NCBI RefSeq assembly: GCF_013294015.1 | Contig: NZ_JABSNO010000026.1 | Location: forward strand, 1-53,422 | DNA from: Frigoriflavimonas asaccharolytica | GTDB taxonomy: Bacteria > Bacteroidota > Bacteroidia > Flavobacteriales > Weeksellaceae | Direction of reading: 5' to 3' | Length of the DNA stretch: 53,422 nt | In this document: one piece after another, positions 1 through 53,422 of the stretch | Layout of the letters: the number at the start of each line of letters is the position of its first letter | How positions within the stretch are numbered: position 1 is the stretch's first letter | The notes under the pieces: model-generated | What the model saw: the letters and a program-made list of their open reading frames with translations, nothing else | The model's database searches: none | Told to the model about the DNA's origin: nothing | Position numbers and translations under genes: made by a program

Positions 1-975
1 TAATATTTAAATTAATTACGTCAGGAACAATTTTTCTGGCAATGCTACTATTCCAGGCATCAGATTTCAAAATCTTCGAAATTGTGCTCTCGGGTGCTTT
101 TATAGCGACTTCAGCAATATCGCCAACTCTACCACTTTCAAGTGGCATTCCACCTCCTGATGAAGAGTCGTCATAAATATTTCCATCTGCTGCATAGGTC
201 AAACTCCCTTCTGTGCCACTTTCGTACTTACATTCTCCTTGTATTCCCTTATCATTTAAATCTTGTTGACTATGAATGTCATCGCGATATTCCATGTTAC
301 CTAAAGAATTCTTAAACCAATCTTGATTTTCTCTCCCATCAGGATCAATAAATCTAATCGGGTTATTGTATGCATAAGTATAAGGCGACCAACGGCGAGA
401 AGTTTCCGCGAGCGGATCCACCACTCCCCACCGTCCGATATCGGGCATATACATTCTTGCGCCGTAATCATACATCCCGGTTTCTTGTAATTCCTTGCCG
501 TTGTATTTATAATTAGTATAACTTCCATTTCCAAAGTAGGCATCTTCATCTTCATTTCGAAGGAAACTCATTCCGAAAGGATAATAATCGTTGCTGTCGG
601 TTATTACTAATGGGTTGTTTCCATCTTTTTTGTAGCCTAAACTTACTGAACTTCATTCGCAAATTTCTAAAAAGCCTTCGCTTTTTCTCATTTGTCAAAA
701 TGATCTTTATACTGGTAAATATACTCAGAATTTTCGTAATCGTAAAATCCTTCTGCCGTTGGAAAGAACTTAAGTATATTTTGGTAATTTATTGCCTCCA
801 GAAGTTCTGTAAATGCTTCTGGTTCGTAAGCAGTACCACCAGACTCTTGATATACAGCTCCCAAATCTGCACCATTAGAGGAAGCATAATGAAAACCGTC
901 TAGATATTCTGTGGATGAAAGATACATAGTTCCACTTGAATTGGTTATATAGGATTTGCGAAGCTTGGTTAACAT
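1..975 (-). pseudogene. Orphan RHS C-terminal tip, broken by insertion; 3' part runs off the left edge
   Basis: The minus strand carries RHS core sequence in two frames. From 975 to about 690 it reads the EYLDGFHY...FFPTAEGFYDYEN...YIYQYKDH part of the core. From about 645 to 1, in another frame, it reads YYPFGMS, YKYNGKELQETGMYDYGARMY, DIGRWGVVDPLAE and the DPDGRE boundary. Beyond that lies a C-terminal tip of about 90 residues that I do not recognise, cut by the window edge. Between the two parts the expected core is replaced by DNA about 38 nt too long, with in-frame stops and a shifted frame. The N-terminal RHS barrel is absent: the tip begins abruptly near TKLRK. Together with the tip at 1447-2766 this looks like displaced rhs-CT cassettes, which are known to pile up downstream of a functional rhs gene. 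I infer it is non-functional as it stands. Confidence 0.8.
647..683 (-). repeat. Repeat fragment inserted in the RHS core
   Basis: Read on the minus strand, this stretch matches the right-hand part of the dispersed repeat at about 45599-45634. Both contain AAGCGAAGGCTTT followed by a close variant of GAAGTTTACGAACGAAGTTCA. The match sits exactly where the RHS reading frame is lost, so an element fragment probably caused the disruption. The similarity was judged by eye; the exact edges are uncertain. Confidence 0.5.
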
Positions 976-1025
976 TTTTTAATTCCTTTTTATCATACAA
1001 TGGGCAGCGGGAACGATCAAATTAA

Positions 1026-1460
1026 TTAGTGTTTTTTAGCTTTTATTTTGATATTAGAGTTACTATTTTGATTAAAATTATCAAATAGTCCAATATTTGT
1101 TAAATTTGAACATTTTTTTAGATTTTCTATATTAGATGATTGAACTATATCGTAATTGAACTCATTAATAACATAACAACCATTTTCTGCATCGTTATCA
1201 ACATCAAACAAAATTAATTTAATTTGCTTAGACAAATCTTTTATTAAATAACTTTTATTAGAAATAATTATTAATAAATCTTTTTCACATTCTTTTCTAT
1301 GATATAAATATTCTCTGTTGAAAGAGCTTTTCATTATTGTATCACCTATTTTAATGTTTTCAAAATTCGTACCATTAACAACAATTTTTACATCTTGACT
1401 TTTTAATACTAAAGATATTAATGAAAACATGATAATTAAAATCTTATTATTTTTTGTCAT
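1026..1460 (-). CDS. Exported hypothetical protein, probable immunity protein for the adjacent RHS toxin
   Basis: This 144-residue protein starts with a lysine-containing N-terminus and a hydrophobic stretch (residues 7-20) that looks like a Sec signal peptide ending near LKSQ. The rest is lysine-, asparagine- and isoleucine-rich, with two cysteines around residues 94 and 117, and I recognise no family. Its start codon overlaps the end of the RHS tip gene by 14 nt, which implies coupled translation. A small AT-rich gene directly behind an RHS toxin tip is the usual place for its immunity gene. If the toxin acts in the periplasm, an exported immunity protein makes sense. The immunity role is inferred from position only. 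Confidence 0.6.
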   Translation of the reverse strand: MTKNNKILIIMFSLISLVLKSQDVKIVVNGTNFENIKIGDTIMKSSFNREYLYHRKECEKDLLIIISNKSYLIKDLSKQIKLILFDVDNDAENGCYVINEFNYDIVQSSNIENLKKCSNLTNIGLFDNFNQNSNSNIKIKAKKH

Positions 1461-2766
1461 AATGTGAATTTCTTATTGGACTTTGCCCATTGCTAATATT
1501 TTTTAATGCTTGGTTGTGATAATATACATTTTCAATGCCAGAACCAATAGATTTATTTACATTATTATTTTTTAAAAAATCTAAGCCATGGTCTAGCATT
1601 TCGTGAAAAAAAACTGAACTTGCTGAAGGAACTGTAAATTTACCCTTTTCACTTTCTAATTGAAGAGAACCGATAGTTGATTTGTTCATAACTACATATC
1701 CATAACCCATATCAGTTGAATCAAATTTACCTGGTGACCAAAAAAATGCTCCTCCTGAATTACTTACATCTAATTCTACGTCATACATCTTTTCCCACCC
1801 TTCTCTTTTGTTTACACCATTTTCTTGAACATAATACTCATTTCCTTTCTCATCTTTCCCCATTACAAAACCTGGCATATTATAGTCTACCGTAAATGAA
1901 TCTGATTTTTCATTAATCTTTACTTCTATGGTTTTATTCTCATCATTTACAAGCTCTTTCAAACCGTTTATCATTGATAATTGTTCATTATTAAATTTTT
2001 TTGAAAGTTTTTTTAGTAATGAGTTTTTATATCCTAGTTCACCTTTTTTATTAAAATAAAATCCATTATTTTCACCGAATTGTTCCGTTATATATCCAAG
2101 GATTGTATTTTGAGTTTCCTCATCTGTTGCAATAACTCTTTTGCCGTCTGGATCTTTATAGTAAATTGGATTATTTAAAGTGTAGTTATATGGTGTCGCA
2201 TAATGATATATAATTGCCAACGGATCCACAACGCCCCATCTTCCGATATCACTCATGTAGAATCTTGCGCCGTAGTCGTACATTCCTGTCTCTTGAAGCT
2301 CTTTGCCATTGTACTTATAGTTATATAAACTCGCAGTTCCCACAATGCTTTCTTCATCTCTCGGGATGTTCATCCCAAATGGATAGTAATCATTTTGATC
2401 TGTAATTTCTGTAGAATTCCCGTCTTTTCTATAGCTTACTCTTACATTTCCTAAATGATCTTTGTATTGATAAATATACTCATTATTTTTAAAATCATAA
2501 AAACCTTCGGCGGTGGGGAAAAATTGTAAAGCAGCGTTGGGTTCTATTTGCAACATATCGTAGATAAAGGCTTCTTGTTCATAAGAAAACTCCATAGGAT
2601 CTAGTGCATCATAAAATGGTGTTCCTTGAGATTTTAAATAATGAAAACCATCTAAATATTCTGTGACGCTTGCAAATGTTTCATTGTTAGCATTTGCATC
2701 ATTATAAATCTTACGCAGTTTTGTGCCATCTGCTCGATAGAGAAATTTCTTAAAACAAAAAATCAA
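1447..2766 (-). CDS. Orphan RHS core plus C-terminal zincin-like toxin tip
   Basis: The protein has 439 residues. Residues 1-204 are RHS-associated core, including EYLDGFHY, FFPTAEGFYD, YYPFGMN, YKYNGKELQETGMYDYGARFY and DIGRWGVVDPLA. The boundary motif DPDGK begins at residue 205, and a variable toxin domain follows. Near its end is HEMLDHGLDF (His388, Glu389, His393), which resembles a zinc-metallopeptidase helix but has three residues rather than two between Glu and the second His. No RHS barrel or secretion domain precedes the core, and the first possible start is a TTG, so expression in place is doubtful. It may be a silent tip that could be recombined onto a full-length RHS gene. The following gene overlaps it and is the likely immunity gene. 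The RHS assignment is firm; the peptidase activity is inferred. Confidence 0.8.
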   Translation of the reverse strand: MIFCFKKFLYRADGTKLRKIYNDANANNETFASVTEYLDGFHYLKSQGTPFYDALDPMEFSYEQEAFIYDMLQIEPNAALQFFPTAEGFYDFKNNEYIYQYKDHLGNVRVSYRKDGNSTEITDQNDYYPFGMNIPRDEESIVGTASLYNYKYNGKELQETGMYDYGARFYMSDIGRWGVVDPLAIIYHYATPYNYTLNNPIYYKDPDGKRVIATDEETQNTILGYITEQFGENNGFYFNKKGELGYKNSLLKKLSKKFNNEQLSMINGLKELVNDENKTIEVKINEKSDSFTVDYNMPGFVMGKDEKGNEYYVQENGVNKREGWEKMYDVELDVSNSGGAFFWSPGKFDSTDMGYGYVVMNKSTIGSLQLESEKGKFTVPSASSVFFHEMLDHGLDFLKNNNVNKSIGSGIENVYYHNQALKNISNGQSPIRNSHYDKK

Positions 2767-2908
2767 TTATCGGAATTTGGTAATCAGAACGTTAGATAAT
2801 TAACTTAGAGATTTTTATTAAATCATAAAAATTTTGTAAGTTGTTGAATTTTAACAAAATAATTCTACAATTTGGTCAATTAATTTAAGATCTATTCTTA
2901 CAAATGAA

Positions 2909-3703
2909 CTAATATTTCACTAAAATATCTGCTACCTTTTGCAAATCTGATGTGGAAATTTCAGTTTTTGGTGCTAATGGAAATATTTGCTGACCTGGCC
3001 TGCTTACAAAGGCTGCACGCCAACCTGCCCACATTGCACCAGCAACATCCCAACCATGGGCTGCAATTAGCATGGCTTCATTGGGTTTTATTCCCATTTT
3101 TCTTGCTGCAAAATCATAAGTGTCGCGGAAGGGTTTGAATTTGCCGACATCTTCTACACTTAATCTTTCATCAAAATAATCCGTAAGACCAGCACTTTCA
3201 AATTGTTTTTTCACGCCTTCGTTGGATGAATTGGTGAAGGAAACTAATTTATAACCATTTTCTTTTAATTGCTTTAAAGCATTTTTCACCTCTGGATGAG
3301 CCGGCAAGCCATGCAGTGCATTTAGCACTGTTTCGCGCGCCTGTTCTTCTGAAATTGTGATATTATTATTTGCCGCTACCATCTGCAAGGCTGCCGCTCC
3401 AATGTTTCCAAATCCTTCGTATTGTCCACCAGCAGACATTACTAAAGAATATTGTAGCATCGTAGTGAACCAAAGCGTGAGCAAATCTTCTCTGCCATTT
3501 AATGCTTCTCCAATTGGCTTTTTTACTGGTGAAAGATCTAGTAATGTTTCATTTACATCAAAAAATAAAACTTTCGGTCGGGTAGTTTGTTCATTTATCA
3601 TTGCTTCTTTTTTATTGTTACCAAAAAGCGCATCTGGAAGAATAATTCCAGATGCACTTAAAATTCCGAATTTCTTAATAAAATTCCTTCGGGACTTTTC
3701 CAT
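2909..3703 (-). CDS. Haloacid dehalogenase type II (HAD superfamily), Tat-exported
   Basis: This 264-residue protein begins with a twin-arginine signal (KSRRNFIKKFG, then a hydrophobic stretch to about residue 28), so it is probably folded before export to the periplasm. The HAD motifs follow in order: motif I FFDVNETLLDL (nucleophile Asp near residue 49), motif II SFTNSS, the motif III lysine in GKFKPFRDTY, and motif IV as AAHGWDVAGAMWAGW. This layout is that of L-2-haloacid dehalogenases, which hydrolyse the carbon-halogen bond of 2-haloalkanoates. The true substrate is unknown, and many Bacteroidota members of the family are uncharacterised. It is the last gene of the TetR-controlled set that runs from 4767 to 2909. 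A Tat signal on this family is uncommon. Confidence 0.85.
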   Translation of the reverse strand: MEKSRRNFIKKFGILSASGIILPDALFGNNKKEAMINEQTTRPKVLFFDVNETLLDLSPVKKPIGEALNGREDLLTLWFTTMLQYSLVMSAGGQYEGFGNIGAAALQMVAANNNITISEEQARETVLNALHGLPAHPEVKNALKQLKENGYKLVSFTNSSNEGVKKQFESAGLTDYFDERLSVEDVGKFKPFRDTYDFAARKMGIKPNEAMLIAAHGWDVAGAMWAGWRAAFVSRPGQQIFPLAPKTEISTSDLQKVADILVKY

Positions 3704-3767
3704 TATTATGTATTAAAGTTAATCTATGCTGATCAATTTTCAGAAGATTTTTTAAATTAATTTTTAA

Positions 3768-4325
3768 TTATACATTGTCTGCAGACCATGCAAATTTTTC
3801 AAATGGTTTGTCTACAGGTGTTTTCGCAATATGATTAGTATAGTTGCTGATCACTTTTTGCGATAATCCTAAGATAATTTCTAATACATTTTTCTCATCA
3901 TATCCTGCAGCATAAAATGCCTGAAGATCTTGTTCTGATACATTGCCACGTTCGCGAACCATTTTTAATGTAAAATCATGCAAGGCTTGTAATTTATCCG
4001 TCGTCATTGCGGTACTATTTCTTAAAGCTTCCGTTAAAATTGGGTCTACTTTCATCCCTTTAGCAATAGCAGTGTGTGCTGGAACGCAATAAGTACAACC
4101 GTGCTCTACGTTGATTGTCTGCCAAACTACAGTTAATTCTTCTTTATCAAAAGAAGTTTCTGTAAATAATTTGTGCAAGGTTTGGTAAGCTTCAAACAAC
4201 TGTGGTGAACCAGCTAAAACGCCGTGCAAACCGGGAATCATTCCGTTAGATTTCAACGAACCTTCCAAAAATGGTTTACTTTCTTCTGGTGCAGTTTCTA
4301 AAGTGTGAACTTTTAAATTTGTCAT
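3768..4325 (-). CDS. Carboxymuconolactone decarboxylase / AhpD-like protein
   Basis: The protein has 185 residues with a single CMD domain. The diagnostic AhpD-type redox motif is EHGCTYCVPAHTAIA, with a CxxC pair followed by a histidine, near residues 105-119. Related proteins are alkylhydroperoxidases that reduce peroxides through the CxxC pair; others have no known activity. It lies 10 nt downstream of the DoxX gene and upstream of the HAD gene, so the three are probably co-transcribed under the TetR protein. Peroxide or electrophile defence is a reasonable inference from the motif. No signal peptide is visible, so it is expected in the cytoplasm. Confidence 0.82.
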   Translation of the reverse strand: MTNLKVHTLETAPEESKPFLEGSLKSNGMIPGLHGVLAGSPQLFEAYQTLHKLFTETSFDKEELTVVWQTINVEHGCTYCVPAHTAIAKGMKVDPILTEALRNSTAMTTDKLQALHDFTLKMVRERGNVSEQDLQAFYAAGYDEKNVLEIILGLSQKVISNYTNHIAKTPVDKPFEKFAWSADNV

Positions 4326-4335
4326 AATATTTATT

Positions 4336-4767
4336 TTAAAGATTTATAATTTGTTTGTTTTTATTTAAGATGATAATATTAATGGCTGAAAATAGAATAA
4401 TCGCGATTGCGATATAGACTAATAGCATTTTTGGCTCTACACGCAATACATGTTCAGCTACCAATGCGCCGGCCATTGTGAGTAGGCCAAATAAATTCGT
4501 TAGCGTTGCCCATTTTCTGAATGGCATTTGAAATAGGGTATTATTTGTTTTTAAACTATAAATGGCCGTTAAAATGTAAGCGATTACTACAGCCGAAATA
4601 AGAAAGCCAGTTGAAACTCTAAAAAATGTAGGATCTATGCCCAAAGGTTTCGCCATTTCAATAAAAGCTTTTACAGAAATTTCCCAAGAGGCCAATTTCG
4701 ATATTGCAAATCTTGAGAGCACTAATCCCATTAGTAAGTTGCTGGTAAATAAGAATTTTTTCATCAT
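4336..4767 (-). CDS. DoxX-like membrane protein
   Basis: This 143-residue protein has four predicted membrane segments, roughly residues 5-24, 50-69, 86-105 and 112-133, the usual size and topology of DoxX-family proteins. The first helix carries the family-like FAISKLASW stretch. DoxX proteins are linked to redox and detoxification loci but rarely have a defined biochemical role. It is the first gene after the tetR gene in the same direction, and a perfect operator-like palindrome lies 24 nt upstream of its start. Two adjacent ATG codons (4767 and 4764) can both serve as start. Confidence 0.72.
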   Translation of the reverse strand: MMKKFLFTSNLLMGLVLSRFAISKLASWEISVKAFIEMAKPLGIDPTFFRVSTGFLISAVVIAYILTAIYSLKTNNTLFQMPFRKWATLTNLFGLLTMAGALVAEHVLRVEPKMLLVYIAIAIILFSAINIIILNKNKQIINL

Positions 4768-4791
4768 GTTTTATTGTATTGCATTATTAAT

Positions 4792-4807
4792 CTAAACTAT
4801 CGTTTAG
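4792..4807. promoter_or_regulatory. Operator-like palindrome upstream of the doxX gene
   Basis: CTAAACTATCGTTTAG is a perfect 6-bp inverted repeat with a 4-nt spacer. It is 14/16 identical to the palindrome in front of the tetR gene at 5414-5429. It overlaps TAGTTTAG on the minus strand, a one-mismatch -7 box, so a bound TetR dimer would block transcription of the three-gene operon. Confidence 0.7.
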
Positions 4808-4827
4808 TTATTTGTTAAAAAAAAGGT

Positions 4828-5391
4828 TTAAAGATTTTTAAACACCATTTCTATATAGTCTTCTATTTCTTTCGGACTATTTACTTGTGAAGCCGCAGCA
4901 AGACCATGTTTTGCTAACAAAAGAAAATTGGCTTCTTTGATGATTGTTTCTTCGTCCTTTAAGGTATCTATTTTAAGTTTTTCTATAAATTGATCTTTTA
5001 CATTGGCCATAAAAGCATTCATTTGTTCATTGATGCTTTTTTCTTCTTTTTTAGAAAACTCGTTGTAAGTATTCGTGACTAAACAACCTTTCTGATTACC
5101 AATTTCTAAACTGATATTCACCGAATCGTAAAAAAATTGCTTGATGTCTGCAATGCCATTTTTTCCTGCTTGAAACTTTTGAAACATCGAACTCGTTTTC
5201 TTTTGATAGCATTTTATGCTTTCTAAAAAAAGTCCGTTTTTATTTCCAAAACTAGAATATATAGAGAATTTATTAATGCCCATTTCTTTTTCAAGCATTT
5301 GCATAGAAGTCGCTTCGTACCCATTTTTCCAAAAAACATGCATTGCTTTCTCTACTACTTCTTCTTCAATATATTCTTTTTGGCGAGCCAT
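4828..5391 (-). CDS. TetR/AcrR family transcriptional repressor
   Basis: The protein has 187 residues. The N-terminal helix-turn-helix is clear: FWKNGYEATSMQMLEKEMG followed by KFSIYSSFGNKNGLF (residues 20-55). The rest is the all-helical ligand and dimer domain, with GCLVTNTYNEF as in the TetR_C subfamilies of Bacteroidota. It is predicted to repress itself and the doxX/ahpD-like/HAD genes downstream, because nearly identical palindromes precede both units. The inducing ligand is unknown. Cysteine 102 in GNQKGCLV could be a sensor residue, but that is speculation. Confidence 0.88.
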   Translation of the reverse strand: MARQKEYIEEEVVEKAMHVFWKNGYEATSMQMLEKEMGINKFSIYSSFGNKNGLFLESIKCYQKKTSSMFQKFQAGKNGIADIKQFFYDSVNISLEIGNQKGCLVTNTYNEFSKKEEKSINEQMNAFMANVKDQFIEKLKIDTLKDEETIIKEANFLLLAKHGLAAASQVNSPKEIEDYIEMVFKNL

Positions 5392-5408
5392 TTAAATTAA
5401 TTACTATG

Positions 5409-5440
5409 CAAAACTAAACAATCGGTTAGATATACGCAAA
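5409..5440 (-). promoter_or_regulatory. Promoter of the tetR gene
   Basis: On the minus strand there is TTTG (5437-5440), a 20-nt spacer, then TAGTTTTG (5409-5416). This matches the Bacteroidota -33/-7 consensus TTTG-N17-23-TAnnTTTG. The palindrome at 5414-5429 covers the spacer and part of the -7 box, the expected position for autorepression. Confidence 0.75.
5414..5429. promoter_or_regulatory. Operator-like palindrome upstream of the tetR gene
   Basis: CTAAACAATCGGTTAG is an imperfect dyad, 14/16 identical to 4792-4807. It lies 22 nt before the tetR start and overlaps the promoter. Confidence 0.7.
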
Positions 5441-5504
5441 CTTATTTTTACTTATTATTCAAAAAGCCTATTTCAAGCAGCTGAATGATAATATTTAATT
5501 AAAT

Positions 5505-6563
5505 TTAGTTTTCGGAAAGCGCAACAATAATTTCTTTTACAGCATCTCTCGCGGTTTTTCCTACGCCATAAATAGTTGCCGAGGCAAAACCTGTCCAATT
5601 ACCATAACCAATCAACCATAGATTGGGTTCTTTTTTTGATCGTGTTTCTATGGTATCAATTTTACCATTTTCTACGATATTTAAATATTCTAAATGTTTT
5701 AAATTGGCACGAAATCCTGTACACCAAATTATAGCATCAAAATTTTCTTTGGTAGCATCCATCCAAATTACGCCTTCATCATAAAATTCTTTAAAAGGTC
5801 TTTTAGCGTGAAGCACACCTCTACTTCTCGCCTCTCGTACGCTTTCAATCATCACAACATTAGATAAAGAAACGCTAAAATTTGGGTTGGGTTGCTCGTC
5901 TGCTTTGCCAAGATATTTCTGAGTAGCTTCATTAAAAAGGTAGCGCCCATCTATTTCATCTGGCAAATAGTGAGGTTCTTCTAATGTTACCCATTTAGCA
6001 TCTGCAACTTTAGAAACTTCCGCTAATAACTGTGCCCCAGAATTGCCACCGCCCACAATTAAAACCTTTTTACCTATTAAATCATTTGAATTTTTATACT
6101 CAGAAGAATGCATCTGTATTCCTGTGTACTTTTCTTGGCTTGGATATGCAGGAATAAATGGATTTTTGGCTGTTCCTGTAGCACTTGCTAGTGTTCGGGA
6201 ATAAAAGACACCTTCAGAACTTTCGATTTTAAATAATTGATTTTCCTTTTCAACATTAAAAACCGTAGTGTTCCTCTTTATCGGAAAATCATACCGCAAT
6301 TCATAATTAAATAAATAGCTAATAAATTCAGTTTTTGTAGGATATTCTGCCGCTGTTTTAGGCATTCTCCAGCCAGATAATGAGCTGTAATCAGCAGGCG
6401 AAAATAATTTTAAACTATCCCAAGTTTGCTGCCAAGAACCTCCTGCATTTTTTTGATCATCTAAAATTAAAAAATCAATTTTACTCCGTCGAAGAAAATA
6501 ACCCATAGACAAACCTGCCTGTCCGCCACCAATAACTATAACATCATAAACTTTCTTTTCCAT
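5505..6563 (-). CDS. arsO: ArsO-like NAD(P)H-dependent flavin monooxygenase of the arsenic operon
   Basis: This 352-residue flavoprotein has an N-terminal FAD-binding Rossmann motif ([19 protein letters not shown], residues 9-27) and a second nucleotide motif ([19 protein letters not shown], around residue 164) for NAD(P)H. The [22 protein letters not shown] region and the late ATG-like WCTGFR motif fit class B/YUCCA-type monooxygenases. It is the last gene of the ars operon, and its start overlaps the end of the ACR3 pump gene by 20 nt, so the two are translationally linked. Proteins of this kind in ars operons are called ArsO; their chemical role in arsenic resistance is not settled. The assignment combines family features with context. 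Confidence 0.82.
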
Positions 6564-7590
6564 AGTATTTATTTTTTAACCAAAATGAAACGCGCACTAA
6601 AAGTATTAAGGCTGGAACTTCTACCAACGGACCAATCACACCAGCGAAAGCCTGCCCAGAATTTAACCCAAAAACTGCGATAGCTACAGCAATTGCCAAT
6701 TCAAAATTGTTTCCAGCAGCAGTAAAAGCTACAGCTGCAGTTTTATCGTATTCTGCACCACTGGCTTTGGTAACGAAAAACCCAATGATAAACATTAGTG
6801 AAAAATAAATTAAAAGAGGTACCGCAATAATGAGAACATCCATTGGAATTTCTACGATCAATTCCCCTTTTAAAGAAAACATAATTACGATTGTAAATAA
6901 AAGAGCAATTAAAGTAATGGGCGAAATTGCTGGAATAAATTTTTCTGTATACCATTTTTCACCTTTTAACCTAACTAAAATTAATCGGCTTAAAATTCCC
7001 AAAGCAAAAGGAATTCCTAAATAAATAGCTACACTTTCAGCAATTGTTCCGATAGAAATATCCACAATAGCGCCTTCAAATCCAAAATAAGGTGGCAAAA
7101 CAGTGATGAAAATCCAGGCGTAAAAACTGTACGCAAAAACTTGAAAAATACTATTTAATGCAACTAGACCTGCGCCGTATTCTTTGCTACCATCCGCCAA
7201 ATCATTCCAGACTAAAACCATTGCAATGCAACGTGCTAAGCCAATCAAAATTAAACCAACCATATATTCGGGGTAATCCCGTAGAAATATAATGGCTAAA
7301 AAAAACATTAAAATGGGACCAACTATCCAATTTAAAACTAAAGAGATGGAAAGTATTTTTGTGTTCTTGAATACCTTTGGTAAAAGCGCGAAATTCACTT
7401 TTGCTAAAGGCGGATACATCATTAAAATTAAACCAATTGCGATAGGAATATTGGTGGTTCCTGTGCTAAAAGTATTAATTACGCTTGGAAATGAAGGAAT
7501 AAAATATCCAATCCCGATGCCGATTGCCATGGCTACTAAAATCCATAACGTAAGATTTTTATCAAGGAAACTTAATTTTTTTGTAGCCAT
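6544..7590 (-). CDS. acr3: ACR3-family arsenite efflux permease
   Basis: This integral membrane protein of about 348 residues has ten hydrophobic segments. The family signature is [16 protein letters not shown], whose cysteine is the conserved one needed for arsenite transport, and [16 protein letters not shown] is the second conserved re-entrant stretch. It exports As(III) produced by ArsC. An upstream in-frame start at 7617 exists, but I chose the ATG at 7590 ([12 protein letters not shown]). That start leaves only 1 nt after the arsC stop and fits the usual N-terminus; the longer version would overlap arsC. It lies in the ars operon between arsC and arsO. Confidence 0.92.
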
Positions 7591-7591
7591 T

Positions 7592-8221
7592 TTAGAATTT
7601 AATTTTAGAAAATACATACTTCATTTCGGTTGCGATTTGCAAACTTCTCTCTTCGTACTTTTCGGTTTGCTGGGAAGTACCATCAAATAATTTTGGATCT
7701 TCATAGGTAATAGCAATTCGTTTTTCTGCACCAGCTACATTGGGGCATGCTTCGTCTGCAGAATTACAAGTCAATATAGCGGCAAAAGCAGTTTTAGGAT
7801 TAAAATCATCATTAAATTTTTTTGAAAAACCTATGATTGGATGTTCGTTCTGGCCAAACTTAATACTGTAGACAGGATTATTTTGATTTGAAAGTTTTTC
7901 AATTTTAAACCCTGAATTTCTCAACCTTTCTACTATCGTAGGAAAAAGCGCTGTCTCTTCTGTACCGCCAGAATAGCATGTCACATTATTGAGTTTGAAA
8001 TAATACGCCATCGTTTGTGCCCAAACCTGTGCTAAATGACTTCTACGCGAATTATGTGTACAAATAAAATTTAACCGAATTTGTTCTTCATCGTCTTGTT
8101 TTAGTTGAATGAAATCTACTAAATCTTGAAGAATTAATTTTCTTTCTGTAGAAATCAACTCAACATTTAAACTTTGAATTACGCTACTAATTTCTGGAAA
8201 ACCATTTATATTAAAATTCAT
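7592..8221 (-). CDS. arsC: Arsenate reductase, thioredoxin-type (low-molecular-weight phosphatase fold)
   Basis: The protein has 209 residues. Residues 50-209 have the low-molecular-weight tyrosine phosphatase fold, with the P-loop CTHNSRRS (Cys54, Arg60) and a second cysteine pair in [10 protein letters not shown] (Cys152, Cys159). The spacing of seven residues matches the Cys82-Cys89 redox relay of thioredoxin-coupled ArsC enzymes, which reduce arsenate to arsenite. An N-terminal extension of about 48 residues has no recognised motif and makes this longer than classical ArsC (about 130 residues). The product arsenite would be exported by the ACR3 protein encoded immediately downstream. Confidence 0.88.
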
Positions 8222-8237
8222 CTTTACAAGTATTTAG

Positions 8238-8702
8238 TTAGCAACATCCGCTTGCACGCTCACAACTTTGCCCTTGTGGTGCTAAAGTGACAAATCCTTC
8301 CGTTTCTGTCGGAATTCCGCATTGGTCTTTTGCTAAACAATCTGTCTGTTTATTAATTAAAAGAAAGTTTTGCCCATCAAACTCTAACCCGAATTTCTGA
8401 ATGGTTTCGCCTTGATATTCCACTTCAATTTCGCTATTTTTAATATCTAAAACTTTTTCAGAAAGTTCAATAATTTTTAATAATTTTTCTGGATGAAGTC
8501 TGTGATCGTAATCATTTGCATTCCACAATTGGAAATTCACAACTTCTTCTTTTCTTTCTGTGCCACCACAATCGATAAAATGCTTGGTGATTTTACCCAC
8601 TTCCGTCACATGAAAATGATTGGGTACCAAACTTCCATTTGGTAATTTGAAGGCAATATTTTTTAAGCCTATTAATTGATCTTTTACATTTGATAATGTC
8701 AT
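8238..8702 (-). CDS. DUF6428-family protein of the arsenic operon
   Basis: This 154-residue soluble protein is of a type usually found between arsR and arsC in Bacteroidota; I assign DUF6428 from recall of the family. The N-terminal half holds a conserved-looking PNHFHVTEVG stretch with two histidines, and a cysteine in FIDCGGTERKEE. The C-terminus is cysteine-rich: a CxxxxxC pair followed by CERASGCC at the very end. Those cysteines suggest As(III) binding, perhaps as a chaperone or sensor, but no function is established. It sits 16 nt upstream of arsC and 40 nt downstream of arsR. Confidence 0.75.
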   Translation of the reverse strand: MTLSNVKDQLIGLKNIAFKLPNGSLVPNHFHVTEVGKITKHFIDCGGTERKEEVVNFQLWNANDYDHRLHPEKLLKIIELSEKVLDIKNSEIEVEYQGETIQKFGLEFDGQNFLLINKQTDCLAKDQCGIPTETEGFVTLAPQGQSCERASGCC

Positions 8703-8742
8703 AATATGTATATTTTTTTGTGGTTAATTTTAAGCAGCTATT

Positions 8743-9072
8743 TTAGCAACACTCTTTTGCAGATATATCTTGATTTAAAAATTGAGTCATTAAAAGTTTC
8801 ATTTCGGTCCATTTTTCCGCATCAATGCAATAGCAAACGCTTGTTCCTTCTACATTTCCTTTTATTAAACCTAAATTTTTTAATTCTTTTAAATGTTGTG
8901 AAATAGTTGGCTGAGCCAGTCCTATCTCACTTACCAAATCGCCACAAATGCAAGTATTAATTTTAAAAAGATGCTGCAAAATAGCAACTCTGGCGGGATT
9001 GCCTAAAACTTTGGCGTATTGCGAAATTTCGTTTTGTTCTTCAGTAAATATTTCAGTCTTAGATAAACCCAT
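8743..9072 (-). CDS. arsR: ArsR/SmtB-family metalloregulator
   Basis: This 109-residue winged-helix repressor has INTCICGDLVSEIGLAQPTISQHLKEL around residues 38-65. It contains the CxC pair of the arsenic-sensing alpha-3 helix (the ELCVCDL box of classical ArsR) followed by the DNA-recognition helix. Extra cysteines occur in VCYC (residues 85-88) and as the terminal CC pair. It is the promoter-proximal gene of the five-gene ars operon and is expected to dissociate from DNA when it binds As(III), derepressing the operon. Confidence 0.9.
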   Translation of the reverse strand: MGLSKTEIFTEEQNEISQYAKVLGNPARVAILQHLFKINTCICGDLVSEIGLAQPTISQHLKELKNLGLIKGNVEGTSVCYCIDAEKWTEMKLLMTQFLNQDISAKECC

Positions 9073-9084
9073 GCTTTTGATTTG

Positions 9085-9110
9085 TTTATTGCAATATTAC
9101 GATTAATAAA
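9085..9110. promoter_or_regulatory. Candidate ArsR operator
   Basis: TTTATT and AATAAA form an inverted repeat around a 14-nt centre 12 nt upstream of the arsR start, overlapping a TAATATTG box. The position fits autoregulation, but the dyad is weak and AT-rich, so this is tentative. Confidence 0.3.
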
Positions 9111-9355
9111 TTTGATATAAAAATAAAACTATAATATTATTAGAATTAATGATTTACTCACAACAAAATTACGTAATAATGAACGTCATGTGGAGAAATA
9201 AAAATATAATGTTTACTTTTCGCACCTGATAAATCGCTTATTGATTCTACATTTATTAAGTTATTCTCTGAACTTAAATCAAAGTTACTTTATTTATTAA
9301 CAGTTTATTATTGCTTAATTACAATATATTTAACATATATTTAATTAAAAATACT

Positions 9356-9363
9356 TATTTTTG
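9356..9363 (+). promoter_or_regulatory. -7 box of the small-protein/sulP operon
   Basis: TATTTTTG matches TAnnTTTG and lies only 6 nt before the first ATG (9370). Transcription would start at or next to the start codon. No clear -33 TTTG was found. Confidence 0.5.
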
Positions 9364-9369
9364 CAAGGT

Positions 9370-9672
9370 ATGATGAAAATAGGGAGTCTTATTTCTCTTT
9401 TAATTTTTTTAAATTTTACAGCTTTGCCTACAATTGCTGGTTTTTTCTCGTGGGATTTACCATCAAGCAATTTGATAATAAGTGAAGAAGAAACTTCTCA
9501 TGCTCCATTAGTAATCAACGAAAAATCTTTACCAAAAATTATAAATGTTCACGATTTTATAAATTTTTTGGCTTTTGAATCCGAAAGAAAAATTTCTTTC
9601 GTCATAGATGATTCCAATCATCTTCCTATTTACTTTAAAGTACCTTCTCCCCCTCCAGATTTTTTAATTTAA
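9370..9672 (+). CDS. Small exported hypothetical protein
   Basis: This protein of about 100 residues starts at ATG 9370 or 9373 (MMKIGSL...); a TTG at 9361 overlaps the -7 box and is unlikely. The N-terminus is a good Sec signal (hydrophobic residues 5-24), followed by FFSWDLPSSN and an acidic EEETSH. The C-terminus ends in a proline-rich YFKVPSPPPDF. I do not recognise a domain. It is first in line with sulP and the carbonic anhydrase gene and may be co-transcribed with them, with a hairpin in between. A role next to the bicarbonate transporter is inferred only from position. Confidence 0.6.
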   Translation: MMKIGSLISLLIFLNFTALPTIAGFFSWDLPSSNLIISEEETSHAPLVINEKSLPKIINVHDFINFLAFESERKISFVIDDSNHLPIYFKVPSPPPDFLI

Positions 9673-9695
9673 TTATTGAAGAAAATCTACCTATT

Positions 9696-9719
9696 CACAA
9701 TTTTTATAGAAAAATTGTG
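9696..9719 (+). promoter_or_regulatory. Perfect hairpin between the small gene and sulP
   Basis: CACAATTTTT and AAAAATTGTG form a 10-bp perfect stem with an ATAG loop. No T-run follows on either strand beyond the stem itself, so it is a poor terminator. It may act as an RNA processing or attenuation site that sets the ratio of the two products. Confidence 0.45.
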
Positions 9720-9812
9720 CTCTAGTGCTGATTTAAATATTAAATTTTAAACAATGTAAAATATCCATTGCAAATAAATGCTGGCGTTTTACAAAAAAAA
9801 TCTTATAAAAAA

Positions 9813-11411
9813 GTGAAAAAAGTAAAATCATTATTTTCAAATATTCAGGAAAATTTCCCATCTGGTGTCGTTGTATTTTTAGTAGCATTACCGCTATGTT
9901 TAGGTATTGCTTTGGCATCTGGAGCACCACCATTATCGGGTATTATAGCTGGAATAGTCGGTGGTTTAGTCATCGGTTATTTATCCAACTCTGCCATTTC
10001 AGTTTCTGGTCCTGCAGCTGGTTTAGCAGCAATTGTATTAGTAGGAATAGCAGATTTAGGTAGTTTTGAATTATTTTTAGCCGCAGGATTAATTGCCGGT
10101 GTTTTACAAATAATATTAGGCTTTATACGCGCCGGAAGTTTATCCAATTATTTCCCAAATAATGTAATAGAGGGAATGCTTGCCGGAATTGGCGTCATAA
10201 TTATTTTAAAACAAATACCGCATGCATTAGGATATGATGCAGATTTTGAAGGAAGCACAAATCTTTTTGGAGAAAGTTTTAATCTTGGTGAATACCTCAC
10301 AACACTTTCAAATTCTGTGAGTTTTGGGGCCATCATCATAACTGCAATTTCCTTGATCATATTAATTGGTTGGGATAAAATTCCTCAGCTCAAAAAATTA
10401 AAATTACTACCTTCAGCTTTGGTTGCTGTAATTTTAGGAATTGCAATCAATCAAGTTTTTATATCAACTGGAAGTAGTTTGGCCATTTCTGCAGAGCATT
10501 TGGTGAAATTACCAGTACCTCAAAGTGCAGAAGATTTCAAAAATTTGATCGTTTTTCCAGATTTTGCAGGGTTTTTAAATCCAAAAGTATGGGTGATTGG
10601 AGGTACTATTGCAATTGTAGCATCAATAGAAACTCTTTTATGTATTGAAGCATCTGATAAATTAGACGAAAGAAGAAGAATTACGGATACCAATTTAGAA
10701 TTAAAAGCACAAGGTATTGGGAATTTAATAAGCGCAATGATTGGTGGTTTGCCAATAACATCTGTGGTCGTAAGATCTTCTGCAAATGCTTCTGCTGGTG
10801 CAACTACAAAATTATCTGCTATTATCCACGGTGCTCTTTTGTTAATTTGCGTATTGTCTATACCGTTCATTATCAATATGGTTCCATTGGCAACATTGGC
10901 AGCAGTTTTATTGGTAGTTGGGTACAAATTGGCAAGTCCAGCTAAATTAAAAAAATTCTGGGCAAAAGGTAAGTATCAATTTATTCCATTTATTGCAACG
11001 GTAGTAGCTGTTGTTGGTTTAGACCTTTTAAAAGGTGTAGGAATAGGATTAGCCATTTCTATTTTGTATATTTTGCAAGGGAATATGAAGCGTGCCTATT
11101 ATTTCAGTAAAGAAGAATTGGATGATGCAGACGAAATAAACATCAAATTATCTGAGGAAGTTTCTTTCTTAAATAAAGCAGCCATCAAGAAAACCTTGAA
11201 AAACATAAAACCAAATTCCAAAGTTACTATTGATGCAAAAGGCACTTCCTACATTACGCAGGATGTTTTGGAAATGATACAAGATTTTGCCAATATGAGG
11301 GCAAAAGAAGAGGATATTGATGTAGAATTGATAGGTTTTAAAACCTCGTACAGAGATTATGAAACAGATCAGCATTCACACATTAGCATTGATCACAGAA
11401 GAGCAATGTAA
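9813..11411 (+). CDS. SulP-family anion permease with STAS domain, probable bicarbonate transporter
   Basis: This integral membrane protein of about 532 residues has the SulP opening IQENFPSGVVVFLVALPLC, a GPAAGLAA pore-like motif, about a dozen membrane segments, and a C-terminal STAS-like domain (roughly the last 90 residues, TIDAKGTSYITQDVLEMI). SulP members carry sulfate, bicarbonate or other anions. The carbonic anhydrase gene 46 nt downstream argues for bicarbonate. No ATG is usable: I chose GTG 9813, which gives the typical KKVKSLFSNI start; TTG 9768 would add 15 atypical residues. NhaA further downstream could supply the sodium gradient if this is a sodium symporter. Substrate is inferred, not shown. 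Confidence 0.85.
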   Translation: MKKVKSLFSNIQENFPSGVVVFLVALPLCLGIALASGAPPLSGIIAGIVGGLVIGYLSNSAISVSGPAAGLAAIVLVGIADLGSFELFLAAGLIAGVLQIILGFIRAGSLSNYFPNNVIEGMLAGIGVIIILKQIPHALGYDADFEGSTNLFGESFNLGEYLTTLSNSVSFGAIIITAISLIILIGWDKIPQLKKLKLLPSALVAVILGIAINQVFISTGSSLAISAEHLVKLPVPQSAEDFKNLIVFPDFAGFLNPKVWVIGGTIAIVASIETLLCIEASDKLDERRRITDTNLELKAQGIGNLISAMIGGLPITSVVVRSSANASAGATTKLSAIIHGALLLICVLSIPFIINMVPLATLAAVLLVVGYKLASPAKLKKFWAKGKYQFIPFIATVVAVVGLDLLKGVGIGLAISILYILQGNMKRAYYFSKEELDDADEINIKLSEEVSFLNKAAIKKTLKNIKPNSKVTIDAKGTSYITQDVLEMIQDFANMRAKEEDIDVELIGFKTSYRDYETDQHSHISIDHRRAM

Positions 11412-11457
11412 CCTTAAACAAATTAAAATAATTCAATTAATAATAAAATAAATTTAT

Positions 11458-12093
11458 ATGAAAGCACATACTTTAGAAACACAATCTACCATCTCTCCAC
11501 AGAAAGCCCTTCAATTTTTAAAAGAAGGAAATGAAAGATTTGTAAATAACCTAAAAATGAACAGAAATTTGCTGGAACAAGTGAATGACACAAGAGCAGG
11601 GCAGTTTCCTTTTGCAGTGATTTTAAGTTGTATCGACAGCAGAACTTCTGCAGAGTTGATTTTTGATCAAGGTTTGGGAGATATTTTCAGCGTAAGAATT
11701 GCTGGAAATTTTTCTAATGAAGATATTCTTGGATCTATGGAATTTGCATGTAAAGTAGCAGGTTCTAAATTGGTTTTAGTTTTGGGCCACACAAAATGTG
11801 GAGCTTTAAAAGGTGGTTTGGATGCTTCTGCAGTAGATACTTTAGGTTTAGCGAATCTTTCTAGATTAGTTCATCATTTTGATCCTTGCATAAAAGAAAT
11901 TATTAAAGATGGTGAAGAAAGATCTTCATCCAACGAATCTTTATTGGATAGATTAACAGTGAAAAACATCATGAAAACTAAAGAAGACATCCGAAAAAAT
12001 AGCCCAGTTTTAAATAAAATGGAACAAGATGGAGAAATAATAATCGCAGGAGCCAATTACGATGTAGAAACTGGCGAAGTTGATTGGATTTAA
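11458..12093 (+). CDS. Beta-class carbonic anhydrase
   Basis: This 211-residue enzyme has the zinc ligands of the beta class: SCIDSRTSAE (Cys58 with the Asp60-Arg62 dyad) and LGHTKCGA (His111, Cys114). It interconverts carbon dioxide and bicarbonate, presumably in the cytoplasm, since no signal peptide is seen. It follows the SulP permease gene by 46 nt and precedes a strong terminator, so the two form a transport/conversion unit for inorganic carbon. Flavobacteria use bicarbonate for anaplerotic and biotin-dependent carboxylations, so a supply role for heterotrophic growth is likely. Confidence 0.93.
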   Translation: MKAHTLETQSTISPQKALQFLKEGNERFVNNLKMNRNLLEQVNDTRAGQFPFAVILSCIDSRTSAELIFDQGLGDIFSVRIAGNFSNEDILGSMEFACKVAGSKLVLVLGHTKCGALKGGLDASAVDTLGLANLSRLVHHFDPCIKEIIKDGEERSSSNESLLDRLTVKNIMKTKEDIRKNSPVLNKMEQDGEIIIAGANYDVETGEVDWI

Positions 12094-12120
12094 TTTAAAT
12101 TTTTTCTTCATTAAAAATAC

Positions 12121-12158
12121 ATTACCAAATTTTTTAATTAAAGTTTGGTAATTTTTTA
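12121..12158 (+). terminator. Rho-independent terminator after carbonic anhydrase gene
   Basis: ATTACCAAA (12121-12129) pairs with TTTGGTAAT (12144-12152), and a T-run follows. It separates the SulP/carbonic anhydrase transcript from nhaA. Confidence 0.8.
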
Positions 12159-12196
12159 TCTATCCTATCGTAATTTCAATCGCAAAAAATAAAGTT

Positions 12197-13525
12197 ATGG
12201 AACCAAAAATAATAAAACTCGTACAAAAACCCTTCAATAAGTTTTTTCAATTGGAAGCTGCAGGAGGTTTGCTCCTAATTTTTGCGGTTCTCATTGCTAT
12301 GATATTTGCAAATACAGCGTACTCCACAGAATACCTAAATTTTTGGCAAAAAGATTTAACGATTGGTTTGGAAGATTTTCAATTAAAAAAACCATTACAA
12401 CTTTGGATCAATGATGGATTGATGGCCGTCTTTTTTTTCTTGATTGGTTTAGAAATACGCAGAGAAATGCTGATTGGCGAATTGCAAAGCATCAAACAAG
12501 CTGCACTTCCTATTTTTGCAGCCATTGGTGGTATTGTAGTTCCTGTTGTATGTTTTTTATTTTTGATAAAAGGCGACGTAGAATACAATGGATGGGGAAT
12601 TGTGATGGCTACAGACATTGCTTTGGCAATCGGAATTTTGAAATTATTGGGCAATAAAATTCCACAAGGTTTAAAGGTATTTCTTGTAGCATTTGCCATT
12701 ATAGATGATATCGGAGCTATTCTGGTAATCGCGCTTTTCTATAGTGAAAATATTTCCATCAGCTATTTGTACTATGCTATTCCACTTTTATTACTGCTTT
12801 TTATAATGATGAAATATAAATTTTTCAATAAATATATTTTCGCATTTGTTTCTGTAGTTGTTTGGGTTTTATTTGTGAAAGCGCACATCCATCCTACTAT
12901 TGCGGGAGTTTTGCTTGCATTTTGTGTACCTGCTTATTCTTCTTTAGATGTGAAAAATTATTTAAAAGAAATTGCAATTAATGTAAATGATTTTAACCAA
13001 GAAAATAATGGATCTGATATTTTAAATCCCGTTCAATATGAAGAAATTGATGCCATTTCTGAAATCACAAAAAAAGTGCAACCACCTTTGCAAAATTGGG
13101 AGCATCGTTTGCATGGCATTGTCGCCTACGTTATTTTGCCCATTTTCGCGTTAGCAAATGCCGGAGTTCCTGTTTTAAATGAAATCGGCGAGTTTTCCTT
13201 CACGCAATTAAGTTTTAGTATTGCGGCTTCACTTTTAATTGGAGCTTCTGCGGGAATAATGCTTTTTTCTTGGTTGGCTCTAAAATTTGGCTGGGCAAGT
13301 CTGCCAGAAAACGTAAGCTTCAAACATATAATAGGCGTCAGTTTTCTGGGCGGAGTTGGTTTCACCATGTCCATATTTATCAGCACACTCGCTTTTGATG
13401 ATATTGCATTGCAGTCAGGAAGCAAAATTGGCATTCTGGTAGGTTCTACAATTGCAGGTATTGCTGGATATTTATTTCTGAGATTTGGCGCAAATTCTGA
13501 AATTATTTCTAAAGAAAAAAACTAG
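12197..13525 (+). CDS. nhaA: Na+/H+ antiporter NhaA
   Basis: The protein has 442 residues with the full NhaA signature: the opening FFQLEAAGGLLL, GLEIRREMLIGEL, MATDIALAIG (transport-pathway Asp), and AIIDDIGAI with the proton/sodium-binding pair Asp170-Asp171 (Asp163-Asp164 in E. coli). The late GVGFTMSIFIS helix is also present. An insertion of about 45 residues between the middle helices (near DVKNYLKEIAINVNDF) makes it longer than the E. coli protein and is often seen in Bacteroidota. It exports sodium in exchange for protons. It has its own start region after a terminator and is convergent with argS, leaving 4 nt between stops. Confidence 0.93.
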   Translation: MEPKIIKLVQKPFNKFFQLEAAGGLLLIFAVLIAMIFANTAYSTEYLNFWQKDLTIGLEDFQLKKPLQLWINDGLMAVFFFLIGLEIRREMLIGELQSIKQAALPIFAAIGGIVVPVVCFLFLIKGDVEYNGWGIVMATDIALAIGILKLLGNKIPQGLKVFLVAFAIIDDIGAILVIALFYSENISISYLYYAIPLLLLLFIMMKYKFFNKYIFAFVSVVVWVLFVKAHIHPTIAGVLLAFCVPAYSSLDVKNYLKEIAINVNDFNQENNGSDILNPVQYEEIDAISEITKKVQPPLQNWEHRLHGIVAYVILPIFALANAGVPVLNEIGEFSFTQLSFSIAASLLIGASAGIMLFSWLALKFGWASLPENVSFKHIIGVSFLGGVGFTMSIFISTLAFDDIALQSGSKIGILVGSTIAGIAGYLFLRFGANSEIISKEKN

Positions 13526-13529
13526 AATC

Positions 13530-15293
13530 TTACATTCTGTCTACGGTTTGAATTCCTAAAAGATCTAAACATTTCTTGATGGTTTCTGCTGTCAATTTAG
13601 AAATATGAAGACGGAAATTGATGATGTTTTCATCTTCTTGATTCAAAATAGGATTGTTTTGATAGAATGCATTATACGTTTTCACCACTTCATATATATA
13701 ATTTGCCACCAATGCTGGACTAAGATTTTCTGCAGCTTTCTCCAAAACTTCTTTATAGTTGGAAAGTAATATGGCTAAATTTTTCTCGAAAATATTCAAT
13801 TGATAATTTTCTGGAAAAGCCGTGATTTCTCTGTCAGATTTTTTCAGTAAAGATTGTATTCTCGCAAATGTATATTGCACAAAAGGACCTGTATTACCAT
13901 TAAAATCTACACTTTCCGCAGGATTAAAGAGAATTTTTTTCTTTGGATCTATTTTTAATATAAAATATTTCAACGCTCCCAAACCTACTCTTTCGTAAGA
14001 TTTTTCTTTGTCAGCAATTTCCAAAGTATCTAGTTTTCCTAGTTCTTCGGCTTTTTCTTTTGCAGTTTGCACCATTTCTTGCATCAAATCGTCTGCATCT
14101 ACTACAGTTCCTTCTCGGCTTTTCATTTTTCCTTCTGGCAATTCTACCATTCCGTAGGAAAGGTGAAAAAGATTTTCTGCCCAAGAATAACCTAATTTTT
14201 TCAAGATCAAAAACAAAACTTGGAAGTGATATTCTTGCTCGTTTCCAACGGTATAGATTAATTTTTTATAAATTTTACTGTTAAAACGTTCTACGGCAGT
14301 TCCCAAATCTTGCGTCATGTAAACCGATGTTCCGTCTGAACGCAGCAATAATTTTTGATCCAAACCTTCTTCCGTAAGATCGCACCAGATGGAACCATCT
14401 TCTTTTCGGTAGAGAATTTTATCGGCTAAACCTTTTTGAATGATATCTTTTCCTAGAATATAGGTATCACTTTCGTACAAAACCTCATCAAAATCAACAC
14501 CCATTGTATCAAAAGTCTCTTGGAAACCTGCATAAACCCAAGAGTTCATGGTTTCCCAAAGTAGGCGAACTTCCGCATCTCCTTTTTCCCAATCTAAAAG
14601 CATTTTTTGAGCTTCTAAAAAAATCGGTGCTTCTTTCTTTGCAGTTTCCTCATCTTTACCATTTGCAATAAGATCAGCAATTTCTTTCTTATATTCTTGG
14701 TCGAATTTCACATAATATTTTCCCACCAAATGATCTCCTTTTTCGCCGGTAGATTGTGGTGTTTCTCCATTTCCAAATTTTTGCCAAGCAACCATAGATT
14801 TACAGATATGAATACCTCTATCGTTGATGATTTGAGTTTTCACAACATCATAACCAGCTTCTTTCAAAATTTTTGCGATAGAAAATCCAAGTAGATTGTT
14901 TCTCACATGCCCAAGATGTAAAGGTTTGTTGGTATTTGGTGAGCAATATTCTACCATTACAGATTCCTTTTTGTCTTCAATCTTATTTAATTGCTCTTCG
15001 GAATGTTTTAAATTATCAACAAAAAATTGACTGTTGATAATAATATTCAAAAAACCTTTTACCACATTGTAGCTTTGTACAAAATTACCGTGCGTTGTAA
15101 GTGCAGCTCCCAATTCTTGGCCAATCAACTCTGGATTTTTCTTTAATAACTTCACCAAAGGAAACGTAACGATGGTAAAATCTCCTTCAAACTCGGTCTT
15201 ATTATCTTGAATTTCCAAAATTACTTCTGGAATTTGATATTGAGTAAGAATTATTTCTTGAATTAACTGCTGTATATTTTGCTTAATGTTCAT
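13530..15293 (-). CDS. argS: Arginyl-tRNA synthetase
   Basis: This 587-residue class I aminoacyl-tRNA synthetase has the N-terminal Add-1 type domain (about residues 1-85), the HIGH motif as NKPLHLGHVRNN, and the KMSKS region as EGKMKSREGTVV. The C-terminal DALR anticodon-binding domain ends in the characteristic VDRM. It charges tRNA-Arg. The start at ATG 15293 lies 20 nt downstream of a TATATTTG -7 box, so it has its own promoter. Nothing unusual is seen in the catalytic parts. Confidence 0.96.
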   Translation of the reverse strand: MNIKQNIQQLIQEIILTQYQIPEVILEIQDNKTEFEGDFTIVTFPLVKLLKKNPELIGQELGAALTTHGNFVQSYNVVKGFLNIIINSQFFVDNLKHSEEQLNKIEDKKESVMVEYCSPNTNKPLHLGHVRNNLLGFSIAKILKEAGYDVVKTQIINDRGIHICKSMVAWQKFGNGETPQSTGEKGDHLVGKYYVKFDQEYKKEIADLIANGKDEETAKKEAPIFLEAQKMLLDWEKGDAEVRLLWETMNSWVYAGFQETFDTMGVDFDEVLYESDTYILGKDIIQKGLADKILYRKEDGSIWCDLTEEGLDQKLLLRSDGTSVYMTQDLGTAVERFNSKIYKKLIYTVGNEQEYHFQVLFLILKKLGYSWAENLFHLSYGMVELPEGKMKSREGTVVDADDLMQEMVQTAKEKAEELGKLDTLEIADKEKSYERVGLGALKYFILKIDPKKKILFNPAESVDFNGNTGPFVQYTFARIQSLLKKSDREITAFPENYQLNIFEKNLAILLSNYKEVLEKAAENLSPALVANYIYEVVKTYNAFYQNNPILNQEDENIINFRLHISKLTAETIKKCLDLLGIQTVDRM

Positions 15294-15313
15294 GATAGTC
15301 GGTAATTAATTTG

Positions 15314-15321
15314 CAAATATA
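15314..15321 (-). promoter_or_regulatory. -7 box of argS
   Basis: Minus-strand TATATTTG, 20 nt before the argS ATG, matches TAnnTTTG. Confidence 0.55.
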
Positions 15322-15332
15322 AGGAATAAAAA

Positions 15333-15362
15333 AAACCGCCCGTAAATAAATACAGGCGGTTT
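15333..15362 (-). terminator. Terminator of the SusC/SusD operon
   Basis: AAACCGCC (15333-15340) pairs perfectly with GGCGGTTT (15355-15362). On the minus strand the stem is followed by a run of T, so it ends the susD transcript just before argS begins. Confidence 0.85.
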
Positions 15363-15386
15363 GATAATTAATTAAAATCTAATGAT

Positions 15387-17006
15387 TTATTGATTCCAGA
15401 ATGGCGTGAATGCATTCTTAACAAATACATCTGCACTTGTAACATTCGGTACATTGGAAGAATTGGCTACAAACTCAGAAACTGGGTAAACCAATCTGTA
15501 AGGTTTATTTGCTTTGGTAGTTGTAACAGCCAAGGGAGTATAAGGATATCCTGTTTTATTATAATTAATAAAAGACTGAATTGGATTGATGCTTGTATTA
15601 GCAATCCAAGCTTGCGTCATGATAGCTTCTAATTTTTGAGCATTAGAACCTGTCCAACCAAGACCTGCTCTTGTATTAGCAGATGTAATATAAGCTGCAG
15701 ATCCTGTAGCTCCAAGATAAGTAAAACTTGCGGTAATACCAGATTCAAAATTCCCTTGTGCATTAGAGAAATATGTTGGGAATGTAAGCGCTGCTTCTGC
15801 TAGCATAAATTTAATCTCTGAAAGAGACATAATAACTCCGGATTTAGACGAACCCGCTGCTACAGTAGCTGCACTGCTACCTGTATTAGGTTCACCAGTA
15901 ATACCTAGTCCAATTCTTGAAACAGGATTACTTCCCGATTGAGGAGCACCTGGCTCACCAGATAAAGCACCTTGTCTTACACCTTTTAGAGCACCACTTA
16001 CGGTAGTCCATAATCTAGATCTTCTAGGATCTACCAATCCTGTATATTTATCATAGATATTTGTAGGATTTCCTGGAAGAACAAGTCCAGCTCCTGGATT
16101 TCCGTTCAAAGCGTTTGCTTGATGCTCAGAAACTGTAACTGCTTGACCAACTCTACTTCCCGCAGAAGTTCTGATGTACGTACCATAAAATGGATTTTGT
16201 TGCGTATCTGTAGAACTATTGTAACCTGGGTTTATTTTTACGTCTGCACTGATAAAGGTAGCACTAGAAAGTCCCGCCAATTTAGCATTTCTGTATGTTG
16301 CTTCCGCTCCAGTAAGTTTGCTCATTCTCATTAAATATCTTAATTTAACGGTATTTGCAAAACTTCTCCAGTCTGCCATTACACCACTAAACACAGGATC
16401 TGTACCTGCAGTAAGTGCTATTGCATTAGCATTTACACCATCAATAAGCGCAATTGCTTTTTCTAGATCTTCAATTTCTGTATGGTATATTGCTACATCA
16501 TCATCATATTTTGGAGTTAGATTCGTTTGATATTTAAATGCATCTGATAATGGTGCATCTCCATAAAGATCTACAATTGTCTGCATGTAGAATGCTTTCA
16601 TGATCTTTGATGTCGCTACATAGTTATCTTGAGCACCATTTGCATTAGGATATTCTTCAATTAATTTGTAGTTACCCATACTTCTATATAATCCATCCCA
16701 AATTGCATTGTAGAAAGAGTTGTCTACAGAATTAAGATTAAATTCTCTCACATAAGGAGAGCCATATACATAAGAATTTCCTGCCCAACCATTCATCATC
16801 AAGTTTCCAAAGATGTTCAAGTTGTTTGCTTGTGTTCTATACAATTGTGTAGTTGCTCCTAAAAAAAGCAAATCTGGACTTACCTCTTCAATATGAATAT
16901 TGTTTGGGTTCTCATTAATATCAAGATATCTATCGCAAGATGCAAGCAACAATACTGAACCAAGCAGTAGTGTATTTCTTAAAGTTTTATAATATTTATT
17001 TTTCAT
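15387..17006 (-). CDS. SusD/RagB-family outer-membrane nutrient-binding lipoprotein
   Basis: This 539-residue lipoprotein has a signal peptide with lipobox LLLASC (Cys24). DRYLDINENPNNIHIEEVSPD follows, the usual start of the SusD-like 2 family. Helical TPR-like and ligand-binding regions fill the rest; the C-terminal part includes IMSLSEIKFMLAEAAL and IMTQAWIA, typical of the family. It would sit on the outer face of the outer membrane as a lid over the SusC channel encoded 10 nt upstream. No glycosidase or sulfatase lies nearby, so the substrate could be a peptide rather than a glycan; this cannot be decided here. Confidence 0.92.
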   Translation of the reverse strand: MKNKYYKTLRNTLLLGSVLLLASCDRYLDINENPNNIHIEEVSPDLLFLGATTQLYRTQANNLNIFGNLMMNGWAGNSYVYGSPYVREFNLNSVDNSFYNAIWDGLYRSMGNYKLIEEYPNANGAQDNYVATSKIMKAFYMQTIVDLYGDAPLSDAFKYQTNLTPKYDDDVAIYHTEIEDLEKAIALIDGVNANAIALTAGTDPVFSGVMADWRSFANTVKLRYLMRMSKLTGAEATYRNAKLAGLSSATFISADVKINPGYNSSTDTQQNPFYGTYIRTSAGSRVGQAVTVSEHQANALNGNPGAGLVLPGNPTNIYDKYTGLVDPRRSRLWTTVSGALKGVRQGALSGEPGAPQSGSNPVSRIGLGITGEPNTGSSAATVAAGSSKSGVIMSLSEIKFMLAEAALTFPTYFSNAQGNFESGITASFTYLGATGSAAYITSANTRAGLGWTGSNAQKLEAIMTQAWIANTSINPIQSFINYNKTGYPYTPLAVTTTKANKPYRLVYPVSEFVANSSNVPNVTSADVFVKNAFTPFWNQ

Positions 17007-17016
17007 TGTAATTTTA

Positions 17017-20004
17017 TTAGAAAGTTAAGTTTACGTTAAATCCGAAACTTCTGTAATTTGGATATTGTCCATCTCCAGCTACACCACCAGCTTGACCGTT
17101 AGAGCTTGCTGTTTCGGGATCGTTATAGTTTTCGTTATTATCTGCATAGAAAAAGAATGGATTTCTAGCATATACTCCAAAACTTGCAGAGGTAATGAAT
17201 GTGCTGCTCAATACTGTTTTTGGCACAGAGTACGTCATAGAAAGTTCTCTAATTTTGAATGCTGTTCCGTCTACTAATAAATTTTCTGGAGCATTTCTAC
17301 CAGATCCAGTCCAATAAGAAGTAGCACCACTATAATCTGGACTATTTCCTGTAGCTGTAGTATTTGCTACATAAACTGGGTTGGCTGCTGTACCTACATT
17401 TTGTACAGATCCTGGGATTACATATCCTTGGCTTCTGTCGTAATCTGCAGTTTCGTTTGCTGCACCTGTGAATAAAAGTAATCTTTTAGTTAAAGAGATA
17501 AAACTAGAACCATGTCTGTAATCTGCAGTACCTGCAAATGTAAAGTTTTTCACTCTTACACTCATATTAAAGCCCAATGTATAATCTGGTGTTGCATTTC
17601 CTAATACTTCTAATGTAGAAGTAGAAAGTGGATTTCCAGAAGCATCTACAATAATGTTCCCATTAGGATCTCTTTGGAATTTTGTTCCTTTTATTTTTGG
17701 AAATCTTTCTCCTTTTATCGCAAAAATACCAACTGCAGGTGTAGAATAACTCAACAAGTTTATTTCATCTATTCCTTCTGGTAAATCTTCAACGATAGTT
17801 TCTGATCTGGAGTAGAAACCTCTCATGTTTACTTCAAAATCTCTACTTTTTATTGGTGTAATTCCCAAATCTGCTTCGTAGGTATTATTTCTAAGTTCAC
17901 CAAAATTATTTTGCAAACTAGATAAACCTGAAGCTGAAGATGCAGTAGCTCTTGTAATTAAATCTTTTGTATCTACACGAGAGTAGCTACCACCAAGGGT
18001 AATTCTATCTCTGAAAAATCCTAAGGCAATAGATGCTTCTTTACTTATTACTTTTTCTCTTTGGATGTTTTCAGATGTAGGAGATTGGTTTGCTATATAA
18101 GAAGAATTTGAACCGAATGGAAATCCTGTTGGAAATACTCCAATTTGATCTGTAGCATACGGATTTAATGGTGCATTACCAATATTAGCATAAGAAATAG
18201 ATAATTTTGCATAATTCAAAATATCTCCTTTCAAACTAGCAAAAGCGTTTGTAGGTATAAAGTTCATACCTGCAGAGAAATAATCGTAATCTCTAACTTC
18301 TTGTATTCCTGTATCTGTAGGTCTTACAGACAATACAGAATTGTATTCTTTACGGTAAGTACCATTTACGTACAAATAATTTTTGTAAGATAAATCTACG
18401 TTTCCTAAAAGAGAGAAACTTCTAGATCTTATCGTCGTATTATTAAGTTGGTAAGCTGGATATGGACTTAAAACATTGTTTATATTGTAGAAACCTGGAG
18501 TTTTCAATTGCTCTCCACCTACAGAATTAATGTTGAAATCACGATCTTGATTGTTAAAACCAACATTTGCTTTCAAGTTAATATCACTTGTTAAGTCAAA
18601 ATTAAAGTTGGTAAGAAAATCACCATAGAAGTTGCTAGATCTACTTGTACTTTGATTAAAAAATGAAACTACATCACCTGTTCCATAATCAGAAAAGATA
18701 GTACCATCTAAACCAGTTCCATTTGGATAAACTCTTGAAAATTGAAATCCGTTATTATAGCTTAAAGATGTTGTCTGAGTATTTTGCAAACTTCCACGAT
18801 ACGTGAAGTTAATGTTTTTCGTCAAATCATATTGTAATCCTATAACTGCTGATAAAAAGTTACTCTTGTTGTTGTATCTTTCATTATCTGTAGTCCAATA
18901 TGGATTTAAAGCGTATATAGAATAATTTCCTTCAAGTTGGCTGTTTCTATAATTTCTAATATCGATATTAGAAGGCATTTGTATCATCTCACTGTAGAGA
19001 TCATGGCTTGTTTCTGTAGAATTTTTGAAGATATAATTAAAATCTCCATCTATTTTAAATTTTCCATAACGCTTACCTGCTTTAAATAAGAAAGAGTTTT
19101 TCAAAGATTGATCTCCTTCTACGATAAATTCATTGGTAGTTCTATTTAAATTAAGGTATGCATAACTATCTGCACCACCCACATTCATAGAAATTCCATT
19201 TTGATAGATTACACCTTCTTTAAAGAAATTTTTAAAGTGATCTTTCACTGGTGAATAAGGCGCTAGAAGAAAGTTACCATCAGCTTGTGGCAAACCAGTA
19301 GGAACTAAAGTACCACCAATAGTTGGATCATTGTAAGCTGGTCCCCATGAAGTATTTTCCCAAGGCACAAAATTTGTCCCGTTGTAATCTACACTGCTGA
19401 AAGAAGTATCTTGTACACCTTGTCCATATTTCGTCTGAATTTCTGGTAATTTGTACACTGAAGAAATATCTACAGATGAAACAAGATTAAACTGAATTTT
19501 TTCGCTTCCAGTTCCTTTTTTTGTAGTCACAATTACTACACCATTCACACCTTGAGAACCGTAAAGTGCAGATCCTTGCAATCCTTTAATTACGTTTATG
19601 TTATCAATGGCATCTGGTGGCAGTTGTTGCAGCACTGCTGTAGAAGAAATTACATTATCAATTACGATTAATGCTTGTCCATCTCCCGTAAGAGATCTTG
19701 AACCTCTTAAAACAATCCTGCTACTTCCATTTACTCCAACATCAGTATTTGTAATCGTCAAACCAGATACTTTACCCGTTAAGGCTTGTATTGCATCAGG
19801 ATTTACCGCTTGTGTAAGTTCTTTCGTACCTACTACCTGACTTGCAGCTGTAACAGCGTTCAAGTTTTTTTTAATTCCGAGAGCTCCAGTAATTACTACC
19901 TCCTCTATATTTTGGGTTTTCACAGTATCTTTCACTTGTGCACTAAGCATAGAAAAAGATGCGGTAAGAACAACAGCCAAAATACTAGTTGTTAATTTTT
20001 TCAT
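17017..20004 (-). CDS. SusC/RagA-family TonB-linked outer-membrane transporter
   Basis: The protein has 995 residues. A signal peptide (residues 1-22) is followed directly by a TonB box-like NIEEVVITGALGIKK and the plug domain (NPDAIQALTGKVSGL, VLRGSRSLTGDG, the SusC-specific GLQGSALYGSQGVNGVVIVT). A large beta-barrel follows, ending in FNVNLTF with a terminal phenylalanine as expected for an outer-membrane porin. The carboxypeptidase-like N-terminal domain found in many SusC proteins is missing, so no anti-sigma signalling extension is present. It pairs with the SusD-type gene downstream for TonB-driven import of an unidentified nutrient. Confidence 0.93.
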   Translation of the reverse strand: MKKLTTSILAVVLTASFSMLSAQVKDTVKTQNIEEVVITGALGIKKNLNAVTAASQVVGTKELTQAVNPDAIQALTGKVSGLTITNTDVGVNGSSRIVLRGSRSLTGDGQALIVIDNVISSTAVLQQLPPDAIDNINVIKGLQGSALYGSQGVNGVVIVTTKKGTGSEKIQFNLVSSVDISSVYKLPEIQTKYGQGVQDTSFSSVDYNGTNFVPWENTSWGPAYNDPTIGGTLVPTGLPQADGNFLLAPYSPVKDHFKNFFKEGVIYQNGISMNVGGADSYAYLNLNRTTNEFIVEGDQSLKNSFLFKAGKRYGKFKIDGDFNYIFKNSTETSHDLYSEMIQMPSNIDIRNYRNSQLEGNYSIYALNPYWTTDNERYNNKSNFLSAVIGLQYDLTKNINFTYRGSLQNTQTTSLSYNNGFQFSRVYPNGTGLDGTIFSDYGTGDVVSFFNQSTSRSSNFYGDFLTNFNFDLTSDINLKANVGFNNQDRDFNINSVGGEQLKTPGFYNINNVLSPYPAYQLNNTTIRSRSFSLLGNVDLSYKNYLYVNGTYRKEYNSVLSVRPTDTGIQEVRDYDYFSAGMNFIPTNAFASLKGDILNYAKLSISYANIGNAPLNPYATDQIGVFPTGFPFGSNSSYIANQSPTSENIQREKVISKEASIALGFFRDRITLGGSYSRVDTKDLITRATASSASGLSSLQNNFGELRNNTYEADLGITPIKSRDFEVNMRGFYSRSETIVEDLPEGIDEINLLSYSTPAVGIFAIKGERFPKIKGTKFQRDPNGNIIVDASGNPLSTSTLEVLGNATPDYTLGFNMSVRVKNFTFAGTADYRHGSSFISLTKRLLLFTGAANETADYDRSQGYVIPGSVQNVGTAANPVYVANTTATGNSPDYSGATSYWTGSGRNAPENLLVDGTAFKIRELSMTYSVPKTVLSSTFITSASFGVYARNPFFFYADNNENYNDPETASSNGQAGGVAGDGQYPNYRSFGFNVNLTF

Positions 20005-20133
20005 ATTAATTTTAATTTTTCAATAGACAAATTTGCAAAAGTTTCTTAAATAAAACAATACTTTTGTTAAATAAAAGTTAATTGCAACATAAGATATGGC
20101 ATTAGTTGTTAAAAATAATTGAGATATACTTAA

Positions 20134-20718
20134 ATGTTAAAGAATAAATTTACAAAAAACCTAGTAGAAGCGGGCTGTGACGAAGCTGGAAGAGGTTGTC
20201 TTTGCGGACCAGTGGTTGCCGCCGCAGTGATCATAAATGAGAAATTTATGCATGAATTAATTGATGATTCTAAAAAATTAACCAAAAAAACGAGATTAGA
20301 ATTAGAAATTTTCATAAAAGAAAACGCAATCGAGTATGCAATTGCAGAAGTTTCTCCAAAATTAATCGATGAGCACAATATATTAAATGCAAGTATTCAC
20401 GCGATGCACTTGGCTGTAGATCAATTAAAGATTCGTCCAGAATTTATTTTAGTAGATGGCAATAGATTTCATCCTTACCCAGAAATTCCACATCAATGCA
20501 TCGTAAAAGGTGACGAAAAATTCCTTTCTATAGCTGCAGCTTCCATTTTAGCAAAAAACCATAGAGATAGATTGATGCTCAAATTGCACGAGGAATTCCC
20601 CAATTATGGCTGGAATACCAATATGGGATATGCTACAAAAACGCATAGATTAGCCTTAAAGAACTTCGGAATTACAAAGCACCATCGGAAATCCTTTCGA
20701 TTGAAATATGAAGATTAA
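20134..20718 (+). CDS. rnhB: Ribonuclease HII
   Basis: This 194-residue enzyme opens with EAGCDEAGRGCLCGPVVAA (catalytic Asp16 and Glu17), followed by DDSKKLTKKTR and the FILVDGNRF motif with a further catalytic Asp. SIAAASILAKNHRD is a family hallmark. It cuts the RNA strand of RNA-DNA hybrids and removes misincorporated ribonucleotides. It is monocistronic on the plus strand, convergent with yidC, and ends in a shared terminator. Confidence 0.95.
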   Translation: MLKNKFTKNLVEAGCDEAGRGCLCGPVVAAAVIINEKFMHELIDDSKKLTKKTRLELEIFIKENAIEYAIAEVSPKLIDEHNILNASIHAMHLAVDQLKIRPEFILVDGNRFHPYPEIPHQCIVKGDEKFLSIAAASILAKNHRDRLMLKLHEEFPNYGWNTNMGYATKTHRLALKNFGITKHHRKSFRLKYED

Positions 20719-20751
20719 GATTTTCTTCAATAATTTTTAAAAATAAAAAAT

Positions 20752-20785
20752 AAAAAAAGTGGAAGCTGCAACTTCCACTTTTTTT
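20752..20785. terminator. Bidirectional terminator between rnhB and yidC
   Basis: GTGGAAG (20759-20765) pairs with CTTCCAC (20772-20778); A-run before and T-run after serve both strands. Confidence 0.88.
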
Positions 20786-20817
20786 AACTTGAGATTTCAG
20801 ACTTCAAATCTAAAAAA

Positions 20818-22635
20818 TTATTTCTTTTTGTTAATATTTTTAGTATTTCCTTTTTGCGCTGCTTGTTGCGCTTGTGCTGTTTCCATCATCTCTCTCATTC
20901 TTTTGCCAAATTTACCTTCTTTTTTAGCCGGTTTTTCTTTATTGGATTGTATTTGAGCATGAATTTTTTTCTCGTCTAAAATTAAATATTTAATCACAAG
21001 AATAATGATAATATTAATCGCATTTGAAACGAAATAATACCAAGATAAACCAGATGCAGAAGTATTTAAGAAAAATAGGAACGTAACTGGGAATATATAC
21101 ATCAACACTTTCATATTTGGCATTCCTGGCGCAGTTGGCTGTTGCATATTTCCTGCTGTAAGTATTGTATATATAAGAATAACCGCCGTACAAGCAATAG
21201 CAAATACACTTAAATGCTCACCTAACAATGGAACGTGAAATGGCAATTTAATTAAATCATCATAAGCTGTTAAATCTTTTGCAAACCAAAAACTCTTCCC
21301 TCGTAAATCTATAAAATTTGGGAAAAATCTGAATAATGCATAGAAAATCGGAACTTGCAAAACGGCGGGTAAACATCCTGCCATCTGATTAACGCCAGCT
21401 TTCCTATAAACAGCCATTGTTTCTTGCTGTTTCTTCATTGCATCTCCATCTTTATACTTCTCGTTTACTTCGTCTATTTCCGGACGGATAACGCGCATCA
21501 TCGCACTCAACTTATGTTGTTTAAACATCACTGGCGATAAAATTAATTTTACAACCACCGTCATCAAAAATATTACCCAACCAGCAGCAATTCCCCATCC
21601 TGCAATAAGATTGTACATTGGCATGAAAAACCAACGGTTCAATGCGCCAATAAAAGACCAACCCAATGGTAAAATTTCATCAAAATTCTTGTTATATTCT
21701 TTTAATAATGGCAAGTCCAATGGCATGAAATACCATGTGAAATCTTGGTTTAATTCTGCACCATTCATGGCTACATTTCCAGAAAACTCTAGGGTTTTCA
21801 AATACTCTCCCTCATCTACAGTTACTTGACTACCTTTCGATTGTGTGAAACCATTTTTTGCTTCTATCACAGAACTAAAAAATTGTTGCTTTACACCTAT
21901 CCAGTTTAGAGTTTCATCTGGTTCGTCCATGGCTTTGTTGCCATCATAATCGTAATCTTTGTAATTATTAAAAGCATAAGAAAACTCAGAATGCGTTTGC
22001 TCTTGAGATCTACCTTTCTCCAAATTTCTTACGTTATAATTCCACGCAAATTTCGCAGCATTATCACTTGTAATTTGGGACAAACCTTTGGTTCTGATTT
22101 TAAAATCTACCGTATATTTAGGCATCAAAGTATACACAAATTGGATAACTGCACCATTTAATTGATGCGTCATCGTAACTACATTTCCTTTTACGGAAGG
22201 CGTAAATACAAGATCTTTTGTTTTAATAATTTTCCCGGTTTTGTCTTTAAATTCAAAACCATAATTCGCAGAATTTTTATGAATTAATAATAATGGCAAA
22301 TCAGATTCGTCTCTCTTTGCATCGTATGCTTTATATTCTGGCAATTCTACATTAGAAATTTGCGCACCCAAAGTGGAAACTTCTAATTTTAATTGTTCAT
22401 TTTGCAAAGGAACCGTTTGTATAGAAGCAGCATTGATGTTGGGATTCACGTTTTCTACAGATGCAATTTTTGTATTATTAGCAGAAACTTGTTCCGTTTT
22501 GGCTACTTCTTTCTGCTTAAGTGCATCTTCTTTCTGCGTTTTGCTTTGAAAGTAGATCATCGCTCCAACCATAATAATGGTGAAAAGCATAAAACTAATA
22601 ATCTGACTTTTATCTAATCCGTTGTTTTGCTGCAT
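20818..22635 (-). CDS. yidC: Membrane protein insertase YidC
   Basis: The protein has 605 residues with the Gram-negative layout: an N-terminal membrane anchor (residues 8-26), a large periplasmic beta-domain (about residues 60-340), and the conserved C-terminal insertase domain. The latter includes GWGIAAGWVIFLMTVVVKLI, the cytoplasmic hairpin, and GCLPAVLQVPIFYALFRFF with a conserved positive loop. The basic C-terminus (NTKNINKKK) may contact ribosomes. It inserts and folds inner-membrane proteins with or without SecYEG. In many Bacteroidota yidC follows pyrG; here the dus remnant and cassette lie upstream instead. Confidence 0.96.
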   Translation of the reverse strand: MQQNNGLDKSQIISFMLFTIIMVGAMIYFQSKTQKEDALKQKEVAKTEQVSANNTKIASVENVNPNINAASIQTVPLQNEQLKLEVSTLGAQISNVELPEYKAYDAKRDESDLPLLLIHKNSANYGFEFKDKTGKIIKTKDLVFTPSVKGNVVTMTHQLNGAVIQFVYTLMPKYTVDFKIRTKGLSQITSDNAAKFAWNYNVRNLEKGRSQEQTHSEFSYAFNNYKDYDYDGNKAMDEPDETLNWIGVKQQFFSSVIEAKNGFTQSKGSQVTVDEGEYLKTLEFSGNVAMNGAELNQDFTWYFMPLDLPLLKEYNKNFDEILPLGWSFIGALNRWFFMPMYNLIAGWGIAAGWVIFLMTVVVKLILSPVMFKQHKLSAMMRVIRPEIDEVNEKYKDGDAMKKQQETMAVYRKAGVNQMAGCLPAVLQVPIFYALFRFFPNFIDLRGKSFWFAKDLTAYDDLIKLPFHVPLLGEHLSVFAIACTAVILIYTILTAGNMQQPTAPGMPNMKVLMYIFPVTFLFFLNTSASGLSWYYFVSNAINIIIILVIKYLILDEKKIHAQIQSNKEKPAKKEGKFGKRMREMMETAQAQQAAQKGNTKNINKKK

Positions 22636-22829
22636 GTTATATTTTTAATAATGAAAATAAGTAAAACTAATTTTAATTGATATCTACCTTTGAATTTTCA
22701 GTTGACAAAAATACTGAAATTTTTGGAATCCATTGGAAATTTTGAGGATACTTTAATTATAAATAATATAGCGATCTTATATATAGATGAAAGCTGATAA
22801 ATATAAAATGATCAAAAATTAATTTTCCT

Positions 22830-22837
22830 TAAATTTG
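22830..22837 (+). promoter_or_regulatory. -7 box of the dus remnant
   Basis: TAAATTTG ends 4 nt before the ATG of the truncated dus copy, the same spacing as at the intact gene (25017-25024), although the surrounding bases differ. Confidence 0.55.
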
Positions 22838-22841
22838 CAGC

Positions 22842-22979
22842 ATGATAAAAATCGGTAACATAGAATTGCCAGAATTTCCACTTGTGCTTGCACCAATGGA
22901 AGATGTGAGCGATCCACCCTATCGAAGATTGTGTAATATGCATGGTGCAGATATGATGTATTATGAATTTATTTTTTGA
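22842..22979 (+). pseudogene. Truncated 5' end of a dus gene (45 codons)
   Basis: The first 135 nt match the start of the intact dus gene at 25029 with about nine differences; most are in third codon positions. The copy then runs into unrelated DNA and stops after 45 codons (ending MMYYEFIF). Mainly synonymous differences mean both copies were under selection as coding sequence before the split, so they look like alleles from two lineages rather than a fresh tandem duplication. The last nucleotides overlap the 3' end of the minus-strand papain-fold gene. Confidence 0.85.
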
Positions 22980-23550
22980 TTTCTTTTAACTGATATTTAA
23001 GAAAAAAATCTGCGGCGTAATAACATAAAGTTGAATCTTGAACGAATATTCTTTCAATTACATTCAATTTTACACATTTTTTATTTTGATTAAATTTTAA
23101 ATGGTTTGCATTCTCCAAAACTTGATAAACAAATTCTGAACAATACAAACCATTAAATGTTTTAGGATTTAAGTCAAAATAATACTTTACTTGCGTCATA
23201 CTATCAAGGCGTATCTTAATCTTATTATATTCAGTAGCACTAACTTTCAATTTCCAAATTCGATTATCTTTTACATCTGGTGAATTCCAAAATTTTTTTC
23301 GATTTTCTTGTAGTAATGATGATCCTTCACTATTTTTTTCATTATAACTAATATTGTAAATTCTTGAATCAATAGTGTTATCCAAAGAAAGTCCGATGTG
23401 AGAAATTTTTAAATTATTATTGTTAAACTTTAACACCAAATCACCTTCTTTACTTTGAGAGTATCGACTTAAAATGTAAATATATTTTTCTTTTTCTTGC
23501 GAACATGAAAACAAACATAAGATACATATAAAAGAAAATAATATTTTCAC
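22969..23550 (-). CDS. Lipoprotein with permuted papain-like (YiiX/YaeF, NlpC/P60-type) fold
   Basis: This 193-residue protein has a lipoprotein signal ending CLFSC (Cys16). The domain opens with KEGDLVLKF and an active-site histidine in ISHIGLSLD (His51), and the catalytic cysteine is in LYCSEFVYQVL (Cys137). This His-before-Cys order is that of circularly permuted NlpC/P60 proteins such as YiiX, which cleave amide or ester bonds in peptide, lipid or peptidoglycan substrates. It overlaps the preceding gene by 4 nt and its stop lies inside the dus-derived repeat. It is the last gene of the cassette. A role in envelope attack or defence is inference. Confidence 0.7.
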   Translation of the reverse strand: MKILFSFICILCLFSCSQEKEKYIYILSRYSQSKEGDLVLKFNNNNLKISHIGLSLDNTIDSRIYNISYNEKNSEGSSLLQENRKKFWNSPDVKDNRIWKLKVSATEYNKIKIRLDSMTQVKYYFDLNPKTFNGLYCSEFVYQVLENANHLKFNQNKKCVKLNVIERIFVQDSTLCYYAADFFLKYQLKEIKK

Positions 23551-24029
23551 AATCTATAAGAAAATTGAGCTCCACTATACATGATACTTCCTCTTGCTGT
23601 TGTACTGAAAGTATTGTACCACTTAATTCCGTATTGGAATCTATTTTCTTGATTAAACATTATTAAAATTCCTAAATCCATTCCGAAATTATTTTTTCTT
23701 TCGAACAGAATAGCATTTTTATCTGTAATGTAATTAAAATTTGCAATGGACGCAATTTCTGTATTGCTGTTTAAAATTTTATAATTTATTCCCAAATCAT
23801 ATTTTGATATATCAGTTTCGTCGTTATTATTTAAATTAAAATGCGAATAACCAGTATTTCCACTTATACTTATTTTTTGAGAAACATCGTAATGCATCCC
23901 TACATTGAATAAGGCAGCTGAATTTCTTTGCACACTTAAAATTCCCGTTCCAGCATCTAAAATAAATTTCTCTTGACTATTTATATTAATAGAAAATATA
24001 AATATAAATAATATCGCTATTTTATTCAT
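23547..24029 (-). CDS. Hypothetical exported beta-strand-rich protein
   Basis: The protein has 160 residues with a clear signal peptide (residues 1-18, ending INSQ). The rest alternates short polar and aromatic strands (for example SISGNTGYSHF, FGMDLGILIMF, FQYGIKWYNTF) and ends in GAQFSYRL. That pattern suits a small outer-membrane beta-barrel, although the last residue is leucine rather than phenylalanine. It overlaps the papain-fold lipoprotein gene by 4 nt and follows the 276-residue lipoprotein gene after 2 nt, so all three are translated as a unit. No family is recognised. Confidence 0.55.
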   Translation of the reverse strand: MNKIAILFIFIFSININSQEKFILDAGTGILSVQRNSAALFNVGMHYDVSQKISISGNTGYSHFNLNNNDETDISKYDLGINYKILNSNTEIASIANFNYITDKNAILFERKNNFGMDLGILIMFNQENRFQYGIKWYNTFSTTARGSIMYSGAQFSYRL

Positions 24030-24031
24030 AT

Positions 24032-24862
24032 TTACTTATTTTTTGGTGATGTCATTGTATATGCTAATCCACTTGCAGCAACTGCACCTGAAACGATAAT
24101 TGCACCACCTACAGGAGGCGCACCAGCAGCAGGGATTGCTGCAACAGCCGCACCCAAAGCATCAGATACTCCAATTATCAACCAATGAAACCATTTTCTT
24201 CCACCTTCACCTTTTGCTTCACTCTGACTTGCAATATTTAAATAATTATACCAAAAACAATTAGAATATTTTGCTGTTGCTACTGCAGAAAACAAAACCT
24301 TTTTCTCTTCTGTTGTAAAACTATTAGGACCAACTATTATACTGTTTTCAAAATTATTAAGAAATAAATTAACATCTGCATAAGACGGTTCAGTGTTATT
24401 ATTAACTTTATCAAAAAAATAATCCACTAATTCACTCATTTTTGTTTTTGCCGCAGAAGATATCGCCATATTACCTATAACGTTAGAATATCCATTTACG
24501 AAATCACTTGCTCCGTAAGTTAAAGCTGCAGAATTTGGTGAAGTATAATTTGAATTATTGTAATTTTGAAAATTACTATTATCAAATGCTATTTTTTCGA
24601 CTTTAAATATTAAACTGTCAACATTCTCTACATTGTCATCATTTTCAACAAGATAATCATATAAAATTTCGTTGTGAATTTGCCCAACAAAATTATAAGG
24701 ATTATCTTGATTGACAGTTATTTCACATTCAGGTTTAGATTGAAAATTTTCAATCGAATTTTTACCAAAATGTTCCGGTTCTGCAACTACTTCATTTCTA
24801 CTGCAATTTAAAGAAATTAAAAACATAGAAACTAACCCAACTTTTACAATTAAATTTTTCAT
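24032..24862 (-). CDS. Hypothetical lipoprotein with glycine/alanine-rich hydrophobic C-terminus
   Basis: This 276-residue lipoprotein has lipobox LISLNC (Cys20). The middle is asparagine- and serine-rich and largely helical. The C-terminal 50 residues are striking: a KGEGGRKWFHWL stretch, then an Ala/Gly/Pro-rich hydrophobic segment (VSDALGAAVAAIPAAG and beyond) of glycine-zipper type that could insert in a membrane. It is the first gene of the cassette, directly facing the intact dus. The C-terminus resembles bacteriocin-like or pore-forming segments, but no family is recognised and the function is unknown. Confidence 0.6.
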   Translation of the reverse strand: MKNLIVKVGLVSMFLISLNCSRNEVVAEPEHFGKNSIENFQSKPECEITVNQDNPYNFVGQIHNEILYDYLVENDDNVENVDSLIFKVEKIAFDNSNFQNYNNSNYTSPNSAALTYGASDFVNGYSNVIGNMAISSAAKTKMSELVDYFFDKVNNNTEPSYADVNLFLNNFENSIIVGPNSFTTEEKKVLFSAVATAKYSNCFWYNYLNIASQSEAKGEGGRKWFHWLIIGVSDALGAAVAAIPAAGAPPVGGAIIVSGAVAASGLAYTMTSPKNK

Positions 24863-24890
24863 AATATTTTGTTTTTAAAATTATTGAGAT

Positions 24891-24928
24891 AAAATTAAAA
24901 TTAAAATTATAATTAAAATTAAAATTAT
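24891..24928. repeat. AAAATT hexamer microsatellite
   Basis: Six or so imperfect AAAATT units between the cassette and dus, 28 nt upstream of the first cassette gene on the minus strand. Such tracts can change length by slippage and lie where the cassette promoter must be. Confidence 0.6.
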
Positions 24929-25016
24929 GCAAGTTTTTTTAATAATTTTTCCAAAAAATTTTAAATCTAACGTAAAGCACTATGAAATCTACTTTTTCTT
25001 TTTATTCAAAATTGTT

Positions 25017-25024
25017 TATTTTTG
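25017..25024 (+). promoter_or_regulatory. -7 box of dus
   Basis: TATTTTTG followed by CCCC and the ATG at 25029. Transcription is expected to begin within a few bases of the start codon, giving a leaderless mRNA. Confidence 0.6.
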
Positions 25025-25028
25025 CCCC

Positions 25029-25163
25029 ATGATAAAAATCGGTAACATAGAATTGCCAGAATTTCCACTTTTGCTTGCACCAATGGAAGATGTGAGCGAT
25101 CCGCCGTATCGCAGATTGTGCAAAATGCATGGAGCAGATATGATGTATTCTGAATTTATTTCT
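25029..25163 (+). repeat. Right copy of the dus 5'-end direct repeat
   Basis: The first 135 nt of dus, matching 22842-22976 at about 93% by eye. The two copies are 2,187 bp apart in the same orientation. Confidence 0.85.
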
Positions 25164-26021
25164 TCGGAAGGTCTGATTCGGGATGCCATGAAATCTAAAC
25201 AAAAATTGGATATTTTCGATTATGAACGTCCGGTTGGAATTCAAATTTTTGGTGGAGATGAAGAAGCGATGGCGCTTTCTGCAAAAATTGTAGAAACCGT
25301 AAATCCAGATTTAGTAGATATCAATTTTGGTTGCCCAGTAAAAAAAGTGGTTTGCAAAGGAGCTGGAGCAGGCGTTTTGAAAGATATAGATTTGATGATT
25401 CGCTTGACAAAAGCGGTTGTAAATTCCACGCATTTACCAGTTACGGTGAAAACCAGATTAGGTTGGGACAATGATTCTATCAACATAATGGAAGTTGCAG
25501 AAAGATTGCAAGATTGCGGGATAAAAGCATTGACGATTCATGCAAGAACGCGTGCACAAATGTACAAAGGAGAAGCAGATTGGAATTATATTTCTGCCGT
25601 GAAGCAAAACCCAAACATCGAAATTCCAATTTTTGGCAATGGCGATATCAATTCTGCCGAAAAAGCCCTGGAATACAAAAATAAATATGCTTGCGATGGA
25701 ATTATGATTGGTCGCGCTGCAATTGGCTATCCTTGGATTTTTAATGAAATAAAACACTTCTTCAAAACTGGTGAAAAATTAGCAGAACCAACTGTAGAAA
25801 TGCGTTTGGAAGCCGTGAAACAACATGCAGAATGGAGTGCAGATTGGAAAGGCGAAAAATTAGGATTGATAGAAATGCGTCAACATTACAGCAATTATTT
25901 CCGTGGGATTCCGCATTTTAAAGATCACCGCAGAAAATTTCTGGAAGTGATGACTTTAAATGAAATAAATGATTTGATTGGGGAAACGATGGAATTTTAT
26001 CGGGAGTTTGAAATGCACTAA
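25029..26021 (+). CDS. dusB: tRNA-dihydrouridine synthase
   Basis: This 330-residue flavoenzyme reduces specific uridines in the tRNA D-loop. FPLLLAPMEDVSDPPYRRLC binds FMN. DINFGCPVKKVVCKGAGAG carries the catalytic cysteine and lysine region, LTIHARTRAQMYKG is the Dus hallmark, and GNGDI and GIMIGRAAIGYPWIF form the phosphate-binding end of the TIM barrel. An upstream in-frame start at 24927 would run through the promoter, so ATG 25029 is chosen; it is also where the duplicated copy begins. Function appears intact despite the neighbouring cassette. Confidence 0.94.
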   Translation: MIKIGNIELPEFPLLLAPMEDVSDPPYRRLCKMHGADMMYSEFISSEGLIRDAMKSKQKLDIFDYERPVGIQIFGGDEEAMALSAKIVETVNPDLVDINFGCPVKKVVCKGAGAGVLKDIDLMIRLTKAVVNSTHLPVTVKTRLGWDNDSINIMEVAERLQDCGIKALTIHARTRAQMYKGEADWNYISAVKQNPNIEIPIFGNGDINSAEKALEYKNKYACDGIMIGRAAIGYPWIFNEIKHFFKTGEKLAEPTVEMRLEAVKQHAEWSADWKGEKLGLIEMRQHYSNYFRGIPHFKDHRRKFLEVMTLNEINDLIGETMEFYREFEMH

Positions 26022-26026
26022 AAAAT

Positions 26027-26154
26027 TTACCATTAAGTTTTTTAAGGAATTAAGAGTATTAAGAATTTTTTAAGCAATCTTTTCTAATTTATTTTAAAAA
26101 ATCTTCGATTTTTTTTCTTAATGATCTTAATTTCTTCATTGTTCTTAATGGTTA
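26027..26154. repeat. Long imperfect inverted repeat
   Basis: ACCATTAAG (26029-26037) and CTTAATGGT (26144-26152) are the outer ends of two arms of about 50 nt, each also holding ATTAAG-type motifs, around an AT-rich centre. The whole could fold into one long stem. It lies between convergent dus and the ALDH gene, directly before a terminator, and resembles non-coding palindromic elements of flavobacteria. Confidence 0.5.
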
Positions 26155-26184
26155 AATTACAGCATAATGGTATTTTTCAAATAC

Positions 26185-26212
26185 AAAAACCACTGAAATT
26201 TTCAGTGGTTTT
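26185..26212. terminator. Bidirectional terminator between dus and the ALDH gene
   Basis: CCACTGAAA (26190-26198) pairs with TTTCAGTGG (26200-26208), flanked by A-run and T-run. Confidence 0.85.
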
Positions 26213-26231
26213 GCTTTATATATTGAATTTT

Positions 26232-28628
26232 TTAAGCTCCATAAGGAATCCAAATATTTTTAATTTCTGTGGCGTGTCTCAAAAATTCTTCGCCTTCTCC
26301 TTGTTCTGCAAGCATCCAGTTTCGGTATTTTCCGTACATGCACCAAGATCTTTTCATAGAATCTGCGGCAAGAGTCTCTATGGTTTTGCAATCTCCATTT
26401 CCGAAATTCCAAATGCCATCTACATCATAATGTTTCGCCAATTCTGTACTTAATTCTACTTGATTTCCTGTAACAATATTCACCGTTCCAGCTGGAACAT
26501 CAGAAGTTTCTAAAATTTGATAAAAATCTGTCGCAGAAAGTGGAGATTTCTCCGAAGGCACAACTACAACTGTATTTCCCATAGAAATTGCAGGAATTAT
26601 TGCCGAAATAAAACCTAACAACGGATTTTCATCTGGACAAATAATTGCCATCACTCCAATTGCTTCTGGCATTGCTAACGTTGTCATTCTTTGTACGGTA
26701 GAATGCGCTTTTCCATCGTATTTATCTGCCATTGCAGCGTAATAATAAATTCTTTCTATAGATTTTTCTACCTCATCTTCCGCAGATTTCAAACTTTGAT
26801 TGGTTTGTGAAGCGATTCTTTTTGCAAATTCTTCAGCACGATAAGAAAGATTTTCTGCTAAATAATACAAAACTTGCGCACGAGAATGTCCCGTCATTCC
26901 GCTCCAAGATTTTTCATTTCTCGCAGCTTCTACAGCATTTCTCAAATCTTTTCGGTTTCCTTCGCCAACTTCTCCAATTTTATTTCCGTAAAAATCCATC
27001 ACATCCAAACTATATCCACCATCTGGTCGCGCTTGTTTTCCGTTGATGTACATTTTTGCAGTTTTATCAATACCCTCAAATCTTGAGTCTTGGTTCTCAA
27101 CTCTTGGCTCTTGATTCTCCGTTCTTGCTTCTAAAATCGGTTGATCTGCAAATTCTTTATTCAATTTTGGTTTCACATATTCGTACAAACCTTCTTTTCC
27201 GCCTTCTCTTCCGAAACCAGATTCTCTGTAACCACCAAATCCAGAACTTGCATCAAATTGATTGGTGCAATTGATCCAAATACTTCCCGCTTTTATTTTT
27301 GGTGCAATATCTAAAGCGATATTGATATTTTCTGTCCAAATACTTGCAGCCAAACCATATTTTGTATTGTTTGCCAACGCAACTGCTTCATTATGTGAAC
27401 GAAAAGTCATCGCTACCAAAACAGGTCCGAAAATTTCTTCTTGGGCAATCGTGGAAGTTGTAGAAACATTCGTAAATAAAGTGGGTGGATAGAAATAGCC
27501 GTTTTCTGGCATTTCGTTTTCACATTGAAACAATTCGCAACCTTCTTCTACACCTATTTTTACTAAATTTTTAATGGATTCTATTTGATTTTTAGAAACG
27601 ATAGCTCCCATATCAATCGATTTATCCATAGGATTTCCGATTCTCAATTTCGCCATTCTCGTTTTTAATTTTGCATAAAATTTCTCTGCAACAGATTCTT
27701 GAACCAACAATCTAGAACCAGCACAACAAACTTCACCTTGGTTGAACCAAATTGCATCTACAACACCTTCTACCGCAGCGTCAAGATCCGCATCTTCAAA
27801 AACGATGAATGGGGATTTTCCGCCCAATTCTAATGAAATTTTCTTTCCAGAACCAGCAGTTTCTCTTCTCAAAATTTTACCAACATTGGTAGAACCTGTG
27901 AACGCAACTTTATGAACATCAGCATGATTGACCAAAGCTGAACCTGCAACAGTTCCACTTCCGGTTACAATATTGACAACACCTTTTGGCAAACCAACTT
28001 TTTCGCAAATTTCTGCAAAAAGAAGTGCCGAAAGTGATGTTAATTCTGCAGGTTTTAGAACAACAGTATTTCCCATTGCCAAAGCTGGTGCTATTTTCCA
28101 AGCGAGCATCATCAATGGAAAATTCCATGGTATTATTTGTCCGATGACGCCAACTTCTTGATAATCTTTCATTTCTGTATCCATCAATCTTGCCCAACCT
28201 GCATGATGATAAAAATGACGAATAGCAATTGGAATATCTATATCACGGGTTTCGCGGATGGGTTTTCCGTTGTCTAAAGTTTCTAAAACCGCAAACAATC
28301 TGGAATGTTTTTGCAATTGACGCGCAATTGCGTACAAATATTTTGCACGTTCAAAACCACCGATTTTCACCCATTCTGGAAGAGCTTTGTTGGCAGCTTT
28401 CACGGCGAGATCTACATCTGCTTCTCCTGCTTCTGCAATTTCTGCAAGAAATTCTTGATTGGCAGGATTATAGGTTTTTTCAAATTTTTCAGAAATTGGT
28501 TTTTGCCATTCTCCATCAATGAAAAGATTAAATTTTTTTTGATGATTTTCTAAATATTCTATAGCTGCAGAAGCGCTTTCTGGTGCAGTTCCGTATTCCA
28601 TGGTGTTGTATATTTCTTTGATGTCCAT
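26232..28628 (-). CDS. ALDH16-type double aldehyde dehydrogenase
   Basis: The protein has 798 residues with two ALDH domains in tandem. The first (about residues 35-480) is complete: IPWNFPLMM, the NAD-binding GSTNVGK, ELGGKSP with general-base Glu267, and catalytic Cys302 in GEVCCAGSR. The second (about residues 520-798) keeps the cofactor-like fold (ICPDENPLLGFISAIIPA) but lacks a recognisable catalytic Cys/Glu pair. This arrangement is that of the ALDH16 family. It would oxidise an aldehyde with NAD(P). deoC, whose product acetaldehyde is a natural substrate candidate, lies two genes upstream in the same direction. The linker at about residues 499-518 is encoded by a DNA repeat also found between genes. 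Confidence 0.88.
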   Translation of the reverse strand: MDIKEIYNTMEYGTAPESASAAIEYLENHQKKFNLFIDGEWQKPISEKFEKTYNPANQEFLAEIAEAGEADVDLAVKAANKALPEWVKIGGFERAKYLYAIARQLQKHSRLFAVLETLDNGKPIRETRDIDIPIAIRHFYHHAGWARLMDTEMKDYQEVGVIGQIIPWNFPLMMLAWKIAPALAMGNTVVLKPAELTSLSALLFAEICEKVGLPKGVVNIVTGSGTVAGSALVNHADVHKVAFTGSTNVGKILRRETAGSGKKISLELGGKSPFIVFEDADLDAAVEGVVDAIWFNQGEVCCAGSRLLVQESVAEKFYAKLKTRMAKLRIGNPMDKSIDMGAIVSKNQIESIKNLVKIGVEEGCELFQCENEMPENGYFYPPTLFTNVSTTSTIAQEEIFGPVLVAMTFRSHNEAVALANNTKYGLAASIWTENINIALDIAPKIKAGSIWINCTNQFDASSGFGGYRESGFGREGGKEGLYEYVKPKLNKEFADQPILEARTENQEPRVENQDSRFEGIDKTAKMYINGKQARPDGGYSLDVMDFYGNKIGEVGEGNRKDLRNAVEAARNEKSWSGMTGHSRAQVLYYLAENLSYRAEEFAKRIASQTNQSLKSAEDEVEKSIERIYYYAAMADKYDGKAHSTVQRMTTLAMPEAIGVMAIICPDENPLLGFISAIIPAISMGNTVVVVPSEKSPLSATDFYQILETSDVPAGTVNIVTGNQVELSTELAKHYDVDGIWNFGNGDCKTIETLAADSMKRSWCMYGKYRNWMLAEQGEGEEFLRHATEIKNIWIPYGA
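27075..27132. repeat. CTTG-rich repeat forming the coding linker of the ALDH gene
   Basis: A run of TCTTGRNTCT-like units within the ALDH frame, translated on the minus strand as alternating ENQ, EPR, VEN and DSR units. Its segment 27104-27132 matches 29610-29638 downstream of deoC at 24 of 29 positions, same strand. Confidence 0.65.
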
Positions 28629-28741
28629 AATTTCTATGATTGTTGAATGATAATTGATTTGTTATTTTGCTTTTTTTAAACCGCAAAGTCACAAAAGTTT
28701 TTTATTTTAAATTTTTAAAGAGCATAGAGTTTGACTATATT

Positions 28742-29467
28742 TTAAAAATTAAGCAAGTCTTCTGTTTCTGTTAATTCGCTCCATCTTGCAGAAATAAATT
28801 TCGCATAAGAAATAGGTCCCATTCCATAACAACCTATACTATGACCATCATTTACTTCTATTAAATAATGTTTTCCATTAATATCTACACCAAAATCTAA
28901 ACTATATGATGCTGGTTGAGTTTTAAATTTCGAAATTGCCTCGTTTACAATATTGATATCAAGTTTACTATCCCAATTTCCTTTGTAATATCGAACGTCA
29001 AATAAAACTCCATATCTCACAAAGCATCTCCATTCTGTAACCACATCTACAACTTCGGAACACCAAACATCAACTTCTTCTTGATAATTTAAGCTTATTA
29101 AATCTTTAAAAGAATGAATAACTTTTCCTTGAAATAATTTGGTCTGAACAGGTTTTATAAAAATATTAGTTTGTTCTTTTGCTATAATTTCTTTTAAAGT
29201 AGAATTCCAAACATTTCTATTTAGATATTCTTTTAATTCTTGCGGATACTCGATTTCATATTCTACGTGAATTCCGAGATTTTTCAAACGTTTTCTTACA
29301 CTTCCAATTCCGCCTACAAAAATTGCCTCTCTTTCTGTTTCTTCAACTTGATTAGCATCAAAATATTTGAAAACCTGAAAACCTAATGCTTTATAACCTA
29401 CAGATGCTGTATATGTATTTACATTAAGATATTCTCCATTTTCATCTATTTGAATATATGCTTTCAT
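28742..29467 (-). CDS. ATP-grasp-fold protein, probably R2K clade
   Basis: This 241-residue protein has late motifs fitting an ATP-grasp core of the R2K clade: the conserved TEWRCFVRYGVLFDVRYY strand pair with two arginines, then YSLDFGVDINGKHYLIEVND with the metal-binding Asp and Glu-x-Asn. GHSIGCYG follows. R2K ATP-grasp proteins are thought to ligate amino acids or peptides and are common in phage-linked and biological-conflict loci; specific substrates are mostly unknown. It lies between deoC and the ALDH gene, all on the minus strand, but the gaps of 113 and 172 nt make a single tight operon uncertain. Confidence 0.65.
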   Translation of the reverse strand: MKAYIQIDENGEYLNVNTYTASVGYKALGFQVFKYFDANQVEETEREAIFVGGIGSVRKRLKNLGIHVEYEIEYPQELKEYLNRNVWNSTLKEIIAKEQTNIFIKPVQTKLFQGKVIHSFKDLISLNYQEEVDVWCSEVVDVVTEWRCFVRYGVLFDVRYYKGNWDSKLDINIVNEAISKFKTQPASYSLDFGVDINGKHYLIEVNDGHSIGCYGMGPISYAKFISARWSELTETEDLLNF

Positions 29468-29500
29468 AAATTTATAAATCTTTCATTTATTCTAAAATCT

Positions 29501-29572
29501 GCGCCCCGACTTGAGTGGAAATCCTTTTTTTGCAAAAAAAAGATTGGGAACGGAAGGCGGAAATTGGCGCCC
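29501..29572. repeat. GCGCC-ended dispersed repeat, copy 1 (72 bp)
   Basis: Starts GCGCCCCGACTTGAGTGGAA and ends GGCGGAAATTGGCGCCC. The middle, ATCCTTTTTTT-GC-AAAAAAAAGATT, can form a hairpin. It matches copies at 35453-35548 (inverted) and 45460-45641. It sits between deoC and the ATP-grasp gene. Confidence 0.85.
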
Positions 29573-29609
29573 ATATTTCGACAAGCTCAATAGACAAGAC
29601 ATCCTCATT

Positions 29610-29638
29610 TTGGCTCTTGTTTCTCGACTCTTGTTTCT
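29610..29638. repeat. CTTG-rich repeat at the 3' end of deoC
   Basis: Intergenic partner of the repeat inside the ALDH gene (27104-27132), 24 of 29 bases identical, ending 1 nt before the deoC stop codon. Confidence 0.65.
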
Positions 29639-29639
29639 T

Positions 29640-30626
29640 TTACGCCATTGGATGACGGAAACTCGCGCTGTAACTTCCTGTAACGTAATGCTCTAACTGT
29701 CTTTCTATATCTCCCAAAAGTGAACTTGCACCGAAACGGAATAAATCTGGTGTAAGCCAATCGTTGCCCAATTCTTCTTTTAATAATATGAGAAATTCTA
29801 CAGCTTGTTTTGCTTTTTGTATTCCTCCAGCTGGTTTGTAGCCCACTTTTACGCCGGTTAATTCGTAATAATCTCGGATGCAACGCATCATTACCAAACT
29901 TACTTCTAATGTTGCATTTACAGATTCTTTTCCGGTGGATGTTTTGATAAAATCAGATCCTGCCAACATGGCTACCCAACTTGCTTTTGCAACTTTGGTG
30001 TAGGTTGGAATTTCTCCTGTTGCGAGAATGGTTTTCATGTGTGCATCTCCGCAAGCTTCTCTGCACAATTTTATTTCGTTGTAGAGTTCTTCCCATTTAT
30101 TTTCTAAAACCAACGCTCGGCTTATTACAATATCAATTTCTGTTGCTCCTGCTGCTACAGATTTTTTTATTTCGGCAATTTTTTCTTCTAATGAATTTTT
30201 TCCTGCCGGAAATCCTGTAGAAACTGCTGCAATTGGAATATTTGTTCCTTTCAATGCTTCTTTTGCAAATGGAATTAAGCTGTGATAGACGCAAACTGCA
30301 CCTGTTGTAAGGTTTAATTCTGAAACGCCTAATTTTTCCAATAGATCTTTGCGCACTGGATTTCTGGCTTTCATGCACAATCTTTGAACATTTCCTTGGG
30401 TATCATCTCCTGCCAAAGTGGTGAGATCGATCATAGAAATTGCCTTCAAAAGCCATGCTGCTTGATATTCTTTTTTCACGCTTCTTCTTCCTCCAAGAGA
30501 TTTTACGCGTCTTTCTACCGCACTTCTATTGACCAATATTTCATCAAAATATTGTGTATTGAAAGGCAAACCTTCGTTTCGGGGGTGAATTTCAGTTTGT
30601 ATAATAGTTTCTGATTTTTTTGACAT
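29640..30626 (-). CDS. deoC: Deoxyribose-phosphate aldolase
   Basis: This 328-residue enzyme splits 2-deoxyribose 5-phosphate into glyceraldehyde 3-phosphate and acetaldehyde. The class I aldolase features are clear: EIDIVISRALVLENKW, TILATGEIP, the Schiff-base lysine in GSDFIKTSTGKE, and the second lysine in VGYKPAGGIQKAKQA. It is about 70 residues longer at the N-terminus than the E. coli enzyme, a form also found in animals and many Bacteroidota. A TAATTTTG -7 box lies at 30666-30673. The ALDH16-type gene downstream could consume the acetaldehyde. Confidence 0.94.
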   Translation of the reverse strand: MSKKSETIIQTEIHPRNEGLPFNTQYFDEILVNRSAVERRVKSLGGRRSVKKEYQAAWLLKAISMIDLTTLAGDDTQGNVQRLCMKARNPVRKDLLEKLGVSELNLTTGAVCVYHSLIPFAKEALKGTNIPIAAVSTGFPAGKNSLEEKIAEIKKSVAAGATEIDIVISRALVLENKWEELYNEIKLCREACGDAHMKTILATGEIPTYTKVAKASWVAMLAGSDFIKTSTGKESVNATLEVSLVMMRCIRDYYELTGVKVGYKPAGGIQKAKQAVEFLILLKEELGNDWLTPDLFRFGASSLLGDIERQLEHYVTGSYSASFRHPMA

Positions 30627-30665
30627 ATATAGATAATTTCAGAATTGTATTTTAATAATAATTTG

Positions 30666-30673
30666 CAAAATTA
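30666..30673 (-). promoter_or_regulatory. -7 box of deoC
   Basis: Minus-strand TAATTTTG matching TAnnTTTG, 39 nt before the deoC start; no clear -33 element. Confidence 0.4.
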
Positions 30674-30706
30674 ATGAATTCGGAATTAATAAAATTATAG
30701 AATACT

Positions 30707-31651
30707 TTACTTTTTTAAAGAAATAAAAACGGGAAAATGATCACTATAACCGCCTAAATATCTTCTGCCAGCAAAAGTACGGTAGGGTTTTTTGATGGAA
30801 CTATTTTCCGTATCGCACATTTCTGGTGGATTAAAAATTTTTGCTTTTGAAAACCGAAGGGCAGAATCGCTTTTGAAAAATGCATCGGAAATGATCAACT
30901 GATCAAAAAGCAAACCTTCTTTGATATGATAAGTAGAAAATTCTTTGTGCTGAAATAAGGGTGAAAATACATTTTTCAGCGCATTATTTTCTCCTTCATT
31001 TTCGGTAAGTTTCAAGAGATTTAGGTCATCTGGATTTTCATTAAAATCTCCTATTATCAGAATAAATTCATCTTTTGGAATTTCAGAAATTTTCTTTTTT
31101 AAATCGTTGATGATGTAATCGCGTTTCGGTTTGTTCACATCTTTTTCACGTTTTGAAGGAAGATGACAAACAAAAAGGTGTAAGTTTTCTCCAGAAAATT
31201 CTGCCTGACAATACAAAATATCTCTGGTGGTATCTATATATTCGTCTTTATTTTCATTAATTTCAAACAGATAACTGATAGGTTCGGAATGGGTGATTTT
31301 TATTTTTTCGGGATCATACAAAAGCGCGACATCTACTCCACGTTCGTCTAAAGATTCGTAATGTATGTATTTAAATTTATCAAAAAATGGGGGTAGTTTT
31401 ATCAATTCTTGCAGCACTTTTTCGCCTTGAATCTCAGCTACACCAATAAGCATAGGAAGTTTGCCTTCTTGATTTTCTACCATTTGAAAAACTCGGGCAA
31501 TTCTGTTTAATTTATGTATAAATTTTCTTTCGTCCCAATTTTGCAACCCAGAATTCTTTGAACCTTTAGAAATTGCAGTATCATTATCTGGAAGAAAAAA
31601 ATTCTCGGTGTTGTAGAAAAAGATGAGTTCAGAATCGGAACGGTTGGTCAT
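30707..31651 (-). CDS. Endonuclease/exonuclease/phosphatase-family protein
   Basis: This 314-residue protein has the EEP fold: the metal-binding YNTENFF opening, IGVAEIQGEKVLQEL with the catalytic Glu, RGVDVALLYD, LFVCHLPSKR with a His, IIGDFNENPDD (Asp-Asn pair) and the terminal GYSDHFPVFISL with the catalytic Asp-His. Family members hydrolyse phosphodiesters in DNA, RNA or phospholipids. No signal peptide is seen, so a cytoplasmic nuclease or phosphatase is likely. It precedes deoC by 80 nt and may be independent of it. Confidence 0.85.
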   Translation of the reverse strand: MTNRSDSELIFFYNTENFFLPDNDTAISKGSKNSGLQNWDERKFIHKLNRIARVFQMVENQEGKLPMLIGVAEIQGEKVLQELIKLPPFFDKFKYIHYESLDERGVDVALLYDPEKIKITHSEPISYLFEINENKDEYIDTTRDILYCQAEFSGENLHLFVCHLPSKREKDVNKPKRDYIINDLKKKISEIPKDEFILIIGDFNENPDDLNLLKLTENEGENNALKNVFSPLFQHKEFSTYHIKEGLLFDQLIISDAFFKSDSALRFSKAKIFNPPEMCDTENSSIKKPYRTFAGRRYLGGYSDHFPVFISLKK

Positions 31652-31760
31652 TTTAAATTTGGTTTGATTTTGTTTAAAATCCTTTAATTTTGTTTGAGTT
31701 GGTTAAAGTAATTAAAATAATTTAAATGTTAACACTTTGAATACGATCTAATACAAAATC

Positions 31761-33344
31761 TTAATTTTTAACTTGCGATTTCTGAGCATTAAGTTCTAGT
31801 TTCGAAAAAATAGCATCCACACAATTAATTCCATCTATGGCTGCAGAAATAATTCCACCTGCATAACCTGCACCTTCTCCACACGGATACAAACCAGAAA
31901 TTTCTACGTGCTCCAAGGTTTCAGAATTTCTTGGGATGCTGATTGGTGAAGAGGTTCTGCTTTCTGGCGCGTGCAAAACAGCTTCATTGGTATAAAATCC
32001 GGGCATTTTCTTTCCAAATTCTACAAAGGCTTTTTGTAATCTTTTACTCAATAATTTTGGTAAAACTTCATGCAAATTTACCGCAGAAATTCCTGGTAAA
32101 TAAGATGTTTTCGGGAAGTTTTTAGAAATTTTTTCTTCCACAAAATCTATCATTCTTTGCGCTGGAACCTTTTGTGTACTTCCCGCTGCTTCCCAACAAT
32201 CTCTTTCTACTTTTGCCTGAAAATCTAAGCAAACGAAAGGATTATTTGCAGAATAATTGGGTAAATCTTTGGGTTCTACACTTACTACAATTCCAGAATT
32301 TGCAAAAGGATTATTGCGTTTGCTGGGACTCCATCCATTGGTTACCACTTCTTCTTGCGCTGTTGCACAAGGCGCAATAATTCCACCCGGACACATGCAA
32401 AAAGAATAAACACCCATTTCGTCTACTTGCTCAACTAAGGCATAAGAAGCAGGTGGCAAATATGGGTTTCCTCCGTCTTTTTGGTATTGAATTTTATTGA
32501 TATATTCTTGAGGATGCTCTACACGAACGCCAATTGCAAAAGCTTTTGCTTCTATTTTTACATTTCTTTCATGCAATAAATAAAATATATCTCTTGCAGA
32601 ATGTCCGGTTGCTAAAATCACATTTTCAGCAGCTATCCAATTTTCATTATTGATTTGAATTCCAGAAATGGCATTATTTTCTATTTTAAAATCGGTCAGT
32701 TTGCTATCAAAATGAATTTCTCCGCCAAATTTTAAAATTTCTTCTCGCATTGCGATGATAATTTGTGGCAATTTATTGGTTCCGATATGCGGATGAGCGT
32801 CTACCAAAATATCTTCATCTGCACCAAAATGCACAAACCATTCTAAAGCTTTTAGCACATTACCACGTTTTTTGGAACGGGTATATAATTTCCCATCACT
32901 GTAAGTTCCGGCTCCACCTTCGCCAAAACAATAGTTGGATTCTGGATTTACGATGTGTTCTTTATTTATTTTTGCAAGATCTCTTCTTCTGTCTCGCACT
33001 TCTTTTCCACGCTCGAAAACAATGGGTTTCAATCCGGCTTCTATGGCTCTCAAAGCTGCATAATATCCAGCTGGACCAGCTCCAATAATGTATATTTTTT
33101 CTTTATTTTCTACATTTTGTGGAATGAAAGGGGAAATTTTTTCGCGTTTTTCCGTAGTTGACCAAAATTCTACTTGTAAATTGAGTTTTACGTAAGATTG
33201 GCGTGCATCAATTGAACGTTTGCGGATTCTCCAATCGCTGATTTCTGTTTCTTTTAAATTTGCTTTTTTCAAAGCCGTTTTTAAAATGAAAACTTCATCA
33301 TCTTGCTGATTGGGTAGGATAGATATTTGAACGAGTTGGCTCAT
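31761..33344 (-). CDS. FAD-dependent NAD(P) oxidoreductase (COG2509-like)
   Basis: The 527-residue flavoprotein has an N-terminal domain of about 80 residues, then the FAD dinucleotide motif IYIIGAGPAGYYAALRAIEAG and the family-specific NYCFGEGGAGTYSDGKLYTR. Further conserved parts are VILATGHSARD, FCMCPGGIIAPC, and a C-terminal SGLYPCGEGAGYAGGI with the second FAD contact. Such proteins are widespread in Bacteroidota, and their substrate is not known to me. The start at 33344 has a TATCTTTG box only 5 nt upstream, implying an almost leaderless transcript. Confidence 0.85.
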   Translation of the reverse strand: MSQLVQISILPNQQDDEVFILKTALKKANLKETEISDWRIRKRSIDARQSYVKLNLQVEFWSTTEKREKISPFIPQNVENKEKIYIIGAGPAGYYAALRAIEAGLKPIVFERGKEVRDRRRDLAKINKEHIVNPESNYCFGEGGAGTYSDGKLYTRSKKRGNVLKALEWFVHFGADEDILVDAHPHIGTNKLPQIIIAMREEILKFGGEIHFDSKLTDFKIENNAISGIQINNENWIAAENVILATGHSARDIFYLLHERNVKIEAKAFAIGVRVEHPQEYINKIQYQKDGGNPYLPPASYALVEQVDEMGVYSFCMCPGGIIAPCATAQEEVVTNGWSPSKRNNPFANSGIVVSVEPKDLPNYSANNPFVCLDFQAKVERDCWEAAGSTQKVPAQRMIDFVEEKISKNFPKTSYLPGISAVNLHEVLPKLLSKRLQKAFVEFGKKMPGFYTNEAVLHAPESRTSSPISIPRNSETLEHVEISGLYPCGEGAGYAGGIISAAIDGINCVDAIFSKLELNAQKSQVKN

Positions 33345-33349
33345 GAATG

Positions 33350-33357
33350 CAAAGATA
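33350..33357 (-). promoter_or_regulatory. -7 box of the FAD oxidoreductase gene
   Basis: Minus-strand TATCTTTG ends 5 nt before the ATG at 33344. Confidence 0.6.
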
Positions 33358-33502
33358 GTTTAAAATGAAAAAAAATATTTTGAAATTGCCAATATTTTTT
33401 AAGCACGAGAGAAACAAAAGTATAAGGCAACTAAATTCGCTTTTAAGTAAAAATAATGGATTTTAACCTTATTTTCTCTTAGTAAATCATTATTTAAGTC
33501 CC

Positions 33503-33510
33503 TACTTTTG
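33503..33510 (+). promoter_or_regulatory. -7 box of the glycosyltransferase gene
   Basis: TACTTTTG matches TAnnTTTG, 38 nt before the ATG at 33549. A second near-match, TATTTTAG, lies closer to the start. Confidence 0.4.
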
Positions 33511-33548
33511 TTACTTTGAGATTTAAATTTTTATTTTAGCAGAAATAA

Positions 33549-34772
33549 ATGAAGTTGAAAAATTTAGTAATAATCGGCACTGTATTTCCCGAACCAAATT
33601 CTACTGCAGCAGGAACAAGAATGTTGCAACTGATTGATCTATTTCTGGAAATGGATTTTAAAATTAAATTTTTGTCGGCTGCATCGCTTTCAGAATTTTC
33701 GCATCCGTTTGATGATGACGATGTAGAGTATCTTCCAATAAAATTGAATGATGATTCTTTTGATAATTTATTAAAAGAAATTTCGCCAGAAATCGTTGTG
33801 TACGATCGTTATATTTCCGAAGAACAATTCGGTTGGCGCGTTGCGAAATCTTGTCCGGAAGCGATGACGATTTTAGAAACTGTGGATCTGCATTTTTTAA
33901 GAAAAGCAAGAGAAAATTCAATCAAAAAAAATGGAAATTTAGAGCATGTAGAATTCATTACAGATGTTTTTAAGAGAGAAATGGCTTCTATTTTTAGGTG
34001 TGATTTATCTTTGATAATTTCTGATTACGAAATGACACTTTTAACAGAAAAATTCAAGCTTGATGCTTCTATTCTGCATTATATTCCCATGTTTGTATCT
34101 GAAATAAACAAATCTACAATTCCATTTTCAGAAAGAAGAGATTTTGTATCTATCGGTAATTTTCTGCACGAACCGAATTGGCAAACCGTCTTACAATTAA
34201 AGAAAATATGGCCCAGTATAAAATCAAAAATTCCCGAAGCAAAGCTGAATATTTATGGCGCCTATCTTCCTGAAAAAGCCAAACAATTGCACAATGAAAA
34301 GGAAGGTTTTCTGATAAAAGGCAGAGCAAATTCTGTGCAAGAAATTTTTGAAAAAAGCAGAATTCTACTAGCACCGATTCCTTTTGGTGCCGGAATAAAA
34401 GGAAAACTTTTGGATAGCATGATGTATGGTTTGCCAAATGTGACCTCTGAAATTGGCGCAGAAGGAATGCATGGAACTCTACCGTGGAATGGCGAAATCA
34501 CCGATGATTTTCAGCAATTTGGCGTAGCAGCGATAGATTTATATAAAAATGAAAACCGTTGGAATATTGCACAAGAAAACGGCTACAAACTTTTGGAAAA
34601 CAGATTTCAGAAAGTAGAATTTGCTGCAAGTTTTAAAGAAAAAATTGAAGAAATTTCTAAAAATTTAAAACCTCACCGAGACAGAAATTTCCTCGGTCAA
34701 ATTTTTCAACATCAAAGTTTGCAAAGCACAAAATATATGAGTTTGTGGATTACGGAAAAGAATAAGAATTAG
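33549..34772 (+). CDS. Glycosyltransferase, GT-B fold
   Basis: This 407-residue protein begins with a GT-B N-terminal Rossmann strand and glycine-rich loop (VIIGTVFPEPNSTAAGTRMLQL). The C-terminal domain holds the nucleotide-sugar region FVSIGNFLHEPNW, LNIYGAYLPEK and ILLAPIPFGAGIKGKLLDSMMYGLPNVTSEIGAEG, the GT1/GT4-like donor-binding motif. It probably transfers a sugar in cell-surface glycan or protein O-glycan synthesis, but no other glycan genes are adjacent. It stands alone, divergent from the FAD oxidoreductase gene. Confidence 0.85.
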   Translation: MKLKNLVIIGTVFPEPNSTAAGTRMLQLIDLFLEMDFKIKFLSAASLSEFSHPFDDDDVEYLPIKLNDDSFDNLLKEISPEIVVYDRYISEEQFGWRVAKSCPEAMTILETVDLHFLRKARENSIKKNGNLEHVEFITDVFKREMASIFRCDLSLIISDYEMTLLTEKFKLDASILHYIPMFVSEINKSTIPFSERRDFVSIGNFLHEPNWQTVLQLKKIWPSIKSKIPEAKLNIYGAYLPEKAKQLHNEKEGFLIKGRANSVQEIFEKSRILLAPIPFGAGIKGKLLDSMMYGLPNVTSEIGAEGMHGTLPWNGEITDDFQQFGVAAIDLYKNENRWNIAQENGYKLLENRFQKVEFAASFKEKIEEISKNLKPHRDRNFLGQIFQHQSLQSTKYMSLWITEKNKN

Positions 34773-34802
34773 AGGTTGGAAGTGATTAAAAATGCCTTTT
34801 AA

Positions 34803-34835
34803 AAACCTTCAAGGATTCCAAATCCTTGAAGGTTT
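34803..34835 (-). terminator. Strong hairpin terminator after miaE
   Basis: A perfect 15-bp stem, AAACCTTCAAGGATT (34803-34817) with its complement (34821-34835), and a CCA loop. A T-run follows on the minus strand, so it ends the miaE transcript; the plus strand has no T-run. Confidence 0.8.
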
Positions 34836-34846
34836 GAAATGGAAAT

Positions 34847-35434
34847 TTATCCGTGAATTGTTTCCTTGTTTCCGTAACCTTTTATCACGCCTGCTTCAAA
34901 TTCTAGCCATTCTTCCCAGCGTTTTTCTACGTCTATAGTTTCTGCATATTTTCTTGCAAATCCTATGAAAACTGTGTAATGTTGCGCTTCGCTTTCCATT
35001 AAATCTCGGTAAAATTTTGCCAATTTTTGATCTTCAATATTATCAGAAAGTACGCGAAATCTTTCGCAACTTCTGGCTTCTATCATCGCAGCGAATAGCA
35101 ATCTTTCTATCAAACCAGATTCTCGGCTACCATCGGAATTTTGCTTCATATATCTCGCCAATTCTCCTACGTAATCGTCTTTTCTTTCTCGTTTAAATTC
35201 GTAGCCACGCTCCAAAATGATATCGTGCACCATTTTGAAATGTTCCATTTCTTCAATAGAAATTTCTAGCATTGCCGAAACCAACTCTGGTTTTTCAGAA
35301 TTTTGAATGATGAGATGTGTAGCATTTGTGGCGGCTTTTTGCTCGCACCACGCATGATCAGAAAGTATTTCTTCCAAATTTCCTTCTGCTATATTTGCCC
35401 ATCTCGGATCTGTGGGTAGTTTTAATTTGAACAT
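34847..35434 (-). CDS. miaE: tRNA-(ms2io6A) hydroxylase MiaE
   Basis: This 195-residue diiron protein has the ferritin-like ligands in two EXXH-type pairs: SIEEMEHFKMVHD and MESEAQHYTVF, with further glutamates in EARSCERFRVL. It hydroxylates the isopentenyl-type side chain of the modified adenosine next to the anticodon in tRNAs reading U-starting codons. The length matches the bacterial family. A dispersed repeat lies directly upstream (35453-35548), leaving only 18 nt between it and the start codon. Confidence 0.9.
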   Translation of the reverse strand: MFKLKLPTDPRWANIAEGNLEEILSDHAWCEQKAATNATHLIIQNSEKPELVSAMLEISIEEMEHFKMVHDIILERGYEFKRERKDDYVGELARYMKQNSDGSRESGLIERLLFAAMIEARSCERFRVLSDNIEDQKLAKFYRDLMESEAQHYTVFIGFARKYAETIDVEKRWEEWLEFEAGVIKGYGNKETIHG

Positions 35435-35452
35435 AATTTTAATTTATTTTTT

Positions 35453-35548
35453 GGGCGCCAATTTCCGCCTTCCACTTCCAATCTTTTTTTTGTTGGCTTC
35501 GACAAGCTCAGCCACCAAAAAAAAGGATTTCCGTTCAAGTCGGGGCGC
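35453..35548. repeat. GCGCC-ended dispersed repeat, copy 2 (96 bp, inverted)
   Basis: The reverse complement of copy 1 at its ends. The poly-T/poly-A centre is interrupted by about 24 nt containing TTCGACAAGCTCAGCC with a partial palindrome around it. Part of that motif (TTCGACAAGCTCA) also flanks copy 1 at 29578-29590. Confidence 0.85.
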
Positions 35549-35591
35549 AATGTTTCGCTTTGATTTACTTTCTATTTCAAGTTTAAAAAGC

Positions 35592-36425
35592 CTATTTTAA
35601 TTTTTTACTTTCATTTAAAAAAGTCTTCGCATTTAATTCTGTAACTACTTTTTTACCTGTCTTTAATTCTAATTCTTTTCTTGCATTTCCTGCGATATTG
35701 CCACCTTGTTTTGCGATATTTTTACTTTCATCAAAATTTTTCGGATTCACGGCTTCAGAAATATCTTTTGTAGAAGCTTCTGCAAGCATATTTAATATCA
35801 ATTCCGTATTGGTCATATTATCCCGCAAGTTCTCTTTCTTCAGACCTTTCAGCATTTTATATTCTTTCGTCGTATTTCCGCTCCAAGTTTTGGTGATGAT
35901 ATCTGTAAGACTTGCAAATTGTTGACCTTCTTTCAAGCCCAATCTTTTCCGTTCATCAGTCAATTCTTTGCGAATTTCTATGCTTTTTAATCGTTGATTG
36001 ATCCAATTTTCGCTGTAACCAAGATTCAAATATTGTTGCAAAGCACGATCAATGGTCAATTCTGGATCTTGCATTTCGTTCATCCGATCATTTGCAATTT
36101 TTGCAAGCCATAGTTTAAACGGTTCTGCTTTCGGCGACGGAATGGATTGTATTAAGCGGAAAACCTCCTCGGTTTTCAAACAATCTGTCGCATACTTTTT
36201 TCCGTCTGCTGCTTCAAATTTCAGTTGTACGATTTTTTCGTACAACTGACTTCCTTCTTTTAGAAGTTTCTTTTTTAAATCTGACCAATATCTTTTTGGA
36301 ATACTACTTTCTGTCAAAGTATCAATGATGTCTATTATCGAAAAATACCATTCTTCCTGATCTTCATTCCAAGAAGTACGTACTTTTTTAGATTCAAATA
36401 ATTTTATTTCGTTTTGTGCTTTCAT
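35592..36425 (-). CDS. Bro-N / antirepressor-like DNA-binding protein
   Basis: This 277-residue protein has an N-terminal BRO-N-like domain: KKVRTSWNEDQEEWYFSIID, IPKRYWSDLKKKL and CLKTEEVFRLIQSIPSPKAEPFKLWLAKI. This domain is shared with phage antirepressors and DinD-type proteins. The C-terminal half is helical and lysine-rich and includes NIAKQGGNIAGNARKELE, seen in DinD-like relatives. Such genes often derive from phage but occur widely as solitary genes in Bacteroidota chromosomes. It stands alone on the minus strand with a repeat downstream. Confidence 0.75.
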   Translation of the reverse strand: MKAQNEIKLFESKKVRTSWNEDQEEWYFSIIDIIDTLTESSIPKRYWSDLKKKLLKEGSQLYEKIVQLKFEAADGKKYATDCLKTEEVFRLIQSIPSPKAEPFKLWLAKIANDRMNEMQDPELTIDRALQQYLNLGYSENWINQRLKSIEIRKELTDERKRLGLKEGQQFASLTDIITKTWSGNTTKEYKMLKGLKKENLRDNMTNTELILNMLAEASTKDISEAVNPKNFDESKNIAKQGGNIAGNARKELELKTGKKVVTELNAKTFLNESKKLK

Positions 36426-36579
36426 CTGTGTTTTATTAAATTTAAAAGTAAATAATCTTCAAACTTCTTACGAGAATTTGAACGATTAACACCCCTACAA
36501 TTTACAAAATTTAAGGCACAAAATTTAATAATTTATCAATATTCACCTTCAGTTTTCAACAAAAATAACTGTAAAAAAA

Positions 36580-37407
36580 CTACTTACTCAAAAGCAAAGA
36601 AACCCATTCTTCTCGTTGAATTTTCTTTTCTAATGTCAAATTGTTTTCTGTGCAAACTTCCAAAATATCATCCACATCAAAAAAGCAAAGACCAGAAAGC
36701 AGCAATTTTCCACCTGCATTTAATACAGAAACATAAGTGGGAATATCCGAAATTAAAATATTTCTATTGATGTTGGCGAGAATGATATCGAAGTTTTCTT
36801 TGCCTAAATTTTCTGCAGTTCCTTGTTCAATTATTAATTCAACCTCGTTTCTGGCAGCATTTTCAATTGAATTTTCTACAGACCATTCGTCTATATCTAT
36901 TGCCAAAGTTTCTGCAGCTCCGTTTTGTTTGGCAAATATGGCGAGAACGGAAGTTCCACAACCCATATCCAAAACTTTTTTATTTTTCAAATCCATATCC
37001 AACATTTGCTGAATCATCAAATAAGTGGTCGCATGATGGCCAGTTCCGAAAGACATTTTTGGTTGAATGATGATTTCGTGCTCAAAATCTCCGCTTTCAT
37101 GAAATTCTGCACGTATCAAAACTTTATCTTCTATATTGATGGGATCAAAATTCTTTTCCCATTCTTCATTCCAGTTGATATTGGGCATTTCGCTGAAAGA
37201 ATATTCTATGTTGATTTCTTCATTATGGAAAATCTCTAAATTTTTTAGATCTTCTTCATTGAAAATATCTTTTTGAATATACCCTAAAATCCCATCTGTT
37301 TCTTCGGTGAAACTATCAAACCCGACTTCTATTAAAACAGCCATTAAGATTTCACTCCAAGGCTTTGGCGGATTTATTTTAAAATTGAATTCCAGATAAT
37401 TTTGCAT
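36580..37407 (-). CDS. prmA: Ribosomal protein L11 methyltransferase
   Basis: This 275-residue SAM-dependent methyltransferase has a N-terminal substrate-recognition domain (about residues 1-110). MSFGTGHHATTYLM, VLDMGCGTSVLAIFA (motif I), AIDIDEWSVENS and DIILANINRNIL (the NPPY-like catalytic region) follow. It trimethylates ribosomal protein L11. A TATTTTTG -7 box is found 13 nt upstream of the ATG. No partner gene is adjacent in the same transcript, as amtB upstream is 52 nt away. Confidence 0.93.
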   Translation of the reverse strand: MQNYLEFNFKINPPKPWSEILMAVLIEVGFDSFTEETDGILGYIQKDIFNEEDLKNLEIFHNEEINIEYSFSEMPNINWNEEWEKNFDPINIEDKVLIRAEFHESGDFEHEIIIQPKMSFGTGHHATTYLMIQQMLDMDLKNKKVLDMGCGTSVLAIFAKQNGAAETLAIDIDEWSVENSIENAARNEVELIIEQGTAENLGKENFDIILANINRNILISDIPTYVSVLNAGGKLLLSGLCFFDVDDILEVCTENNLTLEKKIQREEWVSLLLSK

Positions 37408-37420
37408 TGTAAAATTTTTG

Positions 37421-37428
37421 CAAAAATA
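37421..37428 (-). promoter_or_regulatory. -7 box of prmA
   Basis: Minus-strand TATTTTTG, 13 nt before the prmA ATG (37407), giving a predicted leader of under 10 nt. Confidence 0.55.
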
Positions 37429-37459
37429 GCGAAATTTTAGACTTTGGACTTCAATATGT

Positions 37460-38807
37460 TTACCAATTCAAACTTTCATCATGTTGAGAAGCATCTAAAC
37501 CTATTTCTTCAGAATTTTCTGATACACGAAGTTCAATGATTGAATTTGTAATTTTAAATAATAGTAGAGAACCAAAAAATGAAAATATGCAAACTAAAAC
37601 TAAAGCCATCATGTGATGCGCAAAGACTTCAAACCCACCATGCAATAGGCTGGCATTTTCACCATGTGCTAAAATAGCAGTGAGAATCATTCCCATAATT
37701 CCACCAACTCCATGGCAAGCAAAAACATCTAAAGTATCATCAATTTTCTTTAATTTTTTCCAATTCAACATGAGATTTGATACAATTGCAGAAATAAATC
37801 CTACAAATATACTTTCTGCAATGCTTATAAAACCTGCTCCAGGTGTAATTGCAACCAAACCGACTACAGCGCCAATACAAGCTCCCATTGCAGAAACTTT
37901 TCTTCCGTTGATACGATCAAAGAAAATCCAAGTCATCATTGCAGATGCAGAAGCGATGGTCGTAGTTCCAAAAGCCATCGCTGCAGTTGCATTTGCAGCT
38001 AAAGCAGAACCAGCATTAAACCCAAACCAGCCAAACCAAAGCATACCTGTTCCTAAAATTACATAAGAAATATTGGAAGGTTCGTGGTGTGGTTTTTTCC
38101 TTTTTCCTAAAAATAATGCTCCTGCAAGTGCTGCAAAACCTGCACTCATATGTACTACAGTTCCACCCGCGAAATCTTTTACACCAAAATATTTATTTAG
38201 TAATCCATCTGGATGCCAAACCATGTGGCAAAGCGGCATATAAATAAACAAAGAAAACAATACCATGAATACCAGATAAGAAATAAATCGAACTCTTTCT
38301 GCAAAAGAACCTGTGATTAGAGCTGGTGTGATGACAGCAAATTTCATTTGAAATAAAGCAAAAAGCACAAAAGGAATAGTGCTCGCTAAATCTTTATGTG
38401 GCAAAACGCTTACATTATTAAAAAATAAATAATCTAATGGATTGCCAATAATTCCGTACTTTTCGCCATCAACCTGTATTCCGATAGGCGTCCCAAAAGA
38501 TAGACTAAAACCTACGACCACCCACAGAATTGAAATCACTCCTAAAGCCACAAAACTCTGCAACATTGTGGAAATTACGTTTTTTTTTACCTACCATTCC
38601 CCCATAAAAAAATGATAAACCTGGCGTCATTAATAAAACTAAACCTGCTGCAGCCAAAATCCACGCTACATCTGCTCCAACAATATCATTTTCAGTTAAA
38701 AAATTTTTCGCGATTATTGGATCAATCTCAGATTTCCAAAATAATCCTAAAATTGCAATACAGGTAATAATCATAAACGAAAACAACCATCTTTTTTCAA
38801 TTTTCAT
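37460..38807 (-). pseudogene. amtB: Ammonium transporter, frameshifted in a run of nine A
   Basis: Two overlapping frames together encode one Amt protein. The first part (38807 down to about 38588) has a signal-like N-terminus and VAWILAAAGLVLLMTPGLSFFYGGMVGKK. The second part, from about 38580 to 37460, continues VISTMLQSFVALG through VHMSAGFAALAGALFLG, WFGWFGFNAGSAL and the His-containing VFACHGVGGIMGM. The junction is nine consecutive A on the coding strand (38580-38588); eight would restore GKKNVISTM. Downstream sequence is well conserved, so the defect is recent, a sequencing error, or bypassed by slippage. The protein would carry ammonium across the inner membrane. No glnB/glnK partner is adjacent. 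Confidence 0.88.
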
Positions 38808-38829
38808 AGTTTTTTATTTTTTACCCCCA

Positions 38830-38837
38830 CAAAATTA
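38830..38837 (-). promoter_or_regulatory. -7 box of amtB
   Basis: Minus-strand TAATTTTG, 22 nt before the amtB ATG (38807). Confidence 0.45.
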
Positions 38838-38954
38838 AGTAAAATCTTTAAATAATTGTTGTTTTTTGGTTAACACCCCCATATTATTCAACCTTTTTTT
38901 AGTATTTTAATATTTTTTAAATAAAAAAAATAATATTATTTAAATTCGACTTCG

Positions 38955-38962
38955 TATTTTTG
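38955..38962 (+). promoter_or_regulatory. -7 box of ligA
   Basis: TATTTTTG, 18 nt before the ligA ATG (38981). Confidence 0.5.
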
Positions 38963-38965
38963 TAA

Positions 38966-40984
<2,019 letters not shown>

Positions 40985-41057
40985 AATTTCATTTATATTT
41001 TCACCATAAAGTGGTAAAAATCACTTTTAAATAAAATACTCTAATCAAGGAAATTCT

Positions 41058-41065
41058 TACATTTG
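41058..41065 (+). promoter_or_regulatory. -7 box of the DUF6660 gene
   Basis: TACATTTG followed by CACGA and the GTG start at 41071, a 5-nt spacing. Confidence 0.5.
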
Positions 41066-41070
41066 CACGA

Positions 41071-41391
41071 GTGAAACTATTCAATTATATATTTACTTTC
41101 TACCTTATCGTGCTTATGTGCATGTCTTGTTCTGATGTAGAAATAAATAATATAGAATTTACAAATACTACAATTGGGCAACAAGACAATCATCAAAATC
41201 ATCAAGATGAGGATTGTTCATCTTTTTGTATTTGCAATTGCTGCGGCAGAATTGTTATGCTGGAAAAATTAGCACCTATTTTCACTTTTGAAACTTTTCC
41301 AAAAGCACTTGTCGCTTTAAAATTCAATTTTACCCCTAGTTTCTACTTCAATTATTTTGGAAGTATTTGGCAACCGCCACAGATTTGTTAG
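41071..41391 (+). CDS. DUF6660-like cysteine/histidine-rich lipoprotein
   Basis: This 106-residue protein starts at GTG 41071; the next ATG would cut the signal peptide. The N-terminal hydrophobic segment ends in a lipobox-like LMCMSC (Cys20). DNHQNHQDEDCSS and FCICNCCGRI follow, a histidine- and cysteine-rich stretch suited to binding zinc or another soft metal. Related short proteins in Bacteroidota precede TonB receptors and metal pumps, as here. I infer a metal-binding surface or periplasmic protein of the metal locus; the DUF6660 label is from recall. Confidence 0.7.
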   Translation: MKLFNYIFTFYLIVLMCMSCSDVEINNIEFTNTTIGQQDNHQNHQDEDCSSFCICNCCGRIVMLEKLAPIFTFETFPKALVALKFNFTPSFYFNYFGSIWQPPQIC

Positions 41392-41436
41392 ACTTTTTGA
41401 CCGTTCAAAAACAATAGTTTAACAAATAAAAATTCA

Positions 41437-43410
41437 ATGAAAAAATTAATATTTTCAGCATTATTCATGATGCTGTGTTCGCTTGTATCTGCGCAAAAAG
41501 ATACCATAAAAATAGAAGCTGAAAAAGAAGGCGAAATAGAAGAAGTGATTTTAAAATCTACAAGAACCAGCCGCAGCATTGCCAATACGCCAACTCGTGT
41601 AGAAACAATTGGTTTGGAAGAGATAGACGAAAAAGCCAATATGCGACCCGCCAATGTAGCGATGATTTTGCACGAAAGTACCGGAATTGCCGTGCAGCAA
41701 ACCTCTGCTACTTCTGGAAATCCAAGTATAAGAATCCAAGGTTTGGACGGGCGATACACCCAAATTCTAAAAGATGGCTTTCCAAGTTTTGGCAATTTTG
41801 CCAATGGTTTGAGTATTTTAGAAATTCCACCAATAGATTTAAAACAGGTAGAAATTATAAAAGGTCCATCTTCTACTTTGTATGGTGCAGGCGCAATTGC
41901 GGGTGTGATTAATTTTATTTCCAGAGAACCGAGAGAGCAGCAAAATTTTGATATTATTACCAATTATGCCAACACCAATTTAGTCAACGTTGGGATGTTT
42001 GCGGCAAAAAAGTACCGTAATTTCGGATATACCATAACAGGACTTTTCAATTCTCAGAAGGAATATGATGTAGATAATGATGATTTCACGGAATTGCCAC
42101 GTTCGTTAGATTTCACAATTCATCCAAAATTATTTTTCTATTTTTCTGATCAATCCAAAATTGTTTTGGGAAATTCCTTCACATCTGGGGAAAGAACTGG
42201 CGGAGATTTAAATGTAATTGCTGGAAATGCGGATCAATTCCACGAATATTTTGAAAAAAATAATTCAGTAAGAAATACCACAACTCTTGAGTTTGATTAT
42301 ACTTTTCTAGATGAATCTAAAATTAATCTTCGCAGTTCTTTGTCACTTTTTGATAGAAAAATAGGCATTCCGAGTTATCAATTTGAAGGATTTAGCAAGA
42401 ATTTTTATACAGATTTATCTTGGAGCAAAAATTTAGAAAATCAATCATTTGTGGCAGGCGCCAATTATATCGCAGATGATTTTGCAGACAATTCTGAACT
42501 GCAGAATGATCTAAGTTTTTCTACAGAAACTTCTGGTGTTTATCTACAGCATACTTTAGATATTACCGATAATTTTAAAATTGAAAACGGAATACGTACA
42601 GATTTTGTGCAATTTGGAAATGAATTTTACCGCAAATCTGAAGCATTTTTTCTTCCAAAGACGTCATTACTTTATAGATTTGATTCTAAATGGAGCAGTA
42701 GAATTGGGGGTGGATTTGGCTATAAAACACCAACGTCTTTTACGGAACAGACAGATACTTTCCAATATCAAAATTTGAAACCTTTGCAAAATGTAAGTTC
42801 AGAAAAAAGCATTGGCGCCACTGGAGATGTGAATTTTAAAACAAAAATTGGAGAAAATTTCGACTTTAGTATTAACCAAATGTTTTATTATACGCAGCTG
42901 AAAAATTCAATTGTTTTGGATGTTGATGCCTCTTCAAATCCATTTTTAACGAACACCAACAAAAATGTTTTCAGCAAAGGATTTGAAACTAATGCGAAAT
43001 TTATTTATAAAGATTTTATTAAACTTTTTGCGGGCTATACCTACACAGATACGCAGGCAGAATATTTGCCAGACACTCAAATAATTCCTTTTGTACCTAC
43101 AAGTAAAGTCAATTTAGCTCTAATTGCAGAAAAAGAAGGGAAATTTAAAGCAGGATTTGAAGCTTATTATACGGATCAACAAGTTTTGAACGATAGAAGT
43201 TTAAGCCCAGCTTTTTGGGAATTGGGTTTTATGGCTGAAAAATATTTTAATAAATTTTCTATATTTATTAATTTCGAAAACTTCACAGATACGAGACAAA
43301 GCAGATACAAGTCAGTGGTTTCAGGATCGCATTCTAGCCCAATATTTGATGATATTTGGACTCACACAGAAGGCAGAACTATAAATGGAGGTATAAAATA
43401 TAAATTTTAA
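41437..43410 (+). CDS. TonB-dependent outer-membrane receptor of the metal locus
   Basis: This 657-residue protein has a signal peptide (residues 1-19). The TonB box/plug region includes EIEEVILKSTRTSRSIANTP, RVETIGLEEIDEKANMRP, IRIQGLDGRYTQILKDGFP and GPSSTLYGAGAIAGVINFI, and a barrel follows ending INGGIKYKF. The fold is that of ligand-specific receptors for siderophores, cobalamin or metals. It is flanked by the DUF6660-like gene and, 10 nt downstream, a P1B-type ATPase gene, so it probably imports or senses a transition metal such as zinc, or a metal chelate. Substrate is inferred. Confidence 0.9.
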   Translation: MKKLIFSALFMMLCSLVSAQKDTIKIEAEKEGEIEEVILKSTRTSRSIANTPTRVETIGLEEIDEKANMRPANVAMILHESTGIAVQQTSATSGNPSIRIQGLDGRYTQILKDGFPSFGNFANGLSILEIPPIDLKQVEIIKGPSSTLYGAGAIAGVINFISREPREQQNFDIITNYANTNLVNVGMFAAKKYRNFGYTITGLFNSQKEYDVDNDDFTELPRSLDFTIHPKLFFYFSDQSKIVLGNSFTSGERTGGDLNVIAGNADQFHEYFEKNNSVRNTTTLEFDYTFLDESKINLRSSLSLFDRKIGIPSYQFEGFSKNFYTDLSWSKNLENQSFVAGANYIADDFADNSELQNDLSFSTETSGVYLQHTLDITDNFKIENGIRTDFVQFGNEFYRKSEAFFLPKTSLLYRFDSKWSSRIGGGFGYKTPTSFTEQTDTFQYQNLKPLQNVSSEKSIGATGDVNFKTKIGENFDFSINQMFYYTQLKNSIVLDVDASSNPFLTNTNKNVFSKGFETNAKFIYKDFIKLFAGYTYTDTQAEYLPDTQIIPFVPTSKVNLALIAEKEGKFKAGFEAYYTDQQVLNDRSLSPAFWELGFMAEKYFNKFSIFINFENFTDTRQSRYKSVVSGSHSSPIFDDIWTHTEGRTINGGIKYKF

Positions 43411-43420
43411 AACAGTTATT

Positions 43421-45376
43421 ATGTCACAAGTTTGCTGCTCTACAGAAGAGCAACCAATAAATAAAAATCACGACAACCACGATGGTCACGATCATTCTCA
43501 CGAGAATTTAGATGGTAGTTTAGGTCAATTATTTTTGCCTGCAATTATTTCCGCGGTATTATTGGCAATCGGTTTATTTTTACAATACGTAATGAAACCT
43601 GCCTGGTTTACAGAAACCTTTAAAATAATTCTTTACACTATAGCCTATATTCCAGTTGGTTTTCCGGTTTTAAAAGAAGCCTTTTTCAGCATTAGAAAAG
43701 GCAATTTCTTTTCAGAATTTTTCTTAATGACGATTGCCACTGTTGGTGCTTTTGTTATTGGCGAGTATCCAGAAGGTGTTGCAGTAATGCTTTTTTACAG
43801 CGTTGGTGAAAATTTTCAAATTCTAGCAGTTCGAAGAGCAAAAGGAGATATTAAATCGCTTTTAGATCAAAGACCAGATGAAGTGACTATTTTAGAAAAC
43901 GATATTCCTAAAGTCATTAAAGCTGAACATGCGAAAATTGGTCATTTTATTCAATTAAAACCAGGCGAAAAATTAGCTTTGGACGGAGAATTAATTTCTG
44001 AAAAAGCGATATTCAATACCGCTGCATTAACGGGAGAAAGCAAACCAGATTCTAAGAAAAAAGGCGATCCAGTTTATGCCGGAATGATCAATTTGAATTC
44101 TGTTTCCAAAGTTGCAGTTACCAAAGAATATAGTGATAGCAAGCTTTCAAAAATTTTGGAAATGGTGCAAAATGCTTCATCGCAAAAAGCGCCAACCGAA
44201 CTTTTTATTTCGAAATTTGCAAAAATTTATACGCCAATTGTAGTTGTCTTGGCAATTTTAATAACGCTTCTACCCTACTTTTTTGTGGCCGATTATCAGT
44301 TTAGAGATTGGTTGTATCGTGCATTAGTTTTTCTCGTAATTTCTTGTCCATGTGCTTTGGTGATTAGTATTCCGCTCGGTTATTTTGGGGGAATTGGCGC
44401 GGCAAGTAAGAATGGAATTTTATTTAAAGGTGGCAATTTCTTGGATATTTTGGCAAATATTCAACATGTGGTGATGGATAAAACGGGAACGATGACGGAA
44501 GGTGTTTTCAAAGTTCAGGAAGTGAAAATTACTGATGGTTTTGAGCAAATAGATATTCTGAATAAATTAAATTTAATAGAAAGTAAATCTACCCATCCAA
44601 TTGCAACGGCAATTCATGAATTTGCCGGCGAAATTGATCATACTCAAAATATCGGGGAAGTTTCAGAAATTGCTGGACATGGTTTGCAAACCACTTTTGA
44701 TGGAAAAGAATTTTTGGCGGGTAATTTTAAATTACTAGAAAAATTCAATATCGATTATGATAAAAATTTAGAAAACATTCCCGAAACAATTGTTGCCACA
44801 GCTTTTGACGGGAAATTTAGCGGCTATATCACGATTGCGGATCAGATAAAAGAAGACGCGCAAGAAACCATTAGTAGTCTAAAAAATCTAGGAATTAATG
44901 TAACCATGTTGAGCGGTGACAAAACTGCAGTGGTAGAAAAAGTAGCTAAAATATTAGGAATTCCAAATGCTTTTGGAAGTCTTTTACCTGAAGACAAAGT
45001 TTCAGAATTGATGAAAATAATTGCTACAGGACAAAGTGTGGCATTTGTTGGTGATGGTGTAAATGACGCGCCAGTTGTCGCACTTTCTGACGTTGGAATT
45101 GCAATGGGCGGATTGGGAAGCGATGCCACGGTGGAAACTGCAGATGTTGTAATTCAAGACGATAGACCTTCAAAAATTGCTATGGCAATTAAGATTGGAA
45201 AGGCAACCAAAAAGATTGTTTGGCAAAATATCGGTCTTGCATTTGGCGTAAAAGCCATTGTCCTAATTCTTGGTGCAGGTGGTTTGGCGACTATGTGGGA
45301 AGCGGTTTTCGCGGATGTTGGTGTGGCACTTTTAGCGATTTTGAATGCTGTGCGGATTCAGAAGATGAAGTTTTAA
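43421..45376 (+). CDS. Heavy-metal P1B-type ATPase (zinc/cadmium/cobalt class)
   Basis: This 651-residue pump begins with VCCSTEEQP and a histidine-rich DNHDGHDHSHENL segment instead of a folded HMA domain. The transmembrane metal site is ISCPCALVIS (Cys309, Cys311), the phosphorylated aspartate is in MDKTGTMTEG (Asp353), and the hinge is GDGVNDAPVVAL. A CPC site with HEFAGE-type SHPxA loop (STHPIATAI) fits the ZntA/CadA group that exports Zn, Cd, Co or Pb. It follows the TonB receptor gene by 10 nt. Import by the receptor together with an export pump is typical of a homeostasis locus. Confidence 0.92.
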   Translation: MSQVCCSTEEQPINKNHDNHDGHDHSHENLDGSLGQLFLPAIISAVLLAIGLFLQYVMKPAWFTETFKIILYTIAYIPVGFPVLKEAFFSIRKGNFFSEFFLMTIATVGAFVIGEYPEGVAVMLFYSVGENFQILAVRRAKGDIKSLLDQRPDEVTILENDIPKVIKAEHAKIGHFIQLKPGEKLALDGELISEKAIFNTAALTGESKPDSKKKGDPVYAGMINLNSVSKVAVTKEYSDSKLSKILEMVQNASSQKAPTELFISKFAKIYTPIVVVLAILITLLPYFFVADYQFRDWLYRALVFLVISCPCALVISIPLGYFGGIGAASKNGILFKGGNFLDILANIQHVVMDKTGTMTEGVFKVQEVKITDGFEQIDILNKLNLIESKSTHPIATAIHEFAGEIDHTQNIGEVSEIAGHGLQTTFDGKEFLAGNFKLLEKFNIDYDKNLENIPETIVATAFDGKFSGYITIADQIKEDAQETISSLKNLGINVTMLSGDKTAVVEKVAKILGIPNAFGSLLPEDKVSELMKIIATGQSVAFVGDGVNDAPVVALSDVGIAMGGLGSDATVETADVVIQDDRPSKIAMAIKIGKATKKIVWQNIGLAFGVKAIVLILGAGGLATMWEAVFADVGVALLAILNAVRIQKMKF

Positions 45377-45735
45377 TTCTGCTATTTTAGCTCACGGATA
45401 TCACAGAATATTTATATTTACTTCGAACTTATCAATAATCTTTAAATATGCGAAAATCTGCGCCCCGACTTGAGTGGAAATCCTTTTTTTTTACATTTTG
45501 AAAAAAAAAGATTGATTCAGTTTTTTTTATAAATTTTTATTTGATTCATCGAAACTCGTTCCTCGTTTTGAGAACGGAAGGCATAAACGAAATTGAAGCG
45601 AAGGCTTTAATTGAAGTTTACGAACGAAGTTCATGGCGCCCAAATAAGCTCTAAAATATTTGTAGATACAGATTTTTATTTAAAATTTTAGCAACAATTT
45701 AAAATTCCTTATTTTAGACCAATCAAAAATAATTT
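45377..45735. other. Intergenic region holding repeat copy 3
   Basis: 359 nt without a gene between the P-type ATPase and the S46 peptidase. About half is the dispersed repeat at 45460-45641; a TATTTTAG box lies near 45710, shortly before the peptidase gene. No other feature is visible. Confidence 0.7.
45460..45641. repeat. GCGCC-ended dispersed repeat, copy 3 (182 bp)
   Basis: Starts GCGCCCCGACTTGAGTGGAA like copy 1 and ends TCATGGCGCCC. The centre is expanded and contains GAGAACGGAAGGC, then AAGCGAAGGCTTT and ACGAACGAAGTTCA, a part that recurs inside the broken RHS gene. Confidence 0.85.
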
Positions 45736-47871
45736 ATGAAAAGACAGATTATAGTCGCAGCAATTTTCTTTAATTCTGCTTTCGCATTCGCCCAACAATA
45801 CGGTGGCATGTGGATTCCAACAGAAATAAATGAGAAAGAAATGAAATCTCTGGGAATGAAAATTTCCGCAAAAGATATTTGGAGCACAGATAAACCATCC
45901 ATTAAAGATGCGGTGGTTCAATTTAACGGTGGTTGCACAGCCGAAATCATTTCGCCAAAAGGGCTTTTATTGACCAATCACCATTGTGGTTACGGGCAAA
46001 TTCAATCTCACTCTACTGTTGAAAAAGATTATTTAGCAGATGGTTTTTGGGCGAAAAATATGCAAGGCGAATTAACGAATCCAGGTGTTACTGTAGATTT
46101 TATAGTGGATATAAAAGATGTGACCAAGGAAGTTCTAGGAAATACAGCTGGAATGACTGAAGCGGAAATGGCAAACGTTATTAAAAGTAATATTGAGGCT
46201 GTTTCTAAATCCTTTAAAACAGAATCTTACCAAAAAGTGAGTATTAAGCCAGTTTATTATGGCAACAAATATTACGCTTATGTGATAGAAACTTTTAAAG
46301 ATATTCGTTTGGTTGGTGCACCGCCAACATCCATCGGGAAATTTGGATCTGATACAGACAATTGGGTTTGGCCAAGACACACGGGTGATTTCTCTATGTT
46401 TAGAATTTACGCAGACAAAAATAATAAACCCGCAGACTATTCGCCAGATAATGTGCCTTACACGCCAAAACATTTCTTACCGGTTTCTTTGAAGGATAAA
46501 AAAGAAAATGACTTCACATTTATCTACGGTTTTCCAGGTAGAACTACAGAATATTTGCCGTCGATTGCGATTGATAAAGTAATGACAGATACGGATCCTG
46601 CCAGAATTGCGGTAAGAGATGTTGCGCTAAAAACTTTAGATGAAAAAATGCGTGCAGATCCTGCAACAAAAATAAAATACGCGTCTAAATATGCATCTGT
46701 TGCCAACTATTGGAAAAAATGGATTGGCGAAGTGGAAGGTTTGAAAAAATCTGACGCAGTTGGGAAAAAGCTAAAATATGAGCAAATGCTTACAGCTAAA
46801 AATCCTGAGATGAAGGCTACTTTGGCGGAATTGAATCGCTTGTATGAAGCACAATCGCCATACGCTGTAAATAATGCTTACTACGGTGAAGTAACGAGAA
46901 ACGCAGAAACATTGCGATTGGCAAATTACTATATCAACTTTGTGGAAGCTAAAGAAGATGGCAAAATGACTGCAGACATACAAAAAAGATATGTAGACAT
47001 TTTATCTAATTTCTACAAAGATTATGATGGTGAATTAGATGCAAAAGTAACCGCAAAAGTTTTAGCTTTATATCAGCAAAATAATAACGCGAGTTATCTT
47101 CCAGCTAAATTTAATGCATATTCTGATGCGAATAAGAATTTAGCAAGCATGGAAATTTTATCTAAAAAATCCATTATTTCTGGTAGAGGAAAACTAAACG
47201 GAAAAACGGCTTATACAGACCTGGCTGGTATTTTGAATGATCCAAAATTTGTAGCTGAAATAAAGAAAGACCCTTTTTATATTTTAGCAAATGATTTAAA
47301 GAAATCTTACATGACAAATGTGGATGGAAAATACAATGACTACCAAGACAAAATAGATGTGCTACAGAAAACGTACATGGCGCAACTGATGGCTACAGAT
47401 AAGGATAGAAAATTCTTTCCTGATGCCAATTCTACATTACGTGTAGCTTATGGACAAGTAAAAGGTTCTAATCCTAGAGATGCAGTAAATTACGGCTACC
47501 AAACTACTTTATCTGGCGTAATGGAAAAATACGTTCCTGGTGATTATGAATTTGATGTTCCTAAAAAACTAATGGACTTGTATAATGCTAAAGATTATGG
47601 TATTTATAAAGATGCAACCGGTGAAGTTCCAGTAAATTTTACTGCAACCAACCATACAACTGGTGGTAATTCTGGAAGTCCAACATTGGATGCAAAAGGT
47701 AATTTAATTGGATTAAATTTCGATAGACAATGGGAAGGAACGATGAGTGACATTAATTTTGACCCGCGTTTCAGTCGAAATATTATGGTGGATACTAAAT
47801 ACATTCTTTTCATCATAGATAAATATGCCGATAGTAAATGGCTTATTGATGAAATGAAGATTGTGAAGTAG
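45736..47871 (+). CDS. S46-family dipeptidyl-peptidase (DPP7/DPP11)
   Basis: This 711-residue exported serine peptidase has a signal peptide (residues 1-19) followed by YGGMWIPTEI. The catalytic histidine is in LLTNHHCGYGQIQ (residues 82-83) and the nucleophile Ser646 is in TTGGNSGSPTLD. The NFDRQWEGTMSDINFDPRFSRN region near the C-terminus sets the P1 preference; I cannot assign DPP7 or DPP11 with certainty. It removes dipeptides from periplasmic oligopeptides, feeding amino-acid use. The M1 peptidase encoded next door, in convergent orientation, would act in the same process. Confidence 0.93.
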   Translation: MKRQIIVAAIFFNSAFAFAQQYGGMWIPTEINEKEMKSLGMKISAKDIWSTDKPSIKDAVVQFNGGCTAEIISPKGLLLTNHHCGYGQIQSHSTVEKDYLADGFWAKNMQGELTNPGVTVDFIVDIKDVTKEVLGNTAGMTEAEMANVIKSNIEAVSKSFKTESYQKVSIKPVYYGNKYYAYVIETFKDIRLVGAPPTSIGKFGSDTDNWVWPRHTGDFSMFRIYADKNNKPADYSPDNVPYTPKHFLPVSLKDKKENDFTFIYGFPGRTTEYLPSIAIDKVMTDTDPARIAVRDVALKTLDEKMRADPATKIKYASKYASVANYWKKWIGEVEGLKKSDAVGKKLKYEQMLTAKNPEMKATLAELNRLYEAQSPYAVNNAYYGEVTRNAETLRLANYYINFVEAKEDGKMTADIQKRYVDILSNFYKDYDGELDAKVTAKVLALYQQNNNASYLPAKFNAYSDANKNLASMEILSKKSIISGRGKLNGKTAYTDLAGILNDPKFVAEIKKDPFYILANDLKKSYMTNVDGKYNDYQDKIDVLQKTYMAQLMATDKDRKFFPDANSTLRVAYGQVKGSNPRDAVNYGYQTTLSGVMEKYVPGDYEFDVPKKLMDLYNAKDYGIYKDATGEVPVNFTATNHTTGGNSGSPTLDAKGNLIGLNFDRQWEGTMSDINFDPRFSRNIMVDTKYILFIIDKYADSKWLIDEMKIVK

Positions 47872-47985
47872 TAATGCGTGTAGAGGCGCACTCTATGAGA
47901 AAAAAAACACTTATTTAAATGCGTCTTTTCACTATAGATTGACAGAATGCGCTTTGAGGCGCAATCTTACAATAATGAAAGCAAC

Positions 47986-48021
47986 AAAAAAAAGAGGAAA
48001 CCAAATCGGTTTCCTCTTTTT
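47986..48021. terminator. Bidirectional terminator between the S46 and M1 peptidase genes
   Basis: GAGGAAACC pairs with GGTTTCCTC around AAATC, with A-run before and T-run after. Serves both convergent genes. Confidence 0.88.
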
Positions 48022-48041
48022 ATTTTGAAATGTCTAAAATA

Positions 48042-50414
48042 TTATTTTGTTTTTCCAGCTGCTTGCATTGGGTTTATAGTTCCTTTACTTGCACCTCTAC
48101 TCACTTCTCCATTTTTTTGTTTAAATACTTGAAATTTAGAAGCTGGTTCAGAAGTTCCTCCCCAGAAATTATTTGTAGTATCAATATCCGCAGTTTCTTT
48201 CATTGGATCTAATTGTACGGAAACTAATTTCTTGTCGAAATAATAGGTTTTGGAAACTTGTTTTTCATTTTTTCTCCAGATTTGAGCCGGTATTTTATCC
48301 GTTTTTTTGCTGCCATCTTCGAAGGTAAATTCTAAAATGATTGGCATTACCAAACCACCTTTATTCTCAAAATCTAATTGATAGGCTTTGATGTTTTTTA
48401 AACTTTCCTCGTCTTTTTTGCTTGCTTTCTCAAAATTATCTACGGTGATAGATTTTTTGATAGTGGTATCTACTTTTTCTAAACCACGATTGTATCTCCA
48501 ATAGAAATCTTGAGTTTCTTTATCTTTATCTGTGTAGAACGTAATATTTTTGTCGGCTTTGTTTCTAACTTTAGAAATATCTGTAAAATCGTTTTTCAGC
48601 GGTTTATCTACTGTATAGCTTATTTCTCTAGGTTTTGGATCTGTATTAAAATCTGCTTCGGCGATACTCACTTTCGTTAAAGCAATATCTACAGGATCTG
48701 TTCCGTAGAACCAACCTCTCCAAAACCAATCTAAATTTTCTCCACTTGCATCATTCATTGTGCGGAAAAAATCTGCAGGTTCTGGATGTTTAAATGCCCA
48801 TCTTTTGCTATAAGTTTTGAAAGCTTTATCAAAAAGTTCTCTTCCCATTATGGTTTCTCTCAAAATGTTTAAGCCTGTTGCAGGTTTAGAATAAGCATTT
48901 GGTCCAAATAGATTGATGTTTTCAGAATTCGTCATTATTGGTTCCAATTGATCTTTTGGCAATTTCATATAATCTACGATGGTATGAGCTGGCCCTCTTT
49001 TGCTTGGGAAATTTGGATCCCAAAGTTCTTCGGCTAGATATTCTACGAAAGTATTCAAACCTTCATCCATCCAAGACCATTGTCTTTCGTCTGAATTGAT
49101 GATCATTGGAAAATAATTGTGCCCAACTTCGTGAATGATAACGCCTAACATTCCGTTTTTTGTAGCTTCAGAATAGGTTCCATCTTTTTCTGTTCTTCCA
49201 TAATTAAAGCAAATCATCGGATATTCCATTCCATTTGCAGCTTCTACAGACTGTGCAACTGGATAAGGATAGGGAATTGTGAAATCTGAATAGGTTTGTA
49301 TGGTATGTACAATAGCTTTTGTAGAATATTTTCTGTACAAACCATAGGCTTCTTTTGGATAGAAACTCATCGCCATTACTTTCTGCTTATTTTCTGGAAT
49401 TACGGTTTGCATTCCGTCCCAAACGTACTTTCTAGAAGATGTCCAGGCGAAATCTCTCACATTTTTGGCATCATAAACCCAGGTTTTCCTTTCTTTAGAT
49501 TTATTCTTTTCAGATTTTTTTGCCTCTTCAAGTGTTACAATTTCCACGGGTTCTTTAGAAGATTCTGAGCTTTTGTATCTGGCAAATTGTGCAGGCGTCA
49601 AAACCGACTGATAATTTACATTTTCTCCTGTAGAACCTACAATATGATCTGCAGGTACATTCATACTTACCTTAAAATCTCCAAAAACCAAAGCAAATTC
49701 GCCTCTTCCGGTAAATTGATTGTTTTGCCAACCTTTGAAATCGCTATAAACACACATTCTAGGATACCATTGCGTCATCGTGAAAATATGATTACCATCT
49801 TCTGGAAAAAATTCATAACCGCCACGTCCACCTTGCTTCATTCTATTAGGAATATTGTAGTTCCAATCTATTTTAAAGGTAATTTTCTCGCCAGATTTCA
49901 ATATTTGTGGCAAATCTATGCGCATCATTGTTTTATTGATGATGTACGGTAAAGCTTTACCATTTGCATCTACAATTTTTTCTATTTTCACACCAAATCC
50001 ATTGTCTTTTTCAGGCAAATCGGTTGTTTTCAATCTATCTGTTGTGCTAGAATTTGGCAAAGATGAAGGAGATTGATAATTGGCATCTTTTACATTAGAT
50101 TGCTGATTTTCATCCAATTGCATCCAAAGATATTCTAAATCATCCGGAGAATTGTTGTGATAAGTAATCGTTTCTGATCCTTTTAAATTAAGTTTATCTT
50201 CATCCAAATAAGCATTGATGTTGTAATCTGCTTTTTGTTGCCAGTATTGATGTCCAGGTGCACCAGAAGCTGTTCTATACACATTTGGTGTAGGAAGAAT
50301 TGTGCCAAGCATTTCAAATTTGTTTCCGTGATTACTTTCCGGATTGTTTTGAATATTTTGTGCAAATGCAATGGAAGAAACCATTAACGAAAGTAATGAT
50401 AATTTGATTTTCAT
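48042..50414 (-). CDS. M1-family zinc aminopeptidase, exported
   Basis: The protein has 790 residues with a signal peptide (residues 1-18). An N-terminal beta-domain is followed by the gluzincin catalytic domain. The zinc site is VIIHEVGHNYFPM (His428, Glu429, His432) with Glu451 in WMDEGLNTF, the exact HExxH-x18-E spacing. The usual GAMEN exopeptidase motif appears in modified form as AANGMEYPMI. The remaining C-terminal region is large and ends KGTINPMQAAGKTK. It probably trims peptides in the periplasm or at the surface. It ends in a terminator shared with the S46 gene. Confidence 0.9.
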   Translation of the reverse strand: MKIKLSLLSLMVSSIAFAQNIQNNPESNHGNKFEMLGTILPTPNVYRTASGAPGHQYWQQKADYNINAYLDEDKLNLKGSETITYHNNSPDDLEYLWMQLDENQQSNVKDANYQSPSSLPNSSTTDRLKTTDLPEKDNGFGVKIEKIVDANGKALPYIINKTMMRIDLPQILKSGEKITFKIDWNYNIPNRMKQGGRGGYEFFPEDGNHIFTMTQWYPRMCVYSDFKGWQNNQFTGRGEFALVFGDFKVSMNVPADHIVGSTGENVNYQSVLTPAQFARYKSSESSKEPVEIVTLEEAKKSEKNKSKERKTWVYDAKNVRDFAWTSSRKYVWDGMQTVIPENKQKVMAMSFYPKEAYGLYRKYSTKAIVHTIQTYSDFTIPYPYPVAQSVEAANGMEYPMICFNYGRTEKDGTYSEATKNGMLGVIIHEVGHNYFPMIINSDERQWSWMDEGLNTFVEYLAEELWDPNFPSKRGPAHTIVDYMKLPKDQLEPIMTNSENINLFGPNAYSKPATGLNILRETIMGRELFDKAFKTYSKRWAFKHPEPADFFRTMNDASGENLDWFWRGWFYGTDPVDIALTKVSIAEADFNTDPKPREISYTVDKPLKNDFTDISKVRNKADKNITFYTDKDKETQDFYWRYNRGLEKVDTTIKKSITVDNFEKASKKDEESLKNIKAYQLDFENKGGLVMPIILEFTFEDGSKKTDKIPAQIWRKNEKQVSKTYYFDKKLVSVQLDPMKETADIDTTNNFWGGTSEPASKFQVFKQKNGEVSRGASKGTINPMQAAGKTK

Positions 50415-50480
50415 AAAATAAAGTTAATTAATAATAAAAGGTTCCCAAATTTACAGAAAATAACGCAGAGAAATATTAAT

Positions 50481-51059
50481 TTAAAAATAAAATCTCATCC
50501 ACATCATGTAAATTGCGATGATTAAAACAAAAGTAGACACAAAAAGGACGACGCTTTTTTTTGTGATGCTAGTAAATTTAATAATAAGCTCTAAAATCAA
50601 CAGAATAAAAAATATTACCATTATTTGTGCAAATTCTATCCCTACATTGAAACCGAGCAAGGGTAAAAACAAATCTTGCTCATTAGATATCATTATTTTC
50701 AATGTATTTGCAAAACCTAAACCGTGGATTAACCCAAAAAATAAGGCAAATATATATTGGTAAATTATTTCTTTTTTTGGCTTATCAACTAAAACAAAAT
50801 TTGAAATAGCTGTAATTGCAATTGTGCAAGGAATTAAAAATTCTACCAATTTGCTATTGATCTGCAATAAATTTAAAGTACTAAATATCAAAGTAATAGA
50901 ATGTCCTATGGTGAAAGCTGTGATTAATACCATCAATTTTTTATAATCTTTTAAGCTGAAAACAACTCCTAAAATTAATATAAAAAGCAAATGATCTAGG
51001 GCAAAATCTGTAATGATGTGCTCCCAACCTAATTGAAAATAAAATAAAAAATCCTGCAT
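50481..51059 (-). CDS. HupE/UreJ-like membrane protein
   Basis: This 192-residue protein has six or seven hydrophobic segments. The conserved HupE/UreJ features are GWEHIITDFALDHLLFIL near the start (with His and Asp), FTIGHSITL, and LIHGLGFAN with another His. Members near hydrogenases or ureases are thought to carry nickel or cobalt; many Bacteroidota copies have no such neighbours, as here. A DUF6702 gene, a frequent companion, lies just across the toxin-antitoxin genes at 51650. Transport of a divalent metal is plausible but unproven. Confidence 0.75.
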   Translation of the reverse strand: MQDFLFYFQLGWEHIITDFALDHLLFILILGVVFSLKDYKKLMVLITAFTIGHSITLIFSTLNLLQINSKLVEFLIPCTIAITAISNFVLVDKPKKEIIYQYIFALFFGLIHGLGFANTLKIMISNEQDLFLPLLGFNVGIEFAQIMVIFFILLILELIIKFTSITKKSVVLFVSTFVLIIAIYMMWMRFYF

Positions 51060-51102
51060 TTTTGGTTAAATTTTTGAATGCACTATTTTACGAAAAATAA
51101 TT

Positions 51103-51110
51103 TAACTTTG
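51103..51110 (+). promoter_or_regulatory. -7 box of the toxin-antitoxin operon
   Basis: TAACTTTG matches TAnnTTTG, 16 nt before the antitoxin ATG (51127). Confidence 0.5.
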
Positions 51111-51126
51111 TATAAAATCACTCCAA

Positions 51127-51375
51127 ATGAATATTACGATTGAGATAGAAAATAAAGAAGATTTTCCTTTTATTAAAAAACTAATAGAAAATTTAAAAGG
51201 TGTGAAGATTTTAGAGAAAAATATAGAAACCGTAGAAGACGTAGAAATGCCTGATGAATTTTTTGATGCATTGAGTGACTATGCAGATTCCTTGAAAGAT
51301 GAAGATTGTATATCACATGATGAATTTTTAAAATTTATAAAAGAAGAACGATGCAAGTTATCTACAGTGAAATAG
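51127..51375 (+). CDS. Putative antitoxin of a type II toxin-antitoxin pair
   Basis: This 82-residue, strongly acidic protein has a beta-strand start (MNITIEIENKEDF), a middle region KNIETVEDVEMPDEFF, and a helical C-terminus rich in Asp and Glu. No DNA-binding domain is recognisable. Its end overlaps the next gene by 25 nt, which is typical of antitoxin-toxin operons, and its size and acidity fit a neutralising partner for the basic RelE/ParE-like protein. The assignment rests on this pairing. Confidence 0.65.
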   Translation: MNITIEIENKEDFPFIKKLIENLKGVKILEKNIETVEDVEMPDEFFDALSDYADSLKDEDCISHDEFLKFIKEERCKLSTVK

Positions 51376-51653
51376 CAAAATCATCGTTAAAAGAAAATAT
51401 CAAATTTCTAAAAAGACTTTGGACACCCTTTGAATTAGATATATTTTTATCTGATATTGAAATCGTTTTGAAAAATTTGAAAAATGGAAATTTCCAACAC
51501 TATAAAATTGAAAAGAAAAATATTTGTTCTGTTTTAATCGGAAAACGACATGTAAAAATGTACTTTCGAAAAGAAAGTGAAGAACTGATTCGAGTATTGC
51601 TTTTCTTTGAAATGAGGCAGGACCCAAAAAAGATTGCTCAATTATTAAAATGA
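51351..51653 (+). CDS. RelE/ParE-like toxin
   Basis: This 100-residue basic protein has the RelE/ParE order: VIYSEIAKSSLKENIKFLKR (two N-terminal helices), then the beta-sheet KIEKKNICSVLIGKRHVKMYFRKESEELIRVLLFFEMRQDPKK, ending in FFEMRQDPKKI where ParE proteins usually have a short conserved F-x-x-R-Q-x-P. Such toxins cut mRNA at the ribosome or poison gyrase; which one is not clear. It begins inside the antitoxin gene and ends 4 nt past the start of the DUF6702 gene, so this pair is packed tightly between two housekeeping-like genes. Confidence 0.75.
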   Translation: MQVIYSEIAKSSLKENIKFLKRLWTPFELDIFLSDIEIVLKNLKNGNFQHYKIEKKNICSVLIGKRHVKMYFRKESEELIRVLLFFEMRQDPKKIAQLLK

Positions 51654-52150
51654 AAAAACTATCCTTACTACTAATTCTATTCCTCACAATAACCTCTTTC
51701 ACCAAAGAAGTTCATCCTTTCCATGTAGGTTCTGTGGAATTTAATTTTAATAAAAAATCCCAGACTTTTGAGATTTCTGAAAAATTTTTTATTGATGATT
51801 TAGAGAATGCTGTGAATAAAGGCAACTCAAAAATCGTTCGCTTTCAAGATGCGAAATTTAAAAATGAAATGAATGAAGCTCTGAAAAATTATGCTTTGAA
51901 AAATGTAAAATTAAAAGCAGATGGTAAAATTTTAAAACTAAATTACATCGGCTATCAAGAAGAAAATGAAAGCGTAAACATCTTTTTAGAATCGGAAAAA
52001 ATCACCAATCCATCTAAAATAGAAACTGCGGTTAGCATGCTTTACAATCTGTATGATGATCAGATGAACATTATTCATCTTGTGCTAAATGGGACTAGAA
52101 AAAGCCAAAAACTTACCTATCCAGATCAATATTTCAAGAATCAATTCTAG
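51650..52150 (+). CDS. DUF6702-like exported protein
   Basis: This 166-residue protein has a signal peptide (residues 1-18) followed by KEVHPFHVGSVEFNFN, the hallmark opening of DUF6702 as I recall it. The rest is beta-strand rich with a late helix. Family members are usually encoded next to HupE/UreJ-like or M1 peptidase genes in Bacteroidota, and the local order fits that with the toxin-antitoxin pair inserted between. Its function is unknown. The start overlaps the toxin stop by 4 nt (ATGA), and its 3' end overlaps the convergent ACP phosphodiesterase gene by 17 nt. Confidence 0.75.
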   Translation: MKKLSLLLILFLTITSFTKEVHPFHVGSVEFNFNKKSQTFEISEKFFIDDLENAVNKGNSKIVRFQDAKFKNEMNEALKNYALKNVKLKADGKILKLNYIGYQEENESVNIFLESEKITNPSKIETAVSMLYNLYDDQMNIIHLVLNGTRKSQKLTYPDQYFKNQF

Positions 52151-52721
52151 GAAATTGAGCGTTGATAGATTTTGCAAAAGCCAAAAGTTCTGGGAAAAAC
52201 ACATCAAAACAATCTTGCAGCAGAGGTTTATTTGTCAAAAAAACATCATAAACCAGAAGGTCTTTTTCTAAATATTTTGCTTTATTTAAGACATTTTGCA
52301 TAGAATATTTTATGCCAAAATCTGCTCTATAATTGCACAGCCAATTGTCTTTTTCCATGCCGTTCAGCATTTTTAATAATCTTTCTGGCAAAATATGTTC
52401 ATAATTTCGCAAAGCCTTATACACATTCAAAGCATGCCTGTTCAAGGCTTCTTCTGATAGAGAATTTGCCAAAAAGTAATCCATAGAAACATCTACAAAA
52501 GCACCAGAATACAATCTTACTAAAGGACTAAAAATCTTCTTTGCTTCCGAAATTGCAGGATGAGCATCCGTAAAGGTATCAATTTCACGGTGCAAAACGA
52601 TGCCTTGCTGCAGCTTTTCATCGTAGGAAAATCGGTCTTTATTGGGAATAAAATCTTCTAAAAATTGCCCCACAATTTGTTCGTCAGAAAAATTAAGATA
52701 AGAATGTGCGAGGTAATTCAT
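52134..52721 (-). CDS. Acyl carrier protein phosphodiesterase
   Basis: This 195-residue all-helical protein opens with MNYLAHSYLNF. Conserved histidine and aspartate motifs follow: GQFLEDFIPNKD, IVLHREIDTFTDAHP and VDVSMDYFLA, the HD-like metal sites of the AcpH family. The enzyme removes the 4'-phosphopantetheine arm from acyl carrier protein. The start overlaps the VanW-like gene upstream by 4 nt (ATGA), so the two are translationally coupled. Its 3' end overlaps the convergent DUF6702 gene. Confidence 0.85.
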   Translation of the reverse strand: MNYLAHSYLNFSDEQIVGQFLEDFIPNKDRFSYDEKLQQGIVLHREIDTFTDAHPAISEAKKIFSPLVRLYSGAFVDVSMDYFLANSLSEEALNRHALNVYKALRNYEHILPERLLKMLNGMEKDNWLCNYRADFGIKYSMQNVLNKAKYLEKDLLVYDVFLTNKPLLQDCFDVFFPELLAFAKSINAQFPRIDS

Positions 52722-53302
52722 AGTCGTTTATAATAATTTTTAAATAATAATTCGTCATCAACTAAAGTTTGTACTTCTACTCCATTTTCAACAATGTGAT
52801 AATCAAATTTTACTTCATTTATGTGAATTTTATCTTCGGAAAAAGCACTCAATTTAATTTCATCTTCCGAAATTTCACTTTTAAATTGTATCGGAAAATC
52901 ATAAATATTTTGAAATTGAAGATCTTTGTACCCAAAAACCACGGTAGCATATGCTCCTAAAGGTGTAAATCTTTCGTGCTCCTCATAAATATCTAAAGAA
53001 TGAGCATGTCTTTCGATAATTTTAAAACCCGTTTGCAAAGCTAAATGATATAAAATAGATGAGAACTGACAAATGCCGCCACCAAAATCATCAGAAACTT
53101 TTCCATCGATTAAATTTCTGCCTTTTTTGAAACCATTTTTGTCATTCGGTTTTCCTATTAATTTCCAAAAAGAAAAAACTTCGTTTGGTTTTATGATTAA
53201 ATTATTTACTTTTTCTCCAACCAATTTTAAATTATGAATTTTATTCTCCAAAAAAAGTCCTTTTTTAATGGGCTGAATTAATTTAAACTGACAAATTCCC
53301 AA
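52718..53302 (-). CDS. VanW-family protein, start uncertain
   Basis: This protein of about 194 residues matches the VanW core: ENKIHNLKLVGEKVNNL, IIKPNEVFSFWKLIG, RNLIDGKVSDDFGGGICQFSS, and FKIIERHAHSLD with RFTPLGAYATVVFGYKDL. Family members were first seen in vancomycin-resistance clusters but are widespread with unknown, probably cell-wall, roles. No ATG is available: TTG 53302 is the first start, while family-like sequence (NYAKNYSEEDLG) continues upstream in frame as far as a stop near 53344. A frameshift or an unusual start is possible. It overlaps the ACP phosphodiesterase gene downstream by 4 nt. Confidence 0.75.
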   Translation of the reverse strand: MGICQFKLIQPIKKGLFLENKIHNLKLVGEKVNNLIIKPNEVFSFWKLIGKPNDKNGFKKGRNLIDGKVSDDFGGGICQFSSILYHLALQTGFKIIERHAHSLDIYEEHERFTPLGAYATVVFGYKDLQFQNIYDFPIQFKSEISEDEIKLSAFSEDKIHINEVKFDYHIVENGVEVQTLVDDELLFKNYYKRL

Positions 53303-53334
53303 ATCTTCTTCGGAATAATTTTTAGCATAATTAG

Positions 53335-53422
53335 TCAGCGCTTAAAAACACTATGATTTTCAATTTCTAAAATTTTAATATTGATATTTTCTGGAATTTT
53401 TGATTCCAAGTTAAAGTTATCA
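53335..53422 (-). CDS. 3' end of a gene entering from the right edge
   Basis: An open frame from the window edge to a TGA at 53335, about 28 residues ending IENHSVFKR. It is not in frame with the VanW-like gene and ends 32 nt before its first start. It could be the end of the preceding gene in a minus-strand operon, or the displaced N-terminus of the VanW-like gene; the fragment is too short to tell. Confidence 0.35.
   Translation of the reverse strand, partial: DNFNLESKIPENINIKILEIENHSVFKR

What the first reader, a model, noticed from the sequence alone, without database searches (positions are those of the whole stretch)
22842..25163. Three-gene envelope cassette inserted at the 5' end of dus, flanked by 135-bp direct repeats
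The first 135 nt of dus occur twice, 2,187 bp apart, in the same orientation and each with its own -7 box 4 nt before ATG. The differences are mostly synonymous, so the copies are diverged alleles, not a fresh duplication. This is the footprint of an element that enters dus and restores a working gene with its own 5' end. dusA-targeting islands are known in Proteobacteria; a 2-kb version without integrase, in a flavobacterium, would be new to me.
Basis: partly seen in the sequence, partly recalled or inferred. Interest (0 to 1): 0.8.

Follow-up and report, generated by a model that had tools for sequence, protein, structure and literature searches.

The report
Private insertion scar at dus gene
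Three envelope-protein genes were apparently spliced in once, long ago, at the start of a tRNA-modification gene in this flavobacterium, leaving a decayed copy of the gene's first 45 codons behind; it looks like an ordinary one-off recombination scar, not a new kind of mobile element.

Summary
The duplication is real. A 149-nt direct repeat (22829-22977 and 25016-25164, 91% identical, 2,187 bp apart) holds the promoter box and first ~45 codons of dus. The right copy opens the working gene; the left one stops after 45 codons. Between them lies a compact leftward three-gene operon: a YiiX-like lipoprotein, a possible small beta-barrel, and a lipoprotein. The element reading is not borne out. A second dus 5' end was found in this genome only: 1 of 320 family genomes and 1 of 395 order genomes, 311 with a match. 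A pattern scan of viral contigs found none. The insert has no recognisable integrase or terminal inverted repeats. In the 87 relatives with yidC and dus on one contig they are at least 23.5 kb apart, so no empty site is available. 'Mostly synonymous' is weak: 5 synonymous against 3 replacement changes, the latter all in the left copy at residues conserved in relatives. That fits an old event followed by decay. Best reading: one lineage-private acquisition by illegitimate recombination, probably homology-assisted. A decayed dus-type island is possible but unsupported. Interest is low.

The parts
22829..22841 (+). Left (original-looking) dus promoter box, TTAAATTTGCAGC, directly before ATG
   Evidence: 12 of 13 nt identical to the same stretch in Halpernia (L033) and in L044
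22842..22979 (+). Left dus 5' remnant: 45 codons then TGA; carries L15V, K32N, S41Y (and S45F at the junction) at positions conserved in relatives
   Evidence: residues L15, K32, S45 in 80 of 80 and S41 in 77 of 80 named loci
22969..23550 (-). Cargo gene 1: 193-aa lipoprotein-like protein of the YiiX / Peptidase C92 type (by its homologs; the window protein itself does not match that Pfam model at E 0.1); H51 and C137 invariant in the alignment; its stop codon lies in the dus remnant
23547..24029 (-). Cargo gene 2: 160-aa protein with an apparent signal peptide (read by eye), possibly a small outer-membrane beta-barrel (weak: OMP_b-brl E 0.28)
24032..24862 (-). Cargo gene 3: 276-aa apparent lipoprotein with Gly/Ala-rich hydrophobic C-terminus; divergent relatives mostly in one large genus of the family
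24863..25015 (.). Intergenic region between the divergent cargo operon and dus; not alignable with the region upstream of the left copy
25016..25163 (+). Right copy of the repeat: promoter box TTATTTTTGCCCC plus first 45 codons of the working dus
25029..26021 (+). Intact dus (tRNA-dihydrouridine synthase, 330 aa, Pfam Dus E 1.4e-83)

Best explanation
A single, lineage-private gene-acquisition scar. Shown: a 2-kb AT-rich three-gene block lies between a dead 5' remnant of dus and the intact dus gene. Inferred: a DNA piece carrying the three genes followed by a closely related dus 5' end entered the cell. Its dus end recombined by homology with the resident dus, so the incoming promoter and 5' end became those of the working gene. 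The other end was joined illegitimately inside the resident dus at about codon 45, which stranded the resident promoter and first 45 codons next to yidC. The stranded piece has been decaying since, while the working gene stayed under purifying selection. This is homology-facilitated illegitimate recombination with dus as the accidental anchor; no dedicated recombinase is needed.
For: Private: a second dus N-terminus in 1 of 320 family genomes (317 with a dus match) and 1 of 395 order genomes, 311 of them with a match (the two sets overlap). Left and right are sisters, 126 of 135 nt against at most 117 of 135 to any of 80 named loci, as expected for a same-lineage donor or an in-place copy. The left copy's 3 replacement changes in 44 codons hit residues conserved in 77-80 of 80 loci; purifying selection on both copies is unlikely (P = 0.011). 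The left promoter box is the one closer to other species' (12 of 13 with Halpernia; right at most 11 of 13). The body of the right dus keeps part of the downstream context: a relative of the gene 30707-31651 also follows dus in 14 of the 24 nearest named loci L032-L055. Cargo gene 1 runs into the dus remnant for its stop codon, as at an illegitimate join. Cargo GC is 0.24-0.31 against 0.38 for dus and 0.33 for the window. Natural transformation is described for Riemerella (search listing with abstract openings; that Riemerella belongs to this family is recalled), and homology-facilitated joining in naturally competent species (abstract).
Against: No donor or empty-site genome was found; the genus holds one genome. 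The pattern of 5 synonymous and 3 replacement changes does not reject a plain in-place duplication (P 0.07-0.18). Divergence is uneven along the repeat (1 of 72 in codons 1-24, 7 of 60 in codons 25-44, P = 0.023, post hoc), which no model here predicts. Upstream of the box the two copies are not alignable, although a donor only 7% diverged in coding sequence might be expected to share more. The homologous crossover itself leaves no visible mark. Low GC is not special to the cargo: its genes rank 2nd, 3rd and 11th lowest of 46 window ORFs.
Confidence: 0.5

Rival explanations
1. In-place duplication by capture of a linear DNA fragment at a staggered break: filling in of about 149-nt overhangs duplicated the promoter box and 5' end of dus on both sides of the insert, so both copies come from the same resident gene and diverged afterwards.
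For: The left copy has the native-looking upstream, and the right copy's similarity begins only 13 nt before ATG, as fill-in would give. Substitutions are compatible: P 0.07-0.18 if the left copy is neutral and the right constrained. Left and right are sisters. Needs no donor dus.
Against: A duplication this long by fill-in is unusual (general knowledge, no call). Slight excess of synonymous changes. The 13-nt upstream match may be just the promoter motif.
Confidence: 0.22
2. A dus-targeting integrative island that has lost its integrase, or was mobilised in trans: att site inside the dus 5' end, the element carrying its own promoter and 5' end.
For: Topology matches dusA islands: the element supplies promoter and 5' end of dus, and the old 5' end is left at the far side (PMC4482086 passages; PMC8409611 section 13).
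Against: No recognisable recombinase in the insert; no other dus N-terminal copy in 319 other family genomes or in the order sample, none by pattern scan in IMG/VR; repeat 149 nt, not the 21-bp imperfect repeat; the left end falls at a gene's stop codon; no terminal inverted repeats.
Confidence: 0.12
3. Tandem duplication, or import of a whole second dus, followed by deletion that fused the 5' end of one dus to the end of cargo gene 1.
For: The same end product; the surroundings are visibly rearranged: yidC is not next to pyrG, its neighbour in G012 and G013, and a block that lies on that side of yidC in G012, G020 and G022 is inverted.
Against: Needs two events; no trace of the rest of a second dus in this draft genome.
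Confidence: 0.13
4. Assembly artefact or contaminant join.
For: Draft genome of 67 contigs.
Against: Copies differ at about 9% of sites, so they are not one sequence assembled twice; the left copy shows decay at conserved codons.
Confidence: 0.03

Closest known systems
dusA-specific genomic islands and prophages (Farrugia et al. 2015, PMC4482086, passages seen; Vibrio IMEs, PMC8409611, passages and section 13 seen)
   Same: Insertion at the 5' end of a dus gene; incoming DNA supplies a new promoter and N-terminal coding end; the old 5' end remains at the other flank.
   Different: Those carry a dedicated integrase and 21-bp imperfect attachment repeats and recur in many genomes. Here there is no recognisable integrase, the repeat is 149 nt, and it is seen once. 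One such IME brought an N-terminus 61% identical over 35 residues; here the two dus ends are 93% identical in nucleotides.
Homology-facilitated illegitimate recombination (abstract of PMC3240628; proposed for variable segments in passages of PMC2884548, and for V. cholerae effector modules in passages of PMC5361080)
   Same: One end joined by homology, the other illegitimately; adds foreign genes and can leave a displaced piece of the resident locus beside them.
   Different: Inferred from sequence only; the homologous arm here is a tRNA-modification gene and the donor is unknown.
Gene-end-restoring prophage sites such as e14 in icd (recalled, from no call)
   Same: A diverged copy of a gene end replaces the host's and keeps the gene working.
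   Different: Phage integrase and phage genes there; 3' end of the gene rather than the 5' end.

Membership tests
dusA-specific integrative islands | Integrase gene inside the element next to dus | tested here: not met
   Only three ORFs of 60 aa or more lie wholly in the insert; none matches a recombinase in Pfam, NCBIfam or PHROGs
dusA-specific integrative islands | About 21-bp imperfect attachment repeats at the termini | tested here: not met
   Repeat is 149 nt at 91%; the published att consensus is in a figure, not held, so the motif itself was not compared
dusA-specific integrative islands | Element restores promoter and 5' end of dus | tested here: met
   Right dus is intact with its own box before ATG; the left 5' end is displaced. 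That the right end came from outside is inferred
dusA-specific integrative islands | Recurs at the same site with varied cargo | tested here: not met
   1 of 320 family genomes, 1 of 395 order genomes, 311 with a match
dusA-specific integrative islands | Excises to give circular element and intact dus | not testable with these tools
   Needs PCR or reads
Homology-facilitated illegitimate recombination scar | One junction in long homology shared with the resident locus | tested here: inconclusive
   dus-like sequence of 144-149 nt is shared with the left copy at the right junction, but the crossover itself leaves no visible mark
Homology-facilitated illegitimate recombination scar | Other junction without extended homology | tested here: met
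   Left junction at about 22972-22979 between dus codons 44-46 and cargo gene 1; similarity to dus ends there
Homology-facilitated illegitimate recombination scar | Donor sequence with the cargo beside a single related dus | tested here: inconclusive
   No close cargo relatives found: 13 other family genomes for gene 3, at most 32% identity, and 15 others for gene 1, at most 33%; gene 2 not searched in genomes; no second genome of the genus held
Transposon or composite element | Terminal inverted repeats and transposase | tested here: not met
   Longest exact inverted match between the two ends compared is 8 nt; no transposase match
Phage- or plasmid-borne cargo | Cargo homologs on phages or plasmids | tested here: not met
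   No match at E 1e-5 for genes 1, 2 and 3 in the plasmid and phage collections; cargo was not searched in IMG/VR

The most novel reading that the evidence does not exclude
A minimal, integrase-less dus-targeting unit in flavobacteria that carries its own dus promoter and 5' end and is moved in trans, so that the working dus is a chimera that disguises each insertion.
Probability: 0.05. Interest if true: 0.6.

Novelty: new member of a known kind. Interest (0 to 1): 0.2.

Why it matters
Read as a scar it is a clean example of how a small block of surface-protein genes can enter a bacterial genome without a mobile element, using a conserved gene as landing pad and keeping it working. It also warns that 'gene end duplicated around cargo' is not by itself evidence for an integrase-type island.

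Tried and rejected
Recurrence was sought in the family, the order and viral contigs: none. Seventeen genomes, this one included, had two dus matches; they were rechecked with the N-terminal 45 aa alone. Of the 16 others, 15 have one N-terminal match and one (G260, 73% complete) has none, so their second matches are not N-terminal copies. In one search, 84 of 395 genomes have no match at all and say nothing.

Empty-site search: yidC and dus places were cross-matched. 118 genomes are listed for both genes, 87 with both on one contig; closest 23.5 kb, median 82 kb. The lists are cut at about 150 rows (I added family rows), so the rest of the 320 were not compared. By eye, in the 40-genome sample no genome other than the window's own has yidC beside dus.

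Self-comparison of dus loci: only the window had a second 5' end. For the 30 short genome-search loci it is not valid: minus-strand ones were read at the wrong end, and 1.5-kb flanks cannot show a 2-kb insert. I discard those rows. The same mis-orientation makes several L003-L020 rows meaningless, and they enter its per-site tallies; I therefore take residue conservation and best identities.

Conserved synteny of the cassette was rejected: no homolog of gene 1 or gene 3 above 33% identity in the other 319 family genomes; the weakest rows there (E about 7e-4, and one with 6 stops inside) are doubtful. Cargo gene 2 was not searched in genomes. Defence genes: no PADLOC hit. Solved-structure search: only a weak YiiX hit for cargo gene 1 and nothing for gene 3 below E 0.5. 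No structure was predicted, because the stated rule of that tool does not list genome-search loci and single-sequence folds are usually poor.

Papers: two full-text searches for dus-targeted islands in Bacteroidetes or flavobacteria gave 0 papers and 1 paper; the latter (PMC6764341, passages seen) cites Farrugia et al. but describes an Arg-tRNA site. A first search gave 20 papers, 15 listed. This covers the held library only.

Full report
What is there. The window is one whole contig (C26, 53,422 bp) of a 3.43-Mb draft genome in 67 contigs, the only held genome of its genus. Its nearest named relatives by dus are Chryseobacterium, Halpernia, Amniculibacterium, Epilithonimonas and Elizabethkingia, so I place it in Weeksellaceae (family name recalled, not from a call). 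A direct repeat of 149 nt lies at 22829-22977 and 25016-25164, spacing 2187 bp, 91% identical (BLAST 92.4% over 144 nt). The right copy opens the intact 330-aa dus gene 25029-26021. The left copy is the promoter box and 45 codons, then a stop. Between them, on the minus strand and with overlapping or nearly touching ends, are three genes.

The cargo. Gene 1 goes with the permuted papain-like YiiX group by its homologs: 8 of 10 members of the alignment match Peptidase_C92 at E 0.1 or better (best 7.7e-10), H51 and C137 are invariant, and YiiX is the best solved structure although weak (E 0.0036). The window protein itself does not match that model. Gene 2 is only weakly like a small outer-membrane barrel (E 0.28). 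Gene 3 is an apparent lipoprotein with an Ala/Gly-rich end; 13 other family genomes, 12 of them in one genus, have a relative at E 0.001, at most 32% identical (20-28% in the alignment). Gene 1 has relatives in 15 other family genomes, at most 33% identical. None of the three genes has a match in the plasmid or phage collections at E 1e-5, and none a PADLOC match. GC is 0.24, 0.26 and 0.31 for genes 1 to 3, against 0.38 for dus and 0.33 for the window; they rank 2nd, 3rd and 11th lowest of 46 window ORFs, so low GC is suggestive only. The stop codon of gene 1 (22969-22971) lies in the dus-derived sequence; its C-terminus is a few residues shorter than most homologs, so few if any codons were lost at the join.

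How private it is. Of 320 family genomes, 317 have a dus match; the 17 with two matches (this one included) were rechecked with the first 45 residues, and only this genome has two N-terminal copies. Of 395 genomes drawn from the order, partly the same ones, 311 have a match to the N-terminal 62 residues and only this one has two. A pattern scan of IMG/VR gave no confirmed relative of the dus N-terminus. Among 80 oriented dus loci, 76 with at least 3 kb upstream, none has a second 5' end nearby.

Synteny. yidC follows pyrG in G012 and G013 and lies beside rnhB, with argS nearby, in G012, G020, G022 and G024. Here pyrG is on another contig, and the M1 peptidase-hupE block that lies on the upstream side of yidC in G012, G020 and G022 sits inverted at 48-53 kb. 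Of 118 relatives listed for both yidC and dus, 87 have them on one contig, 23.5 kb apart at the least, median 82 kb. So the neighbourhood was rearranged, before or with the event, and no empty site can be shown. Downstream of dus the context is partly kept: a relative of the gene 30707-31651 (exonuclease-like by my reading) follows dus in 14 of the 24 nearest named loci. The gene upstream of dus varies between clades.

Which copy is old. The copies are sisters: 126 of 135 nt identical, against at most 117 of 135 (right) or 112 (left) to any of 80 named loci. In codons 1-44 there are 5 synonymous and 3 replacement changes (L15V, K32N, S41Y), all three in the left copy; the original residues are kept in 80, 80 and 77 of 80 loci. 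If both copies had stayed under selection until recently, this many replacements is unlikely (P = 0.011; close pairs of relatives show 17 replacement to 251 silent codon changes). If both were neutral, so few is unlikely (P 0.007-0.028). A neutral left and constrained right copy from an in-place duplication is not rejected (P 0.07-0.18), nor is an imported allele followed by decay (all). For scale, left and right differ silently at 5 codons, right and Halpernia at 13: the event looks old, but within this lineage. The left promoter box matches Halpernia's in 12 of 13 nt, the right one the best of 24 loci in 11. The box next to ATG is the usual dus promoter in this family (30 of 33), so its presence on both copies is not a special feature of the insert. 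Changes are uneven along the repeat (1 of 72 against 7 of 60, P = 0.023, chosen after seeing the data); I have no explanation.

Mechanism. The topology is the one known for dusA islands, where the incoming element supplies promoter and 5' end (passages of PMC4482086; section 13 of PMC8409611). But two hallmarks tested, integrase and recurrence, fail, and the repeat is far longer than the 21-bp att repeats. Homology-facilitated illegitimate recombination gives the same topology in one step and needs no special enzyme (abstract of PMC3240628; it is proposed for small variable segments and for displaced effector genes in passages of PMC2884548 and PMC5361080). Natural transformation is described for Riemerella species (search listing). 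Shown: repeat, decay of the left copy, privacy in the samples searched, the left join. Inferred: import, the homologous arm, order of events.

Verdict. A real but ordinary, private and old insertion scar. It is a nice example, not a new type of element.

Noticed in passing
window 1-2766 (minus strand): An RHS-type gene end (1447-2766) with a small gene behind it (1026-1460), followed by a second, frame-broken RHS core fragment with a different tip (about 1-975); core pieces repeat at 413-592/2221-2394 and 698-768/2453-2523. RHS is my reading of the translation. Looks like a displaced orphan RHS tip, possibly a similar displacement process.
   Followed up: partly
window 29477-29546, 45437-45514, 35452-35558: A REP-like intergenic repeat of about 40-70 nt; 43 matches at E <= 0.001 to the 70-nt query in the window's own genome, a few of them the two strands of one place.
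   Followed up: partly
window 20134-22635 and 48042-53302: The order rnhB-yidC-pyrG seen in G012 (yidC-pyrG also in G013) is broken here; pyrG is on contig C36, and the M1 peptidase-hupE block is inverted relative to G012, G020 and G022.
   Followed up: partly
window 26232-28628: A 798-aa double aldehyde-dehydrogenase-domain protein; among the rows listed for 39 other genomes one full-length relative was found, in G003 (75%), and two adjacent pieces matching both halves in G037 (list cut).
   Followed up: no
L142 (contig C36 end): The end of the pyrG contig appears to code for the C-terminus of a tyrosine integrase, read by eye from the sequence printed.
   Followed up: no
window 22829-22841 and 25016-25028: In this family dus usually starts about 4 nt after a -7-type box, which suggests leaderless or very short-leader dus transcripts.
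   Followed up: partly
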